Part shown: positions 1-64,000 of the stretch, piece after piece | How positions within the stretch are numbered: position 1 is the first letter of the stretch | Layout of the letters: each line of letters opens with the position of its first letter | Origin: Aphrocallistes beatrix | Taxonomy: Eukaryota; Porifera; Hexactinellida; Sceptrulophora; Aphrocallistidae | NCBI GenBank assembly: GCA_963281255.1 | Contig: OY725494.1 | Location: 1,935,934 to 1,999,933, forward strand | DNA length: 64,000 nt | Direction of reading: 5' to 3' | The notes under the pieces: model-generated | The model's database searches: none | What the model saw: only the letters and a program-made list of their open reading frames with translations | What the model was told of the DNA's origin: nothing | Position numbers and translations under genes: made by a program

Positions 1-773
1 ATAAAAGAACCAACGTAGACAGACATTCACATAATAAAGCATGATTATATTCGGATAATGGGGATTTGAAAAACAACATCTTCAATGTATGTACTTGTAA
101 TTTGACGAATAAAAATATTTATTTAATACGCCACCAGCTCTACCAGCGCTGGTGGTGACTCTGTGACTCTGTTTCCGTGGATAATTGTTGCAAAATATTG
201 ATAATAGTAACTATTCAATTATTTTATCTACTAAGTAATTGTCCATTATTTCTAAATTATGGTGTGCTTTTTTACAGAATATAGATTTTCTTACTTTTCA
301 ACCTGTAAAGAAATAGAAAGAAAATAAAAAGGTTATAATTAAACAAATACTGTAACACCTCTTCGCACAAATTCTCTTAATATGTTATTAGGCTAAATGT
401 TTTTCCTTCAGGAATAGTACAATTAATACTAATTGAATGTGAAATTACGCTTTGTTTCTGGGTAGAGCAAACAATATTCGAAAATTACCGATATTTCACA
501 CCCGAGGCGAATTCGGAAGTCGTTGATGATACCAGGGGCCCGTAGAAGATTCTACAGGTAGGAAGTGTCAGCTAAACGCGTTAGGCAAGTGCGCAAAGTG
601 CGCTTGTAGTTATGAAATGGTTATGCGTATATTTTCACATCATTTGTTTAATTGAAAAGAATGCTAGAAATTGGGTTTCAACGAATGCCTTAAGCCTAGA
701 GTTTTTAATGGTATACAATACAAAAACCGTGTTTTACAATATCCAAAGATGAATTTTTAAGGTACCGCTACGG
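1..773. other. No gene recognised upstream of Gypsy relic
   Basis: AT-rich sequence with no convincing reading frame. A short imperfect palindrome (CCACCAGC...GCTGGTGG) lies near 131-156. The stretch could be the 5' part of the neighbouring Gypsy element (LTR or gag), but I found no matching second LTR, so this is only a possibility. Confidence 0.4.
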
Positions 774-1162
774 GTGGCGTGTGTAATCCACATAACGCAG
801 TTATCTCCGCCAGTTCAGGGACCAATTAACGATTGGCTAGCAGAGAAAGTCGACATAACGTTAAGTATAGCTCGAGAATTCATAAACAAGGTACGTAAAG
901 GTCTGGTGGAGGAAATATTCCTCTCGATCAAGGCCATCGTGATTTTCAGAGAAAGAAAGGCCGGTTAGAGAAGTGGATGAAGATTGGGCCTTAGAATCGA
1001 GCCGAAGAGTTATGTCAACCAACAATTCCTTGCCTGAGGCTAGAGATGAGACTATTAATGTCGTACATCGGGATCGATTTCTAAGGTCTATCGGGCGAGC
1101 TAGATTCGGTAGACCTGGTGCAGATTATAGAAATTATGGTCAGCGTTTAGCATGCTATATCT

Positions 1163-2462
1163 AATAGGACACAGTGTGTGAAGCATGTGATTGAAACTGG
1201 AGGCGTGTCCTGTGAGGGCGGTGGATTATCGCCTCAAACGGAAAGGGACATAAGTATTCAAATTGAACAGATGCTGGATAATGGGGTCATCAGACCTTCT
1301 ACCTCTCCATGGGCGAGCAGAGTATTCTTATCAGAAACAAAGATAACCTTCTAAGATTTGCTGTTGATTATCTGGCATTAAATTATGTAACTAAATGGAC
1401 GTATACTCTATACCTGAGATGAAGGATATATTAGACAAGCTGCATGGGAGTTAATATTTTTCAACGTTAGATGAAGCAAGTGCCTACTGGATGGAGTATT
1501 CCAATCAAGGAAACGGATAGGGTAAAGACAGCCTTTGTGTCACCTAGAGGAGAATTTGAGTTCGGTATGATGCCCTTTGGGTTTTGTAATGCACTATCAA
1601 CGTATCAGAGGATGCTCGATCTAGCCCTGAAGGACGCTCCCCAGAGCTCGCCATACATTGATGATACGTTAACCTTTTCGAATTCGTTCGATGAACATTT
1701 GAAACACCTCAGGGTTGTATTGCAGTGCTACAGATCAGCCAATCTTCAATTGAGAATTGACAATTGCCGTTTTTGGGTACAGGGAAACGAAAACTTTGGG
1801 ATATTTACTGTCAAAACGTGGATACCGCTCACTAGCATCAAATGTTGTCAAAATCAGGTCTCAGGCACGACCATCGAATCTAAGACAGCTGAAGTCCTTC
1901 CTGGGACTAGTTAATTATTATAGGGACTTCCAACTTCAACTCTACCGAAGTGCTGCTCCTCTATACAAGTTGACAAGGAAAGGAGTAAGATGGAACTGGG
2001 ACGGAAATTGCGAAGTGAGTTATCAGCAGCTGTGCTGTGCTATTTCGCAGAATCCTGTAACGCTCGCGTACCCTGAATGGTTCAAGGCCTTCCATTTGGA
2101 GGTTGATGCCTCTGACGTGGCTATCAGAGGTGTGCTAGCATAGGAAGATATTGGGGGCAAACTGAGGCTAATATCATTTTTCTCTTCAACCCTGGATGCA
2201 GCACAGATAAAGTACAGTGTAGGAGAGAAAAAGGTAGTATGGGCAGTTGTTGCAGCTGCTCGTAAGTTTTCAAAGTATCTTCAAGCAGCTAAGCAAGTGA
2301 TCAATTCATCAGATCACAACCCGCTGGTATTTTTAAGACAGAAAAGAGAACCAAGAGGGAAGTTTGCGAGGTGGCTCCTTGAGCTGGAGGGACTGAATTA
2401 CATGGTCAGATACCATAGGAGGATAGATAATTTGGCGGACGATTATCTAAGTAGAAGCTGCA
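1163..2462 (+). pseudogene. Gypsy reverse transcriptase-RNase H, frameshifted
   Basis: This is the copying enzyme of the retrotransposon. Translations in successive frames give the palm of a Gypsy RT: an ENGVI-like segment near 1270, then MPFGFCNA (about 1570-1595), then the catalytic YIDD box near 1653, the usual Y-x-D-D seat of two metal-binding aspartates. The thumb segment LKSFLGLVNYYRDF (about 1890-1930) follows in another frame, then the RNase H part with LEVDASD (about 2095-2115), SDHNPL (near 2310) and a YHRRIDNLADDYLSR-like end (near 2450). At least three frame changes and an in-frame TAG at 2141-2143 break it. Family assignment is firm; clade is not resolved. Confidence 0.85.
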
Positions 2463-2779
2463 GAATATGATACAGAAGTGAACAACGAGATAGAGAACTT
2501 GGAGAGGAAGGTGTACATAGTACAGGATGCAAACGAAATTTACCGAATGGATTACACCGAAAAGGGTGGTATACTCAGAACGAGGGAATTATTATTGAGA
2601 TTGAGTCCGGTTCTTTTCCGAGCTCAAAAGTGGTCAGGCCTCGGATCCAGTGACTGCTAGGGATATAGAGCAGTTGCGGGAGAAGGGGTGCATCAGTAAG
2701 GGACGCTTTAAGAAATTCAAAGGGATGAAACTGGAAGAGGGGATCGTTTATCGTAGTTGGCGAGTGATAATCTCTGCCT

Positions 2780-3844
2780 CAATGAGTAATCGAGTGATAC
2801 AAACTATTAATGAATTTTCTCACTGGGGAGTCTAGAGAACATTAGAAAAGGTTAAATAAAGAAGTTTTACTGGAGAGGGCTATTTGGTGAGGTAGAAAGG
2901 TTCTGCTCTTCTTGTGAAGTTTGCTCGAAAAGCAAGAGAATAGTTGCTCGAAAGCAACATTTAGTACCCAATAAGCCAAAGTACAATTTCCCTAGAGCAA
3001 GGGTGTCGTACGATAAAGCGACTCTCCCCTAGTCAGCAGGATGATTTCGGTACGTATTGGTGATGACGGACTTGTTTACTAAATATCTTGATGCAGTACT
3101 ACCAATGATGAACCAGGAGGCGACCTCGGTTGTAAAAGCCTTGGAGCACGGATGGTTTCCACGGCATGGGTATCCCTAAAGACAAATCTCTGAGACTACT
3201 GGCCTGCCCTAGTGCAAGAGGTAATGTTTACGTGCAATTCGTATATAAACGCTAGCACAGGCTATTCACCACATGAAGTGTTGCATGGAGCTCGTTTAAG
3301 GCCGAAAGTAGATTGTATTTTCCCTCATGAAAGACCGTCCGATTTCTCTGATGTTCAGAGCTATTGTCAACATGCTGAAGAGGCTAGGAAAATGATCGAC
3401 AGGAAAGTTTGGGAGAATATACTAGGGTCTCAGCAGAGAATGGAATAAAATTATAACCAAGGCACGAATAAGTCCGAAATAGAATCTGGTGATTGGGTTT
3501 GGCGTGAAGATGAAGCACGCTCTAGCTGCTTCTCCCCAATGTTCAAGGATCCCTGGGTAGTAATCGAGAAGCGTGGAGTGAATCTTCAAATTTCGGATCT
3601 CAATGGGGGTCAGACTCACGTTGTGCACTTGAATCGGTATAAGAAGATGTCTCGAACTCTGGCTGCACCTGATGATGAGATCTCAAAAGTGGATACTAGA
3701 GAAGTAACTGTAGGGAAGGGAATATCAGTTAGTGATGCCACTCGCACCACTGTGTCTAACCCCCTAACAGTAGATCCTCTATCGAACGATTCCGATGAGT
3801 TACTAATCGGAGAGGAATTACATAGCGAGCAGAGTATCTTTTAA
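2780..3844 (+). pseudogene. Gypsy integrase with core deletion
   Basis: The HHCC zinc finger is recognisable (FYWRGLFGEVERFC then CEVC, about 2863-2930), followed by the start of the RNase H-fold core (VLVMTDLFTKYLDA, about 3055-3095). Just after KALEHGWF-x-HGYP near 3175 the text jumps to the late-core segment STGYSPHEVLHG (about 3253-3290). The part that normally carries the second catalytic Asp and the Glu is missing. A GPY/F-like C-terminal domain ends the gene (FKDPWVVIEKRGVNL to VVHLNRYKK, about 3540-3640), with a tail to the stop at 3842. The element therefore cannot integrate. Gene identity is sure; the exact deletion ends are not. Confidence 0.8.
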
Positions 3845-4891
3845 GGAATAAAAAAATATTTTTTACGTTTTAGGGGAACGAAAAAATATTTAAAATTTTC
3901 GATACTTGTACTATAGTTAGAGCTTCCTGTCGCCTTTCCCCATTGAGTTTCCTCAAAGGATGTACGGACTGCAGACCGTTGATGGAAAACCTTAGGCCAA
4001 CATGAGTACATGACCATTAGGTTGAATCATCAGGTTTTTCGCACACCATTTGTATGATATTCGTGCCTAGTAGCCGAGATCGAGCGAGTCTCAATCCAAG
4101 GATAATCCTGCTTCCACGCAAAAAGCTTCTCGGAAACCGAAAGAGGGTTTTTTGGACATGACTAGTGAGTGTACCAGTAGTGGTTATTAGTGATGAAAAA
4201 ACTAACGAGAAAAAACTTTGACAATGCTACTATTAATAGTCTATTATGCTAGCCTCCGAAAAATAAAAAAATATTTTCACGAATTCTGAATTTATAAAAA
4301 TATATTTCTGAACAAAAAAATTCTAGATTAACAAAAAAATGTGCTGAAAAGATACCCTAATAGTGAGGAAGTTAAGGAGCCTCAGATAAGTGTAGTTGAT
4401 CCGAAAGATGAAGCGAGGGAGTATGAAGATCATCTCGAGTGAGAATGGAAACCGGATGGATACGGAGAATGTGCATGAAGTCATAGAATCAGTGTCTGCG
4501 TACAGAAGGAGGGGTTTTACTGTTCGTATTGTTGTTGCGGTTTGTAGTTGTTGTTGGTTTTTTTTTTGGGGGGGGAGAGTAATGTTATATAATGGTGTAA
4601 TCTAGTCGTAGTCTATGTTAAACTTTGTATGCAGCGCTGCAGGTATTCTCTTTGGAGTAGATTGACTTATATATACTAGAGTGATAGTCTTAAGTCGTAT
4701 GTAATTATCATTTATTATTGTGATTGTCTGTAAAGCTAATTAAAATAGTCACATATTGTTAACTTCCTTATCACAATAGAATTACAAACGCTATCTACAA
4801 CCCTTCAAGGGTCTAGAATTTTACTTTCTGTTTTTGATGTGCTCCATGTACTATTATATAGGATCTATGTTCCTAAATAACACTACAAGTA
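3845..4891. other. AT-rich tail after Gypsy relic, no gene supported
   Basis: It contains repeated A-runs followed by TATTT (3848-3900, 4260-4340), a T9-G8 run at 4558-4576 and a short open stretch (4396-4605) with no recognisable domain. It could be the 3' UTR/LTR of the Gypsy element; no LTR partner was found upstream. Confidence 0.35.
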
Positions 4892-5364
4892 CACTGCCTG
4901 AACACAAGTTTTCGTACACCCCATAATTCCCCATACAAATAGTTATAATACTGATTTATTTAGCGAGTCAAGGTATTTAATTGGTAAGAGATTCCCATAA
5001 TTTAACTTCAAATTCGAATTCTCCACATTCAAATGACCCACTTTATAAGTTTTCAACTTAATTACTCTTCTTCAAGATTAAGTATTTTCTGCATTTGCTT
5101 TCCTATGCCACATGTCACGAGTGATCACCATTGTATATGATGGCATTGGTGGCATGTGGCACAGTATGAAAATATTTAACCTTGTGAGAGGGTAAACAAG
5201 TTGAAAGATTAAAAGTGAGTAATTCGAATATGGAGAATTAGAATTTGAAGTTAAATTAAGCGTATCTCTTACTAATTAAATATCTTGACTCGCTAAGTAA
5301 ATCAGTATTATAACAATTTGTATGGGGAATTATGGGGTGTACGAATACTTTTGTTCAGGCAGTG
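4892..5364. mobile_element. Palindromic Tc1/mariner-type MITE (copy 1)
   Basis: Almost the whole unit is an inverted repeat: the left end reads CACTGCCTGAACACAAG and the right end is its near-exact complement (CTTTTGTTCAGGCAGTG), flanked by TA on both sides (4890-4891 and 5365-5366). The arms pair inward through CCCCATAATTCCCCATACA to a centre near 5130, where CACATGTCACGAG faces TGGTGGCATGTGGC. TA duplication plus TIRs with an AAAGTATTCGTACACC-like core point to the Tc1/mariner group. There is no coding capacity. Confidence 0.85.
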
Positions 5365-5366
5365 TA

Positions 5367-5754
5367 TATGTATACATTTTAAATGATTGTTGGCTGTTAG
5401 GGGAGCACAAAAGGCCGCCCGGACGTCCTCTCATAACAACAGTTCAAAATATTGGAGAGTTCGGATGATTAGGAGAAAGTATATTTGGACATAACCTTTC
5501 GATTTTCAAAAATGATAATCCATCATGATTACACAACATGATGTTATTTTGCTATCCAGCTTATAACCAAAAAATCACTGAGAGGCCTGTGTTCCAGGAG
5601 TTAAAGCGAGAATTGACATCCTATAATATTATTGTCGTACCATATTCTTTATTACTTAATATTCCAAGCCCTATGTTGTCTTAATTATTTAGTCTAACAG
5701 ATATCAAGTGTCATGTATGTCCAAATCCATTTCGGCATGATACATTAATGTCCT
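5367..5754. other. No gene recognised
   Basis: Between the MITE and a LINE fragment. A GC-richer patch at 5400-5440 (AGGGGAGCACAAAAGGCCGC) stands out but matched no family I can name. Confidence 0.3.
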
Positions 5755-6345
5755 GGTCACATGCGTATCCTCCGAGCTCCTGCGTTCTCTATCTTTAATC
5801 CAGCATGTGAATCAGCCAACTCATGAGAAGGGTCACCTTCTCGATCTGATAGTATCCCGTTCTGCTGACAAAATCATCTTCTCTGATCCCTCTCCTGTCC
5901 ATCTATTCTCTGACCAATTATATATGTCTTGTAGTCTCTCGCTTTCCAAACCTTCTCCTTCCTCTCAGGTTACCTATCGTTCCAAATCCATCAACCTCCC
6001 AATCTTTCTTGCTGATCTCGCTTCCTCTGATATCTATGCTTACCCACCTGAGCATCTTGAATCAAGCAAGCCAAGCGAGCGAGAAGGAAAGCTGAACGGA
6101 AGTGGAGCCAGTATAATGACCCTGACCATCTGGCTGAATTCAAGCATCAGAGGAATCTTGCAACTAACCTGATGAACAGGGAACGTTTGAGTTTCGATTC
6201 TGATTGGATCAGTCAGCCCTGTCATGACCAGCGCTCTCTCTTCCGTAAGGCTAACTCACTTCTCGGCTTACGGCAGCAACAGGTCTTACCACTTCATGCA
6301 GATAAGACTGCTCTTTCAGAGATATTCTGCATTATTGAATTTTGA
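5755..6345 (+). pseudogene. CR1/L2-type LINE fragment (endonuclease end and linker)
   Basis: The frame around 5790-6060 reads QHVNQPTHEKGHLLDLIVSR, the well-conserved end of the AP-endonuclease domain in Jockey/CR1/L2 LINEs, where the retrotransposon nicks target DNA. After a frame change near 6060, a basic RKAERKW-x-KWSQYN... QRNLATNLM segment (about 6080-6180) corresponds to the linker before the reverse transcriptase. No RT follows. The piece is truncated on both sides, has an internal deletion around 6055, and is dead. Superfamily placement (CR1 versus L2) is a judgement from the motif only. Confidence 0.75.
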
Positions 6346-6986
6346 GTTGATAATATAAATTGTTGATTCATTGATGTACTAACTACCAAAAAAAGATTTT
6401 TTCAAAGCATAATTCCGAAACAGACTTTCAAAGCAGGATTCTAGACAACATTGTATCAAAGTAACAGCATTGTGATTCTAGAGATAAACGCAGACGAAAA
6501 CTAGTCTGGTAGCTTAATTAAGCCTGAAATCGATAAAATATGGATAAATGCTTGAAAATCGGCACGCTAATACTTTCAAGTCTATTGAAAAACATTAGGT
6601 GGGAACTAGTCAATAATTTAACTTTCTAGCAAGATGACGGCCTTAAAGAATTAATGAGTTCAAATGATAATTCAAGGCTGTGGTCATTTAAGAGTCACAC
6701 AGAGGCATAGGAAATGACACATTTATACTTTCTAGCTACCTAAACAACTTTAGGATGAAAACACTGAATATTTTCACATTCCGGGAAATTGTAGATCCGC
6801 CAATAATCGCCGGTTTTGTAACTATTAGCCAATCTAAATGCTTTCAAATAAACTTTTTATCGTTATATTCATACTCAGCTTAAATTCCAGTCTTGATAGG
6901 CATATTGACCATATTCAGAGGAATTTAATTTTTTAATTTCTAATATAAGCACTCTAAATATCAATTTGTGAAAATAATGACATGTA
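6346..6986. other. No feature recognised
   Basis: AT-rich, with stops in all frames; I see nothing that can be named. Confidence 0.3.
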
Positions 6987-7240
6987 CACTCACAGGACCA
7001 AAGTATTCGTACACCTCAATATTTTCTCCCCGAATTTTTATAATACTAATCTTTTTAGGAAGTCAAAAAAAACCAGATACACTAAATCTTGATTAATTTC
7101 ATTTTCTTCACGTTCAAATTACTTAGTTTATAATCTTCCAACGTATTACTCCGCTTCAAGATTAAATATTTTCAGCATTTGCTGCTCGATGCCACATGTC
7201 ACGAGATATCACCTTGTATTGCATTGATGGTTAAAAATAC
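6987..7240. mobile_element. Half copy of the palindromic Tc1-type MITE
   Basis: Starts with CACTCACAGGACCAAAGTAT after a TA and matches the left arm of the 4892-5364 MITE, through TTCAAGATTAA-ATATTTTC, GCATTTGCT and GCCACATGTCACGAG near 7190. The right arm is missing, so the palindrome is broken near 7235. Confidence 0.7.
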
Positions 7241-7639
7241 TTAAGCTCCAATCTTTCGGATTAATACGGATCCGTAAATAAGACAATTTCATTGGTCCCC
7301 AGGTGTTCGCATTAACGAGAGTCAATTGTATCTAAATTAGGTAACTTGATATATCGATAATTGTGGGGTTTAGTTGCGAAACTATCAAAATATGCTTGTA
7401 CTCTCATCGCATAGTTTGTGCGAGAACATAAATTCATGTTTTCTCAAACGACCCACCAAGTAGAATTCAAATTTGAACACTTTATTACCCTGAAGGATAG
7501 CTATTAGGTAATTGAAAATGACTTGAACGAAATTTGAACTTTTGGCTCAGGTCATGTTCAATGACTTGTCATATCGGAATTGATACTGTGTTGACTTTCG
7601 TTGACATCCTGTGTTATGACGTACCAATCTTTCCTTTTC
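7241..7639. other. No feature recognised
   Basis: Ordinary AT-rich sequence between a MITE remnant and an LTR-element integrase. Nothing could be supported. Confidence 0.3.
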
Positions 7640-8960
7640 AGTAAAAACTTGTCTTCACTATCAGACTGATGCTAATTAACGATCTCAACCTCAAAGGAAA
7701 CTACACCCTAATCCTCCTTCAAATCAGCCCTCGAAACATATCGGTATTGATCTGGTCTGTGACTTGCAGGATAAGTGTCAGGGTTATAAAAATCTCCTGG
7801 TCACAATTTGTTATCTCTCTAAATTCTGTGTAGTTCGCCCTTTGAGAATGAAAAAGAATAGCGAAGTGTTGACTCAGCTGCAGAGAATCTATTCTACACT
7901 AGGAGTGCCTCAGGTTATCCATCATGATCAAGGACCTGAGTTTGTCAGTGAGGTATTTTCCCTTCTTATTAGCAATTTCAAGATTATATTTTCGCAGATT
8001 AATTCAATTCTGAATTAGGAATTTCAAAAAATTCACCGAAAATTAGTAGTCGATGACTATAGGACTACTGCCTACCATCCAGAGAGCAATGGGCTCGTTG
8101 AAGCTCATAACAAAATATTTAAAACGTAAGTACAACATACTACTACCAGTACAGATCAACTAGATATCATTACTATTTAGTAACTCATTCACTAGCAAAA
8201 TACAAAGAATTGTTAAGCAAACAGGAGCAGAATGGTCAAAGCAAATTGCAAGCTGCAGTTCTAGCAGCGAACACTTGTTGGAAGAGGTCAACAAACTACT
8301 TACTTTTCAATCTGATGTTTGGGAGGGAAGCTAATAGTGAACATTTCCTGGAGCATACTAATCTGGTGGTTAGATGATGAGAATAAAGAGGAGTTAGATC
8401 TAGCAACTGAAGAAGATGTATCCTCTCCCGGAACTGAAAATCAAAATGTATAAATGCATAAATGCATAGATAGAACCTCTGCTAGACACACGAGCACAAT
8501 CTCAAAAAGCTGGCGCTAATATCCACAAGGAGTAGCAATTGCACATATTGATATTTGATGAAAATTTTAAGAAGAACAGGTGATCATTTAATTTATGTCA
8601 AAGACTATTAGTCACGGCAAATTATTTGATTGATATTTATTGAATATCCTATTCAGCCCGAATATAAAACCAGGTGATCAGATACTCGTTCGTTATATAC
8701 GAAAAGCAAAGAGAATGCCTGAAACCAAGAAAGAAGCTAAGTAGTATATCGGACCTATGAGAGCAGCTGAAGTGACAGATAGCTATACATTGCTTCTACT
8801 AAAGAAAGGTAGTGATTCAAAATGCGACAAATATCCACAAAACATCCCAAGACAATACTTCCCGCGGTCAGAAGCCAAACTGATTAAACACAAGTGTGCT
8901 GATCTCCCTACCGATGCTGCAACCAAAAATTCAAGGTCGAAATTACTCGTACATCTTAAC
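7640..8960 (+). pseudogene. Second LTR-retrotransposon integrase relic
   Basis: Joins element DNA to the genome in the intact family. The frame from about 7700 reads HIGIDLVCDL (first catalytic Asp), then YKNLLVTICYLSKFCVVRPL and GVPQVIHHDQGPEFVSEVF (second Asp near 7925). After a frame change, YRTTAYHPESNGLVEAHNK (about 8057-8115) carries the catalytic Glu. A segment near 8270-8330 matches the TNYLLFNLMFGREA box, and a GPY/F-like domain appears at about 8665-8800 (KPGDQILVRYIRKAKR...YIGP). All three catalytic acids remain, but stops (8015, 8742) and shifts break it. It differs from the 0.8-3.8 kb element, so two Gypsy-like lineages are present. Confidence 0.75.
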
Positions 8961-9400
8961 TTGATTCGTCCCCATTTGAGCGAAATTTATATGAGCGAAC
9001 CCCATTTGAGCGAACCCATTCGAGCGAAGTCTTCATATTAGCGACCAAATCTATAAGCGAATTCGTATTCAGCGGATCAAATTTTTAGCGACCTGCTGAA
9101 ACAGCGAGATGACAATTGAAGCTAATTATGTTAGACGAAAAAAGATTGTGAGTAATAAACAATGCTATTCATATTACTTTACTCTGATATATGCACTTCC
9201 AAGAATACAAATATATAAACATTTCGACAATCTCCCATGATAATATTTGAATTAAATCATGCTATCCAGTTATAAAACAACTAAAAGTAATCAAGCCATA
9301 GGTTTTGAATGTTAGTCATATAGATTTGATAAAAGCAATGCAAAACTAAAAAGAGATGGAGATGTCGTACTCGAGATTTTAATGGAAGTTTGTATCTAAT

Positions 9401-10025
9401 AATCCTTACTATTAAAACTCGATTAATGTTTATATATGTGCATATACTATATATACAGGCAGCCTTCGCCGTTCGCGAGTTTGCCATTCGCGGTTTTGAC
9501 TATTCGCGGAAATTTTTTTTAGTCTTGTTTTGCTATTCGCGACTCGTTCCCTCGACTATTCGCGGTTTTCGTTACTCTCTTCAGTAGTTTCATGGGATAC
9601 CAAAGTCCATAACCTTATACGTATCTCCATATTATCCAATATCATTTACTGTTTCTATTGTTCTATACTAATACTAGACCCTATTGTTTCTACGTATACT
9701 TACATCATGCCTAAGAGGAAGTTGGTTGGTGATTGTAAGGCTAGACTTTACTATTTAGGTATGGTACTTAGGTTTGCTACTAGGGTATCTATATCTTTCA
9801 TTTATCACTTCATTTATTACCATTTCACTTGTGCCAGTGTTTGTATCAGTGTTACAGCTCAACTATTGAATCAATAACGTATTTAGCAAACTGTATCTAG
9901 CGTCGTTTTTTAATCTAGGAACGTAACCCCACTATTCGCATTGAACTAATGTCTTGCCGTTCGCGATTTTGCCATTCGCGGCAATTCTCAGGAACGTAAC
10001 CCCTGCGAACGGCGAGGGATACCTG

Positions 10026-10056
<31 letters not shown>

Positions 10057-10474
10057 AATTTTTGGCATGTGGGAGTCTTTTGGCAATGGCTCCACTAAGT
10101 TCTGAGCTCATACGAAAATTTCGACTCATCATGGAATTATGACGTCATTGTCACCTTTTTTTAATACTAATTAGAAATTTCAATTTTTCGAACATAACTC
10201 AGCTATTTTAAGTGATAGAAGGCTGAAACTTTAATAGAGTGTGTATATTAATATGGCACAAAACTGATGCAAAATGATGACTCATCACTTTGTTATGACA
10301 CCATCCTTACGCATCAAAATTTTCAAAATTGGCAAATTTGGTGAATATTCGTGCGATATCGATTATAAAAGTGGGACAGATGGGATGTTATTTCCGTTAT
10401 AATTAATCAATGTAACCCCAGGCGCCCGCAAAGTGTCCGCCAGCCGCGCAGCGCAAGCAAGCGAAGCGCGCTAG
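9401..10474 (+). repeat. HINE repeat copy H1 (block A, TA tract, block B)
   Basis: Block A (AATCCTTACTATTAAAACTC, 9401-9428) is followed by a TA-rich tract, split by a pogo-type element, then block B from about 10056 (TTTTTGGCATGTGGGAGTC...). Block B keeps the CRE-like palindrome TGACGTCA, TCGTGCGATATCGATTATAA and the GC-rich tail ending at CGAAGCGCGCTAG (10474). The first 45 bp of block B are missing here. Confidence 0.8.
9456..10025. mobile_element. pogo/Tigger-type non-autonomous element
   Basis: Ends are CAGGCAGCCTTCGCCGTTCG on the left and, as complement on the right, CAGGTATCCCTCGCCGTTCG, with TA at both flanks (9454-9455 and 10026-10027). The 'TTCGCCGTTCGCG / GGAACGTAACCCC' style of terminus is typical of pogo-group elements. 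The interior has an open stretch (9530-9877) beginning MPKRKLVGDC near 9708 that might be the start of a transposase, but it soon fails, so coding is not claimed. Inserted in the TA tract of H1. Confidence 0.75.
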
Positions 10475-10496
10475 TAACAATTATAATAACAACGTT

Positions 10497-11289
10497 GAGT
10501 TGTGCGGTGCTCATAAAGACCATTGCATTCCTGATCCAGAGAAGAGATTGGTTGAAGAAACTATTTCTGATCTTTAGGTTAAAGTATGAATTCAAGTAAC
10601 TCCTTTCACAGCATTATATGATGAATATGCAGCAATGGTTCCTCAAAATCCAATCGCTGCCTCACGTTTCCCCCTTTTCGATCAAATCGATTCTTCCTTA
10701 TATCGTGAAAGTATTTGTCATCTACCTGCATTACCAAACACGCGAGGGGAATTGAATTTACCAAGGCATTTGAAAGAAACCATTACCGGAAAAACATTTC
10801 ACATATTTTACTCACCTAATAATGATTTGATTATTTTCTGCACAGAAGAAAACATTCGTAAGCATTCAACAAAGTCGCACTGGTGTGTTGATGGTACCTT
10901 TAAGAGTGTACCTCATATCTATTTTCAACTCTTCAGCATTTATTCCCTATTCTCCGAAAAATCTCGAGCAATGCATTGTTGAGTTTTTCGGTCCCATAAA
11001 GATAAATCTGACATTTTAAATGTGGTTTTGACACACAATTTATCCACTTGTGATTTTGAAAATGGTTTAATTGCAAGTGGAAGGGAAGAATTCCCTTCAG
11101 TTCACATTCGCGGTTGCTACTTTCATTTGTCAAGCAATATACTATAGACGTGTTCAAGTATTAGGTCTAAGTCCTTTATATCTTTATAATGAAGATCATA
11201 TAATCTATATTCGAAAGCTTATTGCATTAGTATTTATTCCTGTGGTTCTTATTCCTCAAATTTTTGACACTTTAACAGAATTGTCCTAG
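10497..11289 (+). pseudogene. MULE transposase relic (D-D region)
   Basis: Catalyses cut-and-paste in intact relatives. Visible in order: a NPIAASRFPLFDQIDSSLYR stretch, LPALPNTRGELNLPRHL, then HWCVDGTFKSVPHIYFQLF (about 10878-10935), which holds the first catalytic Asp (V-D-G-T-F-K). After a stop at 10981 another frame reads CDFENGL (near 11050), matching the DFE box with the second Asp, then CYFHLS and VQVLGLSPLYL (about 11110-11180) and a downstream IRKLIALVFIPV. The catalytic Glu region is not seen, and stops and shifts are present. The FLYWCH finger usual at the N-terminus is not visible. Inactive. Confidence 0.8.
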
Positions 11290-11849
11290 TGAATTGTTAA
11301 GTCTATCTGACTATTTTGAGAATTACTGGATTTGAATTCAGTATAACTTGAATTGAGTATAACCTTTGTGAATATGCACGGAATTAAACGTAGGACAAAT
11401 AACAATGCGGGCACATGCGCTTCAATCGTGCCATTGATCACATGCTAATATATATTAGTTCGTGTTAAAATTGATTCGAGTACAAGGAGCAACGTAAACT
11501 TTATTATATCAAATTGGAGCTGGCAATATCAAACTTCACTCAAATAACGTCAAATATAAGCAAATTAATGAACGAATTGCCATGCATGAAAGGGATTATA
11601 CTTTGAGTATCAAAAGTGTAGATGAGTTCCTACTTGGGATTGCGCACAATTTGTCCCAACCTACAAATATAGCACTTTAGCTAATTTCATTACAAATCAT
11701 TGCAATTATTTTTTATGCTTACTGATTTCATTACATAGCATTTTACATTATATTCTATCCTACTAAGTTCTTCATCATGTTTGTACCCTTATCTAATTAA
11801 AAATACTTATTGTCATAATATTGTAAACATTCTCGTTGTTTTGAGTGTT
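11290..11849. other. 3' part of MULE element 1, no gene
   Basis: AT-rich non-coding stretch between the transposase relic and the right subterminal repeats. Nothing further recognised. Confidence 0.35.
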
Positions 11850-11934
11850 CGCTAAAAGAGTTGATCGCTGATATACGCCTTCGCTAAAAGAATTGGTCGC
11901 TAATATGCGACTTCGCTCAAATGGGTTTCGCTTT

Positions 11935-12353
11935 GGGCGCATAGGGTCACATTGGTTAATTATAGGGAAGAGAACATCTCTAAATACGTATGTCCTACTG
12001 TTATAATCGATATCGCACGAAAAATCACCAAATTTGTGAAATTTTAAAAATTTGTATGCATAATGATGTCGCCATAACAAAATGATGAGTCATCATATTT
12101 TGATTATAGTTGCATCATATGTGTAGTATATTAATATACACATTATATTGAAAGTTCAGCCTTCTATCACCTAAATGGCTGAGTTATGGTCCAAAAACTG
12201 AAATTTCTAGCTATAAAAAAGGTGACAATGACGTTATAATTCCATCATGAGTCGACATTTTCGTCTGAACTCAGAACATAGTGTAGCCATAGTCAAAAGA
12301 CTCCCAAATGCAAAAAATAAACTTTCTGCGCCAGGCAGACTCTTCTATCAATA
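11935..12353 (-). repeat. HINE repeat copy H2
   Basis: Reverse-strand copy of block B, running from a truncated GC-rich tail (GGGCGCATAGGGTCACATTGG at the left) through GTCCTACTGTTATAATCGAT and TGATGAGTCATCA to CAGACTCTTCTATCAATATA. Its TA tract (12351-12355) received the pogo-type MITE that follows. The hairpin tail is mostly lost, apparently at the MULE junction. Confidence 0.8.
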
Positions 12354-12355
12354 TA

Positions 12356-12541
12356 CAGTCGACTCCGCTTAATAGGGTTCACTGTTTAATCGGGTCAGCT
12401 TAATCGGGTCATTTTTGGCAGGACCGGGATAGCTCTCACACATAGAAGCTAATACAAAATATTTTCGGTTAATAGCGTTCTCCGCTTAACCGGAGCAAAA
12501 TGTCCTCTGACCGATGTGGCCCTATTAAGCGGAGTCGACTG
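12356..12541. mobile_element. pogo-type palindromic MITE
   Basis: A 186-bp unit with perfect 22-bp ends beginning CAGTCGACTCCGCTTAATAG and ending with the exact complement, flanked by TA on both sides. Inside, 'GGTTAATAGCGTTCTCCGC' repeats the terminal theme. No coding capacity. It sits in the TA tract of HINE H2. Confidence 0.85.
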
Positions 12542-12802
12542 TATATATACGTATATACACGTATATATATATCCTTACAATTAAAACTCGATTAATATAT
12601 ACAGTCGACTCCGCTTAATAGGGTCACATCGGTTAGAGGTCATTTTGCTCCGATTAAGCGGAGAACCCTATTAACCGAAAATATTCTATATTAGCAACAG
12701 TGTGACACGATGAAATTGGGAATATTGCTATTTTTGTTATTTCGCATGTTATCACACAACCATCACTTCTAAACTCCTTCTCTATTCTATTATTCGTACA
12801 TA

Positions 12803-14419
12803 TTATATGTTTCTATAAAATGCACACTCCCCCAGTGACATAGATTCTGATTGGATTGCATTGTGAACTGGGTGAACTTGACCAAAGATACGATGTAGAA
12901 TGCGTACTCCAAAATAGACTTCAAAGCGTTGAAGTTCTCTAACATATCCTTGAGCCTTGTTTTCGTTATCAATTGAGGAGCACAGGAAGTCAAGAAGATC
13001 CTCGTAATTTTCTAAAATAGCATTGACTGCAGGGTATCTTAGAATCCATCTTGTTGGACATATGGGACGGATATTTGAGTTGCTTATCTTACCGTCTTCT
13101 GAGTTTGCAACTCGTATCTGATCGAAATATGCTTTTCTTTTCACTGAATCCTTCACATATATCCCGATCTTACCTACGAGAGTCACGATATGATAACACT
13201 GGCGAACTTCCTTTGCAACATCATTCAGCACTAAATTAAGATTATGGCCAGCGCAGTGGGAATACAGGGCTTTTGGATGATGATTCCTAACTAATGTTTG
13301 CAAACCAGAAACATGACCAGAAACATTTGAGGCCCCATCGTATGCCTGACCTCGGCAATTCTCCATGTCAAGACCAAGAGTTTTTATCGTCTTGGTAAGT
13401 ATCTTGTAGAGTTCTACTGCTGTAGTACCAACTATGTTATGAAATCCTAAAAAATCTTCCCGCACACTAAGATCTGAATCGTCTACATATCTCATACAGA
13501 TGCAAACTTGCTCAAGGGTTGAGATGTCTTGAGTCTCATCCATGATACATGTAAACCAAACGGACCTCTTGATCTTCTCAACAATTATATCCAGTACACT
13601 ATCACCTAACATCTTGTGACACTCATTCTGTATTGGTACCGACATAAACTTGCATCCAGACGAATTAAAGTATGATTTTACATCCTCATTGAAATTTGAA
13701 ATTAGTTCAACTTCCTGCCAAATATTTGCTGTATCTTTTTCTTCGCCATGGCCTCGTAGCGGCATTCCTTGTCTAGCCAAGAGTTGTATGCTAGAAATAA
13801 CAGCATCAAGGTCAATCCTATTCCTTTGCATTAACCGTTTCTTCGTGCTGCTTACTTGGGCCCTAATCGTTAGTTGATTCTCGTGAGCAGCCTTGACACC
13901 TGCCAAATAATGATGTACATTATGCTTAAGCGTACCGGCATCAGCTCCTGTATGTTTCAGAAGCTTCGACTTACCACCATGCCAATTATTCCATCCAGTG
14001 ATAAAGCTGCTCTCTGCAAACCTGTGTTTGTTCTCACTAGCTGGTAACATGTCAGCATTCAAACCCCAGACACAAACGCACCAGCACAAATCCAAATTTG
14101 TATCGTAACGTAGCCAGGGAATTTCGGCAAGCCAAGCTTTATTAAACTTCTGATTGCCATGACAGTGTGTTTCTTTATCTACTAGATATGGATTAAAATC
14201 TTGTCCGACTTAGACTGGTGGTTGTGGCGTAATTTGGTGTTGTTCTGCAGATTCCTGTTGTAAGAGGGTAATACATTCATTTGGGCTCTCAGGGGACTGA
14301 GAACCTAGATCGCAGTCAGGTGAAGTGAGTGTTGATAGACTTGATTGTGCTTGGAGAAAATGGCTTAATATCGGCTGTGCAAACTTAGGCTTTTTAGCTG
14401 AACTCTCAGAAGAAGACAT
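12803..14419 (-). pseudogene. hAT transposase, ZMYM1/TTF-finger type, one nonsense codon
   Basis: A single frame runs from the ATG at 14419 to the stop at 12803 and is broken only by TAA at 14210-14212; the same frame resumes at once. Residues 1-69 are a serine-rich leader (MSSSESSAKKPKFAQPILSH). Next comes a TTF-type zinc finger (NPYLVDKETHCHGNQKFNKAW, then LDLCWCVC), then a DUF4371-like hAT core with IMDETQDISTLEQ, GQAYDGASNVSGHVSG and SHCAGHNLNLVLND. The C-terminal dimerisation region is cut short after about 540 codons. Proteins of this type act in hAT transposition or are domesticated as ZMYM1-like factors. The near-intact frame suggests a young relic. Confidence 0.85.
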
Positions 14420-14683
14420 TTATTATTTTCAAGAATAAATGTAGATCGGAATCAGAAATTGGTAATTTTAAAATTTATTGAATTACTAGAATCTTGATTT
14501 GTTTGTTATTTATGGTTGGAAACACATTCAGTGTAATATATTATTAGCACTATAGAGTATAGACACTTCCATTGTTCGATTAAAAAACAACGTGAAATAA
14601 TGATTCTTTAATTGATCAATTATGAAATACCAACCTGAAAGTATTGAATATAAAATTGATACAATTATTCATTTTTTTATGTA

Positions 14684-14839
14684 CAGTAGCCCCCCGCTTT
14701 TCAGAACCTTGGCACTCTGATCCCTCGCAAATCCGAACATCTCATTCTCAAATAACTTGGAATATATACCATAATCGTAACAGATATCTTTTGAATCGGA
14801 ACTCCTCCGTTCGGACTTCTGATTAGCAAGGGTTTACTG
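14684..14839. mobile_element. Small pogo-like MITE
   Basis: Left end CAGTAGCCCCCCGCTTTTCAG; right end as complement CAGTAAACCCTTGCTAATCAG; TA at both flanks (14682-14683, 14840-14841). About 156 bp, no coding capacity. Confidence 0.75.
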
Positions 14840-15907
14840 TATTGACATATTGAGTGCACTTAGTATACAAGTACTAGCACAACGGCCTGGCCGGCTGGCC
14901 CCCCCGCTTTTTGGTCAACCTGACGCCACTGGTCGACTGTATATATATGGGTCATTCCATTCCAATTCGACCAACTGTTCCATGTCGAGCATCTCAGAAA
15001 TTATTGTAATTTTGCCTGCAAGTTTTGCATACTAGTGCATGATCATTTGTGCAATATCAGCTTTCAATACCTTTTGGTTTATAATTATAGCCATTTCAAA
15101 ATTTGACGATTTTTATAGTTCGGACACTCTTGTTTAAGAGGCCCCTTAATCAAATGTGACATATATCTTTCAATTCTTAACTTAGATGTCCAGTTTTTTT
15201 ACTGGTTGTTAATCATATAGTTACCTAATGTTCTTAGCTAAATTGGGTATTCTTATTACCTAGTTTAGATTTAATTCTTATCTAAACATATATTTTCATC
15301 AATTTATCCAAAAAATTTCAAAATAATAATTCTTCATGTCTCCAATGGTTTAGAATTTGTCCATTTACTTTTTAATTTTGCTCTATATATGTACAATCTT
15401 CCTGGTAAATTTCATGGCTTACATCAGTTCTTTTACTGTTAAATTCCAACCTATTTTAAATCATTCCAAATTTTAATTGTTATCAAATTTTTCAAATTTT
15501 CCTAATGCCTACGAATGAAGAACTCTGAAATAATTGATATTTGTTTCTATTTCTTAGTCCTACAGTTATATAGATATACTTTCTCCAGTTGTGCGAATTG
15601 TAGTTGAAATTTGTGTGTTTTTATCGCTTGTACTATATATTAGAAGTATTTGTACAAGTTCTAATAATCTTATTTTTTCCTAATATTGTAAAACGATTAT
15701 CTTCTTAATTTCTTTAGTTATCAATATTTACAAAATAATTAATATATTGTTCTGCTTAGACACATAGCATGGTAACGTTTCGTTACCATCCAAAACTTGT
15801 CAAATGTGGTTCTAATTCGGGATCAAATTTCATCTGCACAACTTTGCATATACTCGTAATTAAGTATTGTAATAGTAATCCATCTAAGGGTTCAGTTTAT
15901 TTCGCAT

Positions 15908-16802
15908 AGCATGGCAAGTTTATGTTGTTATGTAAAACTTGCCAAATACGGTTTCTATTTCGAGATCGAATTCCAGCTGCACTCCTTTGTATATAATGAA
16001 GGATTGTCATAAGTATTGTAATAACATAAATACTTCGGAGTCGTCGTATAATTATGCGAAAACTGTAATCATTGATAATTCAGAATTATATAATTTGTTC
16101 TTGTCTAAAGCAATATGTATATTTCAGTGTGTTCTGTTGGTATAATTTTATACGAAAATTGCCACAAAAAAACGAAATATGTTAGAAAACAAGGCCTTAA
16201 TAAAATATCTGATCTCGATAATGATGTAATACATCTTTTGGAGATCAGAGCTGGTCACATTTTTACACCAGAAATTGATACAATCTGTCTTCATCATGAA
16301 CAAGTTTATATCTCAAAGTAGTCCAGTTGGCAATTAGCTTGCTGTGACCCATGGCAGTTGTACAAAAAAAAAAAGTAAACAAATACCTTAAAACTCTGAA
16401 TACTTCATTAGCAGACGCTCTAAACAATATCATCCCAAAAACAAATGAGTTTACTATAAAGCCAGGTCAAAAGTTGTGCTATCAATGCTTCGATAAATTT
16501 TCTTTGCGAATTTAAAAAATTTAACTTAGCAATGAAATTAATTGGATTTCTATAAAAATTAATTCATTATCTGCAAAGTAGTGCAGCTGGAATTCGATCT
16601 CGAAATAGAAACCGTATTTGGCAAGTTTTACATAACAACATAAACTTACTTTATGCGAAATAAACTGAACCCTTAGATGGATTACTATTACAATACTTAA
16701 TTACGAGTATATGCAAAGTTGTGCAGATGAAATTTGATCCCGAATTAGAAACCACATTTGACAAGTTTTGGATGGTAACGAAATGTTGCCATGCTATGTG
16801 TC
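15908..16802. repeat. 895-bp segment duplicated across the assembly gap (copy 1)
   Basis: Reads identically to 17003-17897, offset by 1095 bp wherever compared, including the peptide-level open frames at 15939/17034 and 16115/17210. The second copy begins immediately after the N run and the first ends immediately before it. Confidence 0.9.
16090..16520 (+). pseudogene. Coding relic inside element X (zinc-binding N-terminal region)
   Basis: Across two frames the translation reads GHIFTPEIDTICLHHEQVYISK, then SSWQLACCDPWQLYKKK, LADALNNIIPKTNEF and IKPGQKLCYQCFDKFS. This matches, residue for residue in many places, the N-terminal part of the gene relic at 34.4-34.9 kb (TICLHHEQ, WQLKCCDP, VKPGQKLCYDCF). 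Conserved C and H residues suggest metal binding. A stop at 16319 and a frame change break it, and the part with the catalytic-looking motifs is absent. Function unknown; best seen as the remnant of X's own transposase. Confidence 0.65.
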
Positions 16803-17002
16803 NNNNNNNNNNNNNNNNNNNNNNNNNNNNNNNNNNNNNNNNNNNNNNNNNNNNNNNNNNNNNNNNNNNNNNNNNNNNNNNNNNNNNNNNNNNNNNNNNN
16901 NNNNNNNNNNNNNNNNNNNNNNNNNNNNNNNNNNNNNNNNNNNNNNNNNNNNNNNNNNNNNNNNNNNNNNNNNNNNNNNNNNNNNNNNNNNNNNNNNNNN
17001 NN
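16803..17002. other. Assembly gap (200 N)
   Basis: A run of exactly 200 N inside element X. Reading frames called through it are meaningless. Confidence 0.99.
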
Positions 17003-17897
17003 AGCATGGCAAGTTTATGTTGTTATGTAAAACTTGCCAAATACGGTTTCTATTTCGAGATCGAATTCCAGCTGCACTCCTTTGTATATAATGAAGGATT
17101 GTCATAAGTATTGTAATAACATAAATACTTCGGAGTCGTCGTATAATTATGCGAAAACTGTAATCATTGATAATTCAGAATTATATAATTTGTTCTTGTC
17201 TAAAGCAATATGTATATTTCAGTGTGTTCTGTTGGTATAATTTTATACGAAAATTGCCACAAAAAAACGAAATATGTTAGAAAACAAGGCCTTAATAAAA
17301 TATCTGATCTCGATAATGATGTAATACATCTTTTGGAGATCAGAGCTGGTCACATTTTTACACCAGAAATTGATACAATCTGTCTTCATCATGAACAAGT
17401 TTATATCTCAAAGTAGTCCAGTTGGCAATTAGCTTGCTGTGACCCATGGCAGTTGTACAAAAAAAAAAAGTAAACAAATACCTTAAAACTCTGAATACTT
17501 CATTAGCAGACGCTCTAAACAATATCATCCCAAAAACAAATGAGTTTACTATAAAGCCAGGTCAAAAGTTGTGCTATCAATGCTTCGATAAATTTTCTTT
17601 GCGAATTTAAAAAATTTAACTTAGCAATGAAATTAATTGGATTTCTATAAAAATTAATTCATTATCTGCAAAGTAGTGCAGCTGGAATTCGATCTCGAAA
17701 TAGAAACCGTATTTGGCAAGTTTTACATAACAACATAAACTTACTTTATGCGAAATAAACTGAACCCTTAGATGGATTACTATTACAATACTTAATTACG
17801 AGTATATGCAAAGTTGTGCAGATGAAATTTGATCCCGAATTAGAAACCACATTTGACAAGTTTTGGATGGTAACGAAATGTTGCCATGCTATGTGTC
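17003..17897. repeat. 895-bp segment duplicated across the assembly gap (copy 2)
   Basis: Second copy of 15908-16802, including the same coding relic. See findings: likely an unmerged contig overlap inside a long palindrome. Confidence 0.9.
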
Positions 17898-18724
17898 TAA
17901 GCAGAACAATATATTAATTATTTTGTAAATATTGATAACTAAAGAAATTAAGAAGATAATCGTTTTACAATATTAGGAAAAAATAAGATTATTAGAACTT
18001 GTACAAATACTTCTAATATATAGTACAAGTGATAAAAACACACAAATTTCAACTACAATTCGCACAACTGGAGAAAGTATATCTATATAACTGTAGGACT
18101 AAGAAATAGAAACAAATATCAATTATTTCAGAGTTCTTCATTCGTAGGCATTAGGAAAATTTGAAAAATTTGATAACAATTAAAATTTGGAATGATTTAA
18201 AATAGGTTGGAATTTAACAGTAAAAGAACTGATGTAAGCCATGAAATTTACCAGGAAGATTGTACATATATAGAGCAAAATTAAAAAGTAAATGGACAAA
18301 TTCTAAACCATTGGAGACATGAAGAATTATTATTTTGAAATTTTTTGGATAAATTGATGAAAATATATGTTTAGATAAGAATTAAATCTAAACTAGGTAA
18401 TAAGAATACCCAATTTAGCTAAGAACATTAGGTAACTATATGATTAACAACCAGTAAAAAAACTGGACATCTAAGTTAAGAATTGAAAGATATATGTCAC
18501 ATTTGATTAAGGGGCCTCTTAAACAAGAGTGTCCGAACTATAAAAATCGTCAAATTTTGAAATGGCTATAATTATAAACCAAAAGGTATTGAAAGCTGAT
18601 ATTGCACAAATGATCATGCACTAGTATGCAAAACTTGCAGGCAAAATTACAATAATTTCTGAGATGCTCGGCATGGAACAGTTAGTTGAATTGGTCGATT
18701 TCACATGGAATGATGTATATATAT

Positions 18725-19199
18725 CTGTTACGAATTGATTGAAGAAACTGCCAGGCACAGAAAGCCTATTTTTGGCATGTGGGAATCTTTTGACTATGGC
18801 TCCACTAAATTCTGAGCTCAGACCAAAATGTCGACTTTTCATAGAATTATGACGTCATTGTCACCTTTTTTAAAATTAGAAATTTATTCGACTATAACTC
18901 AGCTATTTTAAGGGATAATTATAAAAGGCTGAAAGTTTAATATAATGTGTATATCAATATATCTCACATATGAGTAACTATCATCAAAAAATGATGACTC
19001 ATCACTCTGTCATGGCGTCATCATTACACATAAAAATTTTAAAAATTGACAAATTTGGTGATTTTTCGTGCGTTATGGATTATAACAGTAAGATAGACGT
19101 GTTTAGAGATGTTATCTCCCTTAGAATTAATCAATGTACCGCAGGCGCTCCAGCGGAAACTTTGTGTCTGCCAACCATCCAGTGCAAGCAAACGAATGT
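18725..19199 (+). repeat. HINE repeat copy H3
   Basis: Starts CTGTTACGAATTGATTGAAGAAACTGCC after the TA tract that received element X, and keeps TGACGTCA and AAATTTGGTGATTTTTCGTGCG. The tail is degraded (GCGCTCCAGCGGAAACTTTG) and stops near 19199. Confidence 0.8.
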
Positions 19200-19316
19200 T
19201 AACTATTTACCTAATTTAGTTGTAGAATTTTAGTACATAAATATTTGCCGCAAGCAACACGTAATCATAGCATGACTATTGCTATATTCCTATCAGGCCT
19301 ATTGTATTTCAATAAT

Positions 19317-19440
19317 ACAAGCGCGCTTCGCTTGCTTGCGCTGGGGGGCTGGCGGACACAAAGTGTCCGACGGAGGCTCCCTTCGGTCGCTGGGGTCACA
19401 TTGGTCAATTATAATGGAAATATCTCTAAATACGTCTGTC
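19317..19440 (-). repeat. HINE copy H4, tail part, split by the P element
   Basis: Complementary orientation: begins ACAAGCGCGCTTCGCTTGC and runs through GGCGGACACAAAGTGTCCGA to CTCTAAATACGTCTGTC. It resumes at 24847 on the other side of the P-type transposon. Confidence 0.9.
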
Positions 19441-19773
19441 CATAGCATTCTATACACTAAGGCAATGGCGCGCTTAACATTTTTGGGACCAGGGATTGGT
19501 TAGTTAATTAGATGTTGTATGTTGATATTTTCTATATCGTCTTGGTAAAATAGAAATTTGATGTTAAATTTATTAACTCCACCCCTTAGACATCTTATAA
19601 ACCATATTAGATTATTTTTGAATCCATACTTTAATATTTCACTTTTACGTTTTATTGCAATTCCAATATTCCATTAATATTTAAGAAATTGACGCCATTC
19701 TGATTGTGAAAGGAGTTTATCAATCATTATGTCTAGTGATGATTCAATTAAAGTATGATACAAAAGCCAAATA

Positions 19774-20076
19774 ATGTTTATTCTTAAACATTATTTGGTT
19801 TGTGCAAATTTTACTTCGAGATATCACTTCCCACATCAAAACAATCAAGTACAGCTTGGAGTGCAATTTGTTTTTTATACACCCATAATGTATATTTACA
19901 AAATTTATACCAATACCTTAGAAAGTTCTATTTTCATTTCCACTTTCATCCTCTCTTACTACTTTCAAATACATCTTTCAATTCAACTTTCATGCTCTAC
20001 GTACTACTTTCAATTACCACTTTCATCCTCTACTTATGTACTTCTTTCAATAACAACTTATTTTGAATATTCGGAG
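19774..20076. promoter_or_regulatory. 5' leader of the P transposase with CTTTCA repeats
   Basis: Upstream of the transposase ATG lies a degenerate tandem of roughly 30 bp (CACTTTCATCCTCT-x-CTTACTACTTTCAA, about 19935-20060). The sequence is open in one frame but has no recognisable domain, so it is taken as leader or promoter DNA of the transposon, not protein. Confidence 0.35.
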
Positions 20077-20232
20077 ATGTCCTGTCTTGTCCCAGGCTGC
20101 AGATCCAATTATTTGGGGGAAGATAAATCAACCTCGATTTTTAATTTTCCCAAAGATGAGCGATTGCGCGAACAATGGTTCAGTGCCATTCCCAGACCAA
20201 GGAAGGACTATGAAGACCACAAACATATGAAG

Positions 20233-20297
20233 GTATTCAATTGGAATTATTTATTTATAACCTTATACAGTATATTGAATTCCAATTGTACCTATAG
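20233..20297 (+). other. Intron in the THAP domain of the P transposase
   Basis: AAG|GTATTC at the 5' side and TACCTATAG|GTATGC at the 3' side. Phase 0: splicing joins HMK to VCIRHF, restoring the Cys and His of the THAP C2CH set. A later AG (20316-20317) would give the wrong phase and lose VCIRHF. Confidence 0.8.
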
Positions 20298-21065
20298 GTA
20301 TGCATACGCCATTTCAGAGAAGTTGACATCGAGAGAACACACCAATATTTTGATGGACTGCGAACTGTCACTGTCATCCGAGATAGAGTAGCCCTAAAGA
20401 AAGATGCCGTGCCAAGCATATTTCCTAACTGTCCTTCCTACCTATCTGAGTCGAATTCCAAACCGAAGAGACTTTCGAAAGATGACAAGGAGCAATTAAT
20501 GATGGAAGCTGCCTACACTCAGAGCTTAGCTGATAACGAAGAAACAATAGATAAGTTTCTTGTTGATTCATTTTCTGAACTTCTCTCTAAGTTACATTTC
20601 ATTGATCTCACAAACGGTTGGATTTCTCAACATTCCGAAAACAACCCTTTATATTTTTTGAAAATAGCCATTGCTGATTCGGGACCTATTATCGAACGTT
20701 CAGTTTCAATTGACCATGATTTGTTTATCAAAGCATTTGGTATTAACAGCAGTCCGATTAGTCTTTCAAGGATTTCAATTCATGACACCCGCCAAATTGA
20801 AAGTTTACTTAATGAAGTAGATAAATTTACCACACCAACACCTAGTGAGCGAACCTCCTCTGAACTTTCAATTAACAACCATATAAAATTAGCTATCGAT
20901 CAGTTAAAAAGTGCAATTAACCTCGTTGAATTTGAGGCCCAAGATCTAGTTATACTTGACAGTGTCTTCCCCTGTACTGAGTCAATGAAAATTATGTTGC
21001 ATTTTATTGTAGGACAACTGACAAATTTGATTCTTTGGAAAAATAATCGACGGTATGATATACTA

Positions 21066-22392
21066 GGGCATTCAAAAAGTCTTGCGGGTCATACCATAAA
21101 ATAATAAATAAATGTCATAGAATATGTTTCGATGTATTATTTATTCGAAATACCCCCCTCCTACTTCTACACAGCGTTTCAATCTTTCCACCCACTTTAT
21201 GAATGCATTTCTGTACTCTTCTTCGGGGATGGATTTGAAGAAGTGGTACAGGGCCGACCCGAGGGTTTGTTTCGACTCAAATTCCCTGCCTTGAAGGTAG
21301 ATTTTGAGCTTGGGGAAAAGCCAAAAATCACAGGGAGCTAGGTCTGGTGAGTAGGGTGGGTGGGGAAGTAAATATAATCCCTCTGATTCCAAGAAATTTT
21401 TAGTGAGCTTGGCTGTATGGGAGCTAGCATTATCTATCAATAATTTTATTCCCCTCATTTTAGCCTTGGGACGGAGCTCTTCCACTTTTTTATTAGGTTT
21501 GGAAGTACTTTCTCTGTAAAAAACGTTGCGTTTAATGTTTTACCACTTTCAGAAGGTATTTGCAAGACTATTCCACTACTATTGAAGAAGATCGTGTACA
21601 TGACCTTCGGTTTTCTGAAGTCGGGCCTAGGAATTTGGGCCGGTCTTTCGTCCTTTCTCACCCATGATCGCATTTTATACTTGCTGTAAGGGGTTGAATA
21701 TTAGACCCAAGTCTCATCCCCGGTTATAACTTCAGCTAGGCGTCTAGGATCACAACCGTCATAGGTTTCCAGGAGTTTCTTGGCAGTCTTTACACGTGCG
21801 AGCTTTTGTTGATCGCCGAGGTTTTGTGGGACCCACTTACCGCAAATGGATCGGAAACCAAGCTGAGTCGTCAGAATGGAATGAATGGCCCCCGATGAAA
21901 TCTCCATACTCTGCTTTAACTGCTCGATTGTTATACACTTATCTTCCCGACTTTGCTCTCGATTAGAGCAACATTCTCTGGGGTGCTGACGGACACCGGT
22001 CTCCCAGATCGAGGTAGATCTGACACGTCTGTATTTCCAGACTGAAATCGTGCAGCCCATCGCTCTACCGTTGATCTGGAAGGGCAGTCCATGCACAATA
22101 GCTCCTGCAACTCGTTGTAGATGAGTACCGGATGGATGCGGAGTTTTGTCCGAAACTCAATGTAAGCTCTCCATTTCAGATTAAAATTGTCATCCTTGGA
22201 AGCCATAATTTTACCAGTATGTTGAAGTGATGTGTGAATAAATTGATCAGAAATTTGTAATTTTCATTCAATCAAGCTAAAATTTTCTGCAAATCAAGCT
22301 AAGATATAAGGTTATGTTATAAATGAAAACTGATTTGTTTACTATTATAGTCTGCGAAATATATCATGACCCGCAAGACTTATTGAACGCCC
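21066..22392 (-). mobile_element. mariner element 1, inserted in the P transposase
   Basis: Ends GGGCATTCAAAAAGTCTTGC and, as complement on the right, GGGCGTTCAATAAGTCTTGC, flanked by TA at 21064-21065 and 22393-22394. Length 1327 bp, the usual mariner size. It is younger than the P element, which is younger than HINE H4. Confidence 0.92.
21141..22206 (-). pseudogene. mariner 1 transposase, frameshifted (DD34D)
   Basis: Starts at the ATG at 22206 (MASKDDNFNLKWRAYIEFR). The N-terminal helix-turn-helix pair is readable (STVERWAARFQSG; IEQLKQSMEISSGAIHSIL), then the linker WVPQNL, TGDETW (first Asp), LLIDNASSHTA (second) and PPYSPDLAPCDFWLFP (third), with 34 residues between the last two Asps. 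Four pieces in different frames, overlapping at about 22096-21931, 21700 and 21485-21455, show at least three frameshifts. It ends with YFE near 21141. Not functional. Confidence 0.88.
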
Positions 22393-24846
22393 TAGTATTA
22401 ACTCAAGTATTTTCACTTAAAATTCACGGACTATCACCAGCTTGTTATAGAAATAGACAGTCGTCTAATTGTTTAATTTTACCACATGAGCGAAACTTGA
22501 TCATATAAAAAACACCCTGGGGATAGATGGTGACTATTTTCGAATTCTTAATGAAATAACCTCTAAGTTTAGTGACAGAGAACGCCATGTGATACTTCAA
22601 ATGGATGAAGTTCATATACGCAGTGATGTAGCATATAAAGGAGGTAAAATCTTTGGCTCTATAGATAATCCTAACGATCCTGCAACAACGGTATTTTCGT
22701 TGATGGTTTCAAGTTTAATGAGAAAGTTTTCAACCATTGTGCGTCTCATACCTTTGGGGTCTTCCTCTGCTGCTTATTTACATCCGATAATTACCAAAGC
22801 TATAAATGATATCGAGGCATGTGGTCTCTTTGTCGAAGCAGTTTGTACTGACAACTACCCTTTAAATGTTAGCCTCTATAAATTATTTTCTGATGACGGG
22901 AAAACATTGCAACCTAAGGTTATACATCCTTCGAATCCAGAGCGTAGTATTATATTATTCTTTGATATTGTACACATTATCAAGTCAATTCGTAACAATT
23001 GGCTAAATCTAAAAGATTTTGAAAAGACTTTTATCTATCCCAAGTTTGATGACTGTACAAAACATTTACTAACACAATCCGCAAATCCATCTTGCACTCA
23101 ATTAAGAATTTCTGTTCCTACTGCCAACATTATTTTGAATGCCACGCAACTGACGAAGTCTAGCTATCCCCCAATATGTTATGCAGCTTTGAAGATCTTA
23201 GAACCCTGTTCAAAGCTGACAAATTTTCTGTCATTAAGAGAGCCCCAAAATTGACCTCGAAATCATGTTGGCCATCTCAATTAGAGCGGCAAAATGTAAA
23301 CTTGGCTTTGAAAATTTTTCATGAGTCTACAGCTGCAGGTCTTTCTAGTTTTATTTATCATACAAACATTGGTAAAACCCATCAAACCGTTGATTTCCTC
23401 AATTTGATAAATCATATCTGGAGCATTTTCAATGTTAATTGGGTAGGGAAAGACATTCGTTTCAATAATCCATATCTAGCCCCACTGCGCCACAACGATG
23501 AAAGATTATCATTTTTGGAAAACATTGTTAAATGGCTTGATTGTTGGAGAGCTATTCCATCAGCTAGGGGTAAGCTTACACCTCAAACATTTACCAGTTT
23601 GAGACACACTTGTCTGGCTCTTCCACTCTTAATTAAAAGATTAACACAAGAATGCGGTTATGAATATTTGCTGACATCCCGAATACAAAACGACTCACTA
23701 GAACATCACTTTGGTCTTTATCGCCAAATGTCTGGCTCCCATTATAACATATCCTTTTGTCAAATTTTAGAGAGCGAGCGTAAGCTTCAGTTATCTAACC
23801 TTCTTAAATTTCTGTATATTGAACAAACTGGTTCCGATACCATATGCCTTAAGGAATATATAAGAAGTTTTGCAGATGATAATGACGAAGAAGGATATTT
23901 AGAAATTGATATAGAACATTTTACAGATGTTTTGCTTGATATTAAACCCCCTATTTTTGATAACTCTCAAATTGAATGTATTAATTATGTTGCGGGATAT
24001 GCAGTATTTTCTTATTTTAAACAATCCTCCGAATGTTTAGTTTGCCATGAATTTTTGACTTGTCCAAAAGATATTCAAATCAATAACGATACAGGATTTT
24101 CATTGATTGATCTGCTCGATAGAGGTTCCCTTAAATATCCATCAGAAAGTGTCTACCAATCTGTCGTAACTATGTACGAAATATTTAGTAAGATAGATAA
24201 TCATCCTATTTTAAGTCGTCGATTTTATGAGGGACCCTGCCGAAGAAAATTAGTTGTGATTACATTACTTGAAATTGAGAGAAATTCCAGCGATATCTGG
24301 AGGGGGTGGTGTGTGTGTATGACATCAAAATGGGATATTCTTAAGAAGTTATTCACAACAGTCGCAAATTGCATTTTGTCTAAGAAAGTAAAAAATTTTA
24401 ATAACACTGTTATTGGTCGTGATAATACCAAACTTCAGAAATTTGCTTCCTAATTCCTCCTTCTTCTAGATATTCAACTTAAATAGTTCACAACAGCTAA
24501 GACGATGAGCGAAACACCAATTAGTTAAGAAACGCAGCTCTCACAGCAGGCGAGGACAGACTCTTTCTATTTAAAGAATACTCTATCAATACATATTAAA
24601 ATACTATATTTATATTTATCATTCTTTGTTTGTTAAAAAAGTGTAGAAAAACATTAAACTGCCTCTAATATGTTTCTAAATTATTCTAACTTAATGGTAA
24701 AGGTGATAAATCTAATAATTATTATTGAACATTCACCAAAAACAATATAAATCATAATCGCATATTGCAGATTCCTTAATTAACTAACCAATCCCTGGTC
24801 CCAAAAATGTTAAGCGCGCCATTGCAATAGTGTATAGAATGCTATG

Positions 24847-25220
24847 GTCTGTCCTACTGTTATAATCTATATCGCACGAAAAATCACCAAATTTATCAAT
24901 TTTTAAAATTTTTGATGAGTAATGATGACGTCATAACAAAGTGATGAGCAAACATTTTTTGATGATATTTGCACAATATGTGAAGTATATTAGTATACAG
25001 ATTTTCTTAAAATTTCAGCCTTCTGTCTCCTATAATGGCTGAGTTATGCTCGAATAACTGTATTGCTTAACTTTTAAAAATGTGACAATGACGTCATAAT
25101 TCCATAATGAGTCGACATTTTTATCTGAGCTCAGAACATAGTGGAGCCATAGACAAAAGACTCCCACATGCCAAAAATCAGCTTCCTGTGCCTGGCAGTT
25201 TCTTCAATCAATTCGTTACA
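24847..25220 (-). repeat. HINE copy H4, remaining part
   Basis: Continues from 19440 after the P insertion: GTCTGTCCTACTGTTATAATC through TGACGTCATAACAAAGTGAT to CAATTCGTTACA, then the TA tract, which is followed by a fragment of element X. Confidence 0.9.
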
Positions 25221-25230
25221 TATATATATA

Positions 25231-25425
25231 GGTCATTCCATCCCAATTCGACCAACTGTTCCATGTCGAGCATCTCAGAAATTCTTGTAATTTTGCCTGT
25301 AAGTTTTGCACTCTCTGCAAAGTAGTTCCAGCTGCACTACTTTGCAGATAATGAATTAATTTTTATAGCAATCCAATTAATTTCATTGCTAAGTGAAATT
25401 TTTTAAATTCGCAAAGAAGTACCAG
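25231..25425. mobile_element. Deletion derivative of element X
   Basis: Left terminus GGTCATTCCATCCCAATTCG up to about 25316, then an abrupt jump to internal X sequence (GCAGATAATGAATTAATTTT... to TTAAATTCGCAAAG), matching the complement of about 16508-16585. The right end abuts the Helitron. Confidence 0.75.
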
Positions 25426-25439
25426 GCTAAGTTGTAAGT

Positions 25440-26400
25440 ATGCTAAGAGAGTTAAATCACGCATTGCCCATGATTTTGCTAGGTCAATTATTGCCACCGA
25501 AGATCCTGATAGTATTGTCGACGAGCATTCAGGTGGCAGTATGACATACAGCTGCTCCGTAAGTGGCGAACCGTCAGCGCCATCTTGGAGATGCTGCGCT
25601 CCCTGAGCTAAAAGATTTGCAGCATATACTGCATGAGGTTAATCCTTATGTGGCATTTTTTAGGCAGGGACTAGATCTGATGCGAGAGCAGGGAGGAGCT
25701 GACGTGAGAATGGTGATAAAAGCAGACGGGTGTCCAGATTCTCGACGTTATAATGCTCTCACTGCTCAGGAAATTGCTGCCATTCTCCCGAATGACGGTT
25801 AAGGAGAAGAGGTCGCCAGCAGGGATATAGTGAAGTACGCGCGGAAGGGCGGTCTCCAGCACATTACAGAGACTCACCGTGCGAACGATACACCGCACTA
25901 TGTCCTACTATTCCCTCTAGGTGAAGACGGCTGGCATCTCAACACTCCTCACTCGAAAGGGAGAGGAAATCTCACCGCTATCGAGTATTATGCATACCAA
26001 CTGATGGTACGGAGCCGTTTGAGTCCTCTACACCTGAGTGGTAGACTTTTCCATCAGTATGCTGTGGATGTATACGCCAAGATAGAACAGCATCGTTTGA
26101 ACTACATCAGGACCAATCAGAAGAAGATTCGTGTGGATCTTTAATGTGGATTGGCTGATGCAGTCGCTGCGGGTGACGTAGACTCCAGAGAGTTGGGACG
26201 TAAGATAGTGCTTCCCTCCTCCTGCACTGGCTCTCCTCGGCAGCTGTTCGAGCTGTACCAGGATGCAATGAGTATAGTCCGGAAATATGGTAAGCAAGAC
26301 TATTTCATTATATTGACATGTAATCCGCAATGGGAGGAGATTACGTCCGCTCTCATATTAGATCAGAAAGCGTCTGAACGCCCAGGTAGTACTTAGAGTC
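25440..26400 (+). pseudogene. Helitron Rep/helicase protein, N-terminal part
   Basis: One frame carries DEHSGGSMTYSC near 25520 (the conserved Helitron N-terminal H/GxM-x-C segment), then RQRHLGDAALPELKDL, then LRKYA-like and helitron_like_N text: GLQHITETHRANDTPHYVLLF, GEDGWHL, EYYAYQLMVR and GRLFHQYAVDVYAKIEQHRL. Stops at 25800-25802 and 26142-26144 lie in the same frame, after which ...GSPRQLFELYQDAMSIVRKYG continues to 26396. A frame change leads into the HUH part. It appears to be the front of the same protein as the next two entries. Confidence 0.8.
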
Positions 26401-26406
26401 TTTATA

Positions 26407-27447
26407 TTGAAGTTGAGAGAATTGATTTCGGATCTTATGAATAAACACATCTTGGGTAAACCCCTTGCTCATGTTTATACTATTGAATTCCAAAAGAGAG
26501 GTCTTCCTCACGCGCACATTCTGATTATACTATCGGATCATGATAAGCCCAGGGAACCGTGTGAGTATGATAGAATTGTGTGTGCTGATCTCCCTGACCC
26601 GGTTCTCCAACCTCGACTGCACGCTATCGTTAAACGCTGTATGATGCACTGTGCATGTGGTGTAGCCAACAAGAGCGCTCCCTGTTTAAAAGACGGGAAA
26701 TGCTCTAAGAGATTCCCAAATGCATTTTCAGCAGTTACTACAACGTCTGAAGATGGCTACCCATTGTATCGTCGTAGAAACGACGACCGTGCTGTTAATG
26801 TGGGTGGGGCACGCTTGGATAATAGATGGGTTGTACCCTATAATCCATTTTTATTTTTGAAGTTTAATGCTCATACGCGTATTAACGTAGAAATCTGTAG
26901 TACAGTGAGTGCAGTTAAATATCTATACAAATACGTGTACAAAGGACACGACCGAGCTATTGTAGAATTTAAGTCAGGTGGTGAGGAGGCAGAGGCTGCC
27001 GAAAAGAATATGTGCGTCGATGAAATATCGACTTACTTAGATGCCCGGTATGTGTCTGCCACTGAAGCGTGTTATCGTATATTTGCGTATGAGCTCCACG
27101 TTAATCTGCCACATGTGTTGAGATTAGCTCAGCATCTTGAGAATCAGCAGCCAGTTTATTTCCCAGAGCAGGCTGAGTTTGATGATGTGTTGAGCCGACA
27201 AAGGCACACCACTTTGACTGGATTGTTTGTTGCAAACCAGGAATTCCATTGCGCCAGGGAGGTTACATATACTAATTTCCCCGACGAGTTTGTATGGGAT
27301 AATGGCACCATGATAGGTCGCATGTATGCAGTTCATCCCGGAGAAGGGGAGCATTTTTATCTAAGAATGCTCCTCAACCATGTCACAGGATGTACGAGTT
27401 TTCAGGACATCCGTACTCTCGCTGATGGTACTGTCTGTGTAAGCTAA
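26407..27447 (+). pseudogene. Helitron HUH endonuclease (Rep) domain
   Basis: Nicks and joins single-stranded DNA during rolling-circle transposition. The metal-binding HUH motif is GLPHAHILI (about 26503-26530), and the two-tyrosine catalytic helix is AVKYLYKYVYKG (about 26911-26946). A Cys-rich insert (MMHCACGVANKSAPCLKDGKCSKRFP) lies between them, as is usual. The segment is open for 346 codons and stops at TAA 27445-27447; the same frame resumes into the helicase, so this is a nonsense mutation rather than a gene end. Nuclease residues look intact even though the whole gene is dead. Confidence 0.9.
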
Positions 27448-28416
27448 AAGGAGGCAGCGCGCAGACTTGGATTGTTGGAAGATGACACGGAGTTAGATCA
27501 GTGTTTGGCAGAAGCGGCTGTTTCTGTGATGCTCCCACAGATGCGCCAGCTCTTTGTCACGATCCTCCTAATTAGTGTCCCAACTGATCCCTTAGCCCTT
27601 TGGGAACACCATCAGGCCTCATTATCCGAGGACTTTCTGCGTCGTGCGAAGCGAGTAGTTCTTGGCGTCCAATTGAATGAGCACATTTCAAACTGTGTAT
27701 TGTTGGATATTGAGAATCGATTACAGAGACATGGAAAGTCTTTAGAGGATTACCCAGGTATGCCTGTCCCTAAGCATATGCGTAATCCGTACGAAGAACC
27801 CAGAATCATACAGAATGAACTTGATTCTTGTGTTAGTGATATGTTGGAAATGGTGCGTGTCAATGTGCCAATGCTCAATGCAGACCAACTGATTGTCTTC
27901 AACACTGTGATGAAGGCCATTGATGATTCCACGGTCTATCCTAAGGTGTTCTTCGTGGATGGACCTGGCGGTACTGGTAAAACTTTCGTTTACAATACAC
28001 TGTTAGCTAAGGTCCGTTCTAGGAGAGAGATTGCCCTCGCAATGGCTTCTTCGGGGATTGAGGCACTCCTCCTAAATGGTGGCAGGACTGTACATTCGAG
28101 AATGAAAGTTCCTCTCTCGACCAATGCACATTCTGCGTGTAGCAGTACTAAGCAGAGTGTGCTAGCCCATCTCATCCAGCGTGCAAGTTTATTGGTCTGG
28201 GATGAGGCTCCAATGTCTCATAAGCATGTTGCTGAATGCATGGATCGAACTCTGAGAGACCTGTGCTCTTGCGATCTACCATTTGGCGGCAAGGTAATGG
28301 TATTTGGAGGTGATTTCCGTCAGATTCTGCCAGTAATTAGACGAGGAACCAGAAGTGATTTGTTGTTTCGGCATGTCTCAACAGATCATCTCTCTGGCGT
28401 TATGTTAAGGTTTTAA
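27448..28416 (+). pseudogene. Helitron Pif1-family helicase, front half
   Basis: The 5'-to-3' DNA helicase used to peel the transposon strand. Motif I (Walker A) is GPGGTGKTF near 27962, motif II is LLVWDEAPMSH near 28193, motif III is GGDFRQILPVI near 28310. The preceding linker includes LNADQLIVFNTVMKAI, typical of Pif1 motif Q-like regions. The frame ends at TAA 28414-28416 after HLSGVMLRF; motifs V and VI lie in the next entry, with some 100 bp of damaged sequence between. Confidence 0.9.
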
Positions 28417-28529
28417 ATTTGACTATTACGCGTAATCATACGCAGGTTGCTATATACCCCCACGGAGTTATTGAACTCTCTAAATCCTAATGGTATGCCC
28501 CCTCATCGTCTGAAGCTTAGAGTTTGCAT

Positions 28530-29903
28530 CTATCATTCTTCTGCGGAATCTTGATTCTGCTCAGGTTTTGTGTAATGGCACTCGCTTGACTGTAAGATCG
28601 TTTACTAAACGTCTTATAGACGTGGAGATTGCCACAGGTATCCATGCGGGGACTCGAGTATTCATTCCTCGCATTCCACTACTTACTCCCTCAGATTATG
28701 GCCTTCCCTTTATCTTAAAGCGAAGACAGTTCCCAGGACGGCATGCCTTCTGTATCATAATAAATAAGGGTCAAAGTCAGAGTTTAGAGACTGTTGGTAT
28801 TTTCCTTCCTTCCCCTGAAGCCATATTCAGCCATGGTCAACTCCATGTAGCTCTTAGTCGCGTTCAGAATCCTAGCGGTTTGAAGATCATGGTCTGTGGA
28901 GGACAACAGTCTACTGGAGGAGGAGTATTGGTAAAGAATGTCGTATACCAGGAGGTTTTTCTAACTCACGTTGGAGAGCCTTCGTCATCTAGCCAGGATT
29001 TGATTGATTCCTTTTTGCAGGATGATATATCGTTCGATTCTTCTCAGCTGTCACCAGTTCTTTCTCACGCTAAAAAGAGGGTAATCATGGCTGATTCAGA
29101 GAGGAAGAGTAAAGTACCAAAAATATTCGAGTTCAGTCAGAGTAGCGTTGTTAGTACATTGGAGGATCCTGAAAACAATGCTTTTCAGAGTAATCACGTT
29201 ACATTTGAATCGTCTGATGTTGTTTTTAATGCAATTATTAGGCATCCAAGTATGACTGGACATTCGGAAATCGCTCTCATTAATAACTATACTCTCGCAA
29301 TGCGATATAATCTGGCCCAATCAATCGGGTTGGAGAATGAAGCGATTCCACCGAATAGTGAAGATATAATGTCGTGTGTCTCTATTTTGCACTACTATCA
29401 GTCACTTAAAACTAGACTGCGCAATAAATTTGGTCCTCAAATTTATTTGCATCCAGTGTATGGCGACGGTAACTGTCTCTATCTAACTCTATCTCATGTC
29501 ATTTTTGGTAGTGAGAGCTCTTATCGTATTCTCAAACACAGTCTGATCTCCAAATTTAAGTGCACTCCAGCGCATTTCTATAACGTTATGCATAGATCAG
29601 GCATTTTCAGGGATCAGGAACTGATTGTGCATATGGATCGCGTATCTGTTCTCAATGAGTGGGGTACTAACACTGAATTGAATATGATAGGGGATTTGGC
29701 TCAGATAGATGTAGTGTCAATTAATGCTACCGACATAGATCCTCACTATTGGAATATGCAGCCAATTTACATATATTCATGAACAGCTGGAAGTTCCTTT
29801 AGAGTATAACCCTATTTACGATGGTCGTAAATTAGGTGTTTTATTTCACCGAATTCACCATCAGATAGGTATGGAACACTTTGATCCATTCTATAATAGT
29901 TAG
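28530..29903 (+). pseudogene. Helitron helicase end fused to an OTU protease-like domain
   Basis: The beginning supplies helicase motifs V/VI (CNGTRLTV; INKGQSQSLETVGIFLP; LHVALSRV, about 28565-28865). A low-complexity linker leads to an OTU-type cysteine protease fold: YGDGNCLYLTLSHVIF (about 29458-29507) has the catalytic Asp-Cys signature and NEWGTNTELNMIGDLAQIDV the middle part. The frame stops at 29780, but a +1 change just before it, near 29767, restores IHEQLEVPLEYNPIYDG... and MEHFDPF (near 29872), where the catalytic His sits, ending at TAG 29901-29903. OTU domains occur in several animal Helentrons; their role is not settled. Confidence 0.85.
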
Positions 29904-30248
29904 CTCGATTATTCTACTGACTTAAGTATCCTGCACTGATTATTCCATTGGTTTAATTGTGTTGTGTACTATTCGTTAGTATGGTGAGTCTATGGCAATC
30001 ATTCCCGAGACTAGATGTTTATATTGCAGGAGAGAGTGCCCATCTTAGTCGTTCTACAGATTATTACGAATGTTTTATGTGAATCAACTGTATTTGTACT
30101 CAGTGTGCTGTTTTAATAACATGCGTTCTGATGTACATTGGAGTAGTATTCACTCAGGCTCCTTTTTATTACTACCAAATTAGCTTTTTGATATTTTTTA
30201 TGTGTTAATTTTTATTTTATTTTATTTTATTTTAAGTATATTTTTTAT
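29904..30248. other. 3' untranslated part of the Helitron
   Basis: No reading frame. A TTTTA run (about 30212-30235) precedes the tandem repeat. Confidence 0.4.
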
Positions 30249-30535
30249 GGCTCCCTGAGGTGAACTGATCACTCTGCATTGAAGATTTGCTACTTCGGTA
30301 GTAATTCAGATAAGTGGAATGGTGGGGTTCCCTGAGGTGAATCGATCACTCTGCATTGAAGATTTGCTACTTCGGTAGTAATTCAGAAAAGTGGAGTGGT
30401 AGGGTTCCCATTGGTGAATCGATCGCTCTGCCTTGATGATTTGCTACTTCGGTAGTAATTCGATAGGTGGAGTGGTATGGCTCTCTGAGCTGAACCGATC
30501 ACTCTGCTTTGAAGATTTGCTACTCGGTAAAGTGT
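30249..30535. repeat. Tandem repeat, 76-77 bp x 4, with TTCG tetraloop hairpins
   Basis: Units start at 30249, 30325, 30402 and 30479 with GG(C/G)T(C/T)CCTGAGGTGAA-like text. Each holds TTTGCTACTTCGGTAGTAA, an inverted repeat CTAC-TTCG-GTAG, in the first three units; in the fourth it is shortened to CTACTCGGTA. The array lies in the subterminal region of the Helitron. Confidence 0.9.
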
Positions 30536-30620
30536 AGAAATCATTTCAATATGATTTCCACCCCCCGTAAATGGATCGATAAATTCGGGGAAAGGTACAG
30601 AGTGTGTCCCAAGTGCACTC

Positions 30621-30639
30621 CTCTTAACATCATTAAGAG
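30621..30639. terminator. Candidate Helitron 3' hairpin
   Basis: CTCTTAA-CATCA-TTAAGAG, a perfect 7-bp stem with a 5-nt loop, followed by AACCCTGA. A hairpin a few bases before CTRR is the standard Helitron 3' end. No second copy is available here to confirm the boundary. Confidence 0.35.
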
Positions 30640-30816
30640 AACCCTGAGGGACTGAATTTATAGGGAAACTTTGCATTAAATGTGGACAATTGCTTAAATC
30701 ATGCAATATTCAATCAAAAGAATGGATAAATTAATTTTAATTACAACTATCATACAATGAATTAGAACTGTCATTTACGAGAAAAGATTTGACTTGATAA
30801 GTTTATTCATTACTAA

Positions 30817-30866
30817 AATCCTTACTATTAAAACTCGATTAATGTTTATATATTTATATATGGGTC
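30817..30866 (+). repeat. Isolated HINE block A and TA tract
   Basis: AATCCTTACTATTAAAACTC then GATTAATGTTTATATATTTA. Block B does not follow; element Y has inserted in the TA tract. Confidence 0.75.
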
Positions 30867-30972
30867 ATTCCATTTCGAATCGACCAGTGGTCATACACCC
30901 AGCTCTCATATTTCTATGAGATTTTCACCAAAGAATATTTGTATTGTCTTTGGAAGGAACCCGTAATACGTA

Positions 30973-32275
30973 GGGCACTCGAAAAGTTTTGACGTTTGCT
31001 ATGAAACCATTAATCTAGAAGAAAGATTTATTGCTAATTCGTTTCATTCTGCGGTTATTAGCATACACTGAAAATTTCATTCATTTATCTTTCATACTTT
31101 CAGAAATATTTGACTTGTTAGTCTGCATGGCTTCTAACTTGCTTGCATCATCCTCAGATTTCACAAGACGTGATTTTCGTGCAATGATTTTGATTTTATT
31201 CAAAATGAAGAAGACGAGGCAGGAGATCCATGAAACTTTACAGGAACATTTCCTAGATGTTGCTCCTTCTTTGAGTACAATTAAGCGATGGTACAGAGAA
31301 TTTACTCATGGGAACTTCGTTCTGGAGGATGCTCCTCGTGCAGGGAGGCCGAGTGTTTCCCACAATGAGCAAAATGTGGATCAAGTATTGGAACTAGTGA
31401 TCCAGGATTCTCATGTTACATACGCTCAGATAGAGCATGAAACTGACCTCTCATCGGGGACTATTAATACCATTATACATAAAGAACTTTGTCTACGAAA
31501 GTTGTGTGCCCGCTGGATCCCCCATTCTTTGACTTTAGAGCAAAAATCGGCCCGAGTTGACTTTTGCAAAATTATGCTCAAAAGATTTGATAATGGAACT
31601 TCAAGGGCTGTTTCGGATATTCTTACAGGGGATGAAACATGGATATACCATTATGATCCGGAAACAAAACAACAATCGAAGGAGTGGGTGGAAGAAGATG
31701 CTCCGCCCCCAACAAAAGTACGAAGGGCGAAATCTGTAGGGAAGCAAATGTGGGCAATTTTTTTCAGATCCAGTGGGTTTGTAGCAGCTGTGGCGCTTGA
31801 GGATAGAAAAACAGTTACTGCCGATTGGTACACCACAGTATGCCTCCCCAAAGTCATCACAGAAATAAATTCACAGCGTGAAAAGACGGGCGTCAGGGGA
31901 ATTTTGCTCCATCATGATAACGCATCATCTCACACCGCACACAGAACTCGCGAGTTTTTGGAAGATTGTGGACTTAGAACACTGCCCCATCCTCCCTACA
32001 GTCCAGACCTAGCCCCTTGCGACTTCTGGCTGTTCCCTACGATAAAGAATGAGTTGCGTGGAAGGAGATTTTCATCGAATGAGGAGCTGGCGGGGGCACT
32101 TTTCAAGGTAATCGAAGCCATACCCAAAGATGAGTGGAAAATGTGTTTTCAGAAGTGGTTTAGTAGAATGAAAAAATGTATAGAGTCTCATGGAGAGTAT
32201 TTTGAAAAAATGTAATATAAATCTTCATACTAACTATTTGATATGTAGGTGAACGTCAAAACTTTTCGAGTGCCC
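30973..32275 (+). mobile_element. mariner element 2 (apparently intact)
   Basis: About 1.3 kb. Left end GGGCACTCGAAAAGTTTTGA, right end its complement (TCAAAACTTTTCGAGTGCCC). The expected TA is present on the left (30971-30972); the right flank reads C-TTA, so the duplication is not clean. Confidence 0.9.
31127..32215 (+). CDS. mariner transposase, uninterrupted, 362 aa (DD34D)
   Basis: Cuts and pastes the element at TA sites. The start is the ATG at 31127 (MASNLLASSSDFTRRDFRAM), 150 bp inside the left end; an upstream in-frame extension to 31031 reads through the 5' region and is unlikely to be used. Helix-turn-helix regions lie at about residues 20-60 (TIKRWYREFTHG) and 85-120 (YAQIEHETDLSSGTINTII), then the linker WIPHSL, TGDETW (first Asp), HHDNASSHTA (second) and PPYSPDLAPCDFWLFP (third), with 34 residues between the last two. 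The length fits the mariner norm (about 345-360). No stop or shift is seen; this is the only fully open transposase in the window. Confidence 0.93.
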   Translation: MASNLLASSSDFTRRDFRAMILILFKMKKTRQEIHETLQEHFLDVAPSLSTIKRWYREFTHGNFVLEDAPRAGRPSVSHNEQNVDQVLELVIQDSHVTYAQIEHETDLSSGTINTIIHKELCLRKLCARWIPHSLTLEQKSARVDFCKIMLKRFDNGTSRAVSDILTGDETWIYHYDPETKQQSKEWVEEDAPPPTKVRRAKSVGKQMWAIFFRSSGFVAAVALEDRKTVTADWYTTVCLPKVITEINSQREKTGVRGILLHHDNASSHTAHRTREFLEDCGLRTLPHPPYSPDLAPCDFWLFPTIKNELRGRRFSSNEELAGALFKVIEAIPKDEWKMCFQKWFSRMKKCIESHGEYFEKM

Positions 32276-32486
32276 CTTATCAGTCTTCATTTCACAAAAA
32301 GGTTTTGAGATACAGCCCCATTGGGATTTTGTACATTTTTAAGGATCGGACACATTTTTTTGACGGCCCCTACCTTAAAATGTTAATAACGCTTCGTTTA
32401 GTTGATTGATCTTACTAATTTTTATCCAAAGCAATATATATGTCCTGTATATCTGACAATTTTCCCGTCTTAGTTTACAGATTAAT

Positions 32487-32640
32487 TTTAAAAATGTGAT
32501 AATGACGTCATAATTCCATGATGAGTCAACATTTTGCTCTGAGCTCAAAACCTTACTCAGAGTCATAGCCAAAAAACTCCCACATGCAAAAAATCAGCTT
32601 TCTGCGCATGGCAGTTTCTTCAATCAATTCGTTACAAATA
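32487..32640 (-). repeat. HINE copy H5 (tail-truncated)
   Basis: Complement orientation: TTTTAAAAATGTGATAATGA through GACTATG-like text to TTTCTTCAATCAATTCGTTAC. It is joined, beyond an inserted MITE, to a reverse block A at 33243-33270. Confidence 0.8.
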
Positions 32641-32646
32641 TATATA

Positions 32647-33235
32647 CAGGGTGTCACAAAAGTTCTGCAACAAATGTTGCTGATGCATTATACATAGATA
32701 AATATATCGAATATCCGATACCTCTTTTTAATAAAAAAATAGGGAGAATTATCTTAAATATTTTGCATTCCCAATGGCCTGCTTTTCTCAATTTATTTGC
32801 AATGCTGGATCATATATATCGTTGTCTAGTAAAGAATATTTTTTATCTCAATAAAAAACTCATATCCATGTTACATTTGACGTCTATACTTAAAATACTC
32901 GCGTTCTTATAGAAGATTTCCGTTACATAAATCAAAAGTAATAATATTATTTTAGTATTATGAATCAATTACATAATATAGAAGTGATTAATGCAATATT
33001 TCATCAGAAAAATAGTGATCTTCAAATTTGACACTTTTGAGCTCCAAATTTTGGAGTAATTGGATGTAATTATTTAAAATTTTATAAGAAATGTTTTTTG
33101 CGTAATGAGTTGAGCTCAATTTCTAGCTAGAAGGGTGCTAGATTTCATTTATGGAGGCCAATTTGGAATACAATCAAGTGATCTTAGTCAAATTAACAAA
33201 GTAAAATTGGTTGTTGCAGAACTTTTGAGACACCC
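32647..33235. mobile_element. IS630-type MITE in a HINE TA tract
   Basis: Left end CAGGGTGTCACAAAAGTTCT; right end TTTTGAGACACCC (complement GGGTGTCTCAAAAGTTCTGC). TA-rich flanks on both sides. Only the outer 25-30 bp pair well; the interior is AT-rich and non-coding. Confidence 0.75.
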
Positions 33236-33242
33236 TATATAT

Positions 33243-33974
33243 ACACACATTAATCGAGTTTTAATAGTAAGGATTTATTTATATATATATATATATATCT
33301 GTAACGAATTGATTGAAGAAACTGCCAAGCACAGAAAGCTGATTTTTGGCATGTGGGAGTCTTTTGGCTATGGCTCCACTAAGTTCTGAGCTCAGAGCAA
33401 AATGTCGACTCATCATGGAATTATGACGTCATTGTCACATTTTTAAAAGTTAAGCAATACAGTTATTCGAGCATAACTCAGCCATTATAGGAGATAGAAG
33501 GCTGAAATTTAAACAGAATGTGTATACCAGTGGTCTTCAAACTGGGGTACGCGTACCCCTGGGGGTACGCGAGGCTTCTCATGGGGGTACGCGAGCTCTC
33601 TTTGAGACGAGTCTGTTAAGTATGTTATATCTCATTCAACCATAATTTCTACTTACTTGGGGGTACGCGTGAAGTTCAAAGAATAGCCAGGGGGTACGCT
33701 GGGAAAAAAGTTTGAAGACCACTGGTGTATACTAACACATCTCACAAATGATGACTCATCATTCTATTATGACGTCATCATTAATCATCAAAATTTTCAA
33801 AATTGATAAATTTGGTGAATCTTCGTGCGATATCGATTATAACAGTAGGACAGACGTATTTAGAGATGTTATTTCCCTTATAATTAATCAATGTTACTCC
33901 AGGCGCCCAAAGGGCGCCTCCGGCGGACACAGTGTCCGCCAGCCGCGCAGCGCAAGCAAGCGAAGCGCGCTTGT
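33243..33974 (+). repeat. HINE copy H6, full tail
   Basis: A reverse block A (ATTAATCGAGTTTTAATAGT, belonging to H5) and a long TA tract lead into block B at 33299 (CTGTAACGAATTGATTGAAG). The tail is complete: GGCGCCC-AAA-GGGCGCC, then GGCGGACAC-A-GTGTCCGCC, then CAAGCG-AAGCG-CGCTTG, ending TTGT at 33974. A hAT-type MITE interrupts block B. Confidence 0.9.
33528..33724. mobile_element. hAT-type MITE with perfect 8-bp duplication
   Basis: CAGTGGTCTTCAAACT at the left and the complement (AGTTTGAAGACCACTG) at the right. GTGTATAC occurs at 33520-33527 and at 33725-33732. The interior holds three GGGGGTACGCG motifs. 197 bp, non-coding. Confidence 0.95.
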
Positions 33975-34439
33975 CACTATAATTACTAATCTGGGAAAAT
34001 GTAAGTTCATTTAAATATTTCTCTCATATCTACAAACTTGAGGATTTTCTCATTTTGCACGGTCATTCGCGAGAGTATTTCATAGGAAGTTTAAACAGTT
34101 CAGTTGAATACATTATTATTGCTTAAATTATGGAGATGAAACCATTGTGTTGTCTTCAGTTGAGTGGATTTTAGATCTAATTTCAGATTATTGATTTGAT
34201 TTGTATTTACTCTAACTCCATAAAGAATGCAGTGTATTTATATATTTGTTGTGGTTTCATTCACTAAAATTCCATTTTTCCTGAAGGTTAGTTACGTTAA
34301 TTTAACTATGAGTATACTAGTATATACTTACATATATATATTACAAAACTGAATAAATGAATGATATTATTCAATTATTCAATGCTATTTCGATTAACTT
34401 ATGGAACTAATCACTCGTTGTTCTGTTGGGAAATTACTT
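33975..34439. other. No gene recognised
   Basis: AT-rich, between HINE H6 and the transposase-like relic. No open frame or known repeat was identified. Confidence 0.3.
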
Positions 34440-36830
34440 CAAGACAATTGCCATCAAACAAGATATACTAGGAAAAGGGTCTAAAGAATGTTGTTGAACT
34501 GGAAACTGAATTACAGAATCTTCTGCAGGTGAAATTGAATCATATCTTTTCACCGGATGATACTATTTGTCTACATCATGAGCAGACTTATATTTATAAA
34601 TATTCTAATTGGCAGTTAAAATGTTGTGATCCTTAGCAGTTGCACAAGAAAACGGTAGTTTACAAATATCTTAGGATTTTAAGTGAATTTGAAGCTGATA
34701 CGTTTAATAACCTACTCAAATTATCTGGTGAGCTATCTGTCAAACCTGGTCAAAAGTTATGTTACGATTGTTTCAATGCATGTAGTTCTTCTCAATCTTT
34801 AGTACATTCGAAACTCTCTGAACTAAGTCAAGGCGAAGTTGATAAATCATATCATGATGCTGAAGTGGACAAAGATATTTTAAATGTTGGATTAGTTAAG
34901 TTAGGATGTTAACCACTAAATTTTCGAAAAATTAACGATAAAAATAAACTCGAATATGGTAAGCGGAAAGTAATGCAAGTACAGCAATCAGCAAATGAAT
35001 AAATCACAAGCATCCTTGGATATTCCAGAGATGATATGTATTTACCTTCAGGTGGCCAACCATGTTGCCAGAATTGTAAAGATTTGGATGAGATATTGAA
35101 TGGAATTAAAGATAAGATACAAGTTTCATCAAAGCGATCAACCATTCGTCTCCACACTCTAGTACCTTCCAGCTGGACCATTGAAAAAACGAAAAGAGTA
35201 TTCGAAGAAACTAGTTACATGGTTAAACAAGCACGAAAATTGAAAACATAAAGTGGCATATTAGCTGAACTACCAACAAATCCCGGAAGAAGTATTAGTA
35301 ACAACACCATCGAAATCGTACAAAAGTATTATGAAAATAATGAAATATCACGTATTTTACCCGGGAAAAAAGACTTTGTATCAATGAAAGTAGAAAATGC
35401 TCGCGTTCACAAGCAAAAACGGCTAATACTTATGAATCTAAATGAATTGTATACTGTTTTTAAGAAAGAACATCCAGATATTATTATTGGCGTTTCAAAA
35501 TTATGTGAGAGCTTATCAAAGAATTGCATTACAGTGGAATCTCGTGGTTCACACTCAGTACGTATGTGTGTGTAAGATCCATCAAAATGTAAAGCTTATG
35601 ATTTCAGCTTTGCCCCTGACTGATAAAGTTACGTACCATAATCTACTTGAAGAACTGGTATGTAGTACTGAATCAGAGTTGTGCATGATCCATCGATGTC
35701 AGAACTGCACTAGAACCTCTGCTTTGCAACGTTATATTGAAAGCAAACTTGAAAAGTCGATGCTTGAAAATGATGAAAGTGTGAAGTTCAAACAATGGAT
35801 TTCTACTGATCAAGTAACAATAGAAGAACAAATTAAGCCATTATCTGATTTTTTGGATATCTTAATTCAAGAAATAGATACGTTAACTACACACCACTAT
35901 ATTGCAAAAAATCAGTCTAACTACTTAAAACACCTGAAAGAAACCTTGAAACCTAATGAAGCAATAATTACGCTAGACTTTGCTGATAATTATAGCTTTA
36001 TCATTCAGGATGCGATTCAAGGATATCACTGGAATAATTCTCAAGCTACGCTTCATCCATTTGTCGTTTATTTTCGGGAAGATGAGGGCTAACTCTGCAA
36101 TATCAACTTTTGTATCAAAAGCGATTGCTTTAAACATGATACAGTCGCTGTTCACTCATTTATTGATGTCGTACTTCAATACTTAACCTCACAAACTTAA
36201 AAATTACAAAAACATGTGTAATCTTGTATACCATCAGGAAGATTTCAAATTAGAAGCAGAATGGCATTTCTTTGCCACCTCTCATGGCAAAAACGCCTGC
36301 GATGGGATTGGTGGTACAGTAAAGAGAGAGGCAGGAAAAGCGAGCCTGAAAGCTATAACAACTGGTTTCATTCTTACTCCTAAACAACTCTTTGAATGAT
36401 ACATAATCAATATAACAGGAATAATTTTATTTCACATTTCTAAAGAAGCAGTTGAAATCAATGCAAGTAAATTGGAAAAAAGATACAAAAATATCAAAAG
36501 AATTTCAGGAATTAAGTTATCATTGCTTCATTCCCAATTTTGACAAAACTTTAAAGATGAGGAGAATATCTGGCGATGACAATACAGATAAGGTTAATAG
36601 TATTTCACTTGCTACCTGTAGTTCCTATCTCGATAAATTTACTCTTGGACAGTTTGTAGTGTGCAGCTATGATGTTGATTGCTGGATTGGAAATATTAAA
36701 GAGCTTTCCTTCGAAAATGGAGACGCATTAGTATCAATCATGCATCCGAAAGTACCTTCAAAGTATTTCCATTGGCCAGTGAGAGAGGATCTATGCTGGG
36801 TTCCAGCACAGACATTACTGCAGCAATAAA
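34440..36830 (+). pseudogene. Uncharacterised DDE-like transposase family, broken gene
   Basis: A long protein is readable across frames. N-terminal Cys/His-rich part: PDDTICLHHEQTYIYK, WQLKCCDP, VKPGQKLCYDCF (34550-34770). Middle: RSISNNTIEIVQKYY, RVHKQKRLILMNLNELYTVF, VSKLCESLSKNC, then CVCKIHQNVKLMISAL. Catalytic-looking core: CMIHRCQNC, KQWISTDQ, HHYIAKNQSNYLKHLKE, LDFADNYSFIIQDA and YHWNNSQATLHPFVVY (to 36080), then HDTVAVHSFIDVVL, KNYKN, AEWHFFATSHGKNACDG (36260-36305) and GGTVKREAGKASL. The region expected to hold the middle acid (an SDG-like box before KNYKN) appears deleted. A tail to 36829 follows (CWIGNIKELSFENGDALVSIMHP). At least six stops or shifts. I recognise the family as recurrent in animal genomes but cannot name its superfamily. 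Confidence 0.6.
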
Positions 36831-37057
36831 TCCTCCATTGGTTAGCAAAACTGGAAGGGTGCACCGTTTATCTCCCCCTGATGAAGTGCACAATATAATA
36901 TAGTAAGAACACATTAGCTATATTTTGTGTACATTGTCTAACCACTAATTCTAATTAGGACCAGTAATTATAAAAATAGCAATGATATTCATAATGTGAG
37001 GTTTAGCGATTTTTTTTGGATAATCAATCTCAACAAAGAATCTAATGAGTTTATATA
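36831..37057. other. No feature recognised
   Basis: AT-rich spacer between the transposase-like relic and a MITE. Confidence 0.3.
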
Positions 37058-37538
37058 TACTACCCGGACAAAAGTATTTGCACACTTCATTATCCTACGT
37101 GCATTTAATACTAAAATGGGTCTATTAATGAAGATTAAAACTCCGAAACGGTAAGTGATACAACTAATCGGGTTTCAAATTCGAAATCATCGCATTCGAA
37201 TTAGTTATTGTAGGATGTTTCTAATCAATTACTAATTCTCAATTATTTCAAATTATCAATCACTACCACCTTGTGCTACATACGTCCTTTTTTATCACTA
37301 GTATACATGATGGTAATGTACTACCCCTTGTGGCACATGTTGATAATTTTACTCATTGGGTTGAGCCATTTGTTAGAAATCTTCAACTATTACTAATTCG
37401 AATGTGAAGATTTCGAATCTTAAATCAGACTCTTAATAGCTCTTAGAGTTTGAATACATTTCCCTTCATGAAAAGATCAATTTAGCACTATTTGTATGGG
37501 GAAGAATATAGTGTACAAATACTTTTGTCCGGTTAGTG
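37058..37538. mobile_element. Palindromic Tc1/mariner-type MITE (copy 2)
   Basis: Left end TACTACCCGGACAAAAGTAT, right end ATACTTTTGTCCGGTTAGTG, both next to TA. The arms pair inward to the centre near 37300. Related in layout to the 4892-5364 unit (ACAAAAGTATTTG-x-ACAC termini and a TGTGGCACATG centre) but clearly diverged. Confidence 0.8.
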
Positions 37539-37707
37539 TATATATCCAAGATCAATAATATAGGGGTTCATTTGGGTGGACCCCCATTTTTCCAATTATA
37601 TGAATTCTAATAACGAGTCCTCCCAAATATACGGGTGCCCCCTGCCAATTTTTAAAATTTATAAAATTGGGAAAAACAATTTAGTACCATAGTAAAGTAG
37701 GCTGAAT

Positions 37708-38719
37708 CATAGCCTACTATAATAAGGCCTCAGAGTAACTTGCGAATTTGGCACTAGGGATGCAGTAGAAGATGGTTGAAGAAATACATGAGCTGCCTTA
37801 AATCATTAACAAAGCCCAATAGAGATTAGGAATGTATTACCAGCATATATAAATATGGTGTCAAAGCACCAATATCCGTTGTGAAAATCTAGACTAGTCA
37901 TCAAATGATTGCGCCACAGGCTATATTTGGGAGGTCGTTTAAGGGCACTTCTAAGTGTTTTTATTATAAAGTTTTTCGCATAGAACTGAGAAGTGAATGT
38001 GTTAATACTAAAAATTTGGAATTTTTTCATGGAATGTTCTTACATTCCAGTGTTGCTATGGAAACGTGTTTCGGTCAGTTGGGGCTATATTTTGAAAATA
38101 GCGATAGCTAGACATTCAAATCTAACCCCATTTGATAGCAAATAGGCTACTTCCTATTAACGAGTTATTAGACATTTTATCATATTGGTCACATTTGGTA
38201 ATTTGTCGAATATCTCGTAAACCATTGAATTTAGACATATAATTTGTATTATAGCTTAATAGGAAGTAGCCTATTTGCTATCAAATGGGATTAAATTTGA
38301 ATGTCTAGCTATCGCTATTTTCAAGATATAGCCCCAACTGACCGAAAAACGTTTCCATAGCAACACTGGAATGTAAGAACATTCCATGAAAAAATTCCAA
38401 ATTTTTAGTATTAACACATTCACTTCTCAGTTCTATGCGAAAAACTTTATAATAAAAACACTTAGAAGTGCCCTTAAACGACCTCTGAAAATCACTAAAT
38501 TTGACCCAAATATAGCCTGTGGCGCAACCATTTGATGACTAATCTAAATTTTCACAACGGATATGGGTGCTTTGACACCATATTTATATATGCTGGTAAT
38601 ACATTCCTAAGCTCTATTGTGCTTTGTTAATGATTTAAGGCAGCTCATGTATTTCTTCATCCATCTTCTACCGCACCCCTGGTAAAGTTAGTCTTAGGCC
38701 TTATATATAGTAGGCTATG
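37708..38719. mobile_element. CATAGC palindromic element, copy 1 (7-bp duplication)
   Basis: Starts CATAGCCTACTATAATAAGG and ends ...CTTATATATAGTAGGCTATG. The arms are complementary over about 500 bp each, with the centre near 38190 (ACATTTTATCATATTGGTCAC). Flanks: GCTGAAT at 37701-37707 and GCTGAAC at 38720-38726, a 7-bp target duplication with one change. Apparent reading frames inside are shadows of the palindrome; no protein is expected. Confidence 0.88.
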
Positions 38720-38726
38720 GCTGAAC

Positions 38727-39793
38727 CATAGCCTACAAAATATAAGGCCTCAGAGTAACTTAACCAAGGATGCGTTAGAAGATGGTTGAACTAATACATG
38801 AGCTGCCTTAAATAATTAACAAAGCACAATAGAGCTTGGGAATGTATTACCAGCATATATAAATATGGTGTCAAAGTACTCATATCCGTTGTGAAAATTT
38901 AGATTAGTCACCATATGGTTGCGGAATAGGGTATATTTGTGACAAATTTGGTGATTTTCAGAGGTCGTTTAAGGGCACTTCTAAGTGTTTTATTATAAGA
39001 TTTTTCGCATATACCTGAGATGTGAATGGGTTAATACGAAAAATTTGGAAATTTTCATGGAATGTTGGTACATTCCAGTGTTGCTATGGAAACGTGTTTG
39101 GTCAGTTGACGTTATATCTTGAAAACTGCAATGGCTACACATTCAAATGTAATTCCATTTGATAGCGAATATACTACTTCCTATTAAGTGATAATATAAT
39201 TTCGACCTCTAAATTCAATAGTTTATGAGATATTCGACAATGTACCATATTGGTCACATTTGATAATTTGTCGAATATCTCATAAACTATTGAATTTAGA
39301 GGGCGAAATTAAATTATCACTTAATAGGAAGTAGTATATTCGCTATCAAATGGAATTACATTTGAATGTGTAGCCATTGCAGTTTTCAAGATATAACGCC
39401 AACTGACCAAAACACGTTTCCATAGCAACACTGGAATGTACCAACATTCCATGAAAAAATTCCAAATTTTTCGTATTAACCCATTCACATCTCAGTTCTA
39501 TGCAAACATTTTACAACAAAAACACTTAGAAGTGCCCCTAAACGGCCTCTGAAAATCACCAAATTTGTCACAAATATAACCTATTGCGCAACCATATGGT
39601 GATTAATCAAATTTTTAACAACGGATATGGGTACCTTGATACCATATTTATATATGCTGATAATACATTCCTAATCTCTATTGTGCTTTGTAAATGATTT
39701 AAGGAAGCTCATGTATTAGATCAATTGTCTTCCTCCGCATCCCTAGTCCTAAATCCGCAAGTTACTGTGAGGCCTTATATACAGTAGGCTATG
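38727..39793. mobile_element. CATAGC palindromic element, copy 2
   Basis: Begins CATAGCCTACAAAATATAAG immediately after the right duplication of copy 1 and ends CAGTAGGCTATG. The centre is near 39250 (TTGTCGAATATCTCATAAAC facing its complement). The two arms are more alike than those of copy 1. Its right flank (GTATTAC) does not match the left, so copies 1 and 2 may have recombined. Confidence 0.85.
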
Positions 39794-40241
39794 GTATTAC
39801 TAATTACATAGTAGAGAAATATAAATTGAGGCAACAACAATGTTTCATACGGGGGAGGGGGGGCTGGGTAGGATAAGTGTCCGAAAGCCGCCTATTTATT
39901 ACAGTAACGCAAATCTAGAAATTACTACAGTAGAATAAATTTTCACACAGCTAGAAACAACAAATTTAAGAACATTTTCAAATAAGACATGACCATAATC
40001 GCATCGGATAGTTATAATTAAACCTGTAATCTCATTAACCCGTGCATGCCTATAGTTAAAGTGAAAGTAAATTGAAAGTGAACTGAAAGTGAAAATGAAA
40101 ATGGGGTCATTTCTATTTATACCTTTGACCCCACAGGCATTGCCGGGTTAAATGCTCGAAAATTATAGGTACACTTTTTGAAGCAGTATTTATTTGTATT
40201 AATCTGTAAACTAAGAGGAGAAAATTGTCAGATATATATAT
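39794..40241. other. No gene recognised
   Basis: Contains a G-run (about 39850-39868) and a short GTGAAAGTGAA-type repeat at 40060-40100. No known element. Confidence 0.35.
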
Positions 40242-40556
40242 ACAAGCGCGCTTCGCTTGCTTGCGCTGCGCGGTTGGCGGACACTTTGTGTCCGCCGAAG
40301 GCGCCCTGCGGGGGCCTGTGGTCACCATTGATTAATTATATGGGAGATAACATCTCTAAATACGTCTGTCCTACTGTTATAATCGATACCGCACGAAAAA
40401 ATCACCAAATTTATCAATTTTAAAAATTTTGATGCATAATGATGACGTCATAACAGAGTGATGAGTCATCATTTTTTGATGATAGTTGTATCTTTTGTGA
40501 GGTATGTTAGTATAAAGATTCTATTAAAATTTCAGTCTTCTATCTCGATGTATATA
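40242..40556 (-). repeat. HINE copy H7
   Basis: Complement orientation with a full-length but altered tail: ACAAGCGCGCTTCGCTTGC, then GGCGGACACTTTGTGTCCGCC. Block B is cut near 40548, where the TA tract and an inserted MITE follow. Block A in complement appears beyond the MITE at 41353-41377. Confidence 0.85.
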
Positions 40557-40558
40557 TA

Positions 40559-41328
40559 CAGGGTGACACATAAGTTCTGTTACAAGCTTCATTAGGTATA
40601 AAATTTATTATACTAAAACGATCTTAGTTATTATGGTCCTTAGAGATTGTAATTCGAATATTTTCAATGATTTTAAAAGATTTATCGATTCTATGACTTA
40701 GAAATGTGTTTTGTATGGTGAATTTTGAGAAAAAAATGTGTCCTGGCACGCAGCGAAAATCGCGAATCAGGGCCCACTGCTTCTGTAAAAAAATGTCTTC
40801 ATAATCGATGTCCCATGACGATTTAGCACCAGGTACCTTTCATTCGCCATAGAAATATTTCATAAATCCACTGAATTCGTTATCAGAAACTAGAAAAAGT
40901 TATTCAGTCGCAGTTCAAATCAGGTACATTTTGCAAAATTCCCCAAATGGCACTTTTTTTCACATCACAAAAGAATCTAATCCAATTGGTCATCAAAATG
41001 CACTGATCTGAACATCTTATATCTCTACAAATTTAGAGTGTTCGAGGAAAATGTGTGAGCTAATTTTTCCTAGAATTTGAAGACTTTGGGAAGATAACTT
41101 GAAAAGCAGTGGACCTTGATTCACGATTTTCGCTGCGTGCAAGGACACATTTTTTTTCTCAAAACTCACCATACAAAACACATTTCTAAGTCATAGAATC
41201 GGAAAATCTTTTAAAATCATTGAAAATATTCGAATTACAATCTCTAAGGACCATAATAACTAAGATCGTTTTAGTATAATAAATTTTAAACCTAATGAAG
41301 CTTGTAACAGAACTTATGTGTCACCCTG
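40559..41328. mobile_element. Palindromic IS630-type MITE in a HINE TA tract
   Basis: Ends CAGGGTGACACATAAGTTCT and complement, flanked by TA. The arms match for about 240 bp (through TGTGTCCTGGCACGCAGCGA), with a central unique stretch at about 40795-41105. The terminus closely resembles that of the maT-like element at 62499, so that family probably mobilises it. Confidence 0.85.
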
Positions 41329-41382
41329 TATATACGTATATATATATATACAAACATTAATCGAGTTTTAATAGTAAAGATT

Positions 41383-41662
41383 AAATGAGATATTGTACCT
41401 AATATCTGAAATAAAAATTAGAAAGATCAATCAACTAAACGAAGAGTTATTAAATTATTAAGGTAGGGGCCGTCAAAAAAATGTGTCCGATCCTTAAAAA
41501 TGTACAAAATCCCAATGGGGCTGTATCTCAAAAACTAGTGTGAAACGAAGACTAATATTACGGGTTCCTTCCAAAGACAATACAAATATTCTTTGTTGAA
41601 ACTCTCATAGAAATATGAGAGAGGAGTGTATGACCACTGGTCGATTCCAAATGGAATGACCC
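41383..41662 (-). mobile_element. Element Y fragment (second copy)
   Basis: Complement of the outer part of the 30867 copy, ending GGAATGACCC at a TA tract. It lacks the mariner and so shows the empty site (TAATATTACGGGTTCC). Confidence 0.75.
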
Positions 41663-41674
41663 ATATAAATATAT

Positions 41675-42064
41675 CAGTAACGAATTGATTGAAGAAACTG
41701 TCGGGGACAGAAAGCTGATTTTTGGCATGTGGGAGTTTTTCGACCATAACTCAACCAGTTTAAGTGATAGAAGGCTGAAATTTTAATAGAATGTGTATAT
41801 TAATACATTTCACATATGATACAACTATCATCCAAAAGTGAAGACTCATCACTCTGTTATGACGTCATCATTCGCATCAAAATTGGAAAAATTGATAATA
41901 TTTGTTATTTTTCAATGATATTGATTATAACAGTAGGATAGACGTATTTAGAGATATTATATCTTTTTTAATTAATCAATGTGGCTCCAGGCGCCCAAAG
42001 GGCGCCTCTGGTGGACACAAAGTGTCCGCCAGCCGCGCAACGCAAGCTAGCGAAGCGGGCTTGT
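41675..42064 (+). repeat. HINE copy H8 (internal deletion)
   Basis: CAGTAACGAATTGATTGAAG, then an internal loss of about 100 bp after TGGGAGTTTTT, then TGACGTCATCATTCGCATC and the tail GGCGCCC-AAA-GGGCGCC / GGTGGACAC-AAA-GTGTCCGCC, ending TTGT. Confidence 0.85.
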
Positions 42065-42246
42065 CCTTATAATAACATTAGATGTCGAAATCAATGGGAA
42101 GGAGGAGGAGGGAAAAGAAGAGGACTGGTACCATTAACAAAGCCTGGACGTGTACGTCCAGGCTAATAGCCATAGTCGACAGATTGGTAAATCCTTACTA
42201 TTAAAACTCGATTGATGTTTGTTTATATATATATTTATATATATTA
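42065..42246. other. Spacer with inverted repeat and HINE block A
   Basis: Holds GCCTGGACGTGTACGTCCAGGC (42142-42163, a perfect palindromic hairpin) and, near 42184, a HINE block A with TA tract leading into the MITE at 42247. Confidence 0.6.
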
Positions 42247-42773
42247 GGGTGTTCCAAAAAATCCAAAGTTTGAATCTTATAATGCACACTCTTCAAATGG
42301 TTTACTTTGATCACCAAGTATTCACCATAAGATTTTCAGGCAATTTGGAGATGGTTTAGTGGTTGCGCAAAGTAGCATCCCCCTCGTGCTAATTTATAAT
42401 GGGATATGTCTGGGTTGAGGCCAGAAGTTGTAAAAAGCCTACATCTGACATTTGAATATATTAGTAGCTTGATTTTTGTGATATTTGGTGATTAGGTCCC
42501 AGCTGTTTTCACCAATATCTCGGTACCGGTATATTTTAGGTTATTAAAATGTATTATTAGCTGATATACTAAAACCACCATCAAATTTACAACTTCTGAC
42601 TCAACCCAGACATATCCCATCATAAATTAGCACGAGGGGTAGGCTACCTTGCGCGACCACTAAACCATCTCCAAATTGCATGAAAATTTTATGGTGAATA
42701 CTTGGTGATCAAGGTAAACTATTTGAAGAGTGTGCATCATAAGATTCAAACTTTGGAATTTCATGCAGCACCC
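42247..42773. mobile_element. Palindromic MITE in a HINE TA tract
   Basis: GGGTG at the left and CACCC at the right between TA pairs (42245-42246, 42774-42775). The arms pair for about 200 bp (AAAGTTTGAATCTTATAATG; CATATCCCATYATAAATTAG), with the centre near 42490. Non-coding. Confidence 0.85.
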
Positions 42774-42787
42774 TAATATATATATAT

Positions 42788-43256
42788 CTGTAACGAATTG
42801 ATTGAAGAAACTGCCAAGCACAGAAAGCTGATTTTTGGCATGTGGGAGTCTTTTAGCTATGGCTCTACTACGTTCTGAGCTCAGACGAAAATGTCGACTC
42901 ATCATGGATTATGACGCCATTGTCACATTTTTTATAACTAGAAATTTCAGATTTTCGACCATAACTCAGCCATTTTAGGTGATGGAAGGCTAAATATACC
43001 TCACATATGATGCTACTATCATCAAAAAATGATGACTCATCACTTTGTTATGACGTCATCATTACGCAACAAAATTTTAAAAATTGACAAATTTGGTGAT
43101 TTTTCGTGCGACATCAATTATAATCGTAGTACAGACGTATTTAGAGATGATATCTCCCTTATAATTAATCAATGTGACCTCAGGCGTCCAAATGGCGCCT
43201 CCGGCAGACACAAAGTGTCCGCCAGCCGCTCTGCGTAAACAAGCGAAGCGCACTTC
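42788..43256 (+). repeat. HINE copy H9
   Basis: Block B from CTGTAACGAATTGATTGAAG, with the tail GGCGTCC-AAA-TGGCGCC, GGCAGACAC-AAA-GTGTCCGCC and a worn third hairpin, ending CACTTCT. Together with the block A at 42184 this is a complete A-TA-B copy whose TA tract was hit by a MITE. Confidence 0.85.
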
Positions 43257-43632
43257 TATTTTATTAAATATAAAGTCAATCAATTTGCGTGTTTTTTATT
43301 GTTATTTTTTAGACGAAAATTGAGGAAGCAAAGTAAGTTTTTAACCCACGCTTGCCACATGAATGTGTTGCGTCATTTCCGGTTTAAGCCATTTTCAATG
43401 GGGAAGCCATATAAGTTTGGGGTTACTACTATAAATAGAAAAATCCCAAATGCTTTCAAGGGTTAAAATTCTTTTTTTGAAAAAAATAAAGTCAGATTTG
43501 ATTATTTATTTCTATTTCTAATAACTTATCTAGGGTCAAAGGAATAAGAAAAATTGTAAGTTAAAAGTATTTTTATTAATTGAATGAAATATTAATTGTA
43601 ATACTTATCTTAATAAAATTTTTCTAGGTCCC

Positions 43633-44082
43633 ATGGGAGAAAAGCGGGGAAAGCCGGCACTCAAGTCCGGGCCCTCAATCGGCCAAACCCCAAGTCCGGC
43701 CCCCTCTATTGACGCTCGACCCTTAAGTTCGGCCCCCTCTATCGACGCCCGGGCCTTAAGTCCGTCCCCCTCTATCACCCGGCCCTTAAGTCCGGCACCA
43801 TCAACCAGTCGGGCAACAAGCCCGGGTGTTAATAAGTAAGTTAAAATGACCTCAATCCCTTAGATTGGTAGCTTAATATTTACCTTTATTTATTTAATTA
43901 TATTATATCTCAAGGCCTCGCAAGAAGAAGGGAAAAAAGTAAGTAATTTCTAAAAGCTTGGGATAATTAGTTTATATCTTTACTTTTTAATGTACGTATG
44001 TAATTGAATTAAGAAATTATTTATAAACACTTTCTTTAAAATGCTGAGTATTATAATTATAAATTTGTGCAAAAGAAAATAA
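43633..44082 (+). CDS. Candidate small multi-exon gene, Pro/Ser-rich with basic tail
   Basis: A 208-nt stretch (43628-43835) has a good acceptor (TTTTTCTAG) and donor (AATAA|GTAAGT) and, from the ATG at 43633, encodes an imperfect repeat of about 11 residues (APSIDARPLSS, APSIDARALSP, SPSITRPLSP). A 24-nt microexon (43915-43938, TATCTCAAG|...|GTAAGT) is in phase and adds PRKKKGK. A third (44076 on, CAAAAG|) supplies a stop at 44080-44082. Predicted length is 77 residues with a lysine-rich end. Two further GTAAGT-bounded mini-exons lie upstream (43313-43332 and 43534-43555); only the second joins in frame. GC content is far above its surroundings. Unknown function; could also be chance. Confidence 0.35.
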
Positions 44083-44845
44083 AGAATGAAATGTAAGTTG
44101 TAGTAGATCTACTATAATAATTAAGTTTCTATCAAATGTTTGACATGTGTAATTTGAAATAAAATGTTGTTGATAGGCAAGTCCTACCCTTTAAATAGAC
44201 ATTTGATTAGTCGACTTTCAATTATCATTCTCTATTTTAGATTCTGACATATATATTAGATTAAAACATCGACAGTTATCTTTCATTAACATTCTTTAGT
44301 TTCCCGGGTTAGCCGGGAAACTAAAGAATGTTCAAGAGAAGTTTATACACATTTTAATACTGAAGTATTTTACATTAAATTTACAAAATTAAATCAGTTA
44401 GAATAAATGATATATTGGTCAATTTGTCTCTCTTATATTATTTTTTAAGGTTAGATATCTCTGATGCTTGATGTATTTATACAAACAAAAAAGGAATGAG
44501 ATCTGTATAAAGACGGAATATACATATTATATGATAACAATCAGATGTTTGCTAACTTTAGAGAGTGTATATATACTGTTTCTTTTGACTAATGACTGAA
44601 ATTTGATGAATATCAATACACAATTGATCGTGATGAATAATCAATATGTTGAAATTCATGAGTACATTGATTGTATATAGATTTTCAATCACTATAATGA
44701 ATTAAAGAAAAAACCAGCGATGCAAGTTCGAAACACAGACGAAATGTCGACTATTTCAGAAATATTTTAAATAATATATAAGTTGTATTAAAGATAACAA
44801 ATTTGAGGTAGTAGTACATCTAAAATATTTTCGAATATGTATGTT
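44083..44845. other. AT-rich intergenic stretch
   Basis: No coding signal. It contains the perfect 20-bp hairpin listed separately and several ATATAT runs. Confidence 0.35.
44288..44332. repeat. Perfect 20-bp inverted repeat (hairpin)
   Basis: Arms 44288-44307 (AACATTCTTTAGTTTCCCGG) and 44313-44332 (exact complement) with a 5-nt spacer GTTAG. No mismatch. Confidence 0.95.
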
Positions 44846-44937
44846 AATAAACAATGAACCATAGGCACCCAAATGGCGCCACAGCAAACACAAAGTGTTT
44901 GCCACCCGCGCTGGGCAAGCAAGCGAAGCGCGCTTGT
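44846..44937 (+). repeat. HINE copy H10 (tail only)
   Basis: From TTAATAAACAATGAACC to CGCGCTTGT. Its second hairpin reads GCAAACAC-AAA-GTGTTTGC: both arms differ from the usual GCGGACAC / GTGTCCGC yet still pair. Confidence 0.85.
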
Positions 44938-45360
44938 ATATATATACACATTAATCTAGTTTGAATCGTAAAGATATATATATCTGTAATGAATTGATCG
45001 AAGAAACTGCCGGCGCAGAAAGCAGATGTTTGGCATGTCTTTTGGCTATGGCTCCACTAAGTTCTGAGTTCAGACGAAAATGTCGACTCATCATAGAATT
45101 ATGACATCATTATCACCTTTTTCACAATTAGAAATTTCAATTTTTTGAACATTACTCAGCCATTTTAAGTGATAGAAGGCTGAAATTTTAAGAGAATGTG
45201 TATATGTACTAATTTGTCTCACAATGATAGAACTATCATCAAAAAATGATGACTCATCACTGTTATGCCGTCATCATTACGCATCAAAAATTTTAAAATT
45301 GGCAAATTTCTTGATTTTTCGTGCGATATCGATTATAACAGTAGGACAGTCGTATTTAGG

Positions 45361-46531
45361 GAGGGAACCCAACACTTCCCCCTAGACACTTCCCACATGT
45401 TAATGAATGACACTTTTCCTGGGACAATTCCTCCCTTCAAAAGAAACTTGCATCGGGAATATATTCTTACGAATGCCAAAGGAGAAGAAACGATGGGTGT
45501 AACGCTAGGATTAAGATCTTGGATATTTCAATCGTCGATGCAATTAACGATCACACACATGCTCCTGCGATGAATCGCGTAGAAGTTCAAAAGCTGCGTC
45601 ATGGAATTAAGCGTACAGCAATTGATTCCCAAGAGACTCCTCAACAAATTATATCATCTGCTGTGATAAATATTAGCGATGGTGCTGCTGGCATAATTCC
45701 TCCAATAAGAACCATTATAAGGTGTATTACGTCGATATAAGCAGAATGAAGGTATACCCCATCCGATACCACTAGTGGCAAGCGAAATGGATATTCCTGA
45801 AGAATTTAAGTTAACAACCCATGGTGAACAATTCATTCTATTTGATAATGAAAAGGTTCAAGTGGTAGAATGCTCATATTTTCCACATCAACTAATCTTG
45901 ACCTTATAAATAGATCTAAATTGTGGTTAGCTGACGGTACCTTTAAGACAGTTTCACAATTTTTTTACCAGCTATATACAATCCATGCTATCTCCAATGG
46001 TAGAGTATTCCTCTGTATATAAGATTCTCACTAGAATTATGGAATGTAAATAATCGGGTTGAAGAAGAAATTCCGAAAACAAAGCGTATCATAAACTTCT
46101 CAAGGCAGCGATCCTTTCATTTTATCCAAATATTTGGACAGTCCTTAAAGTCTTGAAGGAGGAAGCGTTAAAGAGATTGGAGATGATTCAATTGGAAACT
46201 TGCGAAGCACCTCCTCAGAAAATACGTTACCGTGAATTTAATAACAGATACAAGCTATGGTTAAGGACTATGCCAAAAGAAATATCTGAGGAATAGCTCA
46301 TAATTTATCTTTCTAAAATTTTTATATTATATTCCTTTTAGCCTAAATTGTTTGGTACTAGTCCTATTATTATGAAATTTCAAATAAATTAACCAGATAA
46401 TTATTACATTATATATTAAGACAGCTTAATATAAAAACAATCAAAGGGGGGAAATGTCCGAAGGAAAATATCATTCATTAACGGGGGGGAAATGTCCTGG
46501 AGGGAAATGAATAGGGGGAAGTTTCCTAGAC
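45361..46531 (+). mobile_element. MULE element 2 (non-autonomous by deletion)
   Basis: 1171 bp. The left end has AACACTTCCCCCTAGACACT; the right end, in complement, has GGGTCTAGGAAACTTCCCCC. Flanks are GTATTTAGG (45352-45360) and CCATTTAGG (46532-46540), 7 of 9 matching, the duplication size expected of MULEs. Right-side subterminal repeats of GGGGGGAAATGTCC occur at 46445-46500. Confidence 0.85.
45390..46295 (+). pseudogene. MULE 2 transposase relic
   Basis: Readable in several frames: SIVDAINDHTHAPAMNRVEV (about 45523-45580, the end of a FLYWCH-like/spacer region), then RQQIISSAV-like text, IPHPIPLVASEMDIPEEFKL, GEQFILFDNEKV and KLWLADGTFKTVSQFFYQLY (near 45920-45980), with the first catalytic Asp in LADGTFK. 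It then jumps to the C-terminal part ILSFYPNIWTVLKVLKEEAL and APPQKIRYREFNNRYKLWL (to 46290). The middle of the catalytic domain, with the second Asp and the Glu, is deleted. Sister of the 10.5-kb copy by motif, but with different termini. Confidence 0.8.
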
Positions 46532-46706
46532 CCATTTAGGAATATTATTACCGTTATAATTAATCAATGTGACCCCAGGCATCCAAAGGGTGCCTCGGAC
46601 GGACACAAAGTGTCCGCTATCCGCTAACGCGCAGCGCAAGCAAAAGAAGCGCGCTTATATATATATATAGAGAGAGAGAGATTAATCGAGTTTTAATAGT
46701 AAGGAT

Positions 46707-47772
46707 TAGGGTTGCAAAATTCCCGGGAAATTTCAAATGTGGACACTTTCCTGGAAACTTTACTGGAATTTTGGGAACTGGAAATATTCCCGGGAATTTA
46801 TAAGACCTGGAAATTTCTGCATAGCGTTTAAATAAATATGATTGTTTCCGAGGCATTTTACTGAGGAATATAAATTGAATTCAATTAAAAACTTTCTTTA
46901 TTTGCTTCTAAATACTCATAATAAAGGAAAAATGTAAAAAAAATGTAAATTATACAACCAGTGCCGAACTGATTAGAGATGGATCAATAATAAATGTAAT
47001 ACAAAATCGAATACCAGTTGTAAGTATAAGTTATCCGATTCTTCTATATACGATTAACAATCGGGAACCCATAAAATAGTATAACAATACGTTTCTGACT
47101 AGTTATTAAGTTAAAACTGATATGAAACAAACAGAAGTTTATTGTTTATAATAATATATTGGCTACAGCTCTACTCAATAAATATCTGACAAATTTTAAC
47201 CGACTTTTATTTAACCTCATTGAAATGAATATTGGCAATAATTGTTCTGAATCTTGTGATTCTTGTGAATAACAATACAATTCAAAATATTGAATACAAA
47301 AATTGTGGCTGGTAAAATCGTATACTGAGATGCAAATTAGATGGACTTTTCATATCTACTTACCCATAGCATTATATACACCAAAGCAATGGTGCTGATT
47401 GGTGGACTTGGACTAGGGATTGGGGGCATACTTAATTTCCGGGACGGGACGGGACCGTCCCGGAAATTAGGTATGCCCAGGGATTGGTCAGATCAGTTAG
47501 TTTACTTTTATATCAAAATTCTAATACAAAGATAGTGTATAGAATGCTATAATGGTTTAGCCAGGACAGGACTATTGACAAATACAAACAAACAAACAAA
47601 ATAATGCATTTTAGAACTGGGCTACTAAACAATATTATAGTCAGCACAGTAAAATCTTTGAATATTCCTCATTATTAAAGAAAAACGAAAATCCAAAAAA
47701 TCCCCGAAAATTTCCAGGACTTATAAATTCCCGGTAATATTCCCGTAAAATTTCCCACCCTTTACAACCCTA
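46707..47772. mobile_element. hAT-type element with perfect 8-bp duplication
   Basis: Ends TAGGGTTGCAAAATTCCCGG and, in complement on the right, TAGGGTTGTAAAGGGTGGGA; subterminal AATTCCCGGGAA words follow on both sides. GTAAGGAT occurs at 46699-46706 and 47773-47780. It landed in a HINE block A (AATAGTAAGGAT), which is restored when it is removed. No transposase remains; a P-like MITE lies inside. Confidence 0.9.
47365..47551. mobile_element. Short P-related palindromic MITE
   Basis: Left CATAGCATTATATACACCAA and right TAGTGTATAGAATGCTAT match the ends of the 19441-24846 P element, including the CAATGG and AGGGATTGG words further in. The centre is a hairpin TTTCCGGGACGG / CCGTCCCGGAAA around 47453. 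The last base and the target duplication are not clear. Confidence 0.8.
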
Positions 47773-47790
47773 GTAAGGATATATAAATAT

Positions 47791-48223
47791 TTGTAAAGAA
47801 TTGATAGAAGAAACTGCCAAACAGAAAGTTGATTTTTGGCATTTGGGAGTCTTTTGACTATGGCTCGACTAAGTTCTGACCTGAGACTAAATGTCGACTC
47901 ATCATGGAATTATGACGTCATTGTCACCTTTTTGTAATTAGAAATTTCTGTTTTTCGACTATAACTAGCCATTTTAGGTGATAGAAGGCTGAAATTCAGA
48001 ATGTGTATATTAATATGTCTCACATTTGATGCATCTATCGAAATTATCAAAATGAACAAATTTGGTGATTTTTCGAGCGATATCGATTATAACAGCAAGA
48101 TAAATTTATTTTGTGATGTTATTTACCTTATAATTAATTAATGCGAGGTTAGGCGCCTTTTGGGCCCCTCGGCGGGCACTTTGTGTTCGCCAGCCGCGCT
48201 GCGCAAGCAAGCGAAGCGCTTGT
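47791..48223 (+). repeat. HINE copy H12
   Basis: TTGTAAAGAATTGATAGAAG to AAGCGAAGCGCTTGT. The tail has GGCGCC-TTTT-GGGC..., a GGCGGGCAC-TTT-GTGTTCGCC hairpin, and a third hairpin shortened by two bases. Confidence 0.85.
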
Positions 48224-49258
48224 TCTTAAAATTTCAAAGGATAAAACATATTTCAGTTGGATTTCAGTTTCAGTTGAATTTCATTTTCAGTAGCAGCACT
48301 ACAACCATCTCAAATATTTTGCAAGAAATGCAGCTGAACTGACGAGTCTAAACCGAGACGAAACACAAGAATGAGAATCTGAAGCATGACACTTGAGTTA
48401 ATCATTTTGTTTGCTTTTCTGAAGAATCAATAGGAACCCGAATGTGGTACAAACTTGCGCGGCGCGAGATAAGGATTACATTAGCGCGGCGGTACCTCGA
48501 CTTGAAGACTTTAACACTTCACTTGAGGTAACCACCTGGAGTTTGATGTCTAATGAATGTATAAGAGATATACTCTGTTGTACACACTTACGTAGCTCAA
48601 CACATGTGTGATGTGTTGCCCTTGACCTGAATGATTTAAAACGTCTACTCACTTGGGGTAACCATCTGAGTTGAGGCTTGCCTGGTGAATTGACTCACAA
48701 CATTATACATTTACATTCCATCTATACATTACCAAACACAAACGTACACATAGTACACTAACATCTGGAGAGGAAAGGAGGAGGACATCACGAACTTGTT
48801 TTTCAACTTTTTCCATTATCATTTTTATTGAGTATATTCCTTAGAATATTACTTAATTTTATCAATAATGTTACCATTTTGATATCTTTACAATGAATAT
48901 TTATATTTACTCAATAAATAAGATAATCTACTTGTAAATCTTACATAGTCATACGAGCGTATAATGCCTATTAGTGAAAGGGGTTTCAATAAATACATTA
49001 ATTAAAGGATTATTATAAATCTTCCAACATACCATACATACACGGATTACTTCATATTCCTTAAGAGAGTAATTTTATCTCATCACAGGTTGGTTGTATG
49101 AATGAGTAGGGATAATTTGCCATTGAACCGCACTGGATCTTTATTAAAATGGGGTTTAATTAATCGAAGGAACTATTTTGCGAGATATGACGATTAAATT
49201 ATCAAAAATACTGAACAATTTAGAAATAATTTCACATCTTCGGTCTTATTTTATACTA
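48224..49258. other. No gene recognised; two-copy GGTAACCA motif
   Basis: The words CACTTGAGGTAACCACCTGG (about 48530) and CACTTGGGGTAACCATCTGA (about 48649) are alike, about 119 bp apart. Otherwise AT-rich and without open frames. It may be unique host DNA. Confidence 0.35.
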
Positions 49259-49348
49259 ACTAATTCAGTGAGTAAGAATCACACAGTTAGCAGATATCCC
49301 TAAACTAATTCAATGAGTTAAATTCGCACAGTAGTAGATATCCCTATA
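49259..49348. repeat. Degenerate 45-50-bp tandem repeat (left part)
   Basis: Units of the type TCAATGAGTTAAAATCACACAG-TAGCAGATATCCCTA occur twice here and continue on the far side of the element, at 51826-51945. Confidence 0.7.
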
Positions 49349-49447
49349 CATAGCCTACTCAATATAAGGCCTGGTATCTAATGTACCATGGATGAAGTAG
49401 AGGATGGGAATTTAAATTCTTCAAAATATATATTCCATCTTTTAGTT

Positions 49448-49727
49448 CAGCGTTTCTCAGCCCCCCAGGGAGGCCACGAGGCCTTCGGCGGGGGGCTATG
49501 TTTAAATATTGACTCAAACATACGAATCTTAACGTTAGTTAGCAATTCTTTTACTTTGATTTTGTTTGGCTTTGAGTTTTTTGCTTACCAGTCTCGCGTG
49601 GCGAATAAAATAATAGGACGTAAATACGTTAAAACGAAATCTACGTTTTTTATTGAAGAGCAGGGGGCCACGAGTGCTGAGGGTCTCGGTAGGGGGGCCA
49701 CGGACCATGAAAGGTTGAGAACCACTG
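49448..49727. mobile_element. hAT-type MITE (CAGNGNTTCTCA ends)
   Basis: CAGCGTTTCTCAGCCCCCC at the left and GGTTGAGAACCACTG at the right. Flanks TTTTAGTT and CTTTAGTT (7 of 8). GC-rich arms (GGCCACGAGGCC; GGGGGGCCACG) around an AT-rich centre. Confidence 0.88.
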
Positions 49728-49735
49728 CTTTAGTT

Positions 49736-50512
49736 CGTATTCTACTGTCGATCTCTTTGTCTTTGACAATATTTTGTTTCCGACTCTTTCGTGGGTATGA
49801 CGATGTCAAAATATTTTGATAAAACCTGAATTAATGATCATAATATGAAAATATTTCCGAGTCATTTTCTTAAAGAGTATATATCATCATTTGCTATGAC
49901 TTCACCAGACAAAATCTTGGGGAATTAAATTCTTTCAGTGGTTTCAAGGGAAGCAGTCAACTCGTACAAAATGCCAAAATGTACGATTTCTATAGCATTT
50001 TAGATGAGATATCTGTGAAGAACACAGCGAAAAGCAGGATTTTCTATTGACTTGGTACAAGTTGGTAAGCTGCATGAATTGGCATGTTGTATCAATCGGA
50101 ATGTGTTACGAGTTGGCATATTGTACAAGTTGGCATGTGGTACGAGTTGACAGACATTCGTTTCCAGGCTTGTTTGAAGATTTCATGAGGCAGGTTTTAC
50201 TAAACTCCAGAACATCACTTCTTAAAATTTTCAGTGTGAACTCGTAACAGGATCGAAGAGGATTAATCCTCCACCACAGTCCCATTTAAATGCCACACAG
50301 CCTTCTTGAAAGGGGGTCCTGTCCCGTTGTGACTGTGTTCTCAATATTATCAGAATCATCAATTTGCTAAAATAGAAAATCTCGTCTGACTACTGGAACA
50401 AGTAATTTACACGATCTAGAGAATAGTTACTCTACACTCGGAAAGAGAAAAGTTGATATCGTGAAAATAGATAGTAGAGTAGATAATATAAATCAAAAGA
50501 TATAATTATAAG
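49736..50512. other. Interior of the CATAGC element, no gene
   Basis: Besides the minisatellite at 50048-50152 nothing is recognised. An open stretch at 50047-50247 is only the minisatellite read through. Confidence 0.35.
50048..50152. repeat. Degenerate 17-20-bp minisatellite
   Basis: About five units of (GA)GTTGGCATGTTGTACAA-like text, e.g. AATTGGCATGTTGTATCAA, AGTTGGCATATTGTACAA and AGTTGGCATGTGGTACGA. Confidence 0.75.
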
Positions 50513-51595
50513 CATAGCCTGCTGTAGATAAGGCCTCACAGTAACTTGCGGATTTGAGACTAGGGATGCGGTAGAAGATGGTTGAACCAATACATGGGAT
50601 GCCTTAAATCATTAACAAAGTACAATAGAACTGAGGAATGTATTACTACTTGTAGCATATATAAATATTGTGCCAAAGTATTAAAATCCGTTGTTAAAAT
50701 TTAGACTAGTGTCCATATGATTGCGAATAAGTTATATTTGTGACAAATTTAGTGATTTTAGAGGTCGTTCAAGGGCACTTCTAAGTGTTTTATCATAAAA
50801 TTTTCGCATAGAACTGAGATGTGAATGGGTTTAAATACGAAAAATTTGGAATTTTTTTATTGAATGTTGCTACATTCTAGTGTTGCAATGGAAACGGGGT
50901 TTGGTCAGTTGAGGTCATTTCTTGAAAACCGCAAGAGCTAAACATTCAAAAGTAATTCCATTTGATAGCGAATAGACTATTTCCTATCAAGTGCTTGTAT
51001 AATTTATTTTTCTAAATTCAATCGTTTACGAGTGTTTAGACACTGGCAATTTATCATATTGGTCACATTTGGTAATTTGCATATCTCGTAAACCATTGAA
51101 ATTAGAAGTCGAAATTATATAATCGCTTAATAGGAAGTAGTCTATTAGCTATCAAATGGAATTACATTAAAATGTTTAGCTCTGCGGTTTTCAAGATATG
51201 ACCCTAACTGACCAAAACATGTTTCCATATCAACACTGGAATGTAGCAATATTCCATGAAAAATTCCAAATTTTTCATATTAAAACCATTCACATCTCAG
51301 TTCTATGTGAAAATTTTACAATAAAACATTTAGAAGTGCCCTAAACGATATCTAAAATAAATAAATTTGTCACAAATATAACCTATTACGCAATCATATG
51401 GTGACTAGTCTAAATTCTAACAACGGATATGAGTACTTTGACACCATATGTATAAATGCTATTAATACATTCATCAGTTCTATTGTGCTTTGTTAATGAT
51501 TTAAGGCAGCTCATGTATTAGTTTAACCATCCTCCACCGCATCCCTAGTCATAAATCTGCAAATTACTGTGAGGCCTTATATGCAGTAGGCTATG
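50513..51595. mobile_element. CATAGC palindromic element, copy 3 (perfect 7-bp duplication)
   Basis: Starts CATAGCCTGCTGTAGATAAG and ends CTTATATGCAGTAGGCTATG. TTATAAG flanks it exactly at 50506-50512 and 51596-51602. The arms are alike over about 500 bp and share sequence with copies 1 and 2 (CATTCCAGTGTTGC, TATTGGTCACATTTGGTAAT). Confidence 0.92.
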
Positions 51596-51825
51596 TTATA
51601 AGTAAAAAAAGTGTAGCGAACTGCTTATTAGTGGGCTAGGGATATATATTTATGAAATAAATAATCAAATACTAAACAAAAGTTTTATTGAAAGTTCGTG
51701 GAGCTTATACTTACCATGCAAAATTCAAACTAGATAGTTGTGGTTTACTAATAATTCTTATCCACTACATCATCCTTAGTCCAAAAATTGAGGTTGACAC
51801 CAGGCCTTATATTGAGCAAGCTATG

Positions 51826-51945
51826 TACTATACTAATTCAATATTATGTTAAAATCACACAGTAGCAAATATCCCAGTTCCAGTAATACAAGTGAGTTAA
51901 AATCAAAGGAGTGAGTTAAAATTATACGGTGAGTTAAAAACGCAC
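51826..51945. repeat. Degenerate 45-50-bp tandem repeat (right part)
   Basis: Further units: GTTAAAATCACACAGTAGCA, GTGAGTTAAAATCAAAGGAG and GGTGAGTTAAAAACGCACAG. Continues the array interrupted at 49349. Confidence 0.7.
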
Positions 51946-53140
51946 AGGTTTTTGATGTTTTCAAATTCTATGCTGTCTGGTGTATTTAACTTGGACACTA
52001 ATTTATTTAGATACAGACCAAAAACTCCTCTTGAATTTAAGTAAATGTTAAGATCAAAACAGTAAATTCCTCAGTTTTGAAGGAATATGAGATCAGTAAA
52101 TCAGTTCAAAAATACTCCTCAGTGTTTGACACAACAGTGTCTTAATGGATAGTATATTTATGGTCAGAGTGAATTTGGAGCCAGGCGTTTTTTTCCAAAA
52201 TTTGTTCCTTTGTCGGGTTTGGAAACAATGGTTTTAACCCGTTTTGACAACTCAATTTTTTCACAATATTTTTCTCCGCAAACACTGGCACTATGCGATC
52301 CAACTCTTCCGCTTGTTTTAATTTTATAAGTAAGCCAAGTTTTTATCAGTAAGCTTTACTATGTGCTGCTTGGTAAAAATAAAATATGATCAAGTAAAAG
52401 TGCTGAGAGTAGCATGTCTTCCTTTTGTGTATCTTGATGGGGGTTATCCCTAAGAGCTTCCGAAAGTAATTGCATATCATGCCTTCATTCCAGAAGCCTT
52501 TATATTAAGTTTCCATTTAACATATCAAATATCTTGATGGAATATCTGACGTTGCTTTCTCTTATATTTCTAGTTTCCCACTAGTTCTCACGAAAGTCAA
52601 CGTGAAAGTGCAAGAAGGTTTATTTATTTACAACAACCCATTTTTCACATGGGTTTTGTGGGTAAAATACTAGGGCATTGTTGTTGAGTAGATTTTATGC
52701 TTAGCTTAAATAAATGAGTTATACTTTTTATGTATATAATTCCTCATTCATTAACATTCTAAATTTATTAAGCACATTTTTAAGTTAAAAATATTCAAAC
52801 TCATTCCCAACCGATATTGCATTTTGTTTGTTCATCCTCAACGCCGTAATTCACTCTTAATTAAAAACTTCACTTCTATCTATTAAATATTTAGTTTACT
52901 ATATTCGCCAAATATGACGATGCAAAAAAGATTTCAAATGCGAATAAGTCAACGTTACGTCTTTCTATTAGTAAAATAGTTCCAAAAAAGCAAAGAAGGT
53001 AACTATAACAATTTGAAAATTCCAAACCTGCACTAGTAATTTGTAAATGATAGAAGTTAAACAACAGCTGTCAAAAACATGTATGACAGAAATTAAAAAG
53101 GCTGATGCAAAATAATTCAGATAAAACAAATATTCTACTA
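51946..53140. other. Unassigned stretch with a possible minus-strand coding relic
   Basis: Mostly AT-rich; the only protein-like text is the minus-strand pair of frames at 52142-52475, described next. It lies 3' of the OST48 exon, so it may be intron or further gene sequence. I could not find the next OST48 exon. Confidence 0.35.
52142..52475 (-). pseudogene. Unidentified protein-like frames
   Basis: Two minus-strand frames read like real protein. From the ATG at 52475 to the stop at 52359: MQLLSEALRDNPHQDTQKED then LLSALLLDHILF. About 15 bp further on comes a 66-codon open frame (52342-52145): KQAEELDRIVPVFAEKNIVK, SCQNGLKPLFPNPTKEQIL and NAWLQIHSDHKYTI. Composition is balanced, with none of the AT-driven K/N/I/Y bias of chance frames. 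The two might be one gene split by a small indel. No family recognised; it may be a transposon ORF or an exon of an unknown gene. Confidence 0.35.
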
Positions 53141-54351
53141 AGGGCGTTCAAAAAGTTTACATCATTTGTAAATATTAACTAAACCAACATATCTACTATC
53201 AATGTAATTACACAATGTGTTCAAAGTACTCTCCTTGATTATCGATGCAAAGTTTCAGACGTTCAATCCACTTCGAAAAAGTTTTTTTGTACTCATCTCT
53301 TTCGATACTATGTAGGTAGTGGTAAACGGCGGTTCCCAGGTCGGATCTTGTTGAAAAATGTTTCCCTCCAAGGTGTTTTTTCATTTCTGGAATTAGCCAG
53401 AAGTCGTATGGTGAAAGATCAGGTGAGTAGGGAGGATGTTCTAAAACTTCGAACCCGATTTCATCTATAGTTTGTCTGGTAAGCTTGGAGACATGGGGCC
53501 TGGCATTATCGTGGAGAAGCTTAATTCCACGAGCGCCAGTGCTTGGTCTTCTTGTTTTGTAAAAATCTTCAACCTCTCGTAGACATTTTGATGAGTAAAA
53601 GTCATCATTCATCTTTCCGCCTTTAGGTACAGGTATTTGTGCTACTGGGCCATATGCATAAAAGAATATACTGTATAGCACCTTTTCCTCTCTGAAATCG
53701 GGCCGAGGTTTTGTAAGGGGGATCGAATTTTTTGGGAGCCATGCTTTGCTCCGCTCCTTTCGTTCAGGCTCTGAGAACTTTATCCATGTTTCGTCCCCTG
53801 TAACTATTTTTTTTTTTTTTGTTTCGTCCCCTGTAACTATTTCATATAGTCTTCGTGTATCACAATCTTCATACTTTTTGATGAGCTTTTTTGCACACGA
53901 CACTCTTTGTTTTTTTTGTTCTTTTGTCAGCAATTTTGGTATCCACCTGGCTGAAACCTTCCGCAAATTCAGAACGTCATGCAGAATGTGATGAACTGCT
54001 CCCGTTGAGATGTCTACCGTCTCAGGTTGAATATGCAAGAGCATCATATGAATATACTTTGACGAGCTTTTCATAAATATCGACTGGTTTTTCACCCAAC
54101 AGCGTACACGCTTTGATGAATGCTCTTTGTTCATATTTGCTTGATGAATATTTTGAAGCCATTAAAAATAGACTATCAGAAAGTTGACTAAGTTCAAGAA
54201 TTTCAAATTTCAAAAGTATAATAGCTAGATTCGATTACTTTACAGCAATTTAAAGAGCATCGATAGCCCTATTTTCAGTTATCAATGGTTTCACATTACA
54301 TGCATTACTTTTCTAGCAAGAAGCAAATGATGTAAACTTTTTGAACGCCCT
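53141..54351 (-). mobile_element. mariner element 3 in an OST48 intron
   Basis: Ends AGGGCGTTCAAAAAGTTTAC and complement, with TA at 53139-53140 and 54352-54353. 1211 bp, about 100 bp short of full length because of a deletion in the transposase. It lies just downstream of the OST48 exon's donor site. Confidence 0.92.
53208..54162 (-). pseudogene. mariner 3 transposase with duplicated catalytic motif
   Basis: Begins with an ATG at 54162 (MASKYSSSKYEQRAFIKACT) carrying a first helix-turn-helix. A deletion and frameshift near 54030-54080 remove the second part of the DNA-binding region; the frame then continues VDISTGAVHHILHDVLNL, WIPKLLTKEQ. The first-Asp motif occurs twice: VTGDET, then KKKK, then IVTGDETW (about 53790-53850). 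LLHDNARPHVSKLTRQ and PPYSPDLSPYDFWLIP supply the other Asps, spaced 34 apart. Ends GEYFEHIV at 53208. Inactive. Confidence 0.88.
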
Positions 54352-54378
54352 TAGTAAATAGAAAATATGTGTTGATAC

Positions 54379-54716
54379 CTGCAAACCACCAATTAAGATT
54401 GTTTCTGTTCCTATTGAATGCGGAAAGTAATTAAGTATTTCGTAAGGATGTGATGAATAAGAAGTAGTATATCCTTCAAGAATACTAAATACCAATGGGT
54501 TGCTGTTATTCTTTCTAAACCCTACGCCTTTAAATAGAAATGAAGCGATCGGATCTATCACGTCTGATTTACTAATTAAAAACTGAGAATTTTTAATGCT
54601 TGGATTTTTTAAATGTAGAATATCATTATTTTGGTGAAAGTAATCCTGAACATTTGTATCTGCTTCATCAATATCCATTCCACATTTTATTGCAATATCT
54701 CTCATTAAATTTGTCA
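54379..54716 (-). CDS. DDOST: OST48 / DDOST, one internal exon
   Basis: OST48 is the membrane-anchored 48-kDa subunit of the oligosaccharyltransferase complex in the ER, which transfers N-glycans to nascent proteins. The 338-nt exon encodes TNLMRDIAIKCGMDIDEADT, VQDYFHQNNDILHLKNPSIK and then the strongly conserved run from PIASFLFKGVGFRKNNSNPL through VFSILEGYTTSYSSHPYEIL to YFPHSIGTETILIGGLQ. This matches the middle of the luminal domain of animal OST48 (FRGVG, NPLVLDIL, TSYS, YPHAVG, IAGLQ). The acceptor is a TTTTTTAG at 54717-54724 and the donor is CAG|GTATCA at 54379/54378. No other exon was recognised in the window. Confidence 0.87.
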
Positions 54717-54724
54717 CTAAAAAA

Positions 54725-54999
54725 GGCATAATTACAATTGAAAAGGATTTAATAAGTTTTATTTGATGACATGATCCTGTATTAAATTGTAATTCATTAG
54801 ATCTTACTCCCAATGAAGTAACGAAAGCAAATTGAGATAAAGTTAAAAAAAGTCAATAGAAAATTCGTCGCTTATTTAAATACTAATACAACATTGTCAT
54901 GATTAAGTAGCATGTATCACCAAAACGCAAAACCATTCCTTGAAATTTAGCAAATTTCGTAATCCTCGATTTTCCAGTACGACGAATCATTCGCCATTC
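54725..54999. other. OST48 upstream intron, no further exon seen
   Basis: A minus-strand open extension of the exon runs to 54813 but lies beyond the acceptor and lacks OST48 similarity, so it is taken as intron. Nothing else recognised. Confidence 0.4.
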
Positions 55000-55425
55000 A
55001 AAGATTGACCCATGCCAACCGTTGGAAGGAAGCTAGTCTATATCGAAATTTTTAAATTTCATCAAATGGTGCTAAAATATGTATATAAAGATATGAAAAT
55101 ATACACAAAACCTTTTTGATTGCTATACACTAATAAAATTGAGATCTCGATGTAAGTTATTATTGCATTGAAGTATTAATAACAATGACAGTCAATTGCA
55201 GTGTCTTACAATGATTTCTATTGTGAGTGTGAAGCCATATACTAGATTGTATAGAAAAGGTGTGAAAATTGTTTTCCACCTGTATTGCAGAGGTGTGAGA
55301 ATTTCGCTTAGATCTTCGAAATTAATCGTTGATTCATCATTTGACACAAACATGCTAATTTTCGTACCTATACGACTTTCTTCAATCAATTAGGAGAAAA
55401 AAAATCCTAGTATTTTAATATATAA
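55000..55425 (-). repeat. HINE-like family 2, copy 1
   Basis: Complement of 58155-58570: from CCGTTGGAAGGAAGCTAGTC through TTCGCTTAGATCTTCGAA to CTTTCTTCAATCAATTAGGAG and a TTTTAATATAT end. It contains one partial unit of the 145-bp tandem repeat. Block B's opening (GAATTGATTGAAGAA...TGGCATGT) resembles the first HINE family. Confidence 0.7.
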
Positions 55426-56114
55426 GATTTTAGGTATATGGCAAAACAATCCCAAATCTTATTTAGTTTTATACATTATAATTCAATTAGGATAAAGAAT
55501 ACAAAATCAGGATATTGATTTATTATCCAAACTGCGAAGTATAAAGGCGCACCCACGTGCATATACAGTATGAGACATATAATGGTAAAGTCATTTTAAA
55601 ACTTCCATATTATTCAATTTTTAAGTGCACATATCGAGCCAATATTCGTCAATAGAACCCAAAGAAAAATTGAATACGGGAAAACTCGTCTCAGTGGATT
55701 ACTCGGCCGATAGGAGATTTCGACCCAAAACAATCTGGACGAATGGTAGATCTCGGCCTAATTCAAATGGATTGTATCATCACGTTAACACATTGATATT
55801 CATGTTTTCGTAATTATGTATTAAATTAACACTTAAATAGTTAACACAAAATGTGCAAAACTCAAATAAATAGGAATTAAAATTGAAATAATATATAAAA
55901 TATGTTAGTATTTGGAATCAAACACTTTGTTTTCAATAACTCAAAACATTCTCGACGATTCACCTCTACCGGTTTGAATGCACCTGCATATCGAATCATA
56001 CAATTGAGTTCACCCAAACAGGTTTGCATTAATTCAATATTTCAGATTCTTACCATGATTCTATCAGATCCATAACCAGAACATCTTCAGTTATACTCTG
56101 AACGACCTGAAATA
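55426..56114. other. No gene recognised
   Basis: AT-rich. A 62-codon open stretch at 55625-55813 has no recognisable domain. Confidence 0.3.
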
Positions 56115-56115
56115 T

Positions 56116-56670
56116 AACTTGGTTCTTCAAACGACATCGTTCGAATTAATTGATGGGGGCATACACAATAAACTCTCAGTCGCTAGCAATGGTTATTTAT
56201 ATACCATGAAGTCACTCAAACATAATAGATCTGGCGGGATTACCTGGGGTTTTAGTCTCCGAAGAAAAAATATTACCTGTACCTCAACAGTTCTTCAAAT
56301 TAATTATGTGTTTACACCTGGTTCTAATACACATATCTACCCAGCTGAACTTGGATTTGACATTAAGGTAAAGATTACGAAGAAAGCACACCAACAATCA
56401 AAGAAAAACATATTTCGTTCTGCTTCCGCAATAGTAGAAGATGACATCAGAAGAGACGGAGCTCACCATATTATGTTTGCCTCGTTGCCGCAACTCCAGC
56501 TTTTAAATCATGAAAGTGATATCTACTGTGATGCTAATTTCAAAGTTTTCTGGCAATACTTTTGTCTGCTGTTTAGGATTCATTCTTTTATGGGTGATAC
56601 TAGTAATTGTGAGAATGTCTACCCGCATTCATCAAGAAGGCAAGTCGTCGGAACAGAGAATATAAAGTAG
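56116..56670 (+). pseudogene. FLYWCH/MULE transposase relic 3
   Basis: The first part reads FELIDGGIHNKLSVASNGYLY, then SGGITWGFSLRRKNITCTST and H-x-H (NTHIYP), a FLYWCH zinc finger (56150-56350) with the second motif's W kept but its first Cys replaced. Then the MULE spacer (KITKKAHQQSKKNIFRSASA) and LPQLQLLNHESDIYCDANFKVFWQYFCLLFRIHSF (56485-56590), where the usual W-x-x-DGTF box has changed to CDANFK. The first Asp may survive. The frame stops at 56668-56670 without the rest. Clearly broken. A third MULE lineage member in this window. Confidence 0.7.
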
Positions 56671-57479
56671 TATTCAATGATGTTAAGGTTGGTGTTTCCT
56701 TCCAGAACTACCTCAAAAAGTTCACATTATTTTCTCCTGAAATTTTTTGTGGAAACTGTTCTCGATGAGTAATCTGCAAAAATACACCTTTCTTATTTTT
56801 TTCTCCAAATCACCTAATTTATAGAGGACATTCAAAGAAACTTCAATGGCTTATGCCTCTTTTACTCGATTATTCTTGCACGAAATGGTTGAATAAAGAA
56901 AATAATAGGAATAGAATTTTCAATTTTAACCCAATTAATTTTTTTCTTTCTAATTTCGTTGTTACAATATTTAGAAGCAGATTTTCGAAAGGAAAATATT
57001 TTAAAGTTTTTCTAAAGTAGAATATCGAAAATCTGTTTCCATCATTTTGTTCTACTTGACAAGATCTTTCCAAAACCGTCGAGTTTTTAATCTACGACTT
57101 TTATAACTAAAGATTACTCCTTTGTAAAATTGATTTTTTTCAAGTGCTAAAAACAGGCTACAAAGCAATTTCTTCGGAAAGGCTTGATATCCATTAGTTT
57201 TTACTGTATCCTAGTATTAAATAACATCCAAACATCTTAAATCAAAAACTTATAGTAGAACTTAACTTCAAAATATGGCATATCAAATATTTTCACATTA
57301 TGACACCTTTAAAAAGTGTTGAAAAATTGTCAGGTATGACTGTGGACCCAAAAATGACCATGTCCGATAGTATCCGCCGAAATTCTATATCCATTACTTT
57401 ATTTGACTATGCCAGGGAGTTATTTCAATGCTGAATTCGTGCTCAGCACTAAATTTCCAGTTATTAGATATATATATCG
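56671..57479. other. No gene recognised
   Basis: Probably decayed continuation of the MULE relic at first (FNDVKVGVSFQNYLKK-like text near 56680), then anonymous AT-rich DNA. Confidence 0.3.
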
Positions 57480-57616
57480 ACCATATTTGAGAATATTTTG
57501 GTTGCCTTTTCCTAGCAACGGTCAGGAATGTGACAAAATTCCTGGCCGTTGCCAGGAATTTTGTCACATTCCTGACCGCAAGTACGGTCAAACAAAAATG
57601 TTTCCAAATATGGTCA
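57480..57616. repeat. Foldback element with perfect 28-bp inner stem
   Basis: 57519-57546 (CGGTCAGGAATGTGACAAAA...) and 57551-57578 are exact complements around a 4-nt CGTT loop. The pairing continues imperfectly outward to GACCATATTT / AAATATGGTC at 57479-57617. No coding capacity. Confidence 0.93.
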
Positions 57617-57617
57617 A

Positions 57618-58149
57618 TATATTAAAAAGATGATCTGGCACTGTTAAAAGAAGTTATAGCTGTGGGACATTTGCATTTAAAATGTGTCGTTTTTAGAGCG
57701 ACACCAGGTGATTGATACAAGTGGCTCAAAGTGGCGAAATATTAGGGCTAGAGTTATAAAAATCGGAATTATTGTTTAGAACCCCTCTAACGATCTAAAA
57801 ATGATAAAAAAGCAATTTCGGCACATTTTTAGTAAAAAACAAGTGTCCCATGGGAAACACTAACCTTAAGGAAATAATCCCAACCATAAATCCAATCAAG
57901 CTCAATACGGATTTTGAATCAGGCATCTGGAACGGAGCAAGGAAAGTATTCCCGGAAATTACCATTAGTGGGTACAACTTCCATTGGGCACAAGCTCTAT
58001 GGAGAAAGGTTAGGGATTTTGGCTAGCAGTCCCATATCGTACATGTGGATATATAAACGAATATATTGTTTTTATTTGCACTACCTTATTTCATTCCGCA
58101 AGAACATACAGTAGGATGTCATAGTTATTTAGAATTAAAGAAGAACAAG
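57618..58149. other. No gene recognised
   Basis: No supported frame or repeat. Confidence 0.3.
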
Positions 58150-58890
58150 TATCTAATATATTAAAACGCTAGGATTTTTGCTTGTTTGTGTGTCCGAATT
58201 GATTGAAGAATTGGCAAGTCATACAATAGAGATACGAAAATTGGCATGTAGGTATCAAATGATGAATCTACGATTAAGTTCGAAGATCTAAGCGAAATTT
58301 TCACACCTCTGCAAAAAAACGGAAAATTTTTTTCACACCTTTTCAATACAACACTATGTACGGCTTCACCATCACAATAGTAATCATTGTACGACACTAT
58401 TGTAATCTGACATTGTTATTAATACTTCAAACCAAAAACTTATGTAAGATCTCAATTATATTATAGTGCATAGCAATAAAAAAGTATTATGCATAATTTC
58501 ACACCTTTATGTACATATTTAACAACATTTGATTAATTTTAAAAATTGGCTGGGACTAGCTTCCAACGGTTAACATGGTGTTGTTAGGAGGTGTAGATTT
58601 CGAATATCATATTTTCAGATCGATATAATATTTTTTTGTCCATTTTTGTTTACAACACGTAGATACAACAAGTAAACAAATTACAAAGAAAGGCTAAAGA
58701 CTGGCTTCAAACGATTGAAATGGGGTTTTTAGGGATGTAGATTTCGAATATTATATTTTCAGATCAATATGATAAACTATTTTGTTTATGTTTGTTTACA
58801 ATAGATACATAAAGCAAACAAATCTCAAAATGATGACACAAACAAGCTTTTAATAGTTGACATGGGGTTTTTGGATGTAGATTTCAAAAA
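58150..58890 (+). repeat. HINE-like family 2, copy 2, with 145-bp tandem array
   Basis: Block 'TATATTAAAACGCTAGGATT', then GAATTGATTGAAGAATTGGC and onward as in copy 1, then tandem units starting at 58560, 58705 and 58847 (CTTC-AACGGTT..., GTGTAGATTTCGAATATCAT, TTTTGTTTACAA). It probably forms the 5' region of the Helentron-like gene at 59215. Confidence 0.8.
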
Positions 58891-59214
58891 TCACAAGGGA
58901 AGGTGTTTATTCTCGCCTTACCTTCGCCTCCTGAGCTATTGCTGCATCTACTGACGGCTACTGACATTTGAGCCAGAGCATTCAGAAAGCACATTCGAGC
59001 TTATAACTCTGCTCTAGCGTTCGCTTCACTCAGCGTTTGTCTCGATAAAGAGTCAGTGCTAAGCACTGAGTTCTATTTAAAGTAAACTATATAAATTTTC
59101 TGTTCATTCAAATTTGAATTAATTATTGAACTATAGTCCTAAATAATTACTATAATGGCTTTCTTTAACTAATTGATCATAAAATTTTGTCTTGTTCTTT
59201 GTTCAATTTTTTCT

Positions 59215-59830
59215 CTTTAGAAATACCCCGTCTAAAGAATAAACGTGGACGTTCTTGCGAGAAACGTTTTGATAGTGATGCGCAGCGTAAGAGATTTGCG
59301 CGGTTGAGTGAAACCAGGCAAGGGAAGCCCGCCTTAATCACCAAAGTACCAGGTTACTCATTACGCGAAGCAGAGCTCTCCGGAGAAGACTGTGCGGCTT
59401 GAAGTTCAGCTGAAATACCAGACTGCTCATTTCGAGAAGCAGAGCTCTCAAGAGAAAGCTGAGCGGTTTGAAGCGCAGTTGAAGTACCAGATACTAGGAA
59501 TACAAAGCAGAATTCTTTAGAGAGTCTGAGATCTGTGCATATGATATCACAGAACGTATCAGTTAGCCAAGAGTAGAGGTAAAACTAACTTTGCATTTCT
59601 TAATATTGCACGTTCTATGCAAGTAACTGAAATTTCTGATGACATGATTGACGAATTTTCAGGTGGTCGGATGGAATATCACTGTTCATATTGTAATGCT
59701 AAATTTTAGAGAGTGACAAACTCTCCACTAGCACTAAGGATGACTTCAAGTTTCCATCAGCTGCGGACAAGGGAAGATGGTTATTCCCCACAGGTGTAAA
59801 TTCTTTACGAAAAAAGAAAAAATTATCAAA
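59215..59830 (+). pseudogene. Helentron Rep N-terminal region (coiled-coil repeats and zinc-finger-like box)
   Basis: Starts after a possible acceptor (TTTTTCTCTTTAG at 59208-59220) with RLKNKRGRSCEKRFDSDAQR. Three units of about 69 bp follow (59350-59500), each rich in E, R, Q and K (EVQLKYQTAHFEKQSSQE; EAQLKYQ), like the basic coiled-coil repeats at the front of Helentron proteins. In another frame FAFLNIARSMQVTEISDDMI and DEFSGGRMEYHCSYCNAKF (about 59600-59708) match the DEHSGGSMTYSC box of the 25.5-kb Helitron. TAG at 59707-59709 ends it. No Rep or helicase follows, so the copy is truncated. A different lineage from the 25-30 kb copy. Confidence 0.7.
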
Positions 59831-60329
59831 GCAAAAGAGTGAATGGACTGGGTAATACAATGTTCTATACATTAGAAACCGAAATTATTACCCTCTGTGA
59901 GGTCCAGAAAAACAATTATTTTCAAATCTAATTTCTGACATTTTCTCCGTATACAGTAATACAGCTAAGCCGAAAAAGGTTTGGTTACCATAAATCCAAT
60001 TATATGTTTTTCTATCGAATAGCAAGTCATGTATGGATTTAATAGTACATTGTACTAGTTTGAGAACAGTATCCGATTGTCTTGACTCCTTTTCCATAAA
60101 TGGTTATATTGCACATCACTATTAATATATTAATATTTGAAATTCACTTAGCTCTAAACTCGATACTAGTTATGACAACATCATGCTCAAATGATCATGA
60201 ATAGAATTGACAATTCACCCATTTGCATATAAACCCTTTCATAAATTTCCATATATAAATTTGTTTAGTATTTCGGAATTCCTTCTTGAAGTTAACTATT
60301 CAAAAAATATTTTCAACATGGCCATACAA
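59831..60329. other. No gene recognised
   Basis: AT-rich DNA between the Helentron fragment and an unidentified transposon-like gene. Confidence 0.3.
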
Positions 60330-62289
60330 ATGAAGTATCAGATCCTTATGATAATTACCATCTTGATAATCTTTATCGAGTTTGTCGGTTATGCTATAAA
60401 CAACGTACTTCTAAGGCTCTGCCCAGGGAATCGCTTAGGCAACCAATTTCACAATTGATATCCAAAAGAGCTCAGGAATATTATCAAATAAACTTTACAT
60501 CAGAGATAGCTGATCTGTGCAAACCAAAAGTTCTTTGTAGCATTTGTCGGGCTAGATTATCCAAACTTGAAACGGGCAAATTAACTATCGAGAAACGGGA
60601 AAAAGATCGTCCAAATGTTGAGTTTCTTCCAAGAGTTGTAGATAATATATGTATCACTCGAAGTACTTTGGGATGTAACTCAGAAAATCGATGTCAGATT
60701 TGCCAGATCAACGCATCTTCTCTCAGTAATTTCATGGTCAAGTATAAAAATCAAGCCCCTAGAACTGGTAGACCTTTTGGGTATGAAGGCAGAGAAAGTG
60801 TCCATGGAAGTTTGAGCGTTGAAGCTGTTCGAGATATTCAGAGGTTGGGCTATCTAGGTCTTGGCAAGCATTCTTACAGGGAATTAGGTCGAATTCTACG
60901 ACGAGAAGGAATTACGTTTCCTACTGGTGGAATCAAGGGGGCTTAGGATGAAAAATGGTCAGTCTTTGGAAATACTTTTGCTCCAATTACTCTTCCAATA
61001 TGTCCTGGAAATACGTATGAGTATTTCACCAGAGCCGACGCCATTTGGTTTTTGCACAGACAACGAACGCCTTTCAAATATTATCACACACAATCAAATT
61101 GAATCGAATATCTCGTTTAAAGTTACAAATCGATGGAGGGAAAGATTTCTTAAAAATGTCTATCAATATTATATCGATGAAGCCTGGTAGCTTGTATTTC
61201 CCCACTCCTAATAGTGTCCTAACTAACTTTGTCATTGCCATGGGAAAGGGTCCTGAGAACTATCACAATCTGAAACAATTGTTTACTTATCCATCAATAA
61301 CTAGATTATTCACATCCGATTTTCTTATCCAAATTGCTTGTGATTTCAAAGTGCAGCTCTGCTAGTTGGAATTCAGCAAGCTTCAAGTAACTTTCCCTGT
61401 CCTTTTTGTTTATGGTGTAATGGTACTTTATGTACCGGTATACCAGCCGAATCCAGGAAGCGGGAAGAAATGATGAAAGATCTCTACATTAAAAATCATA
61501 ATGTCGTCAATGAACCGATTATCAGCTGGTCAGAGTCAGTAATGGAAAAATTGCTCTTGCTCCATTACATATTCTTTTGGGCTTGGTAAACAAATATACA
61601 GTGATGCGAGGCCTGGTGAGAGTTCATCGAATCGAAGAGAACGTAACCTCTTCAAACTTCATTGCACAGCACTGTACAAGTATAAGGTATTCAGATCAGA
61701 TTATTGGAATTGTACACGAAGAAATTCATGCTCAAGACTCTTGGACAATTTGGAAGATATTCAATTCCCAAAGAATTCAATGAAACTCGTTAATGCGTTA
61801 ATTGCATTGAAGCATGTGAAAGAGAAGTGCCTAGGCAATGTAAAAAGTCAAGGATGGCAGGACAGCATCAGAAATTTTCGCAAGGCTTGGCATGATACAG
61901 GCTTGTCATGGTCTCTGAAATCACAAATCCTTTCAGACCATTATGAGGAGTATTTCAACCATTATGAAAGTATTGATGATGCAGGAGCTGCTATTAGTTC
62001 AGAGCAAAGTGGAGAAATGCTCCATTCTCGATTACAAAGGGTATGGGATCTTCGCTTTAAGACTCGAGCAGATAATTCTCTCTACTCACAGCGTCTTGTT
62101 GATTGTATGGTTACATACAATTATAACCTGAAATGGGATAGAGCTGTAAGATCAAGCACAGGAGAGTAAGAAAAACATATTGAGGAAATTGAAATCAACA
62201 ACGAATCGATTGAGGTGGATGAAGAGAGAGTAGAACTGCACAATTGGATAACTGATCCTGAAAATTCAAAGATAAGCGATTCAGATTGA
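60330..62289 (+). pseudogene. Unidentified transposon-like gene with Cys-rich N-terminus
   Basis: Readable across frames: a two-part Cys motif (CYRQRTSKA... and CKPKVLCSICRARLSKL, about 60390-60560), CQICQINASSL, PRTGRPFGYEGRESVHG, then after shifts VLTNFVIAMGKGPENYHNLK and LLVGIQQASSNFPCPFCLWC (61350-61420). Next come LHYIFFWAW / LGLVNKYTVMRGL (61560-61610) and the largest block, LDNLEDIQFPKNSMKLVNAL to KWDRAVRSSTGE (61741-62169), with SEQSGEMLHSRLQRVWDLRF and YSQRLVDCMVTYNYN. The CPFC box, LGLVNK and SEQSGE-x-x-H order recalls large uncharacterised animal transposon proteins, but I cannot name the superfamily. At least five frame changes. Both ends uncertain. Confidence 0.5.
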
Positions 62290-62498
62290 TTCAATAGACT
62301 AATTAGCACTAACATACTGCTCTTTGTGAATTACCCAGAAATATATTACTATATTTATTAGTTATAACAATACAACAAAGTCTTTCGAAATGATGACGTA
62401 TTAATTAATGATGATGAGTAACAGCATGTATTTTCTGATCGTTGTTAACAGTAGTATGGTAACCATCCATATCTATGAGATACATATAAATATATATA

Positions 62499-63735
62499 CA
62501 GGGTGACAAATAAGTTCTGTCCCATTTAAAAATTGTTATAACTTTATCATAAGACGAGATATTAACTTGTAATTTTGCTGAAGGTTATCTTAGTACATAC
62601 ATATTCATTACAAATTTAGCTGTTCAATGTAGCCTCCCTTGTTTTCGATAACGGCCCTCAGTCGCTTAGGAACGGATTCAACAGCGATACGCATCGTTTC
62701 CTGTGGAATTCTCGCCCATTCTCTGCAAAGAGAGCTTTTTAGAGACTCGATACTCTTGTGGCTGGTAGAGCAAGCATTTGTCTCCAATATTGACCATATC
62801 GAAAAGTCCAGAGGATTGAGATCCGAACTGGATGGCGGCCATTCCTCCTTCGAAATGAAATCTGGAATATTCGTTCGTAGCCACTCTTGGTTGATATTCG
62901 CGGTATGTGCAGGAGCTCCGTCTTGCTGGAACAAAAATGGACGATTATTGAACATTGTCTTACCAAGATCTTTCACTATAGGCTTTAAAACGAGCTCTAG
63001 ATACTTGACAGCGTTGTATTTCACGCCTGGTAGGATAAAAACTAGGGGAGTGCGGCCTTTTGAGGATATTCCGGCCCAAACCATCACTGACTGAGGTTTA
63101 TGTACTCTTTTAACCAATCTATACTCGTCTGGGATAGTGGAAGAAGAAGAGGACAATATCCGATCGTTTTGGTATTTAGGGCTTGCTCAACTGTAAATAA
63201 TTTCTCATCAGCAAATATTATCTGATCCAGTCCATGACTTGCGAAATGGTCACGTAGAATTTTACTTCTTGCTAACCTTCTGCTTGATCGCTGCCGAAAT
63301 AAAGTGGACTTTCCTTCATTTATAAGGAAATAGGCCTAGATCTCTTTTTACAATTGTACGATAAGATTCCCAAGAGATTTTAATTTCTGACGCTATTTTT
63401 CGAATCGAACGTCGCGGATTTCGCCAAATCCGATTCCGCACAACCTTTCTGTTCCGTATGTTGGTTGCAGAGACGGGACGTCCACTTCTTGGCCTGTCTG
63501 TGGTGTTGACAATGTCCCTATACCTTTTGATAGTGCGGTATATGAATTTACGTCGCGTTTTGGGGAAATCCATAAATTTCAATATTTCGCTTCGGACTTT
63601 TCCCTTGAAGGTAAAATTAAATAATAGCCGCCCTGTCTTCTTCCATGATTCAAAAAAATTTTTAATTGGTTCCGATTGTTTGAAATAACTTAGAAATATG
63701 ATTACAACAAGCACGCTTCGCAAAACAAATTAATC
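62499..63735 (-). mobile_element. maT-like (DD37D) element, right end not found
   Basis: The left terminus CAGGGTGACAAATAAGTTCT follows a TA run and matches the terminus of the 40559-41328 MITE. A transposase relic fills the unit on the minus strand. The opposite terminus is absent, perhaps removed where the 140-bp tandem array begins. Confidence 0.75.
62608..63723 (-). pseudogene. maT-like transposase (DD37D), frameshifted
   Basis: N-terminal piece (63723-63316): helix-turn-helix text EILKFMDFPKTRRKFIYRTI, GRPVSATN and IRKIASEIKISWESYRTIVK. A frame change near 63320 leads to INEGKSTLFRQRSSRRLARS and IIFADEKLFTVEQALN (first Asp, about 63190-63225). Another near 63160 leads to the C-terminal piece (to 62608): VMVWAGISSKGRTPLVFI, FLFQQDGAPAHTAN (second Asp) and WPPSSSDLNPLDFSIW (third Asp), with 37 residues between the last two. 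That spacing and the CAGGGTGACA terminus fit the maT group of IS630/Tc1/mariner. Dead by two shifts. Confidence 0.85.
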
Positions 63736-63744
63736 ATCAAATTT

Positions 63745-64000
63745 AATCAAAAATATGATATTCGAAATCTACATACAACCCTGAAAACCCCATTTCAACC
63801 GTTGAAAGCAAGTCTCTAGCATTTTTTGTAATTTGTTTACTTTATGTAACTAATGTAAACAAAAGTAAACAAATAATTTATCACATAGATCTGAAAATAT
63901 GATATTCAAAATCTACACCCCTGAAGACCCCATGTCAACCGTTGAAAGCAAGTTTCTAGCATATTTTTGAGATTTGTTTACTTTATGTATCTAGTATTGT
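63745..64000 (-). repeat. 140-bp tandem array in reverse orientation
   Basis: AACCGTTGAAAGCAAGTYTCTAGC words at about 63797 and 63937 (140 bp apart), with AATATGATATTC-AAATCTAC and TTTGTTTACTTTATGT. Complement of the array at 58560-58890. Runs off the window end. Confidence 0.85.

What the first reader, a model, noticed from the sequence alone, without database searches (positions are those of the whole stretch)
37708..51825. CATAGC palindromes with 7-bp target duplications: a likely P-superfamily MITE family
Seen: three palindromic elements of about 1 kb (37708-38719, 38727-39793, 50513-51595) and one longer relative (49349-51825) all begin CATAGC and end GCTATG. Two have readable duplications of 7 bp (TTATAAG exact; GCTGAAT/GCTGAAC), and the longer one has CCCTATA/TACTATA. 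The autonomous P-type element at 19441-24846 also has CATAGC...GCTATG ends and a 7-8-bp duplication (GTCTGTC[C]). Known: P elements make duplications of this size. Inferred: the palindromes are moved by a P-type transposase. Long-arm palindromic P MITEs would be unusual.
Basis: partly seen in the sequence, partly recalled or inferred. Interest (0 to 1): 0.75.

Follow-up and report, generated by a model that had tools for sequence, protein, structure and literature searches.

The report
Palindromic MITE family of P elements
This eukaryotic genome carries many copies of a roughly 1,000-base mirror-image (hairpin-shaped) jumping element that was almost certainly spread by P-type transposases of the same genome, and in one subfamily its two halves have changed together over time.

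Summary
In detail: E1 (37708-38719), E2 (38727-39793) and E3 (50513-51595) are near-complete palindromes with CATAGC...GCTATG ends. The "longer relative" 49349-51825 is a non-palindromic element with E3 nested inside. The end motif has 2,019 genome matches, 0 for the reversed control. Of 71 family copies with two ends found, 57 have an exact 7-bp duplication, 7 one mismatch, 7 none; no 8-bp duplication was seen.

The P-transposase inference is strongly supported. Thirteen P elements, mostly picked for their ends, gave 9 exact 7-bp duplications, 2 with one mismatch, 2 undetermined. The closest matches the subfamily B end at 54 of 60 positions. Insertion sites share a symmetric motif.

The distance from terminus to inner box is 46/46 in most B copies and P elements, but about 45/36 in subfamily A; 36/36 was not seen in 78 elements. 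In B, 102 substitutions occur in both arms of a copy against 13 expected; in A the excess is not significant.

Closest known: Galileo and Anopheles P-MITEs. Verdict: new variant of a known kind.

The parts
37708..38719 (.). E1, palindromic MITE, subfamily A, 1012 bp; flanks GCTGAAT/GCTGAAC
38727..39793 (.). E2, palindromic MITE, divergent member of subfamily B, 1067 bp; no target duplication found; unequal ends (inner box 36 bases from the left terminus, 46 from the right)
50513..51595 (.). E3, palindromic MITE, 1083 bp, inserted into the element 49349-51825; exact duplication TTATAAG at 50506-50512 and 51596-51602
49349..51825 (.). Outer, non-palindromic element with the same type of ends (about 1.39 kb without E3), 30-bp inverted repeat at 90%; ends resemble those of P element L113; unequal ends (36 and 45); flanks CCCTATA/TACTATA
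19441..24846 (+). P element with more divergent CATAGC ends, 70-bp inverted repeats (97%), exact 7-bp duplication GTCTGTC; interrupted by a mariner-like insertion
20077..20388 (+). THAP domain part of the window P transposase
   Evidence: Pfam PF05485, E=2.3e-8
22490..23251 (+). P-type RNase H part of the window P transposase
   Evidence: Pfam PF21787, E=1.4e-14
23164..24450 (+). C-terminal part of the window P transposase, weak match to the GTP-binding insertion domain
   Evidence: Pfam PF21788, E=8e-5, 23.5 bits against a cut-off of 24.8

Best explanation
E1, E2 and E3 belong to a large family of non-autonomous P-superfamily elements (foldback-type MITEs): two arms of about 0.53 kb around a loop of about 20 bases (read by eye from the B consensus). 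Shown: they share the outer 55-65 bp with P elements of the same genome, including an outer box (CATAGCCTACT..ATAAGGCCT) and an inner box (consensus GGACCAGGGATG), as well as the 7-bp duplication. Inferred: the P transposase binds these ends (probably through its THAP domain), pairs them and inserts the element with a 7-bp stagger at a symmetric AT-rich site. The ends come in two spacings: terminus to inner box 46 or 36 bases. B copies and 10 of 11 P elements pair 46 with 46; subfamily A, the outer element, E2, P element L113 and remnant L115 pair about 46 with 36. The rest of each arm is passenger DNA not found in the P elements compared. Shown for subfamily B: substitutions are shared by the two arms of one copy far more often than chance allows. 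Inferred: one arm is copied into or corrected against the other, in a hairpin or cruciform or during repair after excision.
For: Duplications: 57 exact of 71 family copies. P elements: 9 exact of 13, 2 with one mismatch, 2 with the second end not found. End identity of the B consensus: 54/60 to C16, 53/60 to L058. Transposase: THAP and RNase H domains by Pfam; profile match to the Drosophila P transposase structure 6p5a, E=0.00095. Target symmetry score 0.861 at the centre of the duplication against at most 0.277 at 24 other centres; 0 of 10,000 permutations reach it, the highest being 0.854 (53 sites, 3 of them P elements). Simple insertion of E3: 38 of 40 listed places uninterrupted. Arm co-evolution in B: 102 cells against 13.1, permutation maximum 41; 24 of 26 copies.
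Against: No copy was shown to move. The P transposase genes read (window, L058, L059, L060, L113) are broken into several frames by stops, frame changes or an insertion (introns were not modelled), so no intact source was seen. The end match is 90% at best, and lower for subfamily A (48/62 and 45/70 with C16). The P sample is biased: L058-L060 were picked for a visible end motif, the eight for end matches to L058, and L113 for the motif itself. Seven of 71 copies have no duplication. Arm co-evolution is not significant in subfamily A: 79 against 54, permutation maximum 85, and within-copy distance is slightly larger than between copies, 0.048 against 0.044. The window's own E2 has 0 symmetric and 42 one-arm substitutions.
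Confidence: 0.9

Rival explanations
1. The palindromes are moved by another superfamily (hAT, Mutator/Foldback, or another with 7-10-bp duplications) and the P-like ends are convergent.
For: Foldback elements have been suggested to belong to Mutator, and the D. virilis foldback Tetris has 8-10-bp duplications (PMC4079207, passages).
Against: The end similarity extends 55-65 bp with two separate conserved boxes. P elements here have the same 7-bp duplication. Of three long elements with these ends, one encodes P transposase and none showed an unrelated one.
Confidence: 0.04
2. Symmetric substitutions in the two arms are an artefact of assembly or polishing, in which reads of one arm corrected the other.
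For: The arms are nearly identical (B consensus arms differ by 0.74%), so short-read polishing could mix them; the assembly method is unknown to me. Indels are almost all one-arm (104 cells against 4 symmetric), which biological copying would also be expected to transfer.
Against: One-arm substitutions persist in the same copies (326 cells against 102 symmetric). Galileo repeats of one copy are also reported 98-100% identical.
Confidence: 0.2
3. Symmetric substitutions only mark several old palindromic source elements; arms are not corrected after insertion.
For: Some symmetric variants are shared by several copies (for example column 529, 5 copies); 9 of 64 distinct symmetric variants equal the subfamily A base.
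Against: 25 symmetric variants are private to one of 26 sampled copies, though the sample is small against the genome-wide number, so private does not prove post-insertion. Even source elements need some arm-to-arm copying to acquire matching changes.
Confidence: 0.4

Closest known systems
Galileo (P superfamily, Drosophila; PMC4168063, PMC3573991)
   Same: P-type transposase with THAP domain; very long inverted repeats; mostly 7-bp duplications; symmetric 15-bp target motif; many copies with two inverted repeats only; the two repeats of one copy 98-100% identical
   Different: Galileo target consensus GTATTAC, here about AATA-N-STTWAAS-N-TATT; here the arms do not match the P elements compared beyond about 55-65 bp; here the family is a near-complete palindrome with a loop of about 20 bases. 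No Galileo transposase was at hand for a tree.
P-MITEs of Anopheles gambiae (PMC1562414)
   Same: Non-autonomous elements with P ends, unrelated interior and the same duplication length as their P elements (passages)
   Different: 8-bp duplications; the words 'palindrom', 'foldback' and 'hairpin' do not occur in that paper's main text
Drosophila melanogaster P element (PMC7776569, passages)
   Same: THAP plus RNase H transposase family; symmetric 14-bp target motif (stated in PMC4168063); ends that differ in spacing, 9 against 21 bp, comparable to the 46/36 pairs seen here in subfamily A and a few others
   Different: 8-bp duplication; 31-bp repeats; here most B copies and 10 of 11 P elements have equally spaced ends
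Zebrafish Pdre2 (PMC10983969, passages)
   Same: P-type element whose end also begins CATA
   Different: 13-bp repeats, 8-bp duplication

Membership tests
P superfamily (mobilised by) | Partner element encodes THAP plus P-type RNase H transposase | tested here: met
   PF05485 and PF21787 in L058, L059 (on two frames) and the window element; PF21787 in L060; the C-terminal piece of L058 matches no Pfam family. 6p5a profile match E=0.00095. L113 frames are similar to L058. The eight P elements are called P by DNA similarity to L058.
P superfamily (mobilised by) | Ends shared with that partner | tested here: met
   Up to 54/60 positions for subfamily B, lower for A (48/62, 45/70 with the same P element); outer and inner box in both
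P superfamily (mobilised by) | Duplication of 7-8 bp | tested here: met
   7 bp exact in 57 of 71, none 8 bp; P elements here also 7 bp. The classical 8 bp is not met.
P superfamily (mobilised by) | Symmetric target motif centred on the duplication | tested here: met
   50 of the 53 sites are MITE sites, so the P elements' own motif was not tested separately
P superfamily (mobilised by) | Transposition by the P transposase | not testable with these tools
   needs a cell or in vitro assay
MITE | Non-autonomous, no coding capacity, high copy number | tested here: met
   Longest stop-to-stop frame 77 aa (E1), 56 (E2), 54 (E3); 2,019 end matches in the genome, all kinds of element together
MITE | Short length (recalled: usually under about 600 bp) | tested here: not met
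   About 1 kb; 'foldback-type MITE' is used loosely here. One 449-bp palindromic copy was read.
Galileo | Target consensus GTANTAC | tested here: not met
Galileo | Transposase groups with Galileo in a tree | not tested
   no Galileo transposase sequence at hand

The most novel reading that the evidence does not exclude
These near-perfect 1-kb palindromes pass through a hairpin or cruciform in which one arm templates correction of the other, so the family amplifies with its arms in concert, and substitutions shared by both arms are a genomic read-out of that folded intermediate. Their P transposase works on like ends (46/46) and on unlike ends one helical turn apart (46/36), but not on 36/36: a relaxed form of the unequal-end pairing described for Drosophila P.
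Probability: 0.3. Interest if true: 0.72.

Novelty: new variant of a known kind. Interest (0 to 1): 0.5.

Why it matters
It ties an abundant palindromic family to its transposase superfamily by shared ends, duplication length, insertion-site evidence and the coding body between such ends. It extends the Galileo-like architecture to a family that is almost all palindrome. The two end spacings, differing by about ten bases with 36/36 unseen, bear on whether unequal ends are a general rule for P transposases. The symmetric substitutions give a countable signature with which to ask how palindromic MITEs keep their arms alike, part of the open question of how MITEs amplify.

Tried and rejected
Rejected: 49349-51825 as a longer palindrome (interrupted non-palindromic element). 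Rejected: an 8-bp duplication (no exact 8; for L114 judged from the printed flanks). Rejected: arms derived from the P elements compared, since beyond 55-65 bp there is no match to L058, L059 or L060, and none at all to the window P element; a P subfamily not fetched could still be the source. One search shows equal spacing in 26 of 27 B copies and 9 of 10 C1 copies, but unequal spacing in 29 of 30 A copies (the thirtieth had one end unread) and in E2. Considered: the 449-bp copy L110 as evidence for snap-back copying; dropped, because by eye a deletion between short direct repeats explains it equally. Led nowhere: phmmer of the L058 N-terminal piece against the PDB found only THAP domains; alignment A1 mixed non-overlapping pieces and was not used; the paper search 'P superfamily' plus 'miniature inverted-repeat' plus '7-bp' gave 0 papers. 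The organism was not identified. The end-match count (2,019) is not a copy count: it includes P elements, partial copies and both ends.

Dropped rows: of 39 loci fetched (L036, L049-L053, L056) showed no two recognisable ends and are not in the duplication count. Cross-pairings of neighbouring elements were ignored (three in the window, one in L038); the outer element is counted apart from the 71. L061 is window E2 and is counted once. The 71 include copies altered by deletion or insertion (for example L054, L055, L057, L107-L111, L114). E3 was left out of the arm test of subfamily B because it is 12% from the consensus. L059 did not enter the pooled target sites because its ends exceed the pattern's mismatch limit. 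P elements C7 and C2a have only one end located. L115 is counted neither among the 71 nor among the 13 P elements.
Full report
OBSERVATION. Self-comparison gives 87%, 89% and 83% identity to the own reverse complement over the full length of E1, E2 and E3. E2 folds as a single strand into one long hairpin, -487.8 kcal/mol; no shuffles are offered at that length. The end motif CATAGCCTACTNNATATAAGGCCT has 7 matches in the window against 0 in 100 shuffles, and 1,021 plus 998 matches in the genome against 0 for the reversed pattern.

TARGET DUPLICATIONS. Of 39 loci fetched as subfamily A relatives, 32 had two recognisable ends: 26 exact 7-bp duplications, 1 with one mismatch, 5 without. In two of those five (L026, L042) a terminal CATAGC is doubled and, by eye, the flanks match again beyond it. 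Of 25 subfamily B loci outside the window, 23 are exact and 2 have one mismatch. Ten further copies from contig C1, taken from the end-motif list: 6 exact, 3 with one mismatch, 1 without. L114, a palindrome with an internal insertion, is exact. With the window's three (E3 exact, E1 one mismatch, E2 none), that makes 57 exact, 7 with one mismatch and 7 without, of 71. No exact 8-bp duplication was seen.

THE P PARTNERS. The genome search lists 131 matches to the P-type RNase H domain PF21787 (150 of 177 candidates scored). Of the ten loci returned with it, three (L009, L014, L017) carried CATAGCCTACTATACATAA[G/T]GCCT just upstream; L011 had a weaker relative and the others nothing convincing within about 1.5 kb. 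Fetched whole, the three are P elements L058 (3,642 bp), L059 (3,705 bp) and L060 (3,131 bp), with exact 7-bp flanks AATTAGC, GTGAGAT and TAGAGAC. L058 and L059 have THAP and RNase H domains, L060 the RNase H domain; the C-terminal piece of L058 matches no Pfam family. A profile of five such proteins finds the Drosophila P transposase structure 6p5a at E=0.00095. Eight further P elements, chosen from matches to L058 including its ends, were sampled by their ends: 4 exact, 2 with one mismatch, 2 with the second end not found. Of three longer elements bounded by the motif, L113 is another P element, L115 looks like a P remnant and L114 is a palindrome with an unidentified insertion; all three have exact 7-bp duplications. 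With the window P element (exact GTCTGTC) that is 13 P elements: 9 exact, 2 with one mismatch, 2 undetermined. Most of these were picked because of their ends, so they show that such P elements exist, not what share of all P elements they are. The transposase frames are broken; introns were not modelled.

WHAT IS SHARED. An alignment of ends shows two conserved blocks in P elements and palindromes: the outer 24 bases, and an inner box, consensus GGACCAGGGATG, with one to a few changes in several (GGACTAGGGATG in subfamily B). The B consensus end agrees with P element C16 at 54 of 60 positions and with L058 at 53 of 60; the subfamily A ends agree less (48/62 and 45/70 with C16), and the window P element least (36/61 with B). 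Blastn finds no similarity of the palindromes to L058, L059 or L060 beyond 55-65 bp, and none to the window P element. That the inner box is a THAP binding site is my inference.

TWO END SPACINGS. Subfamily A: 29 of 30 have one end at 43-45 and the other at 36-37, in either orientation; the thirtieth has 36 and one end unread. Subfamily B: 26 of 27 have 46/46; the exception is the window's E2 (36/46). C1 copies: 9 of 10 have 46/46, one has an end unread. P elements: 10 of 11 are equal (45-47 on both sides); L113 is 46/36. The outer element (36/45) and L115 (46/36) are unequal. So of 78 elements with both ends read, 45 are equal and long, 33 are unequal, and none is 36/36. Copies within a subfamily are not independent, so this rests on few lineages. 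Drosophila P ends also differ in spacing, 9 against 21 bp (PMC7776569, passages); whether the 46/36 pair is homologous to that is unknown.

TARGET SITE. Fifty-three distinct exact sites were pooled: 50 of palindromes and 3 of P elements. They show a symmetric motif centred on the middle base of the duplication, roughly AATA-N-STTWAAS-N-TATT. There is no C or G at 6 bases on either side of the centre in any of 53. The symmetry score is 0.861 at this centre and at most 0.277 at 24 other centres; 0 of 10,000 permutations reach it, the highest being 0.854. Symmetric target motifs centred on the duplication are reported for P (14 bp) and Galileo (15 bp) (PMC4168063, sections 8 and 12 read).

THE OUTER ELEMENT. 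E3 sits in a 1.39-kb element with related ends. Joining its flanks with one TTATAAG gives 40 listed genome matches (40 of 84 candidates scored), 38 of which run through the junction; the other 2 are the two halves in the window. This is direct evidence of a simple insertion with a 7-bp duplication.

ARMS. The majority consensus of subfamily B (27 copies) is 1,081 bp with arms 0.74% different; that of subfamily A (30 copies) is 1,069 bp with arms 2.1% different. In B (26 copies, E3 left out) the two arms of one copy are closer than arms of different copies, 0.0293 against 0.0376, 0 of 20,000 permutations. There are 102 cells in which both arms of one copy carry the same non-consensus base, against 13.1 on shuffling right arms (maximum 41 of 5,000); without CpG sites 92 against 11.9 (maximum 42). 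Of 46 variants seen once on each side, 25 are in the same copy, against 1.8 expected. Twenty-four of 26 copies have at least one symmetric substitution and 13 a private one; L083 and the window's E2 have none, E2 with 42 one-arm changes. They are spread along the arm outside the loop. Against this: in A the total is 79 against 54 with permutation maximum 85, and within-copy distance is not smaller (0.048 against 0.044), although 11 of 26 once-per-side variants coincide against 0.87 expected. Indels in B are almost all one-arm (104 cells against 4). So arm co-evolution is clear for substitutions in B and only partial in A.

MECHANISM. Shown: shared ends, shared duplication length, symmetric target, simple insertion, two end spacings, symmetric substitutions in B. 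Inferred: a P transposase pairs two like or unlike ends of the palindrome and inserts it with a 7-bp stagger; arm correction happens in a hairpin or cruciform, or during repair after excision using the other arm. That Drosophila P ends are not interchangeable is recalled.

KNOWN OR NEW. Galileo already combines a P transposase, long inverted repeats, mostly 7-bp duplications, two-repeat-only copies and 98-100% identity between the repeats of one copy (PMC4168063: abstract, sections 3, 8 and 12, and part 1 of 2 of section 4; PMC3573991: passages). Anopheles P-MITEs have P ends and unrelated interiors but 8-bp duplications (PMC1562414: passages). I found no description of a P-superfamily family that is a near-complete half-kilobase-arm palindrome in the searches (listings only); the library is partial. 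I therefore rate it a new variant of a known kind.

Noticed in passing
49448-49727: Inside the outer element lies a hAT-like short element with ends CAGCGTTTCTCAGCC...GGTTGAGAACCACTG and flanks TTTTAGTT/CTTTAGTT (read by eye); most of this stretch matches other genome places on its own.
   Followed up: partly
L042:258 and L026:1348: Two copies have the terminal CATAGC (or GCTATG) doubled at one end; the six flanking bases visible beyond it match the other side (read by eye).
   Followed up: no
L110:27-475: A 449-bp derivative that is itself a 99.3% palindrome, made of the outer 231 bases of each arm.
   Followed up: partly
14962-18694: Another element or structure with 850-bp inverted repeats, 99% complementary, 2 kb apart; no exact duplication at the arm borders.
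   Followed up: no
40553-41334: Inverted repeat with 184-bp arms (98%) ending TATATACAGGGTG, probably a different DNA transposon.
   Followed up: no
54316-54852 (-): A frame matching the N-terminal domain of OST48, a conserved host protein (Pfam PF03345, E=1.2e-13), amid transposons; could be an exon or a pseudogene.
   Followed up: no
L058:123-3764: This P element has 193-bp inverted repeats (97%), while relatives have 72 bp at 97% (L059) or 146 bp at 79% (L060): inverted-repeat length varies between relatives, as reported for Galileo.
   Followed up: partly
21101-22390: A mariner-like insertion interrupts the window P element (frames on the minus strand; identified by eye, borders approximate).
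   Followed up: no
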